Positions 1-64,000 of a stretch of 64,000 bases of DNA are shown piece by piece; the stretch's first letter is position 1, and the number at the start of each line of letters is the position of its first letter. Source of the DNA: Physcomitrium patens (taxonomy: Eukaryota; Streptophyta; Bryopsida; Funariales; Funariaceae); assembly GCF_000002425.4 (NCBI RefSeq), contig NC_037264.1, positions 11,299,941-11,363,940 on the forward strand, read 5' to 3'. A model generated the notes under the pieces. That model was not told the DNA's origin. It saw only the letters and a program-made list of their open reading frames with translations, and did no database searches. Both the position numbers and the translations under genes were made by a program.

Positions 1-79
1 ACTATCGACGAATCTCCATACTACCTTCTACAGCCAGACGCCCGACGCGTTCTCGAGCAGGAAAGCACGTAATACGATA
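1..79 (+). mobile_element. Element A: 3' end of its 5' LTR
   Basis: The first 79 bases match the last part of the LTR seen complete at 14,376-15,772 (opposite strand) and the piece at 15,773-16,136. The family LTR ends in ACGACA; here the end reads ACGATA (74-79), a C-to-T change. The rest of this LTR lies left of the window, so the outer target-site duplication of element A cannot be checked. Confidence 0.88.
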
Positions 80-84
80 AAAAG

Positions 85-100
85 TGGTGAACCCGACGTG
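85..100 (+). other. Putative primer-binding site of element A
   Basis: Five bases after the LTR end the sequence reads TGGTGAACCCGACGTG. It starts with TGG, which would pair with the CCA end of a tRNA. The same 16 bases sit four bases inside the LTR of element B (14,356-14,371, minus strand). Position and conservation support a primer-binding site. I could not assign the tRNA with confidence. Confidence 0.65.
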
Positions 101-151
101 AAAGCTTGAGGTAGAAGGTATTGGATTTCGGTTGATTTTATCTTTCTCTTT

Positions 152-2524
152 ATGGAAAACGAAAATAAAAATTTTGAAGGATTTTTGAGAGGAGTTTCTG
201 GTGGGGAGTCTTCTAAAGGACAAGGTATGCACATGGATCCGTCTATTGCTAGTTTGTTTCAAGTCTTCTCATTGTCAATGCAGCAACAGCAAAGCAATGA
301 TCGAAAGGAAGCTTTGGCAACCAAAGCATTGCAAGCAGTGGTCAATAAAATTGATCAATTTGATGGGAGGAATATTTCAAGGTATTTAAGATGTTATGTT
401 CGTGAAATGGAATTAAATCGGGTTTCTGAGAAGAAAATGGTTGCACTATTTGGACTTGCCATGATACCGGAGATAAGGGACCACATAACATTGATTACAG
501 ATCATTATGGGAATTCATGGGAGGATTTTTCACATGCATTGAAAGATGAATATTTCTTGGAAGATATTGATCGCGTTACTAAGAAGCTGTTTCTGGGAAG
601 GATTGAACGGCCTAATAAGAATTTGCAAGCAACATAGCTACTAAGGGAATTTGAAAGGCAGTACTCTCAATTATCGAAGGTAGAAAAATTGACATTGGAG
701 CCGAACAAAGTTGATCTATTTCTTCAAGCTGCTGATATAGAATTGCAAGAGAAATTAGAACCCCTTCTTGAAGACAAAGAAGAAGATGAAGGATTGACAA
801 CGAAGTGAAAGAACGTTGAAGATGCGGTGGGGTTGCTTACAAAAAAAGAAAGGAAGAAGGATAGGAGCAATATTCTGAAAACAGTACAAGCACCCAAAGC
901 TCCAGTACGTACAACACCACCAACAATGCCTACAATTCAACCTTCGACATCCTTGTCAAAGAAAGCGGATATGGAGATGGAAGAAATTATACAAGGAACG
1001 CGAGATCTTCAAATCAAATTGGCAAGACTTGAAGAGAATACTTCTATAAATAATTCGAAGAATGTTTCAAAACAAGGATATGTACAAAGATGCATTTGGT
1101 GTGATGATGCTTCACACACTAGAAAAGATTGCAATGAATTTAATAATATGATACGGCAGGGAATTATTTGCTAGAAAGATGGGAAGATAGCATTGAAAAA
1201 TAGAAAAGATCTTCTTCGAACCAATTTTGGCAAGGGAGGAATGAGAGCATTGGTTCAAGATTACTTAAAAGAGCATGAAACAGTAGCACGAGAAAGTGCA
1301 AGTTATGGTGCTAGAGTAGATGATGAAATTAGTGGAAGTACGGAAACTAGTGAGTTTTGGGCTTCTGCCGTTTCTACAATGCAAGAAGGAAAATAACCTC
1401 GAGAAGCATTATTGAGAACTGCAGCTACAATACAAGGTAGAACAAGTTGGGAGGATCCTGTTGAATCTCTTTCAGTTCATGCATATATTGCTAAGAGCCA
1501 ACAGGAAGCTTTGATGGAAGAAAAAAGACGAGGAAATTTTGATGATACTAGAGAAGGAAATTCTTTTAAGAGGCAAACTCGAGGAGACAAGGCTCAGGAG
1601 GCAGCTTCACAAGAATTGCTTATAAAGGATACCTCAGCATCATTGGGAGAAAAAACAACGGAGACAAAAGATAAGGGCAAATCAATTGCTTATAAGCTAC
1701 TTTCTGACATTGAAGCGGCAACAAATTTGAAAGGGGTGTTGGAAGAACGTATATTAAACGCTAAGGTGGAATTTACATTGAAAGAAGTCTTGGAAATTGC
1801 AAAAAAGGAGTTTCATGATGTTATCATTGACAACATTAAGCGAAAGAGGCAATTAATGAGCGAAACTGGAATGAGTCATGCTGTTGATGCAAGAATATGT
1901 AGAGATGAAGAAGAGGTTGATATTGGTTACAAGCAACCAACAAATGAAAAGAATGGGTATAATCAGCGAGTACGTTTCGAAGATTCTAGTGACAAAGAAA
2001 TGGAAACTTTGAGCCATTATACTCGAAAGCATTGGACAAGGGCAACTATTGAGGTATTGGTGAAGGTAGGAGATATAGAAGAACCAATAGTTGCTTTAGT
2101 CGACCATGGTTCTGAAATAAATCTCATGTCTAAAGATCTTTATAAGAAGCAAAAATGGCCAATTGATATGGAACATGGATGGGCAATACGAGCAGCTAAT
2201 AACACACGAGGCGAATTATATGGAGCTTGTCCAGATGTCAAAATTCGGATTGGGGATGTTGCTACGGAGCAACATTTCTTCGTTCAAGATACAACGTCTT
2301 ATCCGTTGATTTTAGGACAACCTTATATCACGACAACACGGATGGAAACAAAAGTACTTGACAATGGTTGTGCTTATGCAAGGGTACGGAGCGAAGATGG
2401 GAGGAAAGCTGTACAATTTCTAACAGTACCTCCTAACCATGAACGGAATCGAGATAGGTTGAGGGAGAAACCATTGCCAAAGATTGTTGAAGGATTTAAG
2501 GATTTTGGGGAGGTACCACTGTAA
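152..2524 (+). pseudogene. gag-PR: Element A gag-protease ORF, broken by four stop codons
   Basis: One frame runs from ATG 152 to TAA 2522-2524. The N-terminal part (about 152-1,400) is Gag, with a CCHC zinc knuckle (CX2CX4HX4C) at 1,091-1,132. The C-terminal part is a retropepsin-like protease: ALVDHGSEINLM near 2,093-2,128, with D-H-G where D-T/S-G is usual, and the later LILGQPYI motif. Premature stops lie at 635-637 (TAG), about 806-808 (TGA where B has TGG), 1,172-1,174 (TAG where B has TGG) and 1,394-1,396 (TAA where B has TTA). No frameshift is seen. The copy in element B reads through all four sites, so this is a dead copy of a once intact ORF. Confidence 0.9.
2500..2524 (+). other. 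gag-protease / pol frame overlap (-1 frame)
   Basis: The gag-protease frame ends in TAA at 2,522-2,524. The pol frame, one base back, is open from 2,500 and runs to 6,000. Both copies of the family (A here, B near 11,906-11,930) have the same stop and overlap, so the layout is ancestral and not damage. This fits a -1 frameshift or a second start for Pol. The T-TTT-GGG stretch in the overlap is only partly like a slippery heptamer. Confidence 0.6.
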
Positions 2525-5500
2525 AGCGAGATTATGGAGGTACAAAAGAGGAGGTACTCTCGCGAGATGAAGGTGCCTTTGATGCGAGTTTTATTGGTAT
2601 ATTGGAGAATAGAAATATTATGTATAAGAAAGTTGATGATTTTAAAAGAAAAGAAAGAAAAAGATTATATAATATTGAAGGACAGTTACGCAAGATAGGT
2701 ACATTGCAAGATGATGAGAGGATTTTGGATGTTTATGAAGAAAATGGACTGGAAGATTCATTGGAATTGATTACATTTATTGGGTTAGGGGATAATGATA
2801 AGATTGTTGAGATTCATTCGAGAGAGGTTTATACCATGCTTGAATCTTTTCAAGCACCAGAAGTCACAGTAGAGACAAGATATAAAACGGCAGATAAGAA
2901 GGTAAAGCCTGTTGCCGGGCCATTACTAGAGGATTCTAAAGAACAAATGGGAGAAGCATCAAAAGAAGCAAGTTTAAGAGATCCAATGAGTATTGGACAT
3001 CAGTTTACTGAAGAGACTTTTGAAGAATTGAAGATTGGTTCTGATGGTTCTTTATTGCCAGAGGAAATTACTTGCTTCAAAAAGATGTTGGCTAAACAAG
3101 ATAGATCATTTGCCTTCGAATCTCATGAAATTGGATGTGTAGATCCAAATATTATAATACTTATGGTTATCTTCACTGTACGGCATGTACCTTGGAATCT
3201 AAGACCGATTCCAATACGGAGGACTCATTTACCTAAATTGGTAGAACTATTAAAAGAAAAGATAAAGATGAAAATATTGGAACCTTCATTTGCGCCGTAT
3301 TCTAGTGGATGGTTTACGATACCTAAGAAGAATGGGTCACTACAGTTTATTCAAGATATGCAACCGATGAATGCAGTAACTGTGAGGAATGCAGGAATTG
3401 GACCTATTGTAGATGAATTTGCTGAGGTGTTTGCTGGAAGGGCGATCTATTCAATGGGTGATTTGTATTCAGGTTATGATCAATTTCAACTTGCCGAAGG
3501 AAGTAGAGATATGACAACGATGAGGACACCACTTGGATTGGTTAGAATGTACACTCTTCCTCAAGGCGCGACCAACTCAGTTGCGCATATGATGAATGGG
3601 ATGAATAAGGTATTGAGAGATTTTATTCCGGAAAAGACTATGCCTTTTCTGGATGATGTTCCTATAAAAGGGTGCAGAGAAGGAGACAAGGATGAAACTT
3701 TAGATACGAGGGGGTGTCGTAGATATGTTGTTGATCATATACAAGATTGTGAAAAGATTTTAACTCGGCTTGGAGAAGTTCATCTTACATTATCAGGTAT
3801 GAAGTCCGTATTTGGAGTACGAGAGGTTGTAATTGTTGGACATTTATGTGAATCTTACGGAAGAAAACCAGACCCGACTAAAGTTGATGCAATTGGAAGG
3901 ATGAAAGAGGATTGTGATTCTTTAATAGAGGTTCGCAGGTTTTTGGGTGCATGTGTATTTTATCGAATCTGGATCCCTCATTTTGCTCACATAGCGGATC
4001 CATTATATGAACTGTTACGCAAGGGTTACCGATTTAAATGGGAAGAAAGGCATATTCAGGCAATGCAAAGATTGAAGAATTTATTGATGTCACCTCCAAT
4101 ATTGAAGAAGGTTGATTATAAGTGCAATAGACTAGTGATTCTTACTGTGGACGCTAGTCCAATTGCCATTGGATGGGCTGTGGGTCAAGATGATTCAAAT
4201 GGGAGTAGATTTGCAATTCGATTTGGGGCTAAAGTTTTAAATATTCGTCAGCGTGCATATACGCAAGTCAAAAGAGAACTTTGGGGAGTCGTTTCGGCTA
4301 TGAAAGCTAAAAAGGACTATTTGATTGGGGCAGTAGTAGTAATTGAAACAGATTGCTTGCCATTGCTTGGAATGATTATTAACTGTTCAATGCCAGATAT
4401 TGCAATGTTGAGATGGATTGCTTATATTAAGTCACTAAATCCAGAATTTAAGCATATCACTGGAAAGGACAATTTAGTAGCAGACATGCTATCTCGAGCA
4501 AGATACGAGAGGGAGGACGAAATGGTTGAAGACATTGATGATGTCGGATTGAAATTTTATTCAATATCAAATCTCAACAAAGAAGACAAGCTATTTCTTG
4601 AAGAATCTTATGAAGGAGAATTATTGAATATTGGTCATTACTTGAATACCTTGACTAAGCAGGGGAATTGGTCTACAAAAAAATTCAAACAAATAAGAGA
4701 AAAAGCATATGGATTTTTACTTCGAGATGGATTCTTATAGAAGAGACCGAAGAAAGGAATTGGGATGCCACAACGAGTGATAGGCAAAAGGGAAGAAAAA
4801 CTAAAATTATTAAAGGAGTTTCATGATAGTTTATGGGTAGGGCATAGAGGAATCTGGGCTACTTTTGCTAAACTCAAGGAACGATATTGGTGGAAAAATA
4901 TGTATCGAGATGTGCTCTCATTCGTAGAGTCATGTGAAATCTGTCAATCGTATTCAAATATCCGACATCGAGATGGTCTTCATCCTACGTATCCTTTGGC
5001 TATTCATTTTAAATGGGTTGTTGATTTGGTTATTATGCCGGTTGGATTATGGCAGATGAGATATTTGGTTTTAGCTCGTGAAGATTTATCAAATCAAGTA
5101 GAAGGAAGAGCATTGAGGATAAAATCTACAGAGGGGATTTGTAGGTTTTTGCTTGAAGATGTCATTTGCTGTTACGGGTGCATAGGAAAAATCACTGCAG
5201 ATCGTGGAGAATTAAATGCATAAGAAGCTCGTAAGTTCTTTGAAAGATGTGGAGTTAAACTATCACTGACTACTACTTATAATCCAGAAGAGAATGCAAA
5301 AAGTGAACGTGGTCACCCACCGATTGTGAAAGCATTGGTTAAAGCTTGTAATGGGAAAGATAAAGAGTGGCCACGGCTTTTGTCATTTGCATTATGGACT
5401 GATCGAACAATACATAGCTCGGTGACAGGATATATGCCAATAGAACTTATGACAGGTCAAAAACCAATTATGCCGATTGAAAAAAAGGTACTTACTTGGA

Positions 5501-6000
5501 GTATGCTACCATGGGAAGATGGATTGACAAGAGAAGAACTTCTGGCTATTAGGATTCGACAATTGGAGCAAAGAACGGAAGATGTCCAGATAGCATTGGG
5601 AAGGTTAAAAAGAGCAAGGTTACAAAATAAGGCGCGATTCGATAAGCAACATCGATTGAGACCAAAAGCAATCGAGGAAGGTGACTGGGTACTTGTTTAT
5701 GACAATAGTCTAGATAATCAACATAGTACTTTGCGGAAATTCTCAAAACGTTGGTTTGGACCATATGTGGTAACAACTATTCTTGGTAATGCGACTTACT
5801 CATTACGGGAGTTAGATGGTACAAAATTAAAAATACCAATTACAGGGAAGAGAGTAAAAATATTTAAACGAAGACACGCAGAGATGAATATGGAAGACCT
5901 TAATGAAGGTATAGAGATTCCGCAGCAAGAAGATGAAAGTGATTTGGATAATGAAGGTGACGAAGACGAACTGGACAAAGACGTAGAAGATATATTCTGA
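2500..6000 (+). pseudogene. pol: Element A pol: RT, RNase H, integrase; two stop codons
   Basis: A single frame of about 1,165 codons, interrupted only by TAG 4,738-4,740 (TGG in B) and TAA 5,221-5,223 (CAA in B). Reverse transcriptase spans about 3,150-3,800, with catalytic F-L-D-D at 3,646-3,657. RNase H spans about 4,130-4,500, with the TVDASP aspartate at 4,150-4,152, then KRELWG, IETDCLP and DNLVADMLSR. The integrase zinc finger has histidines at 4,822 and 4,843 and CEIC at 4,933-4,944. Integrase core aspartates lie near 5,020 and 5,205, its glutamate near 5,300. A GPY/F-type module follows at about 5,755-5,870, then an acidic tail. RT-RNase H-integrase order is that of Ty3/gypsy (Metaviridae-type) elements. 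No chromodomain was seen. Confidence 0.92.
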
Positions 6001-6050
6001 AGCAAACAGCAATTGGGTAAATTGGTGCATACCGGAGGATGCACAGGTTC

Positions 6051-6062
6051 AGAGGGGGTGGA
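6051..6062 (+). other. Polypurine tract of element A
   Basis: AGAGGGGGTGGA lies directly before the TGTCGT that starts the 3' LTR at 6,063. The mirror copy lies at 8,369-8,380 in element B. Position and composition are those of a plus-strand primer. Confidence 0.75.
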
Positions 6063-6973
6063 TGTCGTGTTGTAAGACGAGTATACAGTGAAAATAAAAA
6101 GAAAGGGGAATTTTATTAATATTCAGTTACCTCGAATATTGGGAGCATCGACCAACTCCAGTGCAAATACTGAGTGGTCAGGTTCAGGCACTCCGTTACA
6201 GTCAGCCGAGGCATACTGAAATGCTCCATTCAATTCCAATAACGGGAGTCAGCAGGAAGAAAAGGACCAATTCACACGACGGGTTTGAAGAGCCAATTGG
6301 ATCCAATTTCAAGAATCCAATCCGGGTCCTCTTACCCAATATGAGACCTGAATTGGCCGGTCAACCCAATGCAATCTAATTATGGGAACATCCAGGTTAT
6401 TACGGACATCTTACCCAATATGGGACCTGAATTGGTTGGGCGACTCATTGTGCTCCCGATTACGGGGTTCGATTCTGTTTCAGGCTGTCCTGTTCTCTGT
6501 GCCGTTTTAGGGAACGTTGTTTTTGGTAAATGGATTTCTTAAAGGTAAAAATGGAGGAGAAAGCTTTGACGGCGAGAGCCAATTTAAGATCCAAGCTTGA
6601 CGGTGGGAGCCAATTCCGGATCTAAGATGGAAGATTGAAGAAATTTAGAGGATAAGGTTAGGGATGATATAATTTTGAAGGGGGGGGTTTTTTTTTTTTT
6701 TTCTCGGAGAATCGAGGGGAGCTAGTTTCAAGCTTTTGCAAGGTTACTAGTTCGGTTTTCATTGGAGGTTTTTGAAGATCAAAGAGGGATTAGAAGAGGA
6801 GCTTCATGCTTCGGGTCGGGGAAGGAAAGACATAGAATTTGGATTTTTCTTCTTCGTAGAGTTTTAGGAAGACTGAAGCAATCGCTGCTGAAGTCAGTAT
6901 TGTAATGGTGAATCAGGATTTTTAATGAAGTGGGTTTGAATACTCTTGACTGTTTTGTGAAATCAAGTTACGT
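6063..6973 (+). mobile_element. Element A 3' LTR, first part (split by element B)
   Basis: Begins TGTCGTGTTG right after the polypurine tract and is collinear with the LTRs of B. It stops at 6,973, where element B begins; the rest resumes at 15,773. It is about 125 bp shorter than the matching part of the B LTR because it has one 65-bp repeat unit where B has three. A T-rich run near 6,690 is part of the LTR. Small ORFs in it have no coding support. Confidence 0.88.
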
Positions 6974-8368
6974 TGTCGTATTTTGTGCTTGCCTGCTTGA
7001 GAACGCGCCGGGCGTCTGACTGTAGAAGGTAGTATGGAGATTCGTCGATAGTCAAGCAGTCTATCAGTTTTTGACTGCTGGAATATAAACGACTGCAACA
7101 ATGTACCGTAAATCTATACGGGTGCTCTTCGACTGCTTGTCGAAGTCCTTTTTGCCCAGCCGGTAGGTCTCTAGACGTTACAGAGAACCCCGTACAACCC
7201 AAACTGTTAACCTTCAATACAGCTTTGTACTTACGATCTTGTATCCACTGACTGTCTTGTTAGATTAACCCAATAAATTTCATTCACTCCGCATACTCAA
7301 TCCTATAGACACCCTTTTAATCCTTCAATCACAGACGTAACTCGATTTCACAAAACAGTCAAGAGTATTCAAACCCACTTCATTTAAAAATCCCGATTCA
7401 CCATTACAATACTGACTTCAGCAGCGATTGCCTCAGTCTTCCCCAAAACTCTACGAAGAAGAAAAATCCAAATTCTATGTCTTTCCTTCCCCGACCCGAA
7501 GCATGAAGCTCCTCTCTCTAATTCCCTTGATCTTCAAAAACTTCCAATGAAAACCGAACTGGTAACCTTCCAAAAGCTTGAAAACTCGCTCCCCTCCCCG
7601 ATTTCCCTCAAAAAAAAACCCCCTTCAAAACTATATCCCACCTAACCTTATCCTCTGAATTTCTTCAATCTTCTGTCTTAGATCTGGAATTGGCTCCCAC
7701 CTCAAGCTTGGATCCGAAATTGACTCTCGCCGTCAAGCTTTCTCCCCCGTTTTTGCCTTTAAGAAATCCATTTACCGAAAACAACGTTCCCTGAGACGGC
7801 ACAGAGAACAGGACAGCCTGAAACAGAATCAAACCCCGTAATCGGGACCACATTGAGTCGCCCGACCAATTCAGGTCCTATATTGGGAAAGATGCCCGTA
7901 GTAACCTGGATGTTCCCGTAATTGGGTCAAATTGGTCCTCGCGTCAAATTGGCTAAGACCCGTAGTAAGACCTGGATTTCTCGTAACTGGATCAAATTGG
8001 TCCTCGCATCAGATTGGCTAAGACCCGTAGTAAGACCTGGATTTTCCGTAACTAGACTGCATTGGGTTGCCCCACCAATACAGGTCTCATATTGAGTAAG
8101 AGGACCCGGATTGGATTATCGAAATTGGATCCAATTGGCTCCTCGAACCCATCTTGTGAATTGGTCCTTCTCTTCCTGCTGACTCCCGTTATTGGAATCG
8201 AACGGGGCATTTCAGTATGCCCCAGCTGACTGTAACGGAGTCACTGAACCTGACCACTCAGTATTTGTACTGGAGTTGGTCGATGCTCCCAATATTCGAG
8301 GTAACTGAATATTAATAAAATTCCTCTTTCTTTTTATTTTCACTGTATACTCGTCTTACAACACGACA
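6974..8368 (-). repeat. Element B 3' LTR (left copy)
   Basis: 1,395 bp, TGTCGT...ACGACA, collinear with the 1,397-bp right copy. It contains tandem 65-bp units around 7,924-8,053 carrying the words AATTGGTCCTCGC and ACCCGTAGTAAGA. The polypurine tract (minus strand) adjoins at 8,369-8,380. Confidence 0.9.
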
Positions 8369-8430
8369 TCCACCCCCTCTGAACCTGTGCATCCTCCGGT
8401 ATGCACCAATTTACCCAATTGCTGTTTGAT

Positions 8431-11400
8431 TCAGAATATATCCCCTACGTCTTTGTCCAGTTCATCTTCGTCACCTTTATTATCCATATCACTTTCATCT
8501 TCTTGCTGCGGAATCTCTGTACCTTCTTTAAGGTCTTCCATATTCATCTCTGCGTGTCTTCGTTTAAATATTTTTACTCTCTTCCCTGCAATTGGTATTT
8601 TTAATTTTGTACCATCTAACTCCCGTAATGAGTAAGTCGCATTATCATGAACAGTTGTTACAACATATGGTCCAAACCAACGTTTTGAAAATTTCCGCAA
8701 AGTACTATGTTGATTATCCAGACTATTGTCATAAACAAGTACCCAGTCACCTTCCTTGATTGCTTTTGGTCTCAATCGATGTTGCTTATCGAATCGCGCC
8801 TTGTTTTGTAACCTTGCTCTTTTTAACCTTTCCAATGCTATCTGGACATCTTCCGTTCTTTGCTCCAATTGTCAAATCCTAATAGCCAGAAGTTCTTCTC
8901 TTGTCAATCCATCTTCCCATGGTAGCATACTCCAAGTAAGTACCTTTTCTTCAATCGGCATAATTGGTTTTTGACCTGTCATAAGTTCTACTGGCATATA
9001 TCCTGTCACCGAACTATGTGTTGTTCGATCAGTCCATAATGCAAATGACAAAAGTCGTGGCCACTCTTTATCTTTCCCATTACAAGCTTTAACCAATGCT
9101 TCACAATCGGCGGGTGACCGCATTCGCTTTTCGCATTCCCTTCCGGATTATAAGCAGTAGTCAGTGATAGTTTAACTCCACATCTTTCAAAGAACTTACG
9201 AGCTTCTTGTGCATTTAATTCTCCACGATCTGCAGTGATTTTTCCTACGCACCCGTAACGGCAAATGACATCTTCAAGCAAAAACCTACAAATCCCCTCT
9301 GTAGATTTTGTCCTCAATGCTCTTCCTTCTACTTGATTTGATAAATCTTCACGAGCTAAAACCAAATATCTCATCTGCCATAATCCAACCGGCATAATAA
9401 CCAAATCAACAACCCATTTAAAATGAATAGCCAGAGGATACGTAGGATGAAGACCATCTCGATGTCCGATATTTGAATACGATTGACAGATTTCACATGA
9501 CTCTACAAATGAGAGCACATCTCGATACATATTTTTCCACCAATATCGTTCCTTGAGTTTAGCAAAAGTAGCCCAGATTCCTCTATGCCCTGCCCATAAA
9601 CTATCATGAAACTCCTTTAATAATTTTAGTTATTCTTCCCTTTTGCCTATCACTCGTTGTGGCATCCCAATTCCTTTCTTCGGTCTCTTCCATAAGAATC
9701 CATCTCGAAGTAAAAATCCATATGTTTTTTTTCTTATTAGTTTGAATTTTTTTGTAGACCAATTCTCCTGCTTAGACAAGGTATTCAAATAATGACCAAT
9801 ATCCAATAATTCTCCTTCATAAGCTTTTTCAAGAAATAGCTTGTCTTCTTTGTTGAGATTTGATATTGAATAAAATTTCAATCCGACATCATCAATGTCT
9901 TCAACCATTTCGTCCTCCCTCTCGTATCTTGCTCGAGATAGCATGTCTGCTACTAAATTGTCCTTTCCAGTGATATGCTTAAATTCTGGATTTAGTGACT
10001 TAATATAAGCAATCCATCTCAACATTGCAATATCTGGCATTGAACAGTTAATAATCATTCCAAGCAATGGCAAGCAATCTGTTTCAATTACTACTACTGC
10101 CCCAATCAAATAGTCCTTTTCAGCTTTCATAGCCGAAACGACTCCCCAAAATTCTCTTTTGACTTGCGAATATGCACGCTGACGAATACTTAAAACTTTA
10201 GTTCCAAATCAAACTGCAAATCTACTCCCATTCGAATCATCTTGACCCACCGCCCATCCAACGGCAATTGGACTAGCGTCTACAGTAAGAATCACTGGTC
10301 TATTGCACTTATAATCAACCTTCCTCAATATTGGAGGTGACATCAATAATTTCTTCAATCTTTGCATTGCCTGAATATGCCTTTCTTTCCATTCAAATCG
10401 GTAACCCTTGCATAACAGTTCATATAATAGATCCGCTATGTGAGCAAAATGAGGGATCCAGATTCGATAAAATACACATGCACCCAAAAACCTGCGAACC
10501 TCTGTTAAAGAACCACAATCCTCTTTCATCCTTCCAATTGCATCAACTTTAGTCGGATCTGGTTTTCTTTCGTAAGATCCGCATAAATGTCCAACAATTA
10601 CAACCTCTCGCACTCCAAATATGGACTTCATACTCGATAATGTAAGATGAACTTCTCCAAGCCGAGTTAAAATCTTTTCACAATCTTGTATATGATCAAC
10701 AACATATCTGCGACACCCCCTCGTATCTAAAGTTTCAACCTTGTCTCCATCTCTGCACCCCTTTATAGGAACATCATCCAGAAAAGGCATAGTCTTTTCC
10801 GGGATAAAATCTCTCAATACCTTATTCATCCCATTCATCATATGCGCAACTGAGTTGGTCGCGCCTTGAGGAAGAGTGCACATTCTAACCAATCCAAGTG
10901 GTGTCCTCATCGTTGTCATATCTCTACTTCCTTCGGCAAGTTAAAATTGATCATAACCTGAATATAAATCACCCATTGAATAAATTGCCCTTCTAACAAA
11001 CGCCTCAGCAAATCCATCCACAATAGGTCCAATTCCTGCATTCCTGACAGTTATAGCATTCACCGGATGCATATCTTGAATAAACCGTAGTGACCCATTC
11101 TTCTTAGGTACCGTAAACCATCGACTAGAATACGGCGCAAATGAAGGTTCCAATATTTTCATCTTTATCTTTTCTTTTAATAGCTCAACCAATTTAGGTA
11201 AATGTGCCCTCGGTACTGGAATCGGTCTTAGATTCCAAGGTACATGCGGTACAGTGAAGATAACCATAGGTGTTATAATATTTGGATCCACACATCCAAT
11301 TTCATGAGATTCGAAGGCAAACGATCTACCTTGTTTAGCCAACATCTTTTTGAAGCAAGTAATTTCCTCTAGCAATAAAGAACCATCAGAACTAATCTTC

Positions 11401-11930
11401 AATTCTTCAAAAGTCTCTTCAGTAAACTGATGTCCAATACTCATTGGATCTCTTAAACTCGCTTCTTTTGATGCTTCTCCCATTTGTTCTTTAGAATCCT
11501 CTGGTAATGGTCCGGCAACAGGCTTTACCTTCTTATTTGCCGTTTTATATCTCGTTTCTACTGTGACTTCTGGTGCTTGAAAAGATTCAAGCATGGTATA
11601 AACCTCTCTCGAATGAATCTCAACAATCTTATCATTATCTCCTAACCCAATAGATGTAATCAATTCCAATGAATCTTCCAGTCCATTTTCTTCATAAACA
11701 TCCAAAATCCTCTCATCATCTTGCAATGTACCTATCTTGCGTAACTGTCCTTCAATATTATATAATCTTTTTCTTTCTTTTCTTTTAAAATCATCAACTT
11801 TCTTATACATAATATTTCCATTCTCCAATATACCAATAAAACTCGCATCAAAGGTACCTTCATCTCGCGAGAGTACCTCCTCTTTTGTACCTCCATAATC
11901 TCGCTTTACAGTGGTACCTCCCCAAAATCC
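8431..11930 (-). pseudogene. pol: Element B pol, broken by four stops and a frameshift
   Basis: Same protein as the element A pol. On the minus strand the frame opens near 11,930 and ends at 8,431. Breaks: TAA at about 10,938-10,940 (CAA in A), TGA at about 10,209-10,211 (CGA in A), TAA near 9,628 (AAA in A), a one-base deletion near 9,113, and TGA near 8,870 (CGA in A). RT (11.3-10.7 kb), RNase H (10.3-9.95 kb), integrase (9.6-9.0 kb) and the C-terminal module are all recognisable. Three of the four stops are C-to-T changes. Confidence 0.9.
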
Positions 11931-14304
11931 TTAAATCCTTCAACAATCTTTGGCAATGGTTTCTCCCTCAACCTATCTCGATTCCGTTCATGGTTAGGAG
12001 GTACTGTTAGAAATTGTACAGCTTTCCTCCCATCTTCGCTCCGTACCCTTGCATAAGCAGAACCATCGTCAAGTACCTTTGTTTCCATCCGTGTTGCCGT
12101 GATATAAGGTTGTCCTAAAATCAACGGATAAGACGTTGTATCTTGAACGAAGAAATGTTGCTCCGTAGCAACATCCCCAATCCGAATTTTGACATCTGGA
12201 CAAGCTCCATATAATTCGCCTCGTGTGTTATTAGCTGCTTGTATTGCCCATCCATGTTCCATATCAATTGGCCATTTTTGCTTCTTATAAAGATCTTTAG
12301 ACATGAGATTTATTTCAGAACCATGGTCCACCAAAGCAACTATTGGTTCTTCTATATCTCCTATCTTCATCAATACCTCAGTAGTTGCCCTTGCCCAATG
12401 CTTTCGAGTATAATGGCTTAAAGTTTCCATTTCCTTGTCACTAGAATCTTCGAAACGTATTTGCTGATTATACCCATTCTTTTCATTTGTTGGTTGCTTG
12501 TAACCAATATCAACCTCTTCTTCATCTCTACATATTCTTACATCAATAGCATGACTCATTCCAGTTTCGCTCATTAATTGCCTCTTTCGCTTAATGTTGT
12601 CAATGATAACATCATGAAACTCCTTCTTTGCAATTCCCAAGACTTCTTTCAATGTGAATTCCACCTTAGCGTTTAATATACGTTCTTCCAACACCCCTTT
12701 CAAATTTGTTGCCGCTTCAATGTCAGAAAGTAGCTTATAAGCAATTGATTTGCCCTTATCTTTTGTCTCCGTTGTTTTTTCTCCCAATGATGCTGAGGTA
12801 TCCTTTATAAGCAATTCTTGTGAAGCTGCCTCCTGAGCCTTGTCTCCTCGAGTTTGCCTCTTAAAAGAATTTCCTTCTCTAGTATCATCAAAATTTCCTC
12901 GTCTTTTTTCTTCCATCAAAGCTTCCTGTTGGCTCTTAGCAATATATGCATGAACTGAAAGAGATTCAACAGGATCCTCCCAACCTGTTCTTCCTCGTAT
13001 TGTAGCTGCAGTTCTCAATAATGCTTCTCGAGGTAATTTCCCTTCTTGCATTGTAGAAACGGCAGAAGCCCAAAACTCACTAGTTTCCGTACTTCCACCA
13101 ATTTCATCATCTACTCTAGCACCATAACTTGCACTTTCTCGTGCTACTGTTTCATGCCCTTTTAAGTAATCTTGAACCAATGCTCTCATTCCTCCCTTGC
13201 CAAAATTGGTTTGTAGAAGATCCTCCCTATCTTTCAATGCTATCTTCCCATCTTTCCAGCAAATAATTCCCTGCCGTATCATATTATTAAATTCATTGCA
13301 ATCTTTTCTAGTGTGTGAAGCATCATCACACCAAATGCATCTTTGTACATATCCTTGTTTTGAAACATTCTTCGAATTATTTATAGAAGTATTCTCTTCA
13401 AGTCTTGCCAATTTGATTTGAAGATCTCGTGTTCCTTGTATAATTTCTTCCATCTCCATATCCGCTTTCTTTGACAAGGATGTCGAAGGTTGAACTGTAG
13501 GCATTGTCGGTGGTGTAGTACGTACTGGAGCTTTGGGTGCTTGTACTTGTTTCAGAATATTGCTCCTATCCTTCTTCCTTTCTTTTTTTGTAAGCAACCC
13601 CACCGCATCTTCAACGTTCTTCCACTTCGTTGTCAATCCTTCATCTTCTTCTTTGTCTTCAAGAAGGGGTTCTAATTTCTCTTGCAATTCTCCATCAGCA
13701 CCTTGAAGAAATAGATCAACTTTGTTCGGCTCCAATGTCAATTTTTCTACCTTCGATAATTGAGAGTACTGCCTCTCAAATTCCCTTAGTAGCTCTGTTG
13801 CTTGCAAATTCTTATTAGGCCGTTCAATCCATCCTAGAAACAGCTTCTTAGTAACGCGATCAATATCTTCCAAGAAATATTCCTCTTTCAATGCATGTGA
13901 ANNNNNNNNNNNNNNNNNNNNNNNNNNNNNNNNNNNNNNNNNNNNNNNNNNNNNNNNNNNNNNNNNNNNNNNNNNNNNNNNNNNNNNNNNNNNNNNNNNN
14001 NGTCCAAATAGTGCAACCATTTTCTTCTCAGAAACCCGATTTAATTCCATTTCACGAACATAACATCTTAAATACCTTGAAATATTCCTCCCATCAAATT
14101 GATCAATTTTATTGACCACTGCTTGCAATGCTTTGGTTGCCAAAGCTTCCTTCCGATCATTGCTTTGCTGTGCTGCATTGACAATGAGAAGGCTTGAAAC
14201 AAACTAGCAATAGACGGATCCATGTGCATACCTTGTCCTTTAGAAGACTCCCCACCAGAAATTTCTCCCAAAAATCCTTCAAAATTTTTATTTTCATTTT
14301 CCAT
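11906..14304 (-). pseudogene. gag-PR: Element B gag-protease with a frameshift and an assembly gap
   Basis: Starts at ATG 14,304-14,302. One base is missing near 14,175 in a CAG/CAA-rich stretch compared with element A, shifting the frame after about 43 codons. The remaining frame (from about 14,143) is open all the way to the TAA at 11,906 apart from the N run. The CCHC knuckle and the protease (again D-H-G) are intact. This is the better preserved gag of the two copies. Confidence 0.88.
13902..14001. other. Assembly gap (100 N)
   Basis: Exactly 100 N. Aligning the flanks with element A shows that only A bases 456-528 (73 bp, about 24 codons of gag) are missing, so the run is a placeholder of standard size and not a measured length. 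By chance 100 and 73 differ by 27, so the frame continues across it. Confidence 0.95.
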
Positions 14305-14355
14305 AAAAATAAAGATAAAATCAACCGAAATCCAATACCTTCTACCTCAAGCTTT

Positions 14356-14371
14356 CACGTCGGGTTCACCA
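14356..14371 (-). other. Putative primer-binding site of element B
   Basis: Read on the minus strand this is TGGTGAACCCGACGTG, identical to the site in element A, and four bases inside the 5' LTR. Confidence 0.65.
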
Positions 14372-14375
14372 CTTT

Positions 14376-15772
14376 TGTCGTATTACGTGCTTTCCTGCTC
14401 GAGAACGCGCCGGGCGTCTGGCTGTAGAAGGTAGTATGGAGATTCGTCGATAGTCAAGCAGTCTATCAGTTTTTGACTGCTGGAATATAAACGACTGCAA
14501 CAATGTACCGTAAATCTATACGGGTGCTCTTCGATTGCTTGTCGAAGTCCTTTTTGCCCCAGCCAGTAGGTCTCTAGACGTTACAGAGAACCCCGAACAA
14601 CCCAACTGTTAATCTTCAATACCGCTTTGTACTTACGATCTTGTATCCACTGACTGTCTTGTTAGATTAACCCAATAAATTTCATTCACTCCGCATACTC
14701 AATCCTATAGACACCCTTTTAATCCTTCAATCACAGACGTAACTCGATTTCACAAAACAGTCAAGAGTATTCAAACCCACTTCATTTAAAAATCCCGATT
14801 CACCATTACAACACTGACTTCAGCAGCGATTGCCTTAGTCTTCCCCAAAACTCTACGAAGAAGAAAAATCCAAATTCTATGTCTTTCCTTCCCCGACCCG
14901 AAGCATGAAGCTCCTCTCTCTAATTCCCTTGATCTTCAAAAACCTCCAATGAAAACCGAACTGGTAACCTTCCAAAAGCTTAAAAACTCGCTCCCCCCCT
15001 CGATTTCCCTCAAAAAAAAACCCCCCTCAAAACTATATCCCACCTAACCTTATCCTCTGAATTTCTTCAATCTTCCGTCTTAGATCCGGAATTGGCTCCC
15101 ACCGTCAAGCTTGGATCTGAAATTGGCTCTCGCCGTCAAAGCTTTCTCCTCCATTTTTACCTTTAAGAAATCCATTTATCAAAAATAACGTTCCCTAAAA
15201 CGGCACAGAGAACAGGACAGCCTGAAACAGAATCGAACCCCGTAATCAGGACCACATTGAGTCGCCCGACCAATTCAGGTCCTATATTGGGAAAGATGCC
15301 CGTAGTAACCTGGATGTTCCCATAATTGGGTCAAATTGGTCCTCGCGTCAGATTGGCTAAGACCCGTAGTAAGAACTGGATTTCCCGTAACTGGGTCAAA
15401 TTGGTCCTCTCGTCAGATTGGCTAAGACCCGTAGTAAGACCTGGATTTTCTGTAACTAGACTGCATTGGGTTGTCCCACCAATACAGGTCTCATATTGGG
15501 TAAGAGGACCCGGATTGGATTATCGAAATTGGATCCAATTGGCTCCTCGAACCCGTCGTGTGAATTGGTCCTTCTCTTCCTGCTGACTCCCGTTATTGGA
15601 ATCGAACGGGGCATTTCAGTATGCATCGGCTGACTGTAACGGAGTCACTGAACCTGACCACTCAGTATTTGTACTGGAGTTGGTCGATGCTCCCAATATT
15701 CGAGGTAACTGAATATTAATAAAATTCCCCTTTCTTTTTATTTTCACTGTATACTCGTGTTACAACACGACA
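14376..15772 (-). repeat. Element B 5' LTR (right copy)
   Basis: 1,397 bp, TGTCGT...ACGACA. It holds the same tandem 65-bp units (about 15,329-15,458) as the left copy. The small open frame across these repeats (15,326-15,586) only reflects the repeat and is not called a gene. Confidence 0.92.
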
Positions 15773-16136
15773 ACGTCTGTGATTGAAGGATTAAAAGGGT
15801 GTCTATAGGATTGAGTATGCGGAGTGAATGAAATTTATTGGGTTAATCTAACAAGACAGTCAGTGGATATAAGATCGTAAGTACAAAGCGGTATTGAAGA
15901 TTAACAGTTGGGTTGTTCGGGGTTCTCTGTAACGTCTAGAGACCTACCGGCTGGGACAAAAAAGACTTCGACAAGCAGTCGAAGAGCATCCGTATAAATT
16001 TACGGTACATTGTTGCAGTCGTTTATATTCCAGCAGTCAAAACTGATAGACTGCTTGACTATCGGCGAATCTCCATACTACCTTCTACAGCCAGACGCCC
16101 GATGCGTTCTCGAGCAGAAAAGCATGTAATACGACA
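15773..16136 (+). mobile_element. Element A 3' LTR, second part
   Basis: Continues the LTR interrupted at 6,973, beginning with the duplicated ACGT, and ends in ACGACA at 16,131-16,136. This gives element A a 3' LTR of about 1.27 kb. Confidence 0.9.
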
Positions 16137-16356
16137 ACGACATTTTCACAATGAAGACACAAAAGTTCATGCCTAGTTGGAAATTGAAGGCGTAGAATAC
16201 TATCATTGGTTACAAAGACCAATGAACTACTTACCGTGTGAACAACAATTGGAGTATATTGCAAACACTATGCGACAAATTTTCAACTTCTTATATTGGT
16301 ATTGACTCACAATAGGAGTGCTTTTCGGAGACTTAGAAGCTAAAGTGAGGTGATGA
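16137..16356 (+). mobile_element. Element G: 3' end of the internal region
   Basis: A plus-strand reading frame continues across this stretch with only two internal stops and ends in tandem TGA TGA just before the LTR at 16,357. It includes VEYYHWLQRPMNYLPCEQQ and ANTMRQIFNFL. I do not recognise the domain; it is probably the C-terminus of a retroelement polyprotein. A purine-rich AAAGTGAGGTGATGA adjoins the LTR as a possible polypurine tract. Its left part is cut off at 16,136, so element A inserted into element G. Confidence 0.55.
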
Positions 16357-16685
16357 TGTCAAGGACATATACAATGAAGTTATAGAAGATTCTAGAAGGT
16401 TCTAGAGAAGCTTTGTAGTTTGTAGAAGCTACTTGAGAAGTTTTCAAGCTCATGGAAGCTGCTTGAAAAGCTTCCTAGCTTGTAGAAGCTACTTAAGAAG
16501 CTTCTTAGTTTGTAGTATATATACGAGCCGAGACTGAGAGGATCCTCAGTCTTGACAACACACCTCTTGAAGCACTAGCTCACCTCTCTAGTGTTGTTCT
16601 TATACTCATCTGATTAATCTAGTTCTTGTCGATTCTTCTTGAGCTTCTTGTTTAGATTTCCAGTCAGTATTCTAAATTCGTGACA
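16357..16685 (+). repeat. Element G 3' LTR (or solo LTR), 329 bp
   Basis: Bounded by TGTCAAGGACA and ...TTCGTGACA (TGTCA/TGACA inverted ends), like the LTR of element C. Inside are repeated AGCTTGTAGAAGCTACTTGA units (about 16,410-16,510), a heat-shock-element array, and a TATA-like TATATATA near 16,515, in the order expected of U3-R. No target duplication was found at the right end, and the left end of the element is outside the window. Confidence 0.65.
16384..16408 (+). promoter_or_regulatory. Heat-shock-element array in the element G LTR
   Basis: Reads GAA-ga-TTC-ta-GAA-gg-TTC-ta-GAg: four perfect alternating GAA/TTC units with 2-bp spacers plus a near-perfect fifth. This is the consensus bound by heat-shock factor trimers. 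It lies about 110 bp before the TATA-like sequence in the LTR. Activity is inferred from sequence only. Confidence 0.6.
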
Positions 16686-18170
16686 GTAGCTTGTCATACA
16701 ATCTAATGATATAGCAAGTACATAAGAAACTTGCCTTGAAAGTTAAAACATATGTCTCACAAATTGGACATGTATTGGAAGTCTAATAGGACGTTGTCAC
16801 ATAACTCTTAATTTGATAGTATATATGGAGGCAAGAATGAAGTTTTTTTTTATTCTTTTCAATGCCTTTTTAATCTTTAATTCTACTTCAAGACTTTATA
16901 GTTTTTTTTTATTTTTGGCAATAGCCATTTTAGTTCAATATATTACCATCTTTGAGTGATTTTTTAGTCTTTTTAAATGACATAAGATTGTATCAAGATT
17001 TTCTTTCTTTGAGATTCATTTCCTTGATACACAACTAACTTATTAAATTATAAAGGCAAGATTATTAACTAGATACTACAAAGAATACTTGGTTTTTTTC
17101 AAAAGGTCATATTATGCCTATCATTTGCAAAACATTTATTCAAATTACAACAAAAGGTAATTTTTAATAAAGGTAACGTTTGCAATGGCCATTAATAAAT
17201 TATAAAGCCAATCAATGAAGAATATAGAAATAAATCTTAGAACCTCCATATTTACATATAGATAATTATATGTTGTTTTTTTCATGATATACTTATCTAA
17301 ATATGATTAAGATATTAAAGATAAAAATATTATTATAAACTTAATTTTTTCTAAAACAAATTTAACCTAGTGATTTAAATTTTTATATTAAATAAAAATT
17401 AAATTTGATAATAAAAGTAAAAAAAATAGATTATTTCATTCTTGTTCATATATATATTTTTTTCTTAGTCAATATTTGTTAAGGAATAATAAATTTTTAA
17501 TTTAGCAACCAAAAATTAGAATTTTACAACACTTCTATGTCTAATAGTACAGATTATATATTTATCAAATATCTATTTTTATCTTAAATTTTATCTTTAG
17601 TAAATTAAAAAATTAAAAAATTAAAAAATATTTATTATTGTATATATATATATATATATATATATAGTACATTTATCAATTGTTATTTTCTTATATAAAG
17701 ATAATGAATATAATGTTTATTTTTTTCTATATTTATTTAAATTTAATATATTTAGTATATTTCTATTCTTTATTTCAAGTCACAAATATTTGTTTATAAA
17801 TGTTTTCATAAATTTATGTTTTGGACTTTTACTAAAGAATTATGTTTGTGAATCATACATTATTTTTTGAATGTTTTTTAACATAATTAATAAAATAAAT
17901 GAAATAAAATGTCTCAAAATATTAAATATTTTATTTAGTCAATAAATTCATCATTTCAAATTACATGATTTTTAAGCAATGTGATACAATGTTAATATAA
18001 TAGTATTTTTAACATAACATTAGAACAATATTTCAAGTTACATGAAGTATGTGAAAATTTAAATTTTTTTCTTGAATCAATTTTTTTTATTAAGAAATAA
18101 TAAAATCAAAATGATTTGGAAGATAACAACAGACATGCACATGTTCTATCAATAAATGATTTCAAAATAG
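16686..18170. other. AT-rich spacer
   Basis: Very AT-rich with no supported gene. It holds a (TA)13 microsatellite at about 17,641-17,666 and several short poly-A/T runs. No LTR ends or protein similarity were seen. Confidence 0.6.
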
Positions 18171-18183
18171 ATCTAAACCTGGA

Positions 18184-18220
18184 ACCCTAAACCCTAAACC
18201 ATAAACTAGGTTGCCACGTG
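18184..18220 (+). promoter_or_regulatory. Double telo-box and G-box
   Basis: AACCCTAAACCCTAAACC at about 18,183-18,200 contains the plant telo-box (AAACCCTAA), common near start sites of growth-related genes. CACGTG at 18,215-18,220 is a G-box. Both sit just before a sharp rise in GC content, which suggests a promoter. Two repeats are too few to call telomeric DNA. Confidence 0.4.
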
Positions 18221-18224
18221 GTGC

Positions 18225-18840
18225 AAGTTCACAGCGCATTCAATGTCCAATCATCTAACAGAATAGAACTCCGTGCCCGTGGATTAATAAAGAAGGAAAC
18301 ATCCGTGTCACTGCAAAATCCCGGGTGACCCGAAATAAAAGGGGAGCGGAAAATGCCAAAACTAGGTTCGCTACGATCGCCCTTCCCCCCAACAAATGTC
18401 GGAGTCTCAGAAGATTTTCAAAGCTTCCTAACCCACGTCACCGCGCTCGGTGTGGAGTGTTTTGGGCACAGAAATCGAGGGTGCAACCGATTCCTACCAC
18501 TTTTCTTAACCGGATCCTATGGCCGCGGGCTATAATATCGAAAATCTGCCATCCTCGCGTCTATGCTGTGTGTGGAGAGGTGTTGAGAAATGCACGAGGG
18601 ACTGGATGAGGGGCTGCTTCGCAGTATCTTCACCGAGGAAACCCTCCCAGTGCCACCTCAGCGACGAAATCCGAGCTGGCACTCACCCTCAGCACCAATT
18701 ACCGTCGTCCTTGTTGGCATTTGATGACTGTATAAATTCATGTAGTGACTTGGAGCATTCCCATTCTGTTCTCTTTTATTCATTTATGTGTAAAATTAAA
18801 ACTAATAAAGCTCTTGGTTTCTTTTCAAGGTCTTAAGAAT
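18225..18840 (+). other. GC-rich island, possible transcribed locus of unknown kind
   Basis: About 600 bp clearly richer in GC than its surroundings, downstream of telo-box and G-box motifs and ending with AATAAAG near 18,804. Open frames of 60-105 codons exist (for example ATG 18,353 to 18,535), but they overlap in different frames and none resembles a family I know. It could be a non-coding transcript, a captured promoter/first exon, or a decayed gene. Confidence 0.35.
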
Positions 18841-18843
18841 TTT

Positions 18844-18969
18844 GGAAGTTTCAACTTGTGACCTGGAAAAAAAAAAACCAAAAAACCAAAAAACCAAAAA
18901 ACCAAAAGAAAACCAAAAATCAAAATTTTTGGAAGCTTCCAATTTTCCAGGTCACAAGTTGAAGCTTCC
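18844..18969. repeat. 27-bp inverted repeat around an A/C-rich loop
   Basis: Arm 18,844-18,870 and arm 18,943-18,969 are reverse complements with one mismatch (a G-U pair in RNA). They begin GGAAGTTTCAACTTGTGACC and end ...AAGTTGAAGCTTCC. The 72-bp loop is AAAAAACC-type simple repeat with a small GGAAGCTTCC palindrome. In RNA this would fold into a strong stem. Confidence 0.85.
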
Positions 18970-19402
18970 TGTCCATTATACTCAAGATTGGCTACGTAGT
19001 TATTTCTGCTACCTTCTTGAGTATACTAAAGTAATATTTCTTTAATATGAACATAGTATTGGTTAATTACATTAATTTGAAATAAAGTTTAAGAATGATT
19101 TTACTTCTCAATTCTGATTTTTTTAGGTAATGCAAAAAGAGAAAAATTGCACTCTATTGAATGCAGTGAATTTTAACATCCTCTGATCAGTGTTAAACTA
19201 CAACTAAACTTACATTGAAAAAATCAGAAGTACGCCTAAATTTTCCATCATCTATGCAAAATAAGAAACTTATAAAATTATCCGTACAATATATCATATA
19301 CAATGATATTTTTCAAGAAGCAAATTATTAGATCAAACTTTTCTACAACATCAAGTACAACTAATCAAAGCTTTAAATTGATATCCTATTTACACACACA
19401 CT

Positions 19403-19441
<39 letters not shown>

Positions 19442-20519
19442 CAATATTAGCTGATTGAATTATAAATTTTAGATAATTTGTTTTTGTATGCATGTTTTAA
19501 TAACCTCATGCAATCTAAATTCAAATAATTGTGTTGAACAAGAAACTAAGTTGAAAATTCTGAATAGCAAGTAAAGAAAATTAAATTTGTTTTATCAAAT
19601 TAGTTGCAATAAAATCAATAATTATTTCAGTTAGGACTTTTCTAGTTCATGTAAGTTAAATTTCCAAGAACTTTTAAAGTTCATCATTACTAATTTATAA
19701 TATAGAATGAGTGATCTGTAAAAAAATTATTATTGTTATGAACCAGAAATTTAATTAATAACTTTGATTGATGAAAAGTCTCCTCCACATGTGAATTATA
19801 AAATTATTACAATTAAGTAAATAATAAATAAGTGATGTTAAAAGTAACTATAAATTTTTTCCATGGTTATTTCTTATTATGAATTCAACTTCAAAGCAAA
19901 GTAATCGAAATCCTCAAAATCTAGAATTTTTATTTCTAGCAATGATATCTTGTCATAGGAAATTTAATAAGAATGTACTTGGACCAAAATAATAGATAGA
20001 AATATAATTTTTGACTATTCTATGACTAGTAGAATGTCAATATTTTAACTTAATTTTTCAATTAATCAAAAAAATAAAATAAAGTAATATTTTATTTTAT
20101 TATTTCTACTTTGCTACTAGAATTATAAACATTTGACAAGTGCTATTATTTATTTTTAATTAAATTAGATTTATTTTCTCTAATTAATGTTGTATAAAGA
20201 AGTAGAAAGGATCCAATTATACAAATCATGAGTTTTATCTATATATGTATATACATATATTAAGAATGTGTATGTGTTATCTATTCTACAATAAACATAT
20301 AAACATATAAGACATATTTTTTAATTGCAAGATTGAAAAATTCTTGTGTTATTTTCTTTCAAAATAATGTTGAAATCTTTTTATTTTACATATTTTTTTA
20401 GTATAATGTCTATTTTTATTAGATTTCTAGCAATTCTAAAATACTATGTCATTATTTAGATTATGACATTCTTAGTAAAAACAATTTAAAAAATTGGTTA
20501 TTTTATTTCATTTTTTGAA

Positions 20520-20523
<4 letters not shown>

Positions 20524-20554
<31 letters not shown>

Positions 20555-20576
20555 ATATATATATATATATATATAT
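20524..20576. repeat. Compound (CT)n-(AT)n microsatellite
   Basis: About 14 CT units followed by about 11 AT units. Confidence 0.9.
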
Positions 20577-20704
20577 GTTCCTGTAATACAAAAGATTGTC
20601 CAAAGAGATAGGCGAAGCATGTAAAATTGGATCAGACAAAGAATAATATTGATCTTATGTTGGTACTTTAAGCACCAATTGTGCAGATCTTTTGGTGTTG
20701 AAAA

Positions 20705-20708
<4 letters not shown>

Positions 20709-20742
<34 letters not shown>
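20709..20742. repeat. (AT)n microsatellite
   Basis: About 17 AT units preceded by a short A run. Confidence 0.9.
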
Positions 20743-20746
<4 letters not shown>

Positions 20747-22499
20747 TATATAAAATATAAACAAAAAGAACAGATCAATAGCATCTACTTTGTGGTATAG
20801 TCAATTATTAAAAAATCTTCTTTTGTAGAGTATTCTTGAAAATTAGTTTTTCTGATATATAAGGTGGGAGGTTTGGAAAAGATTCTATTTTGATTAATAT
20901 TTCAATTGATGGGTATTATTAGAAGAATTCTATATGTTAAATTTGCCTATTTAAAGTCTCTTCTAAATGACGCATATATAATTAAAGTAGAGATTATTAA
21001 AATTTATAGTAATTTCTATAAATAAAAGACATAGAATTTGTTCACAACAAAGATATATATATATATATATATACACACACATACAACTTAATTTATCATC
21101 CATAACATGTCTAAAAATTATATGAATTATCCTATTAGCAATTCTAGATAAAGGTTTTTGTTTGAGGTATGTCATTGTAGATTGTAATTACTATATAACA
21201 GCAACCATGTTAAAATTTATTGTGTTGGACTTACACAAGACAAATTGTGTGGAATGTTTTAAATTTTTGACATAACAGATAGACATCTATTGGATCTTAT
21301 TCTTCTATATGGAAGTACAATTTTTTTTATTATCAAATATGTAATTCTTTAATTAAAAATTATTATAGTTTTTTAATATTATTAATAATTAAATATATTA
21401 ATTATTTTATTTATAAAAATGTATACTTTAGTTTTTATGATATATTTGTGTGTGTATATATACGTAATATATAATTTTCTCTATTTAACATAATATGATA
21501 TTAATTTTTTAGAAGAGCTAACCTTGAAACTTGTTAACCTATTATTTTCAAACCTTGTACAAGCAGATACTTAGTTATTATTTAGATTTTTAAAAAAATA
21601 TAAAAATATAAAAATATAAAAAAAAACTATGTCTATATGTTTCTTTTTAGTTTTTACATCATTGGTTTTATTAAAAAAAGCCTCCATATTCTAGCTCAAA
21701 TTTATATTTAAAATAATGTTATTTTATATTATCTATTTTTAAAATAATAATTTTAAATTTCACTTTTAAGATTTAAAAAATAATTATTATTGTTACTGTG
21801 CTATTTACTCTATTTAACATGATATGATAATTTAATTAGAGAAGGATATTTTTAAACACATATACTCAAGAAAAGAAAAAATTTGTACTAAAAATATGTA
21901 GAAGTATCCCATATATGTTAGAGACTAAGTATTGTTTGTAATAAATTTTTTATTATGGTTAATTTTATTACTTTATATATTACTCTACTGTTAGTTCTTA
22001 TGTAGTTAAAATTCCTTTTTTAAAATATATTTTAGATACTTTATATTTCAAAGAATATATTTTTACAAAAACTATTCAATGATTTGTTTTTAAGGATTTT
22101 CACACGAGTAGTAAAGTGCATTTATTTACATTTTATTTTCAAAATCCTCATTATAACTTTGTAAACATTGCACATTTTTCTTTTATATAATAATTTCTTT
22201 TCCATCCAATACAAAAACGAACTTAAATTCAATAGATTCTAGTAAATTTGCTGAATTTTTGGCATTATAGATATCTTAGTATAGAGAATTCTCATTTGCA
22301 CAATGTATCAAAATGAATGTAAAATTGCCTTTTTTTTTTTTTTCTTCTATATTCATATTTGTAAACAAGTATTCGTAATTAATATTCGTATGCTTTAAAT
22401 TATGTTTATTTTTATTTTTTATTTAAAATAATAATAATTTTTTCCTTGGAATTTAAATTTTATGATTATATTATATTACTTATATTTCAATTTGACTAC

Positions 22500-24060
22500 A
22501 TATACAGAACTCAGAGCCCTCACTCTGATTGGCGGTTACCAAGTAGAAGTCCCGCCAGGCTGGGTAGCTGAACGGGAAGGGCAGCCCCCATTGGATGAAG
22601 ACATCCATATAGATGAACGTAAACCGTGAGTGAATGAATGAATGATACCGACAATCAACATCGTCGGTTGCACAGTGGGCTCTGGACGATACTGCTTCGC
22701 ACCGCACGCAACAGCAGCAGCTTCCCTTCTTCACTCACCACTGCATCGTTCTCGCTGCAGCTTGAATCCCAATGCCCTACGCAGCTTTGGACTCCATCCC
22801 AACAAACAGGTAGGGAGGGAGGGAGGGACTATACCTGGAACATGCAAAATCTGCACAAACTGGACCGTGTTTTAGGAAGCTATCGCTGCCATCTTCTAGA
22901 CCGTGAACGTTTATTGGCGTAGGTCAAATCAGCTGGCCACGGAGTCGAGGAAGAAGATTGGACCCTACAAGTATAGTGCAGCTAGGTTTCCAATTTCAGC
23001 TGCTGGTTAATTTTGAGGAGGCTTACTTTCACTTACCGACGAACTCTGCATTGACAATTCTCTATCCACTTGTTGCTACGTCTCTCGAGAGCATCTGATG
23101 ACAGGTAATGTGTTTCCGAGGTCGGCGTCATCCTTGGTGATCCGATCGATATTTAAGTGGCGTGGTTTCTGTGGGTTGTGCAGGCATGGTTCCAGCTGCT
23201 CGTGTTTTTATCTTAATCTTTGCAAGTTGGTGATACGTACAGAGAGGAGGTGAAGTATGGCAACTAGCACCTCGGAACTGGATCACGGCGCAATGGATTG
23301 GCGGTGACGGCTAGGGGACATCGAATTTCCATGAGTTCGGCCGCTTCATTGTAAAGAGGACTCTGGGTGTTGTGGATGCAGCGAGTAAAACACAAGGGTA
23401 CAGCGGTCGCTCCAGAGATCTCACCAGTGGAAAGATTTACGACGACGTGGAGAAGGTGCAGGGAACTAACCATGACAAGGAGCTTTCCAATCAGCTCACC
23501 AAATTAAATAATACCCACTTCTGTCAATCAGGTTTGCTATTCTGTTCTCCTCAATGACATGCGTGCTCTGCATTGCAATATATGTTTTCAATTGCTACCT
23601 TACTCATGAAACTAAATAAGGTAGATGACCGTTAAGTTACGGATGTGCAAACAAACAAGGGCAAAAGAACACGCAGGGAGAGAGGTTGAAGCACAGCAAC
23701 CTGATCGATCTATCAATTGTCATGTAATGCGACCGGTTCCCTTTTTCGATCAGGTATAGTAATAGCAAACACATTCTCCAGTCCACAGTCGTCGCCGTTA
23801 CTCAACCACGAATACTTGGTTCTGGAAGTGTGTTACGGTCCCGATATGAGTGAGGTTTTTACATACAAGAAGAGAAGACTACGTTGGACTATGAGAGAGG
23901 TGCAGCAGCAATCAACATCTCCGTCGTCAAGGAATTCGAGAGTACTGAGGATCAGGCGCTGCTCTCGTCACCATGCAATGCAATGCCTGTTCAAGTAGAA
24001 GGTAGCAGGATTACGAGACTCCCTTCCAAATGAGCAACTATTTTCTTCCACAACTAACTA
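22500..24060 (+). other. GC-rich island, possible gene or gene remnant
   Basis: About 1.5 kb of non-repetitive, GC-richer DNA. ATG 22,642 opens a 56-codon frame rich in Ser, Ala and Arg, like an organelle transit peptide, ending at a possible donor CAG|GTAGGG (22,809/22,810). Later open stretches include a frame near 23,330-23,540 (EFGRFIVKRTLGVVDAASK) and one near 23,870-24,034 (GAAAINISVVKEFESTEDQ). I could not join these into a convincing model, and I do not recognise the protein. It may be an unknown multi-exon gene, a pseudogene, or non-coding. Confidence 0.35.
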
Positions 24061-24457
24061 ACGTCTTACCTTTCGTCACCCCCTTGCCTGGTTTGCCCAT
24101 TTCCATTCTACCTTGTGTTGTTTTCTGTTTCGGGCATGGACATATATTATTTATTTAAACTTTTAGATGCTTATTATTATTGTTATTAACAACATTTCTA
24201 GGATGAATCTTTTGGTGGATTCAGTCGATTCTCTAGTTGAACAAAGAGGAAGTAAGAATTCTAGCAAATAAAAGGGCACCTAAGTTTGTGTCGTCTGTTT
24301 ATCTTTTCATTGTTTGTTATTCTTGTATTTTTTTATTTTTATTTATTTTTTTTTTTCTAAATATGTAGAATAGATTTAATGAATTCAAAAAAATTACTTG
24401 TTTTATTGATAACATTTTTTGTAGGATGGAAAATTGGTTTGGCTAATCTTATGAATT

Positions 24458-24499
<42 letters not shown>

Positions 24500-24840
24500 T
24501 GTATACATACATGAAATTACTAAATTTTAAAATTTTTATTTGATATATATATATAAAGAAAAAGAGAGAGAGAGAGAGAGCATTATTAATATTACATTTT
24601 CAATTGATATTGCTATTCCTTACATGATTCTTACATAACTTAAATTGGATAAAAAGTGCAATTCTATGCTTAGAGCACATTTGGTAGTCCAAAATGTAAT
24701 CCCAATATTAAAAAAAAATAGAAAAAAAAAAAAAAAAAATTTGGCAACCAAATTGTTGTATAAATAAAGATCATTAAACACAATACATTGAGTGCTATCA
24801 ACTAATCATAAGGTATGTAATTTAAACCAAATACAAATGC
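24061..24840. repeat. AT-rich spacer with (TA)n and (AG)n
   Basis: Includes a long TA tract at about 24,459-24,502, (AG)n at about 24,563-24,580 and an A run near 24,722-24,740. No gene. Confidence 0.6.
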
Positions 24841-24841
24841 A

Positions 24842-25090
24842 CGTCCAACACACTTTCAAAGAAAGATTAAAAATCTACACCAAACTAAGTCAAGCTATTT
24901 CTTAGACCACAAAGAAGGAATCCAAGAGTGCAAGTGAGAAAATAAGAGAAATCCTAAAACTATATTAAAATGGCTAAAATACCATAGCCAAGAAAAACTA
25001 CAACAAGTTTACTTATACTCATTACCATTCATAAGACTTGACTTAATAAGAATGTCAAGTCAAGGATTTTTCTCTACTTAGCAAGGAAAG
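24842..25090 (-). repeat. Element D 3' LTR (left, approximate)
   Basis: Similar over about 200 bp to 35,609-35,880, including AAATCTACACCAAA, TCAAGCTATTTCT and AGTCAAGGATTTTTCTC. Exact ends are unclear. Confidence 0.55.
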
Positions 25091-25099
25091 ACCAATTAG

Positions 25100-26500
25100 C
25101 AAATAAAGAAGACCAATCCGCACAACTGCCAATTTAGGATGTATAGAATCATTAACGAGAAGATGATAAGGAGCACAACTCTTTGAATACTTTCAATATT
25201 CTTATCCATCCTTACTTACTAATAGCAAAATACTATTAGATAATATATTCTTTAAATATAGAATTATGCACCTTATTTAAACATCAAGTATTGTAGATAC
25301 CTCATATTAAAAATATACATAATCTCCTCTACAGAATCTTTGCAAATGGGATCAATAAGCTCTACTACAAATGTGAGCACATCACAAAGTATCACAATAG
25401 ATAAGTTTTTTATAGCTATAAGTATGGCTTATTTAAAGAATTCTACCAAATCATGTCAACATTGAGCTCAATCATCAAGATCATCTAGGTCTACAACTAA
25501 ATCTAGATTTTTACATATTGAATTCGATAAAATTGATTCCTATCTATATAATAAATAATAAAGACTATAAGATGCTAAAGTTGCTTGTTTATGGAAGTGA
25601 TAACCTATTGAAATTTATGGCAATAACAAGTTCCAATCACAATGGTTGCCAAGAAGTAATTCATATTTTTATAATCTATGATTGACAATCTAAATAACTG
25701 GCTTAACTAGGCTATTTATCTCAAAATAATTTCTAGACATGATACCATAATCTATTAAAGCTTTAGTATATAAAGTTTTAAAACTTTCAAGAAATTTTCT
25801 TCCTTAATTCATTAAGACTTCAACAAGTGCTCCAAAACATATAAATATTAGATTAGAAAAAAGCCATAGTTGTCAATTTTAAAGAATTTTGTAGTAAAGC
25901 CACAAATTCAATTTACTTACTAAAATTTTCTACTATCACTAATACATACTTAGCTCCATGTGACATAACAATAAGTAGTTCAACAAAGTCTAAAGACTAA
26001 CAATAATACAAATCCATGATCAGTAATGGCTTCAATTGAGGTGATAAGGTATTAAAGCTTGATCTAATTCAATTACACATTCCATATTGAGAAATATATG
26101 TAGCCACTTGTTAGAATATACCACTCTACCAATATTGATTATATAACATAGAATGTGACTTGCATACCCTAAAATATCCAAGTTCTTCATGTACTTATTT
26201 TATTAAGGAAGCTCTTTGATCTAATCTTGGAACTATGCATCTAACTCCATTAAGCCACAAAAAAAAATAACAAAATATTTTTCTAATAAAATCTTATTAT
26301 TTGGTAATTAATTCTACCTCCTTACATATTAAAAATAGTTGAAGGAAATATTTTTAATTGAATCTTGTGCAAGACTGTAAGATCTTTTTACACATCATTA
26401 ATTATTTGATTCTTGTTCAATTTCTCATTTGAATTCTAATAAAGAACTATGGTTGCAAAACCTGATATTAAAATCGAATATATGGCTTCATGCCATTTAG
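25100..26500 (-). pseudogene. Element D integrase remnant
   Basis: Minus-strand translation gives recognisable integrase pieces: a QVATYISQYGMCNQI-like zinc-finger end near 26,090-26,150, a SLDFV catalytic-aspartate stretch at about 25,981-25,995, HGAKYVLVIVENFSKWIEF-like sequence near 25,900-25,960, and weak matches further left. Many frame stops are present. Identification rests on motif order after RNase H. Confidence 0.65.
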
Positions 26501-26599
26501 GGATTGCTTCTTTATCACAATTTCCATGCCACTAAGCTTTGATTAAGTCTTTTTTTAAAAAACATGGATTAAAAGAAAATCCATCAACATCCAAATTAT

Positions 26600-28010
26600 T
26601 AATGCGCGCCTAATGAACAACGTCAAAGTTGTATTCTTAAAGCAATAAAGCCTATCTAACAAACTTATTAGTAAGCTTATTTGACTCTATAAGCCACTTC
26701 AAAGATTGATGGTTACTTACCAATATAAAATATTAATCATACAAGTAAGGTCAAAAGTGAGGAATGGCCTTAACTCCTGCCAAAGCTTCCCCTTTTTAAG
26801 ATGAGTAATTTGACTTTATATTGTTATTACTTCTAAAAGTAAATACAATGACATATTCTTGTCATATATCATCTTTTTAAGTCATGCCTGCTTCTAATCG
26901 AACTACATTCTAATTTGTGTATAATTCAAAAGGTCTATTGGTACTTAGACATCATAGCATTAGAATTGAATCCAATTTTTGCATCAATATTCGAATGTAT
27001 GTTATTGCTTACAACCTTAAGTCTATAATTGAACTTTATCCATGAAAATAATAAAAGGCTTAGTAATAATGCTAAAGTTTTTAACAAACCTTTGCTAGTA
27101 GTTTGTCAATCCTAAGAAATCTTAAAGGCATGAAACATTATCTAGTGATAGGATTTTCTACAAGGCATCTACCATTACTTGTTGTATACTAAGACTTCAT
27201 GAGATAATCATGTGATCTAAGTATGATAATTATTCATAAAATAATTTATACTTCTCATGATGCAAGTATAATCTCTATTATCTTAATTTTTCAAATATTA
27301 CTTATAAATTCTTCACATGATCTTATAGAGTGCTACTAAAAATAATAAAATTATCAATGTAAAAACTAGCTAATAATAATCTAGATAAAAATTGATCCAT
27401 CATCTGTTAAAACTCAGCTAGTACATTTTTAAGTCCAAATAAAAGAAATTTCTAATGATAGAATTTATCTTTGTCATCTTGATCAACTCCCTAAAATATT
27501 CTCTTCATCTAGTCTTCAATAAGTACTAGTAATTGGTATTAATTAGATCTTAAATCTAAAATATTGAATACTCAAAAAAATCCTATTGCATCAAATAATT
27601 CTTTTGGCATTGACATTGAATATTAATTAGACTTAATTTTATAATTAATTGGATGATAGTTTCCATACATCTACTTCTTTGTCTGATTGCCAAAAACATT
27701 CTTTTTCAAAGGCATATCTATAGTACAAGTATACTTATTATTAAAAAGCTCAATAAAACCAACAGCCAATAACTCTTGGTAATGAGTTTGGACACTTATT
27801 TTTTTTAATGCACTTAGCTTATAAGGTAGTCAAAAGATTAAGTAATCATCTTTTAATTGGATGTAAATATGTTTGCTTTTATAATATTCAAGATCTTTAA
27901 GACTAAAGACAAAATAATTGCAATACGAGCAGATAAAAACTTGTATCTTTTATACTTCGGCATCAATAAGATGTGGTTCTAACTCCAGTGGCCAATCATC
28001 AAACTTTGTA
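26600..28010 (-). pseudogene. Element D reverse transcriptase and RNase H remnant
   Basis: On the minus strand: a GFIELFNNKYTCTIDMPLKK stretch near 27.75 kb, a LDLRS region near 27.55 kb, FGLKNVLAEF near 27,425-27,450, and YIDNFIIFSS at about 27,330-27,361 (normally YIDD). Then SYLDHMI and DFLGLTNY near 27.1 kb, and the RNase H end with NHQSLKWLIESNKLT near 26,665-26,715 followed by NNLDVDGFS. It is a Ty3/gypsy-type RT. In-frame stops are mostly TAG, TAA or TGA in place of Trp, Gln or Arg codons. Confidence 0.8.
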
Positions 28011-28399
28011 GTCTCATTTTTTACCAATTTAGTACCATTACATGCTGGCATGGCCTTTAATTGCTAATTTCTTGAAGAAATAATTCCTATAGCTTTAACA
28101 TACTTACTTCTTACTAAATAAGGGGCTTCATCATTACAATGTTTGTGTGAATTAGAAATATTGATAGAATATGGAGTGTCTTTCAAAAACAAATCTTATA
28201 AAAAAATCTTTTGAGCATTTGTTTTTTTTTAAGTCTTCAACTAAAATTGTAAAGACATATTAAGCTTGTAGCTCATTAATTACATGCTTCTATAAACAAA
28301 GAAATGATTTGGAATCTTCAACCTTAATAAGTTTAAGATCTATTACTTCTTGACTATTATTTTCTATCTTTAGAGTATTAATATGATCATAAAAATACT

Positions 28400-30065
28400 T
28401 TTGAATAGTAAGGCATATGTCAAAAATCCATATTAAAGTATTGAGGTTCATAACTTGGCCTAAAAAAAAGCGATGTTGTTTTTCAAAAAGATTATAAGTA
28501 GTTGTGGTGCTAGTTAAAAAGCCTATGGCATACTCCCCTTCATTGGCATTAGGTTCTTCATAGATTTGTGAATTGACATTTTAAATTATATAAAGTCCAT
28601 ATGCATGAAATGTAAAGGATGCTGGAAGTATTACAAATGTAAGAAATGTGCCATGTGGTGCCTCCATCTTATTAACTAAGATAAGAGAAGTTTCATCAAC
28701 CTTGTTCATAACCAAAAAAAATTGATTATTATCTAAGATATTATCAACATAACATTTTGTAGAATAGATATTAATTTATTTTTGAAAGATATTAGTAAAA
28801 TATATTAATAGTCCATATAATAGGCAATTCAGGAAGACAGATGAGTGATTTAGTTATTAAAAGTGGTTAATTATAGAATTACGGTTAGAATCTAGAAAAT
28901 CAGGAGAAAGTATATAGGAGTTGTAGAAGTTAATTAAGATGCCATCTGTGTAATAGTTGTGAGCCGGGATAAGCTTGGTGCTACCTCTTTTCTTTTGTTT
29001 GTTATTTTCTTTGAATAAGAAAATTGAGAGTTTTTGAATATTATGAAGTGAATTATGGAATGGAAATAAGATTGGTATTATTTGAAAAGAAGAAAGATTG
29101 AATGCTGAAATCTAATTATAGTTGAGCAGAGAGAATGAGTCTATATTTGTGTGAAATACCGTAATGTGAATGGCAGTTCTGTGTGAAGAATTCTAGTGAT
29201 TGGAATGAGGATAATTGTGTGCTGAAAGCTGTGAGGGCTTAGTATTACAGTTGGAGATTATGAGGGTGAATATATTGGTGGAAATAGTAGTTATTGGTAT
29301 GACTGAATTACTGTAAGGAAGAAACCGATAAGGTGAAGGAAGAGATTATAGTTTCCTTATGTGTTTAGATATTGGAAATAGAGATGATACATTCAGGAGA
29401 TAATTGATTGTGTGATCCTAACGTGAACGCTTAAGCAACTTATCATTCCCTATGTTCGAATCTCCTTATATGGGTTTATTCCCATTAGATTAATTTGGAA
29501 TAAGTAAAACGAGCAATCACACATTTAAAAAGTGATTTAACTCTAAAAAGTGATTTTATTAATATGTGAGACAATGCTAGGTTGATTTAAATGATATGAG
29601 ATTGATAAACATATGAGCCTAAAACTATGAAATCCAAATAGATTAGAAAACTTAAGAATTGGTTAATATATTAACCAATATATTAGTGTAAACCACCACT
29701 ATGTAAGTGACATCAAATCTGTAAATAAACTCAATCAAGAATCATCTAATTGTTGATCTATTGCAATACATGAATGACAAGGACAAGGCCACTAAGTAAT
29801 CAATAAGTTTATATGGCCTAATCTCCTTAAATCTTCACTTTTAATGAAGGTAATATCACAAGTAAGTTGGTTAAAATAATCAAGAATAGTAGAAGATTGT
29901 AGTTGTATAGGATACATAACCAACAATCTTTGGAGATGATGTTAGGCTACTTGATTAGGTGCAGGTTTAATATCCACATGAATGAACTATGAAATAATAA
30001 GCCTAACTTCTAATATTACTACCAAACCTATATCAATGCATGAAAAGAGCTCGACAAGGATAATA
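28400..30065 (-). pseudogene. DNA (cytosine-5) methyltransferase domain inside element D
   Basis: Sits between protease and RT on the minus strand. Motif I (SAM binding) is VELFSCIDIGLVVILEV at about 30,005-30,055 (family form F-x-G-I-G). The catalytic Pro-Cys motif IV is WPCPCHS at about 29,771-29,791 (family form PCQ), in the same frame as motif I, with stops only where C-to-T change would make them. After a foreign insertion (about 28.79-29.45 kb) the C-terminal part resumes: EEPNANEGEYAIGFLTST at about 28,515-28,566 and FLGQVMNLNTLIWI at about 28,425-28,465. These resemble the GFP...LLGRSWSVPVI end of DNMT3-type enzymes. The order I, IV, IX/X is conventional, unlike the rearranged DRM order. 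The enzyme would have methylated DNA; this copy is dead. Confidence 0.75.
28790..29450 (+). mobile_element. Insertion inside the methyltransferase of element D (element E)
   Basis: The methyltransferase reading breaks off near 29.45 kb and resumes near 28.79 kb. The intervening ~660 bp has a different composition (G-rich on the plus strand) and no similarity to the domain. It contains GAGCCGGGATAAGC and a TTTGAATAAGAAAATTGAGAG stretch with a poly(A)-like AATAAG, as in some LTRs. It may be a solo LTR or another short element. Ends and class are uncertain. Confidence 0.4.
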
Positions 30066-30399
30066 CCTTTATTTGGTGGATGCCAATGAAAAGATTGAAT
30101 AAAGATAGATAAAAAAAAGATTATGATATCTTCAATATATCCAATGAAGATACAATGTCTTTGTATTGGCAAAAAAATTCTGCACATGTTTTCTAGGGAA
30201 GAGATGGATCTTTCTTGTATTTTGCATGAAGTTCTAAAGATGGTGTATTAATTAGTCCAATAGAAAGGAATATAAATATTCTTATTTTTTCTAATAAAAC
30301 TATTCTACAAGAAAAATAAAATACCAATGTACTACAATCAAATATGATTTTTGTTAACATAATTATAGTAGTTATTGTAAATGTTATTGGAAAAAATTC

Positions 30400-30760
30400 T
30401 TTCTTTCTATCACTAATAGTCCATGTCAATTGAATCCATGCTTCTTCAATATAATTATCTAGATCAAAAGTAAATAAATAAAGGACTTATTGGCCTACTA
30501 AAATATTATAATTGGTGTCACTAATCACTACATATTTTAGAGATAAGTGTGAATAAAGTGGACTAGATCTAATGCAAATTATTAATTACAAAGGTTGCAT
30601 GATAGAGGCAATAGCTCACTCTCTACCCTCTATTGAAGTGACAATGGTGAAAGGATAAGGTTCTTAGTTTGTAAGAATAAGACCTAATTCTTGAGCAAGT
30701 TTGTTATCAATCATAACTTATTGAGCTCCAAAATCTAACATAATGTAAAAAAATATAGTA
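30400..30760 (-). pseudogene. Element D aspartic protease remnant
   Basis: Minus-strand translation gives YIMLDFGAQ near 30,725-30,745 (normally L-D-S-G-A), then LAQELGLILTN, PFTIVTSIEG, and TNYNILVGQ with LDNYIEEAWIQLTW near 30,440-30,520. The frame then runs towards the methyltransferase. The same protein order occurs at 62.1-62.9 kb. Confidence 0.68.
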
Positions 30761-31499
30761 CAAGAAGTATTGCCACTAATATAGCTAACAACCATCAAGT
30801 TATTATTGTTAATTAATTGTACAAATCTTCAATGTAAATTTTGACATTCTTGAGTAGGTCTAATTACAACATCAAATAAAAATACTATCTCTATAGCCAA
30901 TAGTACTATATTTGAAGGATTTATGTTTATGGCCTTTAAGTGACTTTTATTAAATATGACAATAGCTTTAATTACAAGTTTTGCTTATAATTTAATTAAA
31001 TCTTTTCGAGTTAAAGACTTTGTTACTACTTAAGCCTTATGTAAAGATAGTATAGGCACTTTGCTTTCTAATATTTTATTAGCCAATTGAAAGATCTTTG
31101 TTGGTTTAAATTCTAAAGCCAGTAAGTCAACATTAAAAAATATAGGCATATTTAATACTTTGTAAGCCAAAGTATATATTATTTTTTTAATACAAATATT
31201 TTTATTTTGTGTTAAAGTTGAAATAGAAGATTTTACTATAGAATTAACTTTTACAAGGCCAAAAGATAAAGACAATTATATATAAATATTAAAATCTTCA
31301 TAAGTACTTGTATAAATAGATAAAGATTCTAATACTTTACTTATTATAGGTACCATATTCTTAGCAGTTGTTTAAATATATGTGGCAGTTGTAACCACTA
31401 TTTATCTTAATTTTCTAAATATATAATGTTTTCAAAACAAAGAACTTGTTCCATCTCTAGAAGTTACTTGAGATCTGATGACTTAGCTTAATGAGGCCA

Positions 31500-32650
31500 T
31501 ACTATTGAATCTCTTCTCTAGCTTAGTAATTTTTACTTCTAGAGCCTTTTTCTTATTCAAAGTTGGTTGTTTGAGTGGATGTAATATGAAGCAATTATCA
31601 TCATTGTGGTTAAGCTTACTACAATAAAAAATACTTCAATTACTTCTTTTTAGATTTATCTTCTACTTTAGCCATTCCAACTTTTGGCTTAGACTTCTCT
31701 ATGTATAAGGCTTTCTTCTTCTTAGAATAGTTGAAGTTATTTTATATGTGACCCGATTCACCATACTCCTAACAATGCATACTCTTTTTAAGTTGAGTTT
31801 CTATCAAGTTACTTTTGGTAGTTGCTATCTTCTTAGATTTAGATACATCTATCATCTAAATTACTATATCATTAGCATCATATTGACAAAGTACCTTGTC
31901 ACATTTCTCAACTTTAACAAATGCTTGTACTAATATTATCTTGATATTTTAGTTGAAATTAATTCTTGGCATGACTAAATCCAAAAGTCTCTTATCAATC
32001 TTAGATAAGAATATATTAACAAGTTGATTCTCAACAAATACATTTTTTGACTCTACATCAAATTAAACTAAATAAATATATATAATACATGAAGTATCTT
32101 CTTTTTTATGATCGAATTCTTAAATACATTGCATTTGATCATGCCAAAAAATCTCCATACTTGTGCTTTAAATGCTTAATAAATCTTTGAAGAAGTTCAA
32201 ATGATGACGGCTCTTCTATTGCAAATAAAATTATTTTCATTGCTTGAGCCATGCAAGACAAAGTAATTAGAGTGTTGGTTAAAGAAGTAGCTATTCTTTT
32301 TTTTTTTATACCTTTCAAAGATATTTCAACTTTTTCTTAGATTTGATCTTTTTTCTTCACCATAGGCATGAAGCTTGACATAACAACCTCCATAAGAGTT
32401 GAAATAAGCTCTATACATGCTTCTTAATAATACTTTACTTCACCCAATTCAAGTGAATTTATTTCACTTCATTTTCTATAGATTTGGAGCACTTCATGCT
32501 CTAAGTATTGTAATAAGAGTTCAAAGGCATACTATTCATTAAAAGTGAGAGATCTTTGTTGTTTTTTCTTCATTTCTGTTTAAAACTTGACTTTTCAATC
32601 TGACAAAGCAATGTTTGTAATTCTCCTCAAAAATCTATCCTTCATCATAT
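31500..32650 (-). pseudogene. Element D gag remnant
   Basis: Minus-strand translation gives long stretches such as YAFELLLQYLEHEVLQIYRK, EACIELISTLMEVVMSSF and ELLQRFIKHLKHKYGDFLA (about 32.55-32.15 kb). Further on are two zinc-knuckle relics, EYGESGHIWNN-like near 31,740-31,790 and YCSKLNHNDDNCFILHP near 31,560-31,625. It is identified as Gag from the knuckles and its place before the protease. Confidence 0.6.
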
Positions 32651-32999
32651 TGCAAGGTTTTTCTTCTATCATGTAAAATATTTCCACGTCTAGAAAACAA
32701 AGCCTCTCAATGATATCCAATACTGAAACATGTTGAAAAATCTCGTTAGTATCTATCTTAGTTTGAAGTCCTTAATGTGGTCACTATCTAAGTAATCTAA
32801 TAAAGAAGATTGATAATAACAACTCTTAGTATGCAGCATTAAAAGACTACTTAAATATTTTTAACTATTTAAAGGTTAAAAAGGCAACATATGCTTGCAA
32901 AATCACCAATCTTTGTAATTCACTGACAATCACCTTTGTAGTACTATTGGTTCAATATATCTACAAAAAAAAAGATCTTATTGGCCATCAACCCAATCT

Positions 33000-35550
33000 C
33001 ATCTATACAATACTCTTATCAATACAAACTATTACAAATACAAAATAGAGCAATTATGAAAAAATCCATAGAAATAATATCTACAATTAAAAAAAGGTAT
33101 CAAAAATAAAATCCAAAAATTTACATTGGATCCTCATCCTCAACAATATATATGCAAAAATCAAAATAAATTAAAACAATTAGCATCTCCTTGTAGTTGA
33201 AGGTCACAAATTATAGAAGCTGTAATAATAAAAAAATAATTACAATAAAATAAAATGTGGAGAAGAAAAAAAGAATTAAAAAAATCACTTAAAAAGTAAT
33301 ATTCATTTAATAAATATCACTTCAATGCTCCAAAGGACCTCTACTTTAAAAATTGAGTATACTAATAAATTTTTTGGATCTCTTCTATATAAAATTGATT
33401 AAAAAATAATCAAATTTGGACTCTATATGCACTTAGAATGAACTTCCAAATTTGATACTTAAGAATTTTAGATAATATGTGTATATATGTATGTGCGTGT
33501 TTTTTTTTTTTTTTTTTTGTCCTTTTAATCCATGCTCTATAATCACATAGTAAAATTTATGACCATGGACTTATCACCGTGGTCCTATGACCACAAAACC
33601 TTTCATCATGGTCTTGTTATCATGTGGACATTGTCATCATGTATTGATGCTTTGAGTAAAATGTAAAAAAAAAATTAGAATTGTGTTCTTGCACCCCTAC
33701 CTTGCCACCTTATAATATTGCCTTGCATTGTTCTTTGTGACTAGGTTCCACAATCCAAACTGACTACTTGTGTAAATTTTAACTCTATGCTGCACCTACA
33801 CTTCTTTTATGATGCTCTTGTGCAACATTGTGACCCTGTGCTCTACTATTGCCTTATAATTTCTCAATGCCATGACATTTAGCTCTGACCCTATTATCCT
33901 ATTGTCATATGGTATAATTATTTATCTGAAAATACATGAGTATCTAGTTGTAGAGAGCTTAGCTTTAACTTATTGAATAAGTTTTAATAAATGATGTATT
34001 CTTATTATAAAAGCCAAAGAAATAGAATAGTATCAAAAGATATTATATTGATAAAATCTTTTTATATTTAAAAAGCTTTATATACAAGGCTTTTTAAATT
34101 ATTTAGAAATTTTCTAACATCCTTTGTTATACTAAATCATAACTAACTATTTGTAGGTAAGTTTGATTTTCTATAAGCTAAAAAAAAATCTACAATCCTC
34201 TTAAAAATATCCATCTATATATCATGATTTTTTCATAGCTTTATATCTCTATTTTATTTATTTATTTTTTATTTTTTAAACTTTATAAATTCATATTGCT
34301 TAATTCAATCATTCAAGTTTTTAAAACTTTTAGATAATGTAGAATTTATCCTTAATTTTTACCACAAAAAAAATTATAAATCTACTACATATCATTTGGC
34401 ATCTAAGAAATCCTAGTAAGTGCTTTCAACCCTAATTTACAAGCTTTTGAATACTATTTTCTCCATATTTCAAAAAGCCAAACTTTAAATGCCACAAAAT
34501 TTGTGAATAAAATTTATGAACATAATAACACTCATTCTTAGAAATTTTTAGCCAAAATCATGTCAAATTACTCAAGATATACCTCAAAATACAACCACTA
34601 GTAAATTGGATCACTTACTTCCCTTAGATTACAAGTGTTGACTTCAACTTCATATAACTCCTTCATCTTAGCTTAGAATTCATCAATTAGTATACAAAAA
34701 GTATAGCCAAAAAGTGCTCTCTTCAATCTTAGTCACCAATCCTTCATTGCATTTCATATTCATGTATTATATCTAAAAGAATGATAGTAGATATAAAATA
34801 AATACCTTAACTTTGAGCACCTATATTTCTTTTATAAAAATTCCAAATCATCCAAAATTAACACCAAAACCATAGCCAAAATCCTAAATTCTTTCATCTT
34901 AGTCTCTTAACTTTTAATCACCTCAAAAGAGTGACCCAAATTCCTAATAAGGCCTTAGGCAGCCTCCTTAAAGTCCATTGGACATTAATTTTGGCCAATA
35001 AGAATGAAGATTTTTATCATCTATCTCCATTCATCCATATGGACAACCAAACTACTCTTTTTGCTACTAAAATCCCCCTCCAATTCTTTTCTTATAAGAT
35101 CTACATAATATATGTTCTAAACACCAAATAAAAAAAAACAAAATAAGATTTTAAGAGTCACTAATGTCTTATAAAGGTGGCTCTAAATATATAAACTATT
35201 ATCAATATAAAATAAATTTCAATAATAGCCCTTTTAAACTAACCACTTCAAACTAGTAATCTAATCATATTTTGTGACTAACTAAAATCTAATAATGAGG
35301 CTCTTACCACATTGTATAATAAATTATATATTAAATATTTATATACATTATTTTTACATAATAGCCAAACCACAATACAATATTGTACTACCTTATCATA
35401 TCTTGTACTCTTATCCAATTTACTAGTAATCTAATATAAGACTTTAGTATTTCATATCAATATCTTGCTTATGTACTACAACATCTTTTGTTGCAGTACA
35501 GCAATAGAAAATTAGCTTATTCTAGTACCTTGTAGTATCTAAAATCTAGC
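33000..35550. other. AT-rich 5' part of element D
   Basis: Between the recognisable Gag and the right LTR. I see no gene. It includes a T run at about 33,501-33,519. Whether all of it belongs to element D is uncertain. Confidence 0.4.
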
Positions 35551-35554
35551 AACA

Positions 35555-35603
<49 letters not shown>
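35555..35603. repeat. (TA)n microsatellite
   Basis: More than 20 TA units followed by a T run, directly beside the right LTR of element D, where a primer-binding site would be expected. Confidence 0.9.
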
Positions 35604-35608
<5 letters not shown>

Positions 35609-35611
<3 letters not shown>

Positions 35612-35880
35612 GTCAATCTACAAATTGAAGAAAAGAAGAGACTCTTTTCAAGTGAAAGATTAGAAATCTACACCAAATTAAATCAAGCTATTTCTCACAC
35701 CATAAATAAAGAATCAAAAAGTACAAGTGTGAGAATAAGAGATATTCTAAAGCTTTATTAAAATGGCTAAAATACCATAGTGAAGAGAATATATAGTAAG
35801 TTCTTTCACTTTAAAAACCAATCACAGGACTTGACTTGATAAGAATGTCAAGTCAAGGATTTTTCTCCATTTAAGTATTC
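35609..35880 (-). repeat. Element D 5' LTR (right, approximate)
   Basis: Starts TGTCAATCTAC on the plus strand and matches 24,842-25,090 over about 200 bp. Confidence 0.55.
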
Positions 35881-35899
35881 AAATCCTAATAGACATAAA

Positions 35900-38362
35900 C
35901 AAGCCAAGTAACAAAAAAACTGTCAATAAATGAAAAGCCACTAATTAAACTAAGCTACATTCATCCAATAAGATAGGATATATGATACCATATCACGTGA
36001 CAAAATGAATAAATTAATTAAATTCAATAGTTTTTTAAGAAAATATTTTTTAAAAAAATAGCTTATAATTTTATTTATTTATATATTTATATTTAAAAAT
36101 ATTAATTATCTTCTTTTCAACCACCATTCTTTCTTTAAAAAAAATATGAATAAAAAAAAGAGGCATATTATTAGCTAGTTGTCTATAAAGAAGCCATGTT
36201 GGATGTAATAATATTAATTGAAGATGTAGGATTAATATACATATATACATATATACATATATTTATATTATAATTATATTTGAATTTTAAAATAAATATG
36301 TTATAGATTATATATACCACATATATACATTTGATACATGAATTCTCTAGTATAATATAAAAATCAATTAGCTTTAATTTTACACTACTTTGATTATGTC
36401 ATTGTAGGATGTTTCTTATTGGATGTTGGAAGAAGCTAGTCTTGCTAAATCTTTTTTCTTTACAACCAAATTAAATTTTTTTTTATAAAGTTAAGTTTGA
36501 ATTTAAAATCAATATCTTTTTCTTTTCTTATTTTATATTGATATTAATAATTTTTAATGAATAAAAAATACTATAGCTAATATAAAATAAATAAAAATAT
36601 AATTTTATTATAATCTTTAATGTGATAGGATTGAAGATGGTCTTAGTCTTACTTTTCAATATACAAGCCAATAAAAGGAACTTATAGAAGCTTCTCAAGA
36701 ATTACAAGAAATGTAATCTAAGTGCTAAGTTATAAGTTTCTTCTAATACAACTTCTTAAAATTAAAAAATATTTAGGATAAGCTTGAATAACTATATGGC
36801 ATATTTACAAATGCCTAAATATCTAATTTTTTTTTAAGAAATTTTCTCAAAGCTTCTTATAAAATATATTATCTTCCAAACATGTTTTTATTTACTTTTA
36901 TTTATTTTAATTACTTCCATTTATTAAAATAGTATAGATACTTATTCAAAAAAATAAAAATAAAAATAATCATATTTAAAATAAAAAATATTACATATAA
37001 TTTTTTTAAGATGATTATTGTACTTAAAAAATTTGATTTACTTAATTAAAAATATTTAAATTTTTATAGTTATTTTTTAAAAATAAATCATGTTATAATA
37101 TTATATTAGATTTTGAATTATAATATATCTAGACAAGATAAAAGTATTGATACATATCAATTATTATATGTAAAATACAAAATTTTACTTTTTTATTTAT
37201 TATATTATAATTCTTAACTTAAATATAATCAATAACTTTAATTTTTAGTTTTTGATATTAATTTTTAATTTTTAATAATATTTTTTAATTTTAATATTCA
37301 ATTTTTCTTCAATATTAATTTTTAAGCAAACAAAGAAATTTAATATATATTTTTTTCATAAATATACATATGTGTATATATATATATATATATATGTATA
37401 TTTATATATTTACAAATCTTATTTCTTTATTTGTATAATTACATATAAAAATTAAGATTATAAATAAAAATTATAGATTATAATTTGAAATTTTAACTTC
37501 AAATATTAATTATAAATAATGATGGTTTTTGCCAATTATAAAAAATAACAATAATAATAATACATCAATACCATTTTTTAATAAGTTCAAATATTAAACT
37601 TTTAATATTGATTTGTAATCATTCTCTTTTCCATGTGATTATTACTTTTCATACTAAAGTTTATTTGAAGCAAATATTCTAATCATGTTATTAAAAATGG
37701 GCTTAAGTAACTTATACTTTATATAACAATCTTATAATTTACTAACTTCTTGAGAATACTTTTGTTAATTTATTTTTAGTTATTGAAACTAAAAAATTAA
37801 TTAGTTTATATAACTTATATTGTATAATAATTATATTTCTTTCATTTTGTTTGAGCAAGTAAAACTTTAAAACAAACTTTGATTTGATTGAAATATACGT
37901 GTGTATTCTAAAATATAAGAAATATTGAGAGTTTTAGTTTATTTATCTTGAACAACAAATTGAAACAAAAGATTCAACTAAAATAATGCAACTTTTTTAA
38001 AAGAAAAAGCTATCTTATTGTCATCATCTTGAGACCAATTCAATTCTATTCATAATTGATAATTCAATAGTGTAGGTACATAAAGAAATACAAAACTATG
38101 AAACATTTTTAAATTTAAAAATTATTTGAAACATTCCTAGTTGAATCAATTAATAGGTGCAATACCTTATTAGACCTATGAAAGGGAAGTAGAAATATAC
38201 ATAAAATTACATAAAAAAATAGATAAAAATAAATTGTGTATGGATTCACAAAACTTAGATAAAACTTATATACATTACTTTCATCTATTTATATAAGTTT
38301 AAATAAATAAATAAATAAAATAAATAAAATAATTTATTACAAACAACAATCAATATATTTTT
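35900..38362. other. AT-rich spacer
   Basis: Very AT-rich. It holds (ATATAC)-type repeats near 36,238-36,258 and (TA)n at about 37,376-37,396. No gene or repeat end was recognised. Confidence 0.55.
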
Positions 38363-38367
38363 ATTAT

Positions 38368-38915
38368 TGTCAAAGACAAGAACTAAAAGATGATGCATAA
38401 ACCAATAAAATCTGTATTAAAGAAAGACTAATAAAATAGAAATAAGAAATTACATATATTAAAGAAAAATTAGAATGGCTTATTGCCAAAAAATAAGAAA
38501 ACTTGAGACTCTTGAAACTAGATTAGAAGTAAGAAAGGAATTGACAAGAGTGAAGAAGATTCACTCTTATCTTTATATATACTATTTAACTAGGGACTAT
38601 GTAGTAATGTTCTATAAGACCTCAAATATATGTTGACTTTGTAGGACACATGCCTTGACTTACAAGGCAAGTTTTTCTATGTGTAGGCCACATATTTAGC
38701 TTGGTCTTCAAGCTAACTATATGTATGGTACATGGTCAACTTGTTGACCACATTTCTAATCCAGAAAGTCAATTAAAGACACATGTAAAGTCAAAGAAAA
38801 ATCTATGAAGCTTCTAGAAAGCTTCCATAGAAGTTATTATAGAATTAACTTATTTTTACTTACTTTTACATATTTATATAGGTAATTAATAGCTTTCATG
38901 CATATGTCCATGACA
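38368..38915 (-). repeat. Element C 3' LTR
   Basis: 548 bp with TGTCA/TGACA ends. It contains GAAgcTTCtaGAA near 38,810-38,822, a three-unit heat-shock-element-like string. Adjacent plus-strand TTACTCCCTTTTTTAGG (38,916-38,932) is the polypurine tract on the minus strand. Confidence 0.92.
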
Positions 38916-38939
38916 TTACTCCCTTTTTTAGGAACATGT

Positions 38940-39720
38940 TCTACGAGGAGAGGTCATCATATATTGAAAAAATCTATGATGCGACAAATTATATTCGCTA
39001 CATATTCAAATCTTTATTTTCTTCGAAGATGATTGATAAGGCCTCTCAACCATCAATAGAGTCCATACCAGGGTGGAAAGACCACCTTGTTATTTAATCA
39101 TTGTTGAGGCCTTCATAACTTCCTTCAAATAAAATATTTGGAACACCATCAAGAGTTGTTCGTACCTCTAATAAAATTACCAAACATTGGAAGTCTTTTC
39201 CAAGGTCATGATACCAAACGCGTTGTATCTTGCCATCTATTCGAGGACAAACATGTCATTTTTGAAGATCTTCATCTCAATTACATCATCTTGAAGATTG
39301 TCACAATTGTAATGTCTTGTCCGACAGATCAACAAACAAAAGCTCTTCAGTCAAATCCGCTGATTGTTGGTTTTGTATCTCTTTAGTATCACAACTACAA
39401 AGAAGCTATAAACAAGGATTGAAAATAAGAGGTAAAACAATCTACTATCATGAATATAGAGTCATAAGAACCTAAGATTGGAAGATCTATGATGAAATCC
39501 ATAGAAACAAAAGACCATAGTTGTTCTAGAATAGGTAATGATTGAAGAAGTCCGTAAGATCGATGATGAAGAGTTTTTCATCTTAAACAAATGTTGCATG
39601 ACTGAACAAAGTCTTTCACACTCATCTACATTTGTGGCAACCAAAAAGCTTTGAATATAAGCTCCAAAGTCTTCTTGTAACTAAAATGTCCTATTGCTAG
39701 AAAGTCGTGACGTACTTGAA
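38940..39720 (-). pseudogene. Element C integrase remnant
   Basis: Minus-strand translation near 39,460-39,640 gives a VKDFVQSCNICLR zinc-finger end, then YGLLQSLPILEQLWSFVSM with the first catalytic aspartate in MDFI. Frames left of this are broken and I do not see the complete core. Confidence 0.65.
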
Positions 39721-40059
39721 GAACATGTAATTATATTTCTCCTTTTGGAACATATAATCAACCTTCAAAATAGAGTAGGTTATTTTTGAACTCAAACTTA
39801 GAAGTATCTTGGAACTTAAAAGAAGGATTCTTAATATTGTGAACAAGAAGATCAGAAGACATACTTCATTGGATTTGTTTCACAAGGGTCAAATCAATAG
39901 TCAATATTGATTTCATTATTCAAAGATAAAAATGCTCTAGTTTCAAGAGAATTATTCTTTGCTAATCAAAAGATCCATCTTTTTCTTTTAGTACAAGATA
40001 AGAACATCTAAAAAATACGTCTGACAAATCTTGTTGTTTTTTGAGTCAATAAATAATCT

Positions 40060-41535
40060 TAAAATCAAATCTTGATAAAGACATGCTCTAATGGGCTTGA
40101 CAACAATTTAAAACATATGCTGACATGAAGTACTTAAGATTCTTGTGATTCGTATATACGGTGATTGGATTAGAAGTGCCTTCTAGATGATGATGCCATT
40201 CTTAAAATGAATCCAAAATTGCAAGAAGCTCTTTGTCGTAGATTTCATAGTTAATCTTGGCTATTGAAAAGTTTTTGGAATAAAAAACTACTAGATGAAG
40301 TTTATCATCTATTCTTCTTTCTGATAATATAGCATGTAAAGCAAATTTTGATGCATCTATTTTCATAAAAAATGCCTTTGAAAAGTTGATGCAATATAAG
40401 ATTGGTACATAAATAAAGGCTCACTTTGAAGTTTCAAAAGGTGTTTCAGCTTCTTTACTCCATTCAAGTTTATTTTTACAAGTCAAACATATAAGTCGAG
40501 CTGTAATTTGAGAGAAGACTTTGATGAAGATCCAATAATAGTTAGCAAAGCTCAAAAAGTATTGGACATCTCCTACCATTTTTAAAATCTTTTAATCTAT
40601 AATTTTTAAAATTTTCTTAGCATCCTTCATAAGTCCATCATTTGAAATGATGTATCTTAAGAAGTCGACTTGAGTAGTATAGAATATACACTATTCTATC
40701 TTGACATAGAGTCCAACATCTCTTAATTTTTGTAACACATGATGAATATGAAGTTTATGTTCATTTATGTTTTTAGAATAGATCAAGTTGTCGACCAGAT
40801 AATAGACAATAAAATCATCTGAAAACTCTCAAAAAATATCATTCATTAGATTAAAAAGTTATCGGTGTATTTTTAAGTCCAAAAAGTATGACGTTATATT
40901 CAAAATATCGATACCTAGTTCGAAATGCAATCTTCCATTCATCTCTTTTTTTAATAGGTACTAGATTGTATGCTCTCCATAGATCTATTTTTGTATAGAT
41001 CTTGGCTTATTTTAATTGATCAAGAAGTCCGAATATTAAAGATAGAGGTTACTTATTCTTGATAGTGATCTTGTTGAATCCTTGATTCATCTTTTTTCTT
41101 TACAAATAAGATTGGAGCTCTTGTTGGTAATTTAGAATAGTGTATGAAATTCTTGGTGAGATTCTCTTCAATATATTCTTTGAATTCAGCTAATTTATTT
41201 TGTGTTAAACTATAGAATGGTCCAAATGGCGGTTGTGATCCTTCTTGAAAGTCAATTGAGCAATCATAGAGATGATGTTCTAGAAGAGTATCCGCATTCT
41301 TCTTCTGAAATACATCTTGAAATTCTTGATATTGGTTGGAAATGCAACTTGAAGTCTTTGCATCATTAGAAATAAGTGTGGCATAAATGACACAAGGTGA
41401 CCCTTCTTTTGCAGCATGCAAGAAAGCTCTTGCACCTACAAATATAGGTTTAATTGCTCTAGACTTATGACTTTCTATTGGATTAATTTTATTCTTAATT
41501 ATGCTTTTAAAGAAGTCAAGGATATGAGAAATCAA
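40060..41535 (-). pseudogene. Element C reverse transcriptase and RNase H remnant
   Basis: RT starts in an open frame (41,535-41,053) with QPPFGPFYSLTQNKLAEFKE and PTRAPILFVKKKDESRI. It continues broken: GFNKITIKNK (about 41,050), [17 protein letters not shown] (about 40,930), and a YLVDNLIYSK relic of YLDDILIYS (about 40,790). RNase H follows: IDDKLHLVVFYSKNFS, NYEIYDKELLAILDSF (about 40,200-40,290) and [19 protein letters not shown] (about 40,120-40,190). Confidence 0.78.
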
Positions 41536-41562
41536 ATCTATACAAGGATTATATTTTTTTAA

Positions 41563-41919
41563 CTATGATAAATCTAAAATGATTGAATTAGAAGGAGATC
41601 TAATTATATTAAAGATTATGCAACTACTATGATCATTTATTGCTACATCTATAGGAAGTGTTTCACGAGTAATATCTCCAAAAGACAATAGATGACCATC
41701 TATGACTTCTACATGAATAGGTTTGATTTTTTGTACTAATGGTATTTTATGACTTTTAACAAATTCTACATCTAAGAAACAAGTTGAGGCTCTTGAATCT
41801 ATCAAGGCAGAGGCTTTATATTTATTAGGTTGTAAATATAAATCTATTTTAAAACAAAGAGAGGATTCTGAGGAGAAGATAGGACCTTCATTAAAAATTG
41901 TACAAGATTCCAGCCACAT
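41563..41919 (-). pseudogene. Element C protease region
   Basis: Open frame with ASALIDSRASTCFLDVEFV, the retropepsin active-site region (usually L-I-D-S-G-A-S), here with Arg for Gly, which should inactivate it. It lies directly before the RT frame. Confidence 0.65.
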
Positions 41920-42659
41920 GGTCCATATTATAGTTCGACAAATTCGTTTTCCAAGACATTTTCTTCTTTGACAGATGTGCTCCTCATTTTGTGATTTTGT
42001 TGCTTCTTTGGATAATGTTGAGCAACGTGTTTAGATTTTCTATAATATAAGTACAATCCTTCTTGACAATGACAAGTCTTTTCTTACTCAATAAGAGGTT
42101 TAAAACATACTACATCAATTTATATATCTTCTACTTCTGAATGTATGTGTTGAAGAGATACTGGTATTGCCATCCAATTATAGTAATATTGAGGGCCATT
42201 TATACAACTCTCAAATCGAAATTCAAAAAGTTAATTGTCGCATTTCACAACATGGTCAATTGTTTGACTCAAAATTTGAGGATCAAGTAAGTTGAGGATC
42301 AATTTCTTTATTTCATATTATAATCCATAGAATAATTGGCTAATAAATGTAACATCATCCTACTTGATATCAATTACAAATTATCAAAATTATAAAGTAT
42401 ATAATGTTATAGATTGATTGCCTTGTCACAAAATATGGATCTTATTAGTAGTAATATGAATTGAAGTTTTTCATACATGGATCAAAATTCTACCAAAAAT
42501 GTCTCCAAATTATCCAATATTGGATCTTGTCATTCAAGAAAAGATGAAAACCACAATAGTGTTGATCTTAAAAGAAGTGTATCAATGAATCTAACTTCTG
42601 ATCCTAGAGTTGGATAGCTTTGGAGTTCAAGTTCAATCACAAATTGTACTTAATTGATA

Positions 42660-42958
42660 AATCTTCAAAATTTAGATCTTGTTCCATCAAATTTCTCGGG
42701 CAGGGCAATTTTTGGTTCTCTAACACTTGAAAGATGATCCACCATAGGTAGAAGGATATGATTTGATGTAGATGTTGAAGCAACTCTAATTATCTCTATA
42801 TCTTCACTTTTTGCCATTCTTGTTGATCTATGTGGTGGTAAGCTAAGTTGATGCATCGCAAGCATCAATTCTCTCAATTGCTCTTGCATTTGTGCCATTG
42901 CACTCTTCATTTCAACAAGCTCTGCTATATTAATACTCAAAAGAATATCTAATATCAC
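42660..42958 (-). pseudogene. Element C gag N-terminal region
   Basis: Frame with a coiled-coil-like SAMAQMQEQLRELMLAMHQL and then KIALPEKFDGTRSKF, typical of the start of gypsy Gag. A start near 42,958 is arbitrary. Downstream Gag (42,660-41,930) is out of frame. Confidence 0.6.
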
Positions 42959-43134
42959 TCAAGATAAGCAGAAGAAAAGACTTGAGGATAAAGAAAATAC
43001 TAAGAATAATATCAGTTTAGAAGAGGATAATCTGTAACTTCTAATATGCTTATGTCTTATCATGATAAAGGAGTAATCTATTCTTAATCAAGATAAGACA
43101 AAGCTTTGATATTGTAAGTGTACTCTTGTCATTC

Positions 43135-43682
43135 TGTCAAAGACATGAACTAAAAGATGATACATAAACCAATGAAATCTATGTCAAAAAAAGAGTAATA
43201 AAATATAAATAAAGAATTATGTATATTAAAGAAAAATTAGAATGGCTTATTGCAAAAAGACAAGAAAACTTGAGACACTTGAAACTAGACTAGAAGCAAG
43301 AAAGGAATTGGCAAGAGTGAAGAGGATTCACTCTTGTCTCTATATATACTATTTAACTAGGGGCTATGTAGTGATGTTCTATAGGATCTTCAATGTGTGT
43401 TGACTTTGTAGGACACATGCCTTGACTTATAAGGCAAGTTTTTCTACGTGTTGGCTACATATTTAGCTTGGTCTTCAAGCTAACAATATGTGAGGCACAT
43501 GGCCAACTTGTTGACCACATTTCTAACCTAAAAAGTCAATTAAAGATACATGTAAAGTCAAAAAAGCATCTATGAAGCTTCTAAGAAGCTAATATAGAAG
43601 ATATTATAGAATTAACTTATTTCTACTTACTTCTACTTATTTATATAGGTAATTACTAGCTTACATGCGTATGTCCATGACA
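43135..43682 (-). repeat. Element C 5' LTR
   Basis: 548 bp, same length and ends as the left copy, with scattered point differences of several percent by eye. Confidence 0.92.
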
Positions 43683-44038
43683 ATTATCTAGTTCTATATT
43701 TTTTTTAAAAAAAATTAATTAATTGTTTTTTGTTTATTACAAGGTGCTTTGGTTTCTTTAATAAGAAGGTTTGAATATGAATACAATTTTGTAAAAATTA
43801 TTAATATTTATAAAAATAGGATAAAAAATTATTTTCTTTTTTTTGTACATCATTATTTATTATTTTCTCATCATGTTTTCAGATTCTTAAGATTAATTTT
43901 CTTAAGTATATTAAGAATAATATAGTCAATTTTTAAAATAAATATAATGATTGAGATTATCAATGTGATTATCTTACATTATTTCAAACTATATTAATTG
44001 AATTCATCAAAACTTGCCCAAATTAATTACAACTTTAA

Positions 44039-44294
44039 TATATTTAGGAGAATGATAAAGCGACCCAAATTTTTACTAAAGCAACCCACTCTATTTTAAG
44101 CACCATTGCACCTTTGGAGCCCCCATCCCTATTCCTAATTGTTCTCCATTCTCAACTATCACTAAAGATGGGAATGAGGGGTCTAAGAACTTTGAGAACG
44201 AGGGCAACAATTGGAAACAAGGAAATGGTTGGGAATGGAGCATGTGGATTGATTCAGTAAAAATTTGGATCACTTAATCATTTCTCTATATTTA
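44039..44294. mobile_element. MITE with 8-bp target duplication (hAT-like)
   Basis: About 239 bp (44,048-44,286). The ends are inverted repeats of about 40 bp sharing CCAAATTTTTACT and ATGAT/ATCAT. Both flanks read TATATTTA (44,039-44,046 and 44,287-44,294), a perfect 8-bp duplication as made by hAT transposases. No coding capacity. A second, interrupted copy lies at 52,853-54,442. Confidence 0.75.
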
Positions 44295-44379
44295 TATTTA
44301 TATATATACACATGTGTAAATGCTTTGAAATTTTAGTAATTCTAATAGTATAGCTTCTTGTCAAATCATCTAACATTTA

Positions 44380-45880
44380 GGATGACAGAATGAATGCCTC
44401 CCTTGTCCATTTCATGTCGTATTCACGACATGAGCACCCGGCAGTCACAAGACGAAAAAGTTCTCCGCCACAAGACCAGACTGTGCCACGATGACACCAC
44501 AGGTTGGATGACGTGGCTCAGTGCGTACGTCGAGTTGGCTGGTGCTCCTCATGGTGGAATTGGTCTTGGAACCCACGCCCATGGGTGCTCCATACCCTCC
44601 CCCCCCCCCCGCAACCGTCGTCTCAGTTCCTGGAAGGTGACAGGGGCGTATCTGGATGAAAGACCAATGGATGAAAATTTCTGAAATGCCACGTCAGCTG
44701 AGTTATTTGGTGCAGTGGACATTCTTGGAAAAAGGGTCCCTTCTCACCCATTCACTCTAATTTCAATTCCTTTCTGTTTGGATGAAGATGTAATATTCTT
44801 AAAAAATTTCAACAAAAATTGTAAAAAAAACTAAAAATCACATGTGTTTAGTCCATACGCAACCCTAGACAGTTTGAGCTAGATGACTTGAAGACCTGGT
44901 CATTTATGTAAACATGACGCAAAAAAGGTTTCAATTTCATTTGCAGGAAGTCGATGCATCAACAAACTGTTCCGTTTTTATTATTAAAAAAAAGAAAAAA
45001 AAATGTGTTGATACTTATTTGACACTGTTGTGAGTTTGAATCAGAAACAAGAGATGCAACAGAATGCCACCAGCATTACGTGTGGTGATTCTATAGATGG
45101 ACTGACTTGGAGCTAAGCGATGATGCTTCATCGGAATGCTAGTTTCGCCGGTGTTGTCGTCCGTCGCGACATTCCAACACCAATCTCCGAGGTTCTCGAA
45201 GCGAAGTATTCTTGTCGACAGCGAAGACGTGCTTCGTAATGGATGACTAGAAACAAAGTGGGGCCATCGCAGGTTTTGTATCAATTCCCATATCGTGACT
45301 GATGTTGACCACAGTCTCGGGTTGCGAAGACAGCGCCTTGCAGCTGCTGCCCCCGAAATCAGCTTTTTGCTACACCGCAGGGCACATGTCGATTCCTGCA
45401 ATCGTGGGTTTTTCTGTAGTCCCAATCCAGAAGGAAACGTGGTAGTTTACTTTAGCCTCCACACCTTCCGAACCCTGGAGATGAATTGGAACAGAACCTG
45501 AGCGATGAGTGCAGGAGTCGCTAGAGCTTGCAACGTAACGGGCACCGCCTGTGGAGAGGAGAATATTGGGGAGCACTAGTTATGGCGAGAAGTGAAGGGG
45601 ATTACGAGAATAATACTGCTGTATACTGTAGACTATATGTACGCTACCTTTTGGAAGGGTAAGGTTCTTAGGGTGGGGGGTGGGGCATGTCTTGGAATTC
45701 GGGACCCTTGGGTAGCCCACTAGGAGCTGCAATCACTATGTGTCCGGAATCATTAAGGGCGTTTGCAGGGCGCAAGTCAAATGAGACCAGATTTGTGCAG
45801 AGAGGGCGGGTGAGAGTGTGTGCGTATACATGTGGGGGGGGAGGAAGGAGATCTCTTGAGGCTTGACACGAGTTGGGTTT
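44380..45880 (+). promoter_or_regulatory. GC-rich upstream region of the MYB gene
   Basis: GC rises sharply at 44.38 kb. ACGT-core words of the bZIP type occur (GATGACGTGGC near 44,507 and GCCACGTCAGCTGAG near 44,689), plus a C run near 44,600. Open frames on both strands (44,394-44,684 and 45,015-45,425) show no known domain. I read this as regulatory DNA or an unknown transcript upstream of the MYB. Confidence 0.4.
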
Positions 45881-45887
45881 GTGTGCC

Positions 45888-45897
45888 TATATAATGG
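45888..45897 (+). promoter_or_regulatory. TATA box of the MYB gene
   Basis: CTATATAATGG lies in GC-rich DNA about 690 bp before the chosen ATG. It would place the start of transcription near 45,920-45,930 and imply a leader of about 660 bases, containing several upstream ATGs (for example near 45,976). Confidence 0.5.
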
Positions 45898-46585
45898 AGT
45901 CTGGTCCATGGTGTTCAGCAGTAGTTTCTACCTATCTGGGTTGATACAATCGACACCCGGACAAAGCTGAGATTGAATGAAGTGTGTGAGAACGAGGTGA
46001 ACCCAGAGCTGAGACGTTGCTGCTGCTTTTGCTGCTTGCTTTTGCGGCGGAGCAGTTGTCTCGCAATATATGCTGGGAGTGATTAGGAACTTGCTGGGAT
46101 TGTGGCTGCGGAGAGAAGACTGGAAATTTAAAAGTTGGAGTGTTGTGCTTTGAAGCCAGTCCGCGTGTTGAATGCCTTGCAGTCAGCAACAATCGGTCGC
46201 CTCGTGCTATTTGAGCAGGTTTTTCTTCGCTCCTGGTCCTCGCAGGAGACCGCCGACAGTGAAGCAGACATACTCGACTGCCTGGAGGCTTTAAATCTGT
46301 CGGAACTCTGCTAGAGTTTCATACAAGGAGTTCTCTTTGCGTGATTGCTCCTCTTTAGACCTCATAATCTGATAGTCACATATATTGAAGAACTTGGATC
46401 CACTGATAATCCTCCTTATTACGTCCAGCGCTTCGATATTGGCCTGTGGTCCCTAGATTATCCCCAATAGCAGGTAACCCCAGGTAATCATCCTAGGGTT
46501 CCAAAGTTGGACAAACAGCTCCAGAGCTACTTTGATAGTCACGACACTTCAACTCTTTTTGTTGCTTCTTCTTACACTTGCTTTA

Positions 46586-48357
46586 ATGACGAGACTCTCC
46601 AAGTCCAATGAGGACGTTCGGAAAGGAGCGTGGGCAGCGGAGGAGGATGAGAAACTCCGAAAGTATGTGGAAACCCACGGCACAGGCCATTGGCGCAGTG
46701 TCGGCAAGAAGGCAGGCCTTCAGAGATGTGGGAAGAGCTGCCGTTTGCGCTGGACTAACTATTTGCGACCTGATATTCGGCATGGAAGTTTTGACCCAGA
46801 GGAGGAGGATCTCATCGTCAAGTTGCATGCAGCTCACGGAAGCAGGTACCAATTGCGCTGTAGTTTTGATGCTAACCTTCGGAATAAACGTCAGTGATGA
46901 ATGTTCAGCGTGCACAAGAAGAGTTGTTCGAGGGTCTGCGGTACATTGTTTTGTAGAAATGGACAGGGTTCTTACCAGGAAGTGATTCTTTCTGAGTGCA
47001 GATGGTCTCTTATTGCCGCACAGATGCCAGGAAGAACAGACAACGATATAAAAAATCACTGGAACACCAGGCTAAAGAAAAAGCTCTGTGACATGGGCAT
47101 TGACCCCGTCACACACAAACCCATCGCCGACTTACTTAGAGATCTTGCTGGAACCATGGCTCAGTCTACCGGAGGAAACAATCAGGTTCTTCCTCTCGCT
47201 AATATGTCTGTTGATTCGCTAGTAGAGCAGTAGTGTTGATTTTGTCTGATTCTACTTTAATGACGAAGAAGGCTTGACTGTTCATTTGCTTGTACGTGCA
47301 GGCATCTGAGGAAGCGGCACGAAGATGTTTTCGCGACAGTCTTGTCAGCAAAGCCGTGCGAGAGTGTGGGAAAAACAACAACCCTGCATTCTCATCGTCT
47401 CAGTTGACGAGCCATTCTATGAATATCCACCACACGGACGAGGTCAAGTCCATTGTAGGGGACCCTCACGGCGCCAACGATTACTTGGGTCAGAAAAGCT
47501 CTAACAATTCAGGTCTGTCCCATAGCATGGACGACAGCAGTAGCACAGAGGAGACACTCTCCCGGCGCTCAACCAGTCCACCAATTTCGAGTGATTTAGA
47601 CTACCAGAGAAGTGCATCAGGCGCGGATGTTGAAGACCCCTGCCGTCGGTTTGCCGTTGTTTCTTCTGCTCAGATGCAGATCGAAGCCAACTTACATTCT
47701 AGATTCACTGAAGCCAGCACCACGCTTCCGACTTCATTCCTAGATCCTGCAGGTTGCAACTCATTGACGACATCGCCACTATCAAGTTCGGGATCCGAGT
47801 TTCTTTGCCAACGGAAAAGTGACCAAACTCTCGCAGGACCCCATCAACTGAGAACCAGTTACACTCGCTGGTTACCACCTCGAAACGCGCTTGCGCAAGA
47901 AGATTTTCCAAATGCAGCAGTACAGTTACCTCTCAGCCGGTTCGGCTCGGAGGCCCAAAACCAGTTCACGGCTCAAAGCCACGCAGAATCTTCCTTCATG
48001 CAGGGATCAGATGTTACCAGGCCCCAGCCGACAGCCGCCGCAAGTAAATTGGACATCAGGATCAACCTTGGGTTCAATCATCAACCGGAATCGTTGCAAG
48101 AGAATTTGAATTTCGGCTATAGAAGCTTCGGTGGTCCATTGATGTCGCCGGCTGCAACGGGGAATTCCTTGCTGGACGTCTCGGCGCAGCATGCGTTGTC
48201 TGGGTATGCTGGACAATTCCCTGGTTCCATCATAAATCCAAGCAACGTGAATGTGGCAAGTTACAACAGCCCATTAGCTGGAGCTACAGCTGGGGTGCGT
48301 CTTCACGAATACGAAGTGCCAAGCCCAAGGATGGTGTTGTGGGACTTCCAGGAGTAG
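46586..48357 (+). CDS. R2R3-MYB transcription factor (MYB35/TDF1-MYB80-like)
   Basis: Nuclear DNA-binding regulator. Model: exon 1 46,586-46,845, intron GT-AG 46,846-47,001, exon 2 47,002-47,185, intron 47,186-47,301, exon 3 47,302-48,357; about 499 residues. R2 has Trp16, Trp36, Trp56. R3 has Phe69, Trp88, Trp107, with [19 protein letters not shown] after the splice. The linker GIDPVTHKP (119-127) is shared by MYB35/TDF1 and MYB80, regulators of tapetum and pollen wall in seed plants; the role here is inferred. The C-terminal part is Ser-rich with no known domain and ends LWDFQE. The R3 intron (GxR|W) is the usual one; the common R2 intron is missing. The second donor is weak (CAG|GTTCTT); an in-phase alternative is CTA|GTAGAG at 47,221, adding 12 residues. 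ATG 46,586 is the only ATG close before R2. Confidence 0.9.
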
Positions 48358-48554
48358 ACAGTATTTTTTAGGAAACCAGTTTGGCTTCCATTCGGCAAAA
48401 TATACAACTTCCTGAATTCTTGTTTCCTGCACAAAGTGTTTGCATTGTCTCATGGGCTGGTTTGCAGGCTTCAGAAGGTTTCCTAGTTGGTAGAGTAGAA
48501 GGCAGCTAAAAACTCCATCATTTTGTTGATTCATGTATATTCCTTCCTATTCCC

Positions 48555-48572
48555 TGATCTGTGAATAAACCA
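48555..48572 (+). terminator. Poly(A) signal of the MYB gene
   Basis: GTGAATAAACC about 205 bp after the stop codon, followed by a T-rich stretch and TTTGTAATTATG. Confidence 0.5.
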
Positions 48573-48599
48573 ACTCCTTTTCAAATTTGTAATTATGTG

Positions 48600-51500
48600 G
48601 AAGGTCTCGTCATGTGCCGTTCCTTGGTTGATGTTATTCGCGATTTAAATTTCATTGTTTTAATCATCAAGCTCTAGACTGATGAGCTCATTTCAGGCCA
48701 CTGCTTCTGTTTTTCTCACCATTTATAAGCTGGTCATAAATACTTTGTATGGCAAAGAATATACCACGTGATATATCTTTTGCGAGAAGGAATTTGCGGC
48801 AAATTGATAACACCTTCAACTCCACTTTATCTATTCGATAGGCGGTGCGGCCCTTCGACACTTGTGGCAACAGTTGTTGAGACATCTCAACTGTACGACA
48901 CGAATAGCTCTAACGCTGTAGAGGACGGAGATCATCCCAATTGAAATTTAGAACCCTCAATGATTCTCCAAACATGGAAAAGTCACGCTTAGTCTCCGAA
49001 ATACTGCCATTATAAAAGATAGTGCCTGGGTCCTGTCTAACGGGGCTCTATCACTGTGATTGGTATACCATAATTCAGAATCTGCTAATGTATACGAAAT
49101 GAACTGCGCATGTGCTTTTTGTGGGAGGTCATGCGCCTGCATTTAACGTCACTTTCTGTCAAAAGTGGCTGTGATGTAATTTTAATTGGAGAATACATGG
49201 ACCTTATAACTTTTTAACTTATATGGAAGACATTTTCTTAGTAAAGTTTTAGTGACCAATCTTCCCGGTTCAAGTGAGAAACACATATACTAGAGGGAAT
49301 AAGAAGAAACACTACAACTGTATTCTGGATGGTACGCCAGGTGGGTGTCAGAACCAAGACCTGACACTCTTCTGCCCTATAACCGAACCACGGTCGTTCC
49401 ATACAAACCCACACTTTCCTACTAATAAACCCTCGGACTGAGAATCCGTTAGTTTCTGATTCAGTCAGGCGAAAAGCCCCACTCTAGCCTCATAAACTCC
49501 AACTGTCTCTCGAAACTTGCAATTTATCTCCATAATGGCGGACCAATTAATGAATTTTCTCACCACCACCTTCTATTAATCCTCCACTTAGCATTCATGG
49601 TGATGCGATCACCAATCAATCCCACATAAATGGGCTTTAGTGAAGCAGGCTGGGATTTGCGGCATAAGACGAGTACCTGTTACGAGGATCTGATCATCGG
49701 AAGCATGGCAGGATGGTATAGTACCGCTCGTCCTTTGTTGTGGCATTTAAATGGGTGGTAAATTCCTGCAGGCGGTCAGACGATTGGGGTCCGTACTCCT
49801 TTCCATTTTAGAGCTGGTGGTGGGATCTGACAACCGCCTGCAGGATGCCAGGGCAAAGTCAATCTTCGTTTGATGAGATGGCTGTATCCGGAATGGAGAT
49901 GGGATGGACTGGGATTCCGATTGAGACGAGGAAGATGATGGCGGGCGGTGTTACAATTTCGTTTATTGTGTGGACACCGCCACCTCGGACAACCGAGAGT
50001 TATTGATCAACTTCTTGCATGTGGCTGGCCACGGCGGGAGTTGGCGCAAGGTGCCAGATGGGTAATGATTCAGTGTCACGCTGTCGTAGAGGATGATGCA
50101 GATATTCGATGCAATTTTTTTCTGTGTCAGCACGGCCTGCAACTTAAACTTCATGGCGCAGACCAACGATGGCATGGCGGAGAATTGAGTTAGTCGTGTG
50201 AGATTACCTGAACCGGAACTATGACACACTCTCCAACGATCATAACGTTCGTCTTGAGACTTTTCACGGGCTCAGAACAGTCTTGTGACTCTACCAAACA
50301 GCTTTAGTCGTAAAGATATGTGAAGATGAGTCTTGGTAGTTGCTGGGGCTCTCACCTCGAACATTATATCTCAGAATTCTAAACCAACTAATGCTCGTCA
50401 CTAAACAAGCAAACTGCGGATTCTATCTTTACTGTCCTTTTGGAAAGTACTCTCCCACTGCAATACAACCTTGTCAAGAGGAATTTATGCCGTATAAATC
50501 CTGGTTCACGTGGGCATTATCTGAAATGCAGAGCTCACATTTCACATTGGGTGTTACAATCTGAACAGTGTAGGAGACTAAGCATCTGCTCTTTAAATGC
50601 TGTGCAAACAGACTTGAAGAAGAAGTCCACACATGCACCTGCAGTATTTATGAGGTTTTGAAGTAGGAAGCGACCGATTCAATGCATGGCATCACGCTTA
50701 GGCTCTCCGGGCAGTCCATAAATACGCAGGTATTCATTGCCGAAGATATTCAGAAGGCGCTATTCTTGTGATCCTCATTACAGCAGTAGCAAGTTCAGCT
50801 CCTGTTTGCTTGTCTGCTCTCCTGAGTGCCTGATCGATCGACACGCTAAGGGACCGTGTTAGAAAATGAAGACCTTTTCCGGATAGCGTCACTTGTCGAT
50901 ACCTTTACTGTTAACTTTTAGACTCCAGGAGTCGGCTTGGATTGTGGACGATCCATCACTCATATTGACTGAAAGTTCACGTATTACTTCTGGGGAGTCA
51001 GCAGCTAGTATCCACAGATTGCCATCAATATTTTAGTCAGCGTAGCCATGTTTTCCATAAGTTTAGATCAACTAACATGAGTACAAATGCAAATACTTAT
51101 TGGACGATACTGGATAGCATTTGTGATGAAATTTAAGGGTGGTACCAACCCCAGTCCAGCACGTTCTGACCTGTGAGCCATATGTCTAATCATCTCATGG
51201 AAGTTTGACTAGTTATCTTATTAAGAGTCCACGCGCTCTGCTGAACAAGAAACACAACATCCTTTGATTTGTCCGCTTATACTTCGTGTTATATTTCAGC
51301 ATGAGTGTGCGTCTAATACTGAGACTGAAAGGTGAAGCAAGCCTGAACCGCGAGTTGACCGTGCTCAAAACATGAGGCTGGCTTCGAAAATAATAGACGC
51401 AGTAAAACTATGAGAAATGAAAATTCTTTCAGATGTCCTCCGAGAATGATTAACTCAGGTTACAGAATAAAAGCCAAGTTCTAGCAAATGCACTGCTGCC

Positions 51501-51900
51501 ATGGTGGTGAATCTGCACACCATTGCGGCTTCTCGATAAGCGCATTTTAATGGACCTGCTTCTCAGAGTCATGGTGGACAGGGCTTCAGGAAACACCACA
51601 TGCTTTGAAAATTCATGGCCTTCTGTTTCATGTTCCAGGCTTTTCTATGTGCCAAATTTGGGCTTCAGAATCTGCTCCCTCATTCCACAACATCATGAAG
51701 ATGAAGCATCAACAAACACAACTTAATCACATGTATTGTGTTTTCCATTGGTCACTTAGACCTGGTATGTAAGAATGCGTGAGATATGCAGGCTGCGTGA
51801 AGAACAGAAACTCTATAAATGGTTATACATTTCAAAGCTAGAAGATACTGACCCAGATACTTAAAAAGTTAAAAAGAAAAGAAATAAATTAAACATTAAA
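48600..51900. other. Non-repetitive region without a supported gene
   Basis: Base composition is balanced and unlike the AT-rich spacers, so it may be transcribed or regulatory. Open frames are all under 90 codons, overlap on both strands and match nothing I know. A 12-bp inverted repeat CCTGCAGGCGGT / ACCGCCTGCAGG lies at about 49,768-49,845. Confidence 0.5.
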
Positions 51901-51999
51901 ATGTACAATAGAGAAATCCATGGGATGGTTTCAATTCAACCAAAAATTTATGGACGAGGTTGACAAATTTTTTTATTTTGTTTTGTTTCTTTTGACGTG

Positions 52000-52780
52000 C
52001 AGAATGGTAAATGCTGTAGTTAAACAATTGCATGGACATGTGTAGAAAAGTGGATTACTTAACATTCACAAGGATGATCCGTACATTGGCTCTTAACTAC
52101 TTTGACAGATGGTTTTTGTTTCAGAAGAAACTAGTGGTTGTTGTATGGAAAAGGTGTTGTGAGTGCACACATGAAGTACATCAAGTATTACATGGCAAAA
52201 GTTGTATTTATTCAATAATAATTGTATCTTTTTAAGTTGGGTATATATTATTTGTATATAATTTTAAGTTTGAGAAGTTTTGGTAAAAGCATAAGTCGAT
52301 TTTTTTAATAGTTATTTTAAAATTCTGATTTATTTTTTCAAAACATACTTTTTAACCATAGAATTAAAAGATATTTGAAAGTTTTGTAATTTAGATTGGT
52401 TCGTAAAAAGAAGAATAATGCTATAAGAATACTACTTGCAATAAACTTTCATTAGAATTGATAATTGTAAAAGAATTTATAGATAAGAAACAAATGTTAC
52501 AAATGAACTATGTGTGTGCATATATATATTTATTTATATATGCACATAAACACATTCATATATATACATTGTATCTTAAATTTTATTTAATAATTCTTAT
52601 ATTAAATATTTAAGTAAAAGTGGTATCAATAGAAGAAAGTTTAATATTCTTTACTTATGCAATTTTTATGATAAATGAAAGATCTTTAAAAAATAAAAAA
52701 AATTCAATAAATAAAAAAATTGAGGTTCTTTAAATGTACTAAGATTAATTTATCAATTTCAAGTATCAAGAGCATATATA
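52000..52780. other. Transition to AT-rich spacer
   Basis: Base composition falls to AT-rich from about 52.2 kb. No gene seen. Confidence 0.5.
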
Positions 52781-52783
52781 TAT

Positions 52784-52804
52784 AGAGAGAGAGAGAGAGA
52801 GAAG

Positions 52805-52839
<35 letters not shown>

Positions 52840-52857
52840 AGAGAGAGAGAGAGAGAA
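52784..52857. repeat. Mirror microsatellite (GA)n-A(about 33)-(GA)n
   Basis: About nine GA units, an uninterrupted A run of about 33, then about ten GA units. The all-purine strand is about 70 bases long. It abuts the left end of the second MITE. Confidence 0.9.
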
Positions 52858-54442
52858 ATAATAAAGCAACCCAAATTTTTATTAAAGCAATCCACTCCAT
52901 CTTAACCATCATTGCACCCTTGTAGCTTCCATCTATATTTTTGGTTGTTTCCCCTTCTCAACCATTATTAAGGATGGAGGTAGTGTCATGATATAACATG
53001 ATTAATGAATGAAAGAGATAAGAAAAAATTATATTATAAAAGATTTTATTTTAAAATATTATAACAAATCATCTTAGAAATATAGATAATAGTCATAAAG
53101 ATAGTAAAACTAAAGAGTACTAATGCTGTTCTTTTACAAAGTAGGCTTCTACTTACTTTGTAGGACCATTAATAAAGAAAAATAAAGTAGATTGTAAAAT
53201 TAAATAGTATAGGCATATGTAGAAAGGAATCAAGAATAGATTCTAGTAAAATTTACCTCAAGAAGCCAAGAATTAATATTCAAAGAGGACCAATTGTCAA
53301 CCTGGATTGAAATCAGACCTAGAGACACCAAACCACATATCTACAATGACTTTAGGATTCTATAGGAGATCAAATAGTGGAATTTAAGAAAAAACTTGAG
53401 GAGATATTTTTGGGCATTATTTTTATATCAATTGAGTCAATATTGAGTTTTTGAGGGATTTTTAAAATTAGAAATATTCTTGGTCAGTTTAAATTTTGAG
53501 AAATAAAAGCATGTTTACAAATTTGAGGGTTTCTTGAGTTTTTTAGTATATGTATAGATAAATTTTGAGTATTATATTGGTGTAATAGTCATTATTTTTG
53601 TATGCAAATTTTGAAGTCAATCAAACAATTGGATCAAAGTATGTAAAGGTTTTTGTGGGCTAAGATCTTAGAAATTGGAGTTTGAAGGTTAGTGAGTAAT
53701 TCTAAGATTTTCAAAAATTTATGAATTACATTGAAGTAAACTTTTTTTTATATGGATACTAGATTCAATTTCCAAAATTTCAGATAAAATTTGGAATAAA
53801 TTCAATAGGTTAAAAAGGAGATATTGATACTAGAAGTTCAACATTTAGATTGGAATAAGAAGTTGCCTAATATCTAATTGAATTATCTTGCATTTCTCTC
53901 AATTGGTAAGTACAATTGATTTCATCTTTCTTGTACTTGTTTCTAACTAAGATATTAAGAAGTATACAAATTTTGAGTTGATATCAATGATTTGATTATT
54001 AATCCTAATTGAAATCCTAATTATTCTTATTTCAATTAGATTATTTTTATTTCTTTAAAGGTTTATTTTTATATTTCTTTAAGATTTTTTATAATTTTTT
54101 AAAAAAATTAGTTTGGGACTTCTTTGTATTTCTTTTAAATTTATTTTAAATTGATCAAATTTCAATTATGATTATTAAGATCTACTTAAGATTATTTAAG
54201 ATTCTATTAGACTTGATAGGATTATTTTTGTATTTCTACTTATCTTCTTAAGGTGGACATCTAGTGCATCTTCAAGCAAGAACACATGTAATATGATAGT
54301 AATTGACTGCAAACATTGAAAACAAAGGTGGTGGTTGGAAATAGTGAAATGATTGGAAATAAGAACAAGGTTGAAAAGATATAATGATGGTTTAAATATG
54401 TGAGTTGTTTTAGCAATAATTTGGATTTCTTTATCATTTCTT
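52853..54442. mobile_element. Second MITE copy, split by repeat F
   Basis: The left end (52,853-52,984) and right end (about 54,296-54,442) match the MITE at 44,048-44,286, including the terminal CCAAATTTTTATTAAAGCAA and the inverse ATAATTTGGATTTCTTTATC. About 1.3 kb of unrelated sequence lies between them where the first copy is continuous, so repeat F inserted into the MITE. Confidence 0.68.
52985..54295. mobile_element. Dispersed repeat F, copy 1
   Basis: Begins TGTCATGATATAACATG and ends near ACATGTAATATGATAG, weak inverted ends. The stretch with AGGCAT...AGAATAGATTCTAGTAAAAT and CCTAGAGACACC...GACTTTAGGATTCTATAG recurs at 55.73-56.45 and 63.09-64.0 kb. No coding region. Possibly an LTR, but the class is unknown. 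Confidence 0.5.
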
Positions 54443-54449
54443 TATATAT

Positions 54450-55720
54450 ATAGTGAAACAAGTATTATAAAGAAATTTATCCAATTTTATACATAGTATA
54501 TTATAATAAAATTAAATAATTTATTATTAACTTTGTAATTAATAAAATCAAAGATAAGAATAAGTTCAAATTTTATCTTGATAATTTTTTAATGTTTTAA
54601 TTATTAAAAATAAAATATTAAAATTATATTTTTAGAAATTATCTTCTAATAAAAATTAAAACATTTAATTAATGTTATTTTTAAATTTAGTTTTTAATAA
54701 ATTTTAAATATTATTTTAGCTTTTTATTTTTTTTTATATTTATTTTTAAAAAAATATTGAAATAATATTTCTTATATATTTTGAGATTATTTTTAAATAA
54801 ATAATTATGATTTAAAATACTAGGATTGAATTTTAAGCAAGAAATTTTTAAGTTCCTACAAAACAATCTCTTATCAAAAACTTTATTATATTTTTTACAT
54901 GCTGTCTTATACAGTTTTTTTTAAAGAATAATAAGATTAAATTTTGAAAAAGGAATTTTTTTTATAATGGAAAAACATTAATACTATATGCGCACAAATA
55001 ACGTAATAAAACCACATATTATAATATAATTAATTAAAATTATAGAACTTTTCTTACTATAATTACTTATAAAAACCTATTTATTGATTAATTTATTTAT
55101 TTCATTATTTATATTTGATTTAGAAAATTATTTTAATAATTCGTTGCTAATGAACATCCTTAAATTTAGATATCAATTTAAAAAATTAAATTTTTAAAAA
55201 ATAAAAAATAAAAAATTATTAACTAATTTAACAATTAAAAAATACTAATCATTTAAGAGTCCAAAATATGAGTAATATATATATATATTTCAAACCTTAC
55301 AAAATTAAAATGATTGATTTAAATGCAAAAGAAGAGTCCATAAAAAACTTTTTTGCAAAGTAATTAAATTCTAAATTTCTCATACAAGATTTAATAAATT
55401 ATACTAGGCTGAAGATCTAATGATTTTTTATATCAAAATAATAAAGATTAAATACTAAAACCATGATTTTAGTAAAAATATCAAATTAAGATTATATGAA
55501 TAATAAACTAAAAAATACATTATAAAATTATATCAAGTAAAATTATTCATTTTTCAAAGCTTAAATCTTATATCAAATATATTTTTTACCTTATCATATA
55601 CTATTGAAAAATCTTTGAAGTAAATAATAAAAAAATAAAAGAACTAAATTAGAATGCCAAAAGCCAAAAATAACACAGAAGAATACAAAATCATTATTAT
55701 AGCTTTAAAAAAATAATTAA
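54450..55720. other. AT-rich spacer
   Basis: Extremely AT-rich; no gene or repeat end recognised. Confidence 0.55.
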
Positions 55721-55729
55721 AAACTAGGA

Positions 55730-56450
55730 TATTATATTATAAAAGAGTTTAATTAAAAATATGGTAGCAAATTACTTTAGGAACATAGATGAAAATTATA
55801 TAGGTAGTGAAAATAATTTAATTACTAATATTATTTTTATTTATTAATAGAACCATAAACAAGATAAAATAAAATAGGTTAAAAAAATAATATTATAGGC
55901 ATCTTTTTATAAAAGTAAAAAATAGCTGTCAACAAAAAATTATCATTAAAAACCTTAGATTGATAACTAGAGAGGACCAATTGTAAACCAAGGTCAAAAC
56001 CAAACCTTGAAGCACAAAATTGCATGCTTAAAACAAAAAGGGAGTTTTTTATTTTTATTTTTATAAGAAAGTAATGTTAGAGAGAAGATTTAATAAGGTT
56101 TCTTAGAATATTGGTTTTTGAGGGCTTTGAGTAGATAATTACTTTGTAAAAGCTTTCCAAAGTCAAGGTTTTTTTTGGATAAATGTAGTTTTTGTAGAAT
56201 AAAAAAGAAGCTATATTTTAGTGAATTGTGTAAGTTTTGTAGCAAAGTAACATGTGAGAATTTGTGGATTTGTGAACATAGCTGCATTACATGTATTTTA
56301 TAAAATTGAGCTAAATTGGATTGTTTGATTAAAAATAATTAAAATTTAAGTGAATTAAAGTGTTAGAAATTGGATATTAAACGTTGAAAAAGGATGATAG
56401 AAAATTCATGAGCAAATTAGGAGTATTTTCTTTCAATCTATAAGATCAAA
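55730..56450. mobile_element. Dispersed repeat F, copy 2 (partial)
   Basis: Shares with copy 1 the sequence around ATATTATAAAAGAG, the GAGGACCAATTGTAAACC stretch and the ends near GAAATTGGATATTAAACG. Shorter and diverged; ends are unclear. Confidence 0.5.
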
Positions 56451-56459
56451 TCCATCTAC

Positions 56460-56627
56460 AAATAAATATCCAATGCATTCCATGTTTATTTTTATATAAT
56501 ACAACAAGGTATTATATATATATATAGTTAAAAATATATTATACAAATATTTATATATACACTTACATACACATATGTGATTTTTTAATTATAAAATGTA
56601 TACTTAATTTTTTTCTACTTAAATATG

Positions 56628-56665
<38 letters not shown>

Positions 56666-57659
56666 TATTAAATATATAAATATACTTTAATAATTTTATA
56701 TAATCTTATTTTTATGTTTTTATTTTTTTCTTTATTTTAGACTATTAAATTTATTACATAAAATATAAATAGAATAAAAAAATAGATTATATATAGAATA
56801 AAAATAAAAAAATCATAAAAGAATCTTCAAGCTAGATTAAAGACAATTTTAGATATAAGATTAGGAATATGGTAATATTTGAATTACTTTAAAATTTGTA
56901 TTGACAAAACTAAGGTATTTATTGTCTTACATCTTCATTTATATTGTGTCAACTAGATTATATAGAATCTTCTTAGAAAATTTATAAGAGCTACAAACTA
57001 TCTTAGAAGTTTTAATAATCTTTTATTAAAACTCCTTGTAGCTATAAATCTATATAGGTTCTTTGAAAAAAATAATCTCATGTGTAGTTAAAAAAGAAGA
57101 TTTAAAAAAAATAAAGAAGAAAATTTATAAAATAAGTAGATAGTAAATGGCTATTTATAGGTTAAAAAAATAAAAAGTTTTAAATTAAAATAAAAATATA
57201 AGAAAGACATTGAAAAGATTGAAGCTAGCTTTAGTCTTGCCTCTAAGAATTATAGTTTGTAAAAAAACCAATAGAACTCTTTAAAGCATTACAAGCATTG
57301 TTAGCCAAGAGTATATGTTGGAAGATGTTTTTATAATTTTTTTTTTTTTATAAGTAAAAGACTTCTAAGAAAAGTTATTGTAACCATATAATATAATAAA
57401 AGATCTAGTTTATATCTAAGAATTTTTCTTAATGTTACTTGAAGAAGTTAATACCTAATCTATTATTATCTACTTATATTTACTTAAATATAAGTATTTA
57501 TAACATCTAAGAAAACTTGGATGATTTTACAAGATTATAAAAACTTAAGAAACGTCATAAAATGTTGGAAAATTTGGACAACATTAAAAGAGTATACAAT
57601 AAAATAATTTAAATATATGCATAACAAAATAATTATAATAATTATTTTTTAAATTATTG

Positions 57660-57691
<32 letters not shown>

Positions 57692-57900
57692 TTAGTTTCT
57701 ATTATTACTATTATTATTATTATTATTATTATTTTAATATTATTATCAAAGGAATATTAATGATTTTTATTATAAATAATTTTAGTAGCATAATAAGGGC
57801 CTTTAGTGTAATCACAATTAGAGATGATAAGTTTTAATAAAAAATAATAATAAAGAGATAAATAATAGATACAAAAAAGAATTCATATTAATTAATAATA

Positions 57901-57936
<36 letters not shown>

Positions 57937-58140
57937 TGCACATGAGTTGAGTTAAAAATTGATGAAACTATTTGAGATTTTACAAAGACTGGCTTGTTAA
58001 ATCTAAAATTTTCAAAATCTTAGTGAGATGTAAGTTTTAAGATTGCATATGATAAATGATATTGTTGAACTTTAAATTATAAATTTTAGATGGAGATTAT
58101 GTAAAAATTATCACATTTCAGATATATTAGTAAATCAATC
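56460..58140. repeat. AT-rich spacer with microsatellites
   Basis: Contains (AT)n at about 56,631-56,662, (AT)n at 57,661-57,691, (ATT)n at about 57,700-57,734 and (AT)n at 57,904-57,932. No gene. Confidence 0.6.
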
Positions 58141-58255
58141 TTTGATTCAAGAGCGCTGCTACTGTCATTCTTATCAAGCTATAAGCTTGACTATAGTAAA
58201 GAAAACCTGCTTGAAACATCCTTGAGTTTTAAAAACTTTGATTGATGCAAGTTTA

Positions 58256-60357
58256 TCAAGCAACGGAACCGCTCATCGGAACAGCAGGGTAACTCAGGAT
58301 GCCAGTATTTTCCTCCACATGAGCCATGGTTCGCATACCTGCTAGGGCAGTAAGAATACCAGGCGTTGTGCGGACAAACTGAAGTGCACATTGAGCATCA
58401 GTTGCATTCTTTCCAAGCTCTGAGAATGAGGTTCGAGTTTCTTCTGCCAGCCCTTTACAAAGAATTGCCTGTGAGCATGGAAGGCATAATGAGTAACCTA
58501 CACAAAAACATTCTGACAAATCAAATGAAGGAGACAATACTTTTTGGTGGAACTTGAAGAATTTTTGAGAACAAATTGAAGTAAACAAAAAGGAACACTC
58601 ACCTAGGGCTCCTTTTGTAAGGCCAAATTGCAAAGGCCCCATATAAAATATACCACCGTCCCTTTAAGCCAATCTTACCGATCATCATGCGACTGACAAA
58701 ACATGATAGTAAAGTTTGAAGCTTACTTGCATAAGCGAAGCCGATGCCACAACTGAGACACCTAGCTGTTGGGCAGCACTCAAGAGTGACATGCGCTTCC
58801 CTTTCATGAGTTGTGAGTTGATTGTTGCTGCATCCTGCATACGTAGATTGTAGGGTAATTGAACCACCCGGAAGTGATGTTCATCACCACCTGCACCCAT
58901 TATAATTCGTCTTCAAACGTCAGATTTCATGCTCAAGAACAATTTCACATCGACACAAAAGAAGAATATGAAATGCGTCTTCAGCATAATCAAGTATATT
59001 CTTTTCAACCATACTGCCTACTGACATACCAACTTCCCGAGCCGCAGCTACCAACTCCTCAAGAGAAAGATGACCACGGTTCTCTGGAGCCACTCGAAAG
59101 CCATTCCAAGTGGCAGTGCCATAAACGCTAAGCTTTCCTTCGGAGCAAGCCTCTTCTAGGGCTCCAAAAGCTTCCCGGATGCGTGTATAGAACGTCTCCC
59201 GAGATATTGCTGACAATTGTGTCTCCGGATTATGGATGTAGTAAACGTCAACAGTCTCCAATCCCAAATTTTCGCGACTCCTATCTAACTACAGACCGAG
59301 TGCCAAATTTAATTTAAAATTACTAGACTTCCACCAAAACTAAAGTAACAAATTGCAGAAAGATGCCTATAAAATGAAGATAGCCATTTGCCATGAGATT
59401 TGTGAGGTAAAACACAGTGAAGAAAGAGAGAAAACCAAAAATAAATAAATCCTGCTAGACATCTGATTTCAAGTTTCACCTGGTTTTTAAGGTATGCTGG
59501 GGTCATGCAGTGACATCCAGCTACGAAATCGGACCATGTGAACAGACCAGTCTTCACATAAGTTTCCTGAACCCATCTTCGAGGATCTGCAGGCTTTTCA
59601 TTGCCGAAGGTAAGGTAGCCTCCCTTCGTGCAAACGATTACCTGCTCCCTCGTAATAGACCCCAACCTGATACCTTCAGAGATAGCACGCCGAACTGCTC
59701 GCTCACTCCGTGTACTACGGTAATTCACTGCACTGCTCAATTGGAGAAGGTATCAGTACCAGTCACATGCAGGTGGTCGCTGCAAAATTGACAATACTTT
59801 ACAAAATTAAAACTGGCTTCCATCGATTCATTTAATCAATAACCACCATAACAAAGAGAGGACATGATGGACATTAGCAACTGCAAAAGCAAACTCGAAA
59901 ATAAACATACGCACGTGTCTAGTACATTTACGCCGACGGCCAGTGCTTTCGTCATCGCTTCGACATATTCGTCGTCGGCAGCGTCGGTTTCAGGTCCCAA
60001 GTATGTTCCTACTCCCAGGGACGATACCGTGACATCCCCGGCGCCTTCAGTTCTTGTGGGAAGAATTCGAAAATGACCATTTCCTACATGACAGACGCAT
60101 GCAAGTAATTTCAGAAAATTCAACAACTTCAACAATTGTTCAACAAAAACCAAAATTTCGCCATCGCCATTATCTCTTCCATCACAAAGGCTATAGGGAA
60201 TTTCTGAGAGCAAACCACAAAAGCAACAACAACAACAAAAGGTGAGGCAGAATGGAATGGAAGATGTACCACAGCGGGAGGGGACTCTGTGCGCATACTG
60301 CGCAGTGCCAGCTGCGTCCGCTCTGCCTGGCACCAGCGCAGCGACGCTCCGCATCAT
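58256..60357 (-). CDS. Aldo/keto reductase family protein, probably plastid-targeted
   Basis: NAD(P)H-dependent oxidoreductase; substrate unknown. Six exons on the minus strand: 60,357-60,270; 60,083-59,915; 59,732-59,480; 59,288-59,030; 58,890-58,727; 58,468-58,256. All introns are GT-AG and the phases join exactly, giving 381 residues. The AKR tetrad is complete: Asp85 (NVLDT), Tyr90 (VNYR), Lys122 (CTKGG), His189 (YYIHNPE). SSLGVGTYLG is the first barrel strand and RVVQLPYNL a later one. The C-terminal ALQFVRTTPGILTALAGM is typical of the family. The sequence is closer to bacterial-type family members than to plant L-galactose dehydrogenase. The first ~30 residues (MMRSVAALVPGRADAAGT...) look like a transit peptide. 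The second ATG (60,354) could also start it. Confidence 0.92.
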
Positions 60358-60419
60358 CGACCCTCTCCCTCCCAATTCCCCCACACCTGCCAAGCAATCA
60401 ACCAACAGACAGAGCAAGC

Positions 60420-60770
60420 GAGATTATGAGAGAGATTGAGCGAGAGTGAGAAAGACGGATTGCATGCGACAGCGATGGATGCACCCAATGCCTCAATTGG
60501 AGTGGCGCTGATCCTTTGATTGATTGATTGATGGATGGATCGGTAGATAGCTCGATCGCAAGCTTGCGCTGCAGCTTGTGCTCCTGCACGATACGCTGGC
60601 GATGGATGGGCCCTTCCTTTTGCCAGTTGGGTCTCCCTCCGGAGCCCATCCATGCAGCACCTAGCCCTAAAACTCCCACCTTTGGCTCATGGCTCGCTAA
60701 GATGATGACTTGGAATCCTCCCAATCTCTCTCTTTAGTGAACTCTTTCCATTTCTTTTTTTTCTCTCTGT
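60420..60770 (-). promoter_or_regulatory. Leader and core promoter region of the aldo/keto reductase
   Basis: On the minus strand this holds pyrimidine patches (CTTTCTCACTCTCGCTCAAT, about 60,430-60,455) typical of plant core promoters. No clear TATA box is seen. The GC-rich island ends at about 60.73 kb. Confidence 0.45.
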
Positions 60771-60779
60771 TTTTGGTTT

Positions 60780-61950
60780 TTGTATTGATTTCATGTAGTA
60801 TTTTTATTTTCTTCTTAATCTGATAATGATAAGAAGATGTTTTTAATTTATTTGGAGTTTGTTGTTATACAAGTCATATACATGCTTCCTCAAAGGCACT
60901 TCCTCACAGGCGATGTATGTGCACCAAATATTGCAAATAGTGAATTTTAGACATTACAAATGAATGACATATTGGCAAATAATTGAAATATTATATTAAT
61001 AAATGATTGTTCATTTTTTGTAGTATAAGATGGACTTTATTGCATATACTATGATAATAGTGCAATGGGAAGAAGCAAAGAATTAGGTTTGATTTTTCAA
61101 ATATGTTATTATGATATTAAGTTTGGTTTAAGGGAACATTATTTTATCTAAATAACAATAAAGTAGTTGCAAGCATTGTTTGTCAATTTTGCTTGATATT
61201 TCATTGTGAAAAAATAAGTGCCAATAAATTTGTATCTTGCAATATCAAGTATTTTTCAATATTTTGAGTTTGATGGTTATAGTTGTTCCTTCATGGTGCA
61301 ATATCCAAAGCATTTTATTTTATATGGAATTTATTTTTAGATTATTTTTAATATTTTAAAAAATAAAAGAGTACTTTCTATAATTTTAGATATAAATACA
61401 AACCAAAGAATATCTTACCTTGACAAGTGTATTTAGTTTATATTGAAAGAAGTTCTCAATAAATTTTATTTTATTGTAATTTCTTTATTAAAAATACATA
61501 ATAACATTAATAAAAACTATGAATAATCAATTTAAAATACTTTAGAAATTCTTTAATGGAATTATACATTAATAGAAGAATAAAGATATTAATATTTTAT
61601 CTAATAAAATAAGAAGCATGACCAAGTGAAATGCACCTTGAAACATTATATTAAAATGTACCTTAAAACATTTAAATGAATATTACATTCTAAAAATTAA
61701 TTTATAATTTATATTTTAATATAATATTTTAAGGTATATTTTAAAAAATATATATATAAGTAGTAAAATTGGTATAAAAATATTATTTAATATCTTCATT
61801 AACAATTAAAATGTATAAATTTTAGATCATTTGAAAATAAGACTTAAATTTAAATTCAAATAATGCTAATAGAATGGTTCTTTTGAATCATTGCTTCTAT
61901 AGAGGTTGACACATATTGTATTAGTGAATTAGTATTCAAATATGATTTTT
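60780..61950. other. AT-rich spacer
   Basis: No gene or recognised repeat. Confidence 0.5.
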
Positions 61951-62039
61951 TGTTATTCTATAAGTTGGCATATGAAATAGTAGTATATTGCATTATGCTT
62001 AGTGCAAGAATCAAACTTGGTAATATATACTAAGGCAAG

Positions 62040-63060
62040 AGTTGTTTGGTTGTCACATCAAATTATAGTAGCTTGAGTTAAGATTGATGTTTGATGAAGA
62101 TTGTAAAGGAAATAAAGGCAAATTTCCTTAGAGGCAGTGGTGGCCACAACCATGTATTTTGCCTCCATATTAAAAAGTGCCATTCACTATTGTTGTATAT
62201 ACAAGAATTAGATCTTATTTTTACAGACTTGAAATCTTTTTTTTTCACCATTGTCACTTCAATAGGGAGAATAGACCAAGCTATTAGTTATATCAAACAA
62301 CCTATGTAATTAATATTTTTACTAGATCTAGTCTACTTTATTTATACTTATTTCTAAAAACTTGTTGTGATTAATGTCACTAATTATGATATTTTAATGG
62401 ATCAATAGGTCCTTTATCCATTTGGTTTTGATTTAGATAATTGGATTGAAGAAGCATGGATTCAATTGAGATGGTCTTCTGGTGATCAAAGAAAAGAATT
62501 CATTCTCTTTACATTTGTAACAACTATTATAATTATATCAACAGAAACCATATTTGGTTGTAATGCATTAGTACTTAATTTGCCTTGTGGAATAATCCTA
62601 TTAAAAAAATATTAGCATTTATATTTTATTCTATAGAACCAACTAATCCACCCTCTTTAGAAGTTCATGCAAATCATTGGAAAGATCCATCTCCTCCTTA
62701 GAAAACATGTGCAAAATTTTTTTGCCCATGTGAAGAAATTGTATCTTCATTGGATATATTGAAGATATCAAAATCTTCTCTCTCACCTATCTTTGTCCAA
62801 CATATTCATTGACATCTATTAAATGAAAAAATTATCCTTCTGGAGCTCTTTGCAAGTATTGATACAAATTTGAGAGTAGTATTAGAAGTTGGGCCTATTG
62901 TTTGATGATACATCTATATGGATATTAGAATTATACCTAACTAAGTAGCTCAATATCATCTCTAAAGATTATTGGTTATGTATCTCGAACAACTACAACC
63001 TCTACCATTTGTGGTTGTTTTAGCCAACTTCTTTGTCATATCATCCTCATTAGTAATGAG
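62040..63060 (+). pseudogene. Second protease-methyltransferase fragment (element D family)
   Basis: Plus-strand copy of the part of element D that joins protease to methyltransferase. Readable pieces: ELDLIFTDLKS and FTIVTSIGRIDQAIS (62,200-62,290), TNYDILMDQ, LDNWIEEAWIQLRWSSGDQ (62,420-62,480), then motif I LELFASIDTNLRVVLEVGP (62,840-62,896) and LVMYLEQLQ. It stops near 63,060, before motif IV, where repeat F copy 3 begins. It is better preserved in the linker than the 30-kb copy. Dead: several in-frame stops. Confidence 0.72.
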
Positions 63061-63079
63061 AAGATTATGTTGTTGTATT

Positions 63080-64000
63080 GTAAGATAACTATATGATAAA
63101 AGATGATAATATGGATCTTATTATAGAAGAGCCAAGTTAAAAGATAAAGTAAAAAAATATGGATAAAAGATAGGAAGGTAATAAAACTTCTAGTAATGCT
63201 ATCTTTAGGGTCATAAACAAGAAAAAAATAAAAAAATAAAAAAAAGATTGAAAAAATAAATGATATAGGCATCTTATGGAAGAAGTTAAGAGTAAATTCT
63301 AGCAAAAATTACCTAAAAAAACTAGATATTGATATCCAAAGAAGGCTAGTTATGAACTAGAGTCGAAATCAGATCTTGAGGCATAAAACTAAGCCTTGAC
63401 AATGATTCTAGGATTCTTTGGTAGATCAAAGAATGGAATTAGAGAGCAGACTTAATAAGGTTTTGATAAGCATTGGTTTTGGGTGATTTGGATTTGTATT
63501 AACTTTGTAAGAGCTTCACAAAGTTAGAGTTTGTTTTGGAAGACTCTGGATTTGTGAAATAAAATGGGAGATACTTTTTGGAGAATTTTGTAAGTTTGGA
63601 AATAGAATTATAAATGAAATTTTAAGAGTTTGTGGATATATATGTGCTTAATATATGCTGTGAGTTTGAGCTAGATCAAAGGATTATATTGAGGGTTATT
63701 AAGGTTTAAATAGGTCAGGTCTCAAAAAATAGAATTTTAGGTTGAATGAGGGTTTCTAAGATTTCTTGCAATCTATCAGTTGAATTGGAGTGAAATTTAT
63801 GCACGTAATTAGTAGAATTATTTTTTTACATATGTAAAAAGTTTGAAATGAATTAAATAGTTTGATAAGGAAATACTGGCACTAGAAATTCAACATTTAG
63901 ATTGGAGAAGGAGGCCGACTAATATTTGAGCAAATATTAGGATTGATCTTCTTTTTGGTGAGTTTGATCTTTAAAAAATTTGTGCTTATTGTCTACTTAA
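63080..64000. mobile_element. Dispersed repeat F, copy 3 (runs off the window)
   Basis: Matches copies 1 and 2: ATATAGGCATCTTATGGAAG, then AAATTCTAGCAAAAATTACC, GATTCTAGGATTCTTTGGTA, and ATTCAACATTTAGATTGGA near 63,882. It truncates the methyltransferase fragment. Confidence 0.5.

Follow-up and report, generated by a model that had tools for sequence, protein, structure and literature searches.

Did a retrotransposon at this moss locus carry its own DNA cytosine methyltransferase (MT), and if so, what kind of element was it and how would the enzyme have been expressed and used? Within the window, the whole 64,000-nucleotide stretch of Physcomitrium patens DNA analysed here, the first-pass annotation had read pieces of such an enzyme between the protease and reverse transcriptase (RT) of an element, D, and had pointed to captured MTs in retrotransposons of Klebsormidium and Symbiodinium, which the accessible text of PMC5890265 does describe. 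Our results support a retroelement-carried DNMT3-class MT between protease and RT and refine that reading: the MT is part of the gag-protease ORF rather than of Pol, the UAG that follows this ORF is probably leaky, and the family has more than one architecture.

Pfam scans of D's MT pieces alone (E up to 10) returned no methylase and PDB searches with the same pieces returned no relevant match, and intact relatives were therefore sought. A pectinesterase PDB match at E=1.1 was dismissed as chance. With the decayed D frame as query, a homology search scored 0 of 307 candidates, and a search of viral contigs with a D piece found no relative; viral contigs searched with alignment A1 gave 61 loci at 24-35% identity, which we interpret as C5-MTases of phages or bacteria. 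A DNMT3-like consensus sequence, which served only as a probe, was used to score 8000 candidates and yielded 198 proteins at E<=0.001, 120 of which were compared with D. Among genome contigs the search found a single locus, L062 (CADCWO010000201.1, 9285 bp), labelled as a Synechococcales MAG. L062 is intact, and its ends share a 127-bp repeat. Its ORF1 (8582-9283 plus 3-3491) encodes gag, protease and MT, its ORF2 (3492-6635) encodes RT, RNase H, integrase and a PHD finger (PF00628, E=4.3e-10, L062:6444-6611), and the two lie in one frame, parted by a UAG. From its gene content we infer that L062 is eukaryotic DNA misbinned in a cyanobacterial MAG, and eukaryotic contamination is the likely source of retroelement DNA in both Synechococcales and Candidatus Obscuribacterales MAGs. 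The homologue P0003 comes from a Candidatus Obscuribacterales MAG, where its annotation reads DNA cytosine methyltransferase.

Element D spans ~35.9 to 24.9 kb on the minus strand and is a decayed Ty3/gypsy-like LTR retrotransposon. It has long terminal direct repeats, recognisable as segments (24854-25080 and 35646-35873), and the Ty3/gypsy order protease-RT-RNase H-integrase is found in L062 by Pfam and in D by alignment. The parts recognised, including a second fragment elsewhere in the window, are as follows.

35646..35873, minus strand: 5' LTR segment, ~228 bp recognisable; direct copy, 82% identical to the segment ending at 25080.
31664..32839, minus strand: gag remains in several frames, with a zinc-knuckle-like motif (by eye); tblastn match to P0121 residues 1-390, collinear with L062 gag.
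30124..31626, minus strand: end of gag, protease (MLDFGAQ, 30741-30721) and linker to the MT; tblastn match to L062 ORF1 residues 221-726, 34% identity.
29687..30097, minus strand: N-terminal part of the MT, retaining the catalytic Cys, with motifs I and IV (PCP); 54-57% identity to P0003/P0002 and 47% to L062 ORF1 736-872.
29536..29676, minus strand: probable MT motif VIII region in a different frame; tblastn matches to P0121 1076-1126 and P0122 1072-1122 at 31-33% over 51 aa, a weak member of a linked tblastn set, the remainder judged by eye against P0003.
28760..29535, minus strand: insert of ~0.8 kb that interrupts the MT, with approximate boundaries.
28191..28748, minus strand: C-terminal part of the MT and ORF1 tail; 37% over 186 columns to L062 ORF1 952-1136 and 52% over 116 aa to P0003.
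28064..28066, minus strand: UAG between ORF1 and ORF2, with CAATTA directly downstream; L062 has its in-frame UAG at the aligned position.
26993..28063, minus strand: RT; 51% to L062 ORF2 1-357, RVT_1 at E=3.9e-9 (frame from 28498).
26265..26978, minus strand: RNase H and connection to integrase; 50% to L062 ORF2 363-600, RT_RNaseH at E=2.6e-15.
25121..26266, minus strand: integrase; 45-61% to L062 ORF2 600-984 in three segments, Integrase_H2C2 at E=0.0026, under the cut-off.
24854..25080, minus strand: 3' LTR segment; 82% identity with 35646-35873, in direct orientation.
62202..63066, plus strand: second decayed fragment of D's family, running from the protease into the MT N-terminus; 78.5% identical to 30693-29830 at the nucleotide level.

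Across gag to integrase, D thus aligns with L062 in segments that are 34-61% identical, and P0121, P0122 and P0129, those of P0121-P0129 with alignments shown, also align with D across ORF1. Asp_protease_2 in D (E=0.045-0.074) falls under Pfam's curated cut-off, as does the protease match of L062. The PHD finger of L062 has no counterpart in D, where ~40 bases separate the last integrase match from the LTR segment. In the insert that splits the MT, no clear target duplication was seen; the stretch between the MT pieces, taken in one frame, matched nothing under E=3 among 120 homologues, and eight tblastn queries placed zero segments between 29524 and 28751. The insert differs in composition, with a CHG observed/expected ratio of 1.49 (28791-29530). 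An inverted repeat, CTTGACTTGACA...TGTCAAGTCAAG, is common to the noncoding region of L062 (L062:7228-7255, perfect) and both D LTR segments (25064-25037 and 35857-35830, near-perfect).

The peptides on which the first-pass annotation had based its MT are present on the minus strand, motif I (VELFSCIDIG) at 30055-30026 and motif IV (WPCPCHS) in the same frame at 29791-29771, while the proposed DNMT3-like C-terminus includes FLGQVMNLNTL at 28466-28434 in another frame. Their placement between protease and RT also holds, the protease motif and the RVT_1 match lying on either side, collinear with intact L062. The N-terminal piece (motifs I-IV) matches P0003 at 54% over 143 aa (E=7e-51) and P0002 at 55% (E=2e-51), and the C-terminal piece matches the same two proteins at 52% over 116 aa (E=3e-38) and at 52% (E=1e-38). 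Against 157 proteins the two pieces reached 154 and 119 bits, respectively, compared with maxima of 28.1 and 26.2 bits in a control of 200 shuffles per piece, and a family profile of 34 members built without any window sequence gave the N-terminal piece 118.5 bits. The stretch between protease and RT, when tested for an unrelated domain, matched MT homologues instead. In the profile search suggested for the locus, Pfam recovered RVT_1 from D, and the methylase profile PF00145 was recovered from intact relatives in other genomes and not from D's raw MT pieces.

The class of the enzyme follows from these relatives. PF00145 scored above its cut-off in 10 of 10 homologues scanned, and a 24-row profile ranked PDB entries in the order DNMT3A (7.9e-24), DNMT3B, 4onj (1.4e-13; labelled DNA methyltransferase, which we take to be a DRM), DRM2 (6.5e-11), DNMT2 (~1e-8) and HhaI (7.6e-7); P0003 alone as PDB query again placed DNMT3A first. 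In a fold search with P0003 as modelled by AlphaFold (mean pLDDT 80.3, pTM 0.75), the best 50 of 165 matches at E<=0.001 were all DNMT3-family entries. The PF00145-positive relatives match D strongly and have DNMT3A/B as their best sequence and fold relatives, which bears out the DNMT3 assignment made at first sight. In intact relatives such as P0003 and L062 the C5-MTase motifs I, IV, VI, VIII and X follow one another in canonical order, and throughout the 24-row alignment, a few rows of which are truncated on one side, the region of motif I lies ahead of that of motif X. DRM enzymes have a permuted order with the C-terminal motifs first; as this order is absent from the family alignment, a DRM identity was rejected. 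Animal DNMT3 enzymes are accompanied by ADD/PWWP domains, which are not required for the DNMT3 class in general; in 10 MT proteins, no full polyprotein among them, Pfam at E<=0.001 reported only PF00145 and neither ADD nor PWWP.

A pseudogene of the host's DNMT3 or DRM, or an unrelated fragment, could in principle have come to lie within D by chance, and D is so decayed that its own pieces show no methylase in Pfam or PDB. Against this, intact L062 has an MT in the same place, in an open frame shared with gag and protease; D aligns with L062; and the fragment at 62202-63066 repeats the protease-MT junction. A chimeric origin of L062 itself would sit poorly with P0121-P0129, proteins of 1252-1376 aa from one contig each in which the MT is similarly placed. 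We therefore regard a chance host fragment as extremely improbable.

The MT region of L062 matched 37 proteins, of which seven carry a species name: five from Marchantia polymorpha (P0140, P0142, P0143, P0145 and P0147, of which two are labelled partial), one from Calypogeia fissa (P0138) and one from Closterium sp. (P0157). Two further Calypogeia proteins, P0041 and P0119, came from the search with the DNMT3-like consensus. The liverwort proteins are annotated only as hypothetical, uncharacterized, CCHC-type or unnamed. In an MT tree of 53 rows, the window piece, a long branch with 39% of its columns filled, groups with P0002 and P0003 in a 99/98-supported set of 16 that includes L062; P0041, P0138, P0140, P0142, P0143, P0145, P0147 and unnamed rows form a 100/99-supported set of 12, separate from the window clade. 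Human DNMT3A sits on a very long branch and is an unreliable root for this tree. In an RT tree of nine rows plus matches, identity to L062 across the RT region is 41-66% for the MT-bearing elements and 26-29% for two other window elements; these sequence comparisons suggest that the MT-bearing elements may form one lineage, the deep RT branches being weak.

Placement of the MT varies within the family. In P0150 and P0155 it sits between RNase H and integrase, and domain lists together with MT positions indicate that the same is probably true of P0153, P0154 and P0156. P0150, P0155 and P0157 did not reach PF00145 at E<=0.01; the family profile gave them 298, 256 and 84 bits, respectively, P0157 over only part of the profile. 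Both the shifting position in P0150 and P0155 and the partial match of the Closterium protein would suit a functionless passenger, passively carried along. However, in an alignment of 34 proteins, which are as little as 32% identical to P0003, conservation of the catalytic columns (P0003 positions Cys118, Glu161-Asn162 and Arg201) is at least 90%, and we consider a mere passenger unlikely. A PHD finger closes the integrase in L062, P0150, P0153, P0154, P0155 and P0156, that is, in six of the seven integrase ends seen, D being the exception.

Directly after the UAG that separates the two ORFs stands CAATTA in D and CAATCA in L062, the first sequence decayed and the second from the sole intact DNA locus; both fit the tobamovirus-type context CAR-YYA, which readthrough of TMV RNA requires according to the available text of PMC2754532. 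D's clade has 16 rows, and in the other 15 the protein ends 83-115 aa past the MT; the stop codon itself is seen for L062 only, the remaining rows being protein ends. The stop is not universal, as P0144 and P0148 hold MT and RT within one ORF, and the Marchantia model P0143 continues into RT-like sequence. Judged from this context, the UAG is probably leaky and is predicted to be read through.

The copy in the window is dead and its enzyme destroyed. Approximately 26 codons including motif VI (ENV) have apparently been lost between the N-terminal piece and the motif VIII segment, and, given also the ~0.8-kb insert and the many stops, the D copy makes no enzyme. Segments aligned with L062 contain 85 stops in 2018 codons, 64 of the 85 falling where L062 has Arg, Gln or Trp, a direction count biased by the higher GC content of L062. 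D is strongly depleted in CG (observed/expected 0.18) and CHG (0.35), compared with 0.74 and 1.18 in the gene region of the window (44.5-51.5 kb). This loss, together with the stop pattern, fits a history of methylation and later deamination. It would also suit an enzyme that acted indirectly, moderating copy number or keeping new copies methylated and stable and so sparing the host; yet ordinary host silencing of any dead element leaves the same scar. Element A, in which no MT was found, stands at 0.72 (CG) and 0.77 (CHG), but it is less decayed and probably younger than D. An indirect role is accordingly a possibility that we take seriously but think somewhat doubtful.

Methylation by the enzyme of the element's own cDNA, or of the surroundings of a new insertion, is favoured over these rival functions. 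The ORF1 polyprotein would comprise gag, protease and, as its last enzymatic domain, the MT, with the probably leaky UAG (CAR-YYA) parting it from RT, RNase H, integrase and, in relatives, the PHD finger. Most ribosomes would stop past the MT, placing the enzyme at Gag level and leaving the RT-integrase part scarcer. The MT may then be packed into particles, where, if catalytically active, it could methylate the cDNA or the DNA around the insertion, perhaps to the benefit of the element. Taken jointly with these steps, the account of D as an old, dead Ty3/gypsy-like copy from a family whose own DNMT3-class MT ends ORF1 seems to us very likely the best explanation of the locus. Defence of host or element against foreign DNA such as DNA viruses, rather than action on the element itself, has been speculated for retrotransposon-encoded methylases in the accessible text of PMC6338049. 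A Gag-level enzyme inside the particle would nevertheless better fit the element's own cDNA as target, and a defensive role appears improbable.

Several known systems resemble D in part. KnitGypsy-Dnmt3 of Klebsormidium nitens, as far as its published description goes (PMC5890265), is likewise a gypsy-type LTR element of a streptophyte with a Dnmt3-class MT lacking the DRM-type rearrangement. According to the same description, however, its MT lies in the Pol ORF and its repeats have a DIRS-like structure, whereas D has ordinary direct LTR segments, an MT in the gag-protease ORF before the UAG, as in L062, and relatives with an integrase PHD finger. No protein named K. nitens appears among 120 of the 198 matches of the consensus probe or among the 37 matches of the L062 MT, which do contain the distant Closterium protein P0157. 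The available text of PMC5890265 reports no activity for the K. nitens gypsy MT in yeast, a result that its authors call inconclusive, and de novo CG methylation in yeast by the SymbioDIRS MTs of Symbiodinium. SymbioDIRS-Dnmt3 and SymbioLINE-Dnmt are, like D, described there as retrotransposons with a captured cytosine methyltransferase but, unlike the Ty3-like LTR element D, they are DIRS and LINE elements of dinoflagellates. Rice gypsy-type retrotransposons with candidate readthrough, cited in the accessible part of PMC2754532, share with D the proposal that part of the polyprotein is expressed through a stop codon.

The domain order of the relatives also invites comparison with elements that read chromatin. 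Chromoviruses carry a chromodomain at the integrase C-terminus and, to our knowledge, no MT; we likewise know of no methyltransferase in the rice readthrough elements. Novikova et al. are said to have described chromodomain-bearing Ty3/gypsy elements in mosses in 2008. L062 resembles chromodomain-bearing elements in having a chromatin-reader-like domain at the integrase C-terminus of its polyprotein but differs from them in that the domain is a PHD finger; none of the 13 families matched by its ORF2 at E<=0.1 is a chromodomain. The nearest PHD fingers of solved structure include those of CHD4, PHF12, KMT2D, UHRF1 and KDM5B, several of which read the unmodified H3 N-terminus. The similarity suggests that the integrase PHD finger of the relatives may guide integration by chromatin. 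We offer more tentatively, as a proposal that is on balance unlikely, that these elements are a broad, unrecognised land-plant LTR lineage combining a Gag-level DNMT3-class MT with an H3-tail-reading integrase PHD finger, in which the finger would pick the chromatin and the MT would methylate there; if true, the combination would amount to a self-directed heterochromatin strategy.

The Gag-level MT and the PHD finger together suggest a concrete mechanism and, Marchantia being a genetic model, whether a transposon gains by methylating DNA becomes directly testable. Retrotransposons with captured cytosine methyltransferases are known, from the accessible text of PMC5890265, in dinoflagellates and a charophyte alga, to which D's family adds liverworts. 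The available text of a 2019 paper describes methylase-bearing transposons as missing from land plants, and among open-licence papers, covered by titles and the starts of abstracts, we found no report of a land-plant element of D's kind.

The window contains further gypsy-type elements. Another Ty3/gypsy element is present twice, at 529-6422 and 8010-13901, in copies that are 96% identical, lie in opposite orientation and have large open frames; they are probably younger than D, and a 100-base N gap (13902-14001) adjoins the second. A further decayed gypsy-like element occupies 38368-43686 on the minus strand, with RT at ~41.0-40.0 kb, and is bounded by repeats at 38368-38918 and 43135-43686 that are 89% identical.
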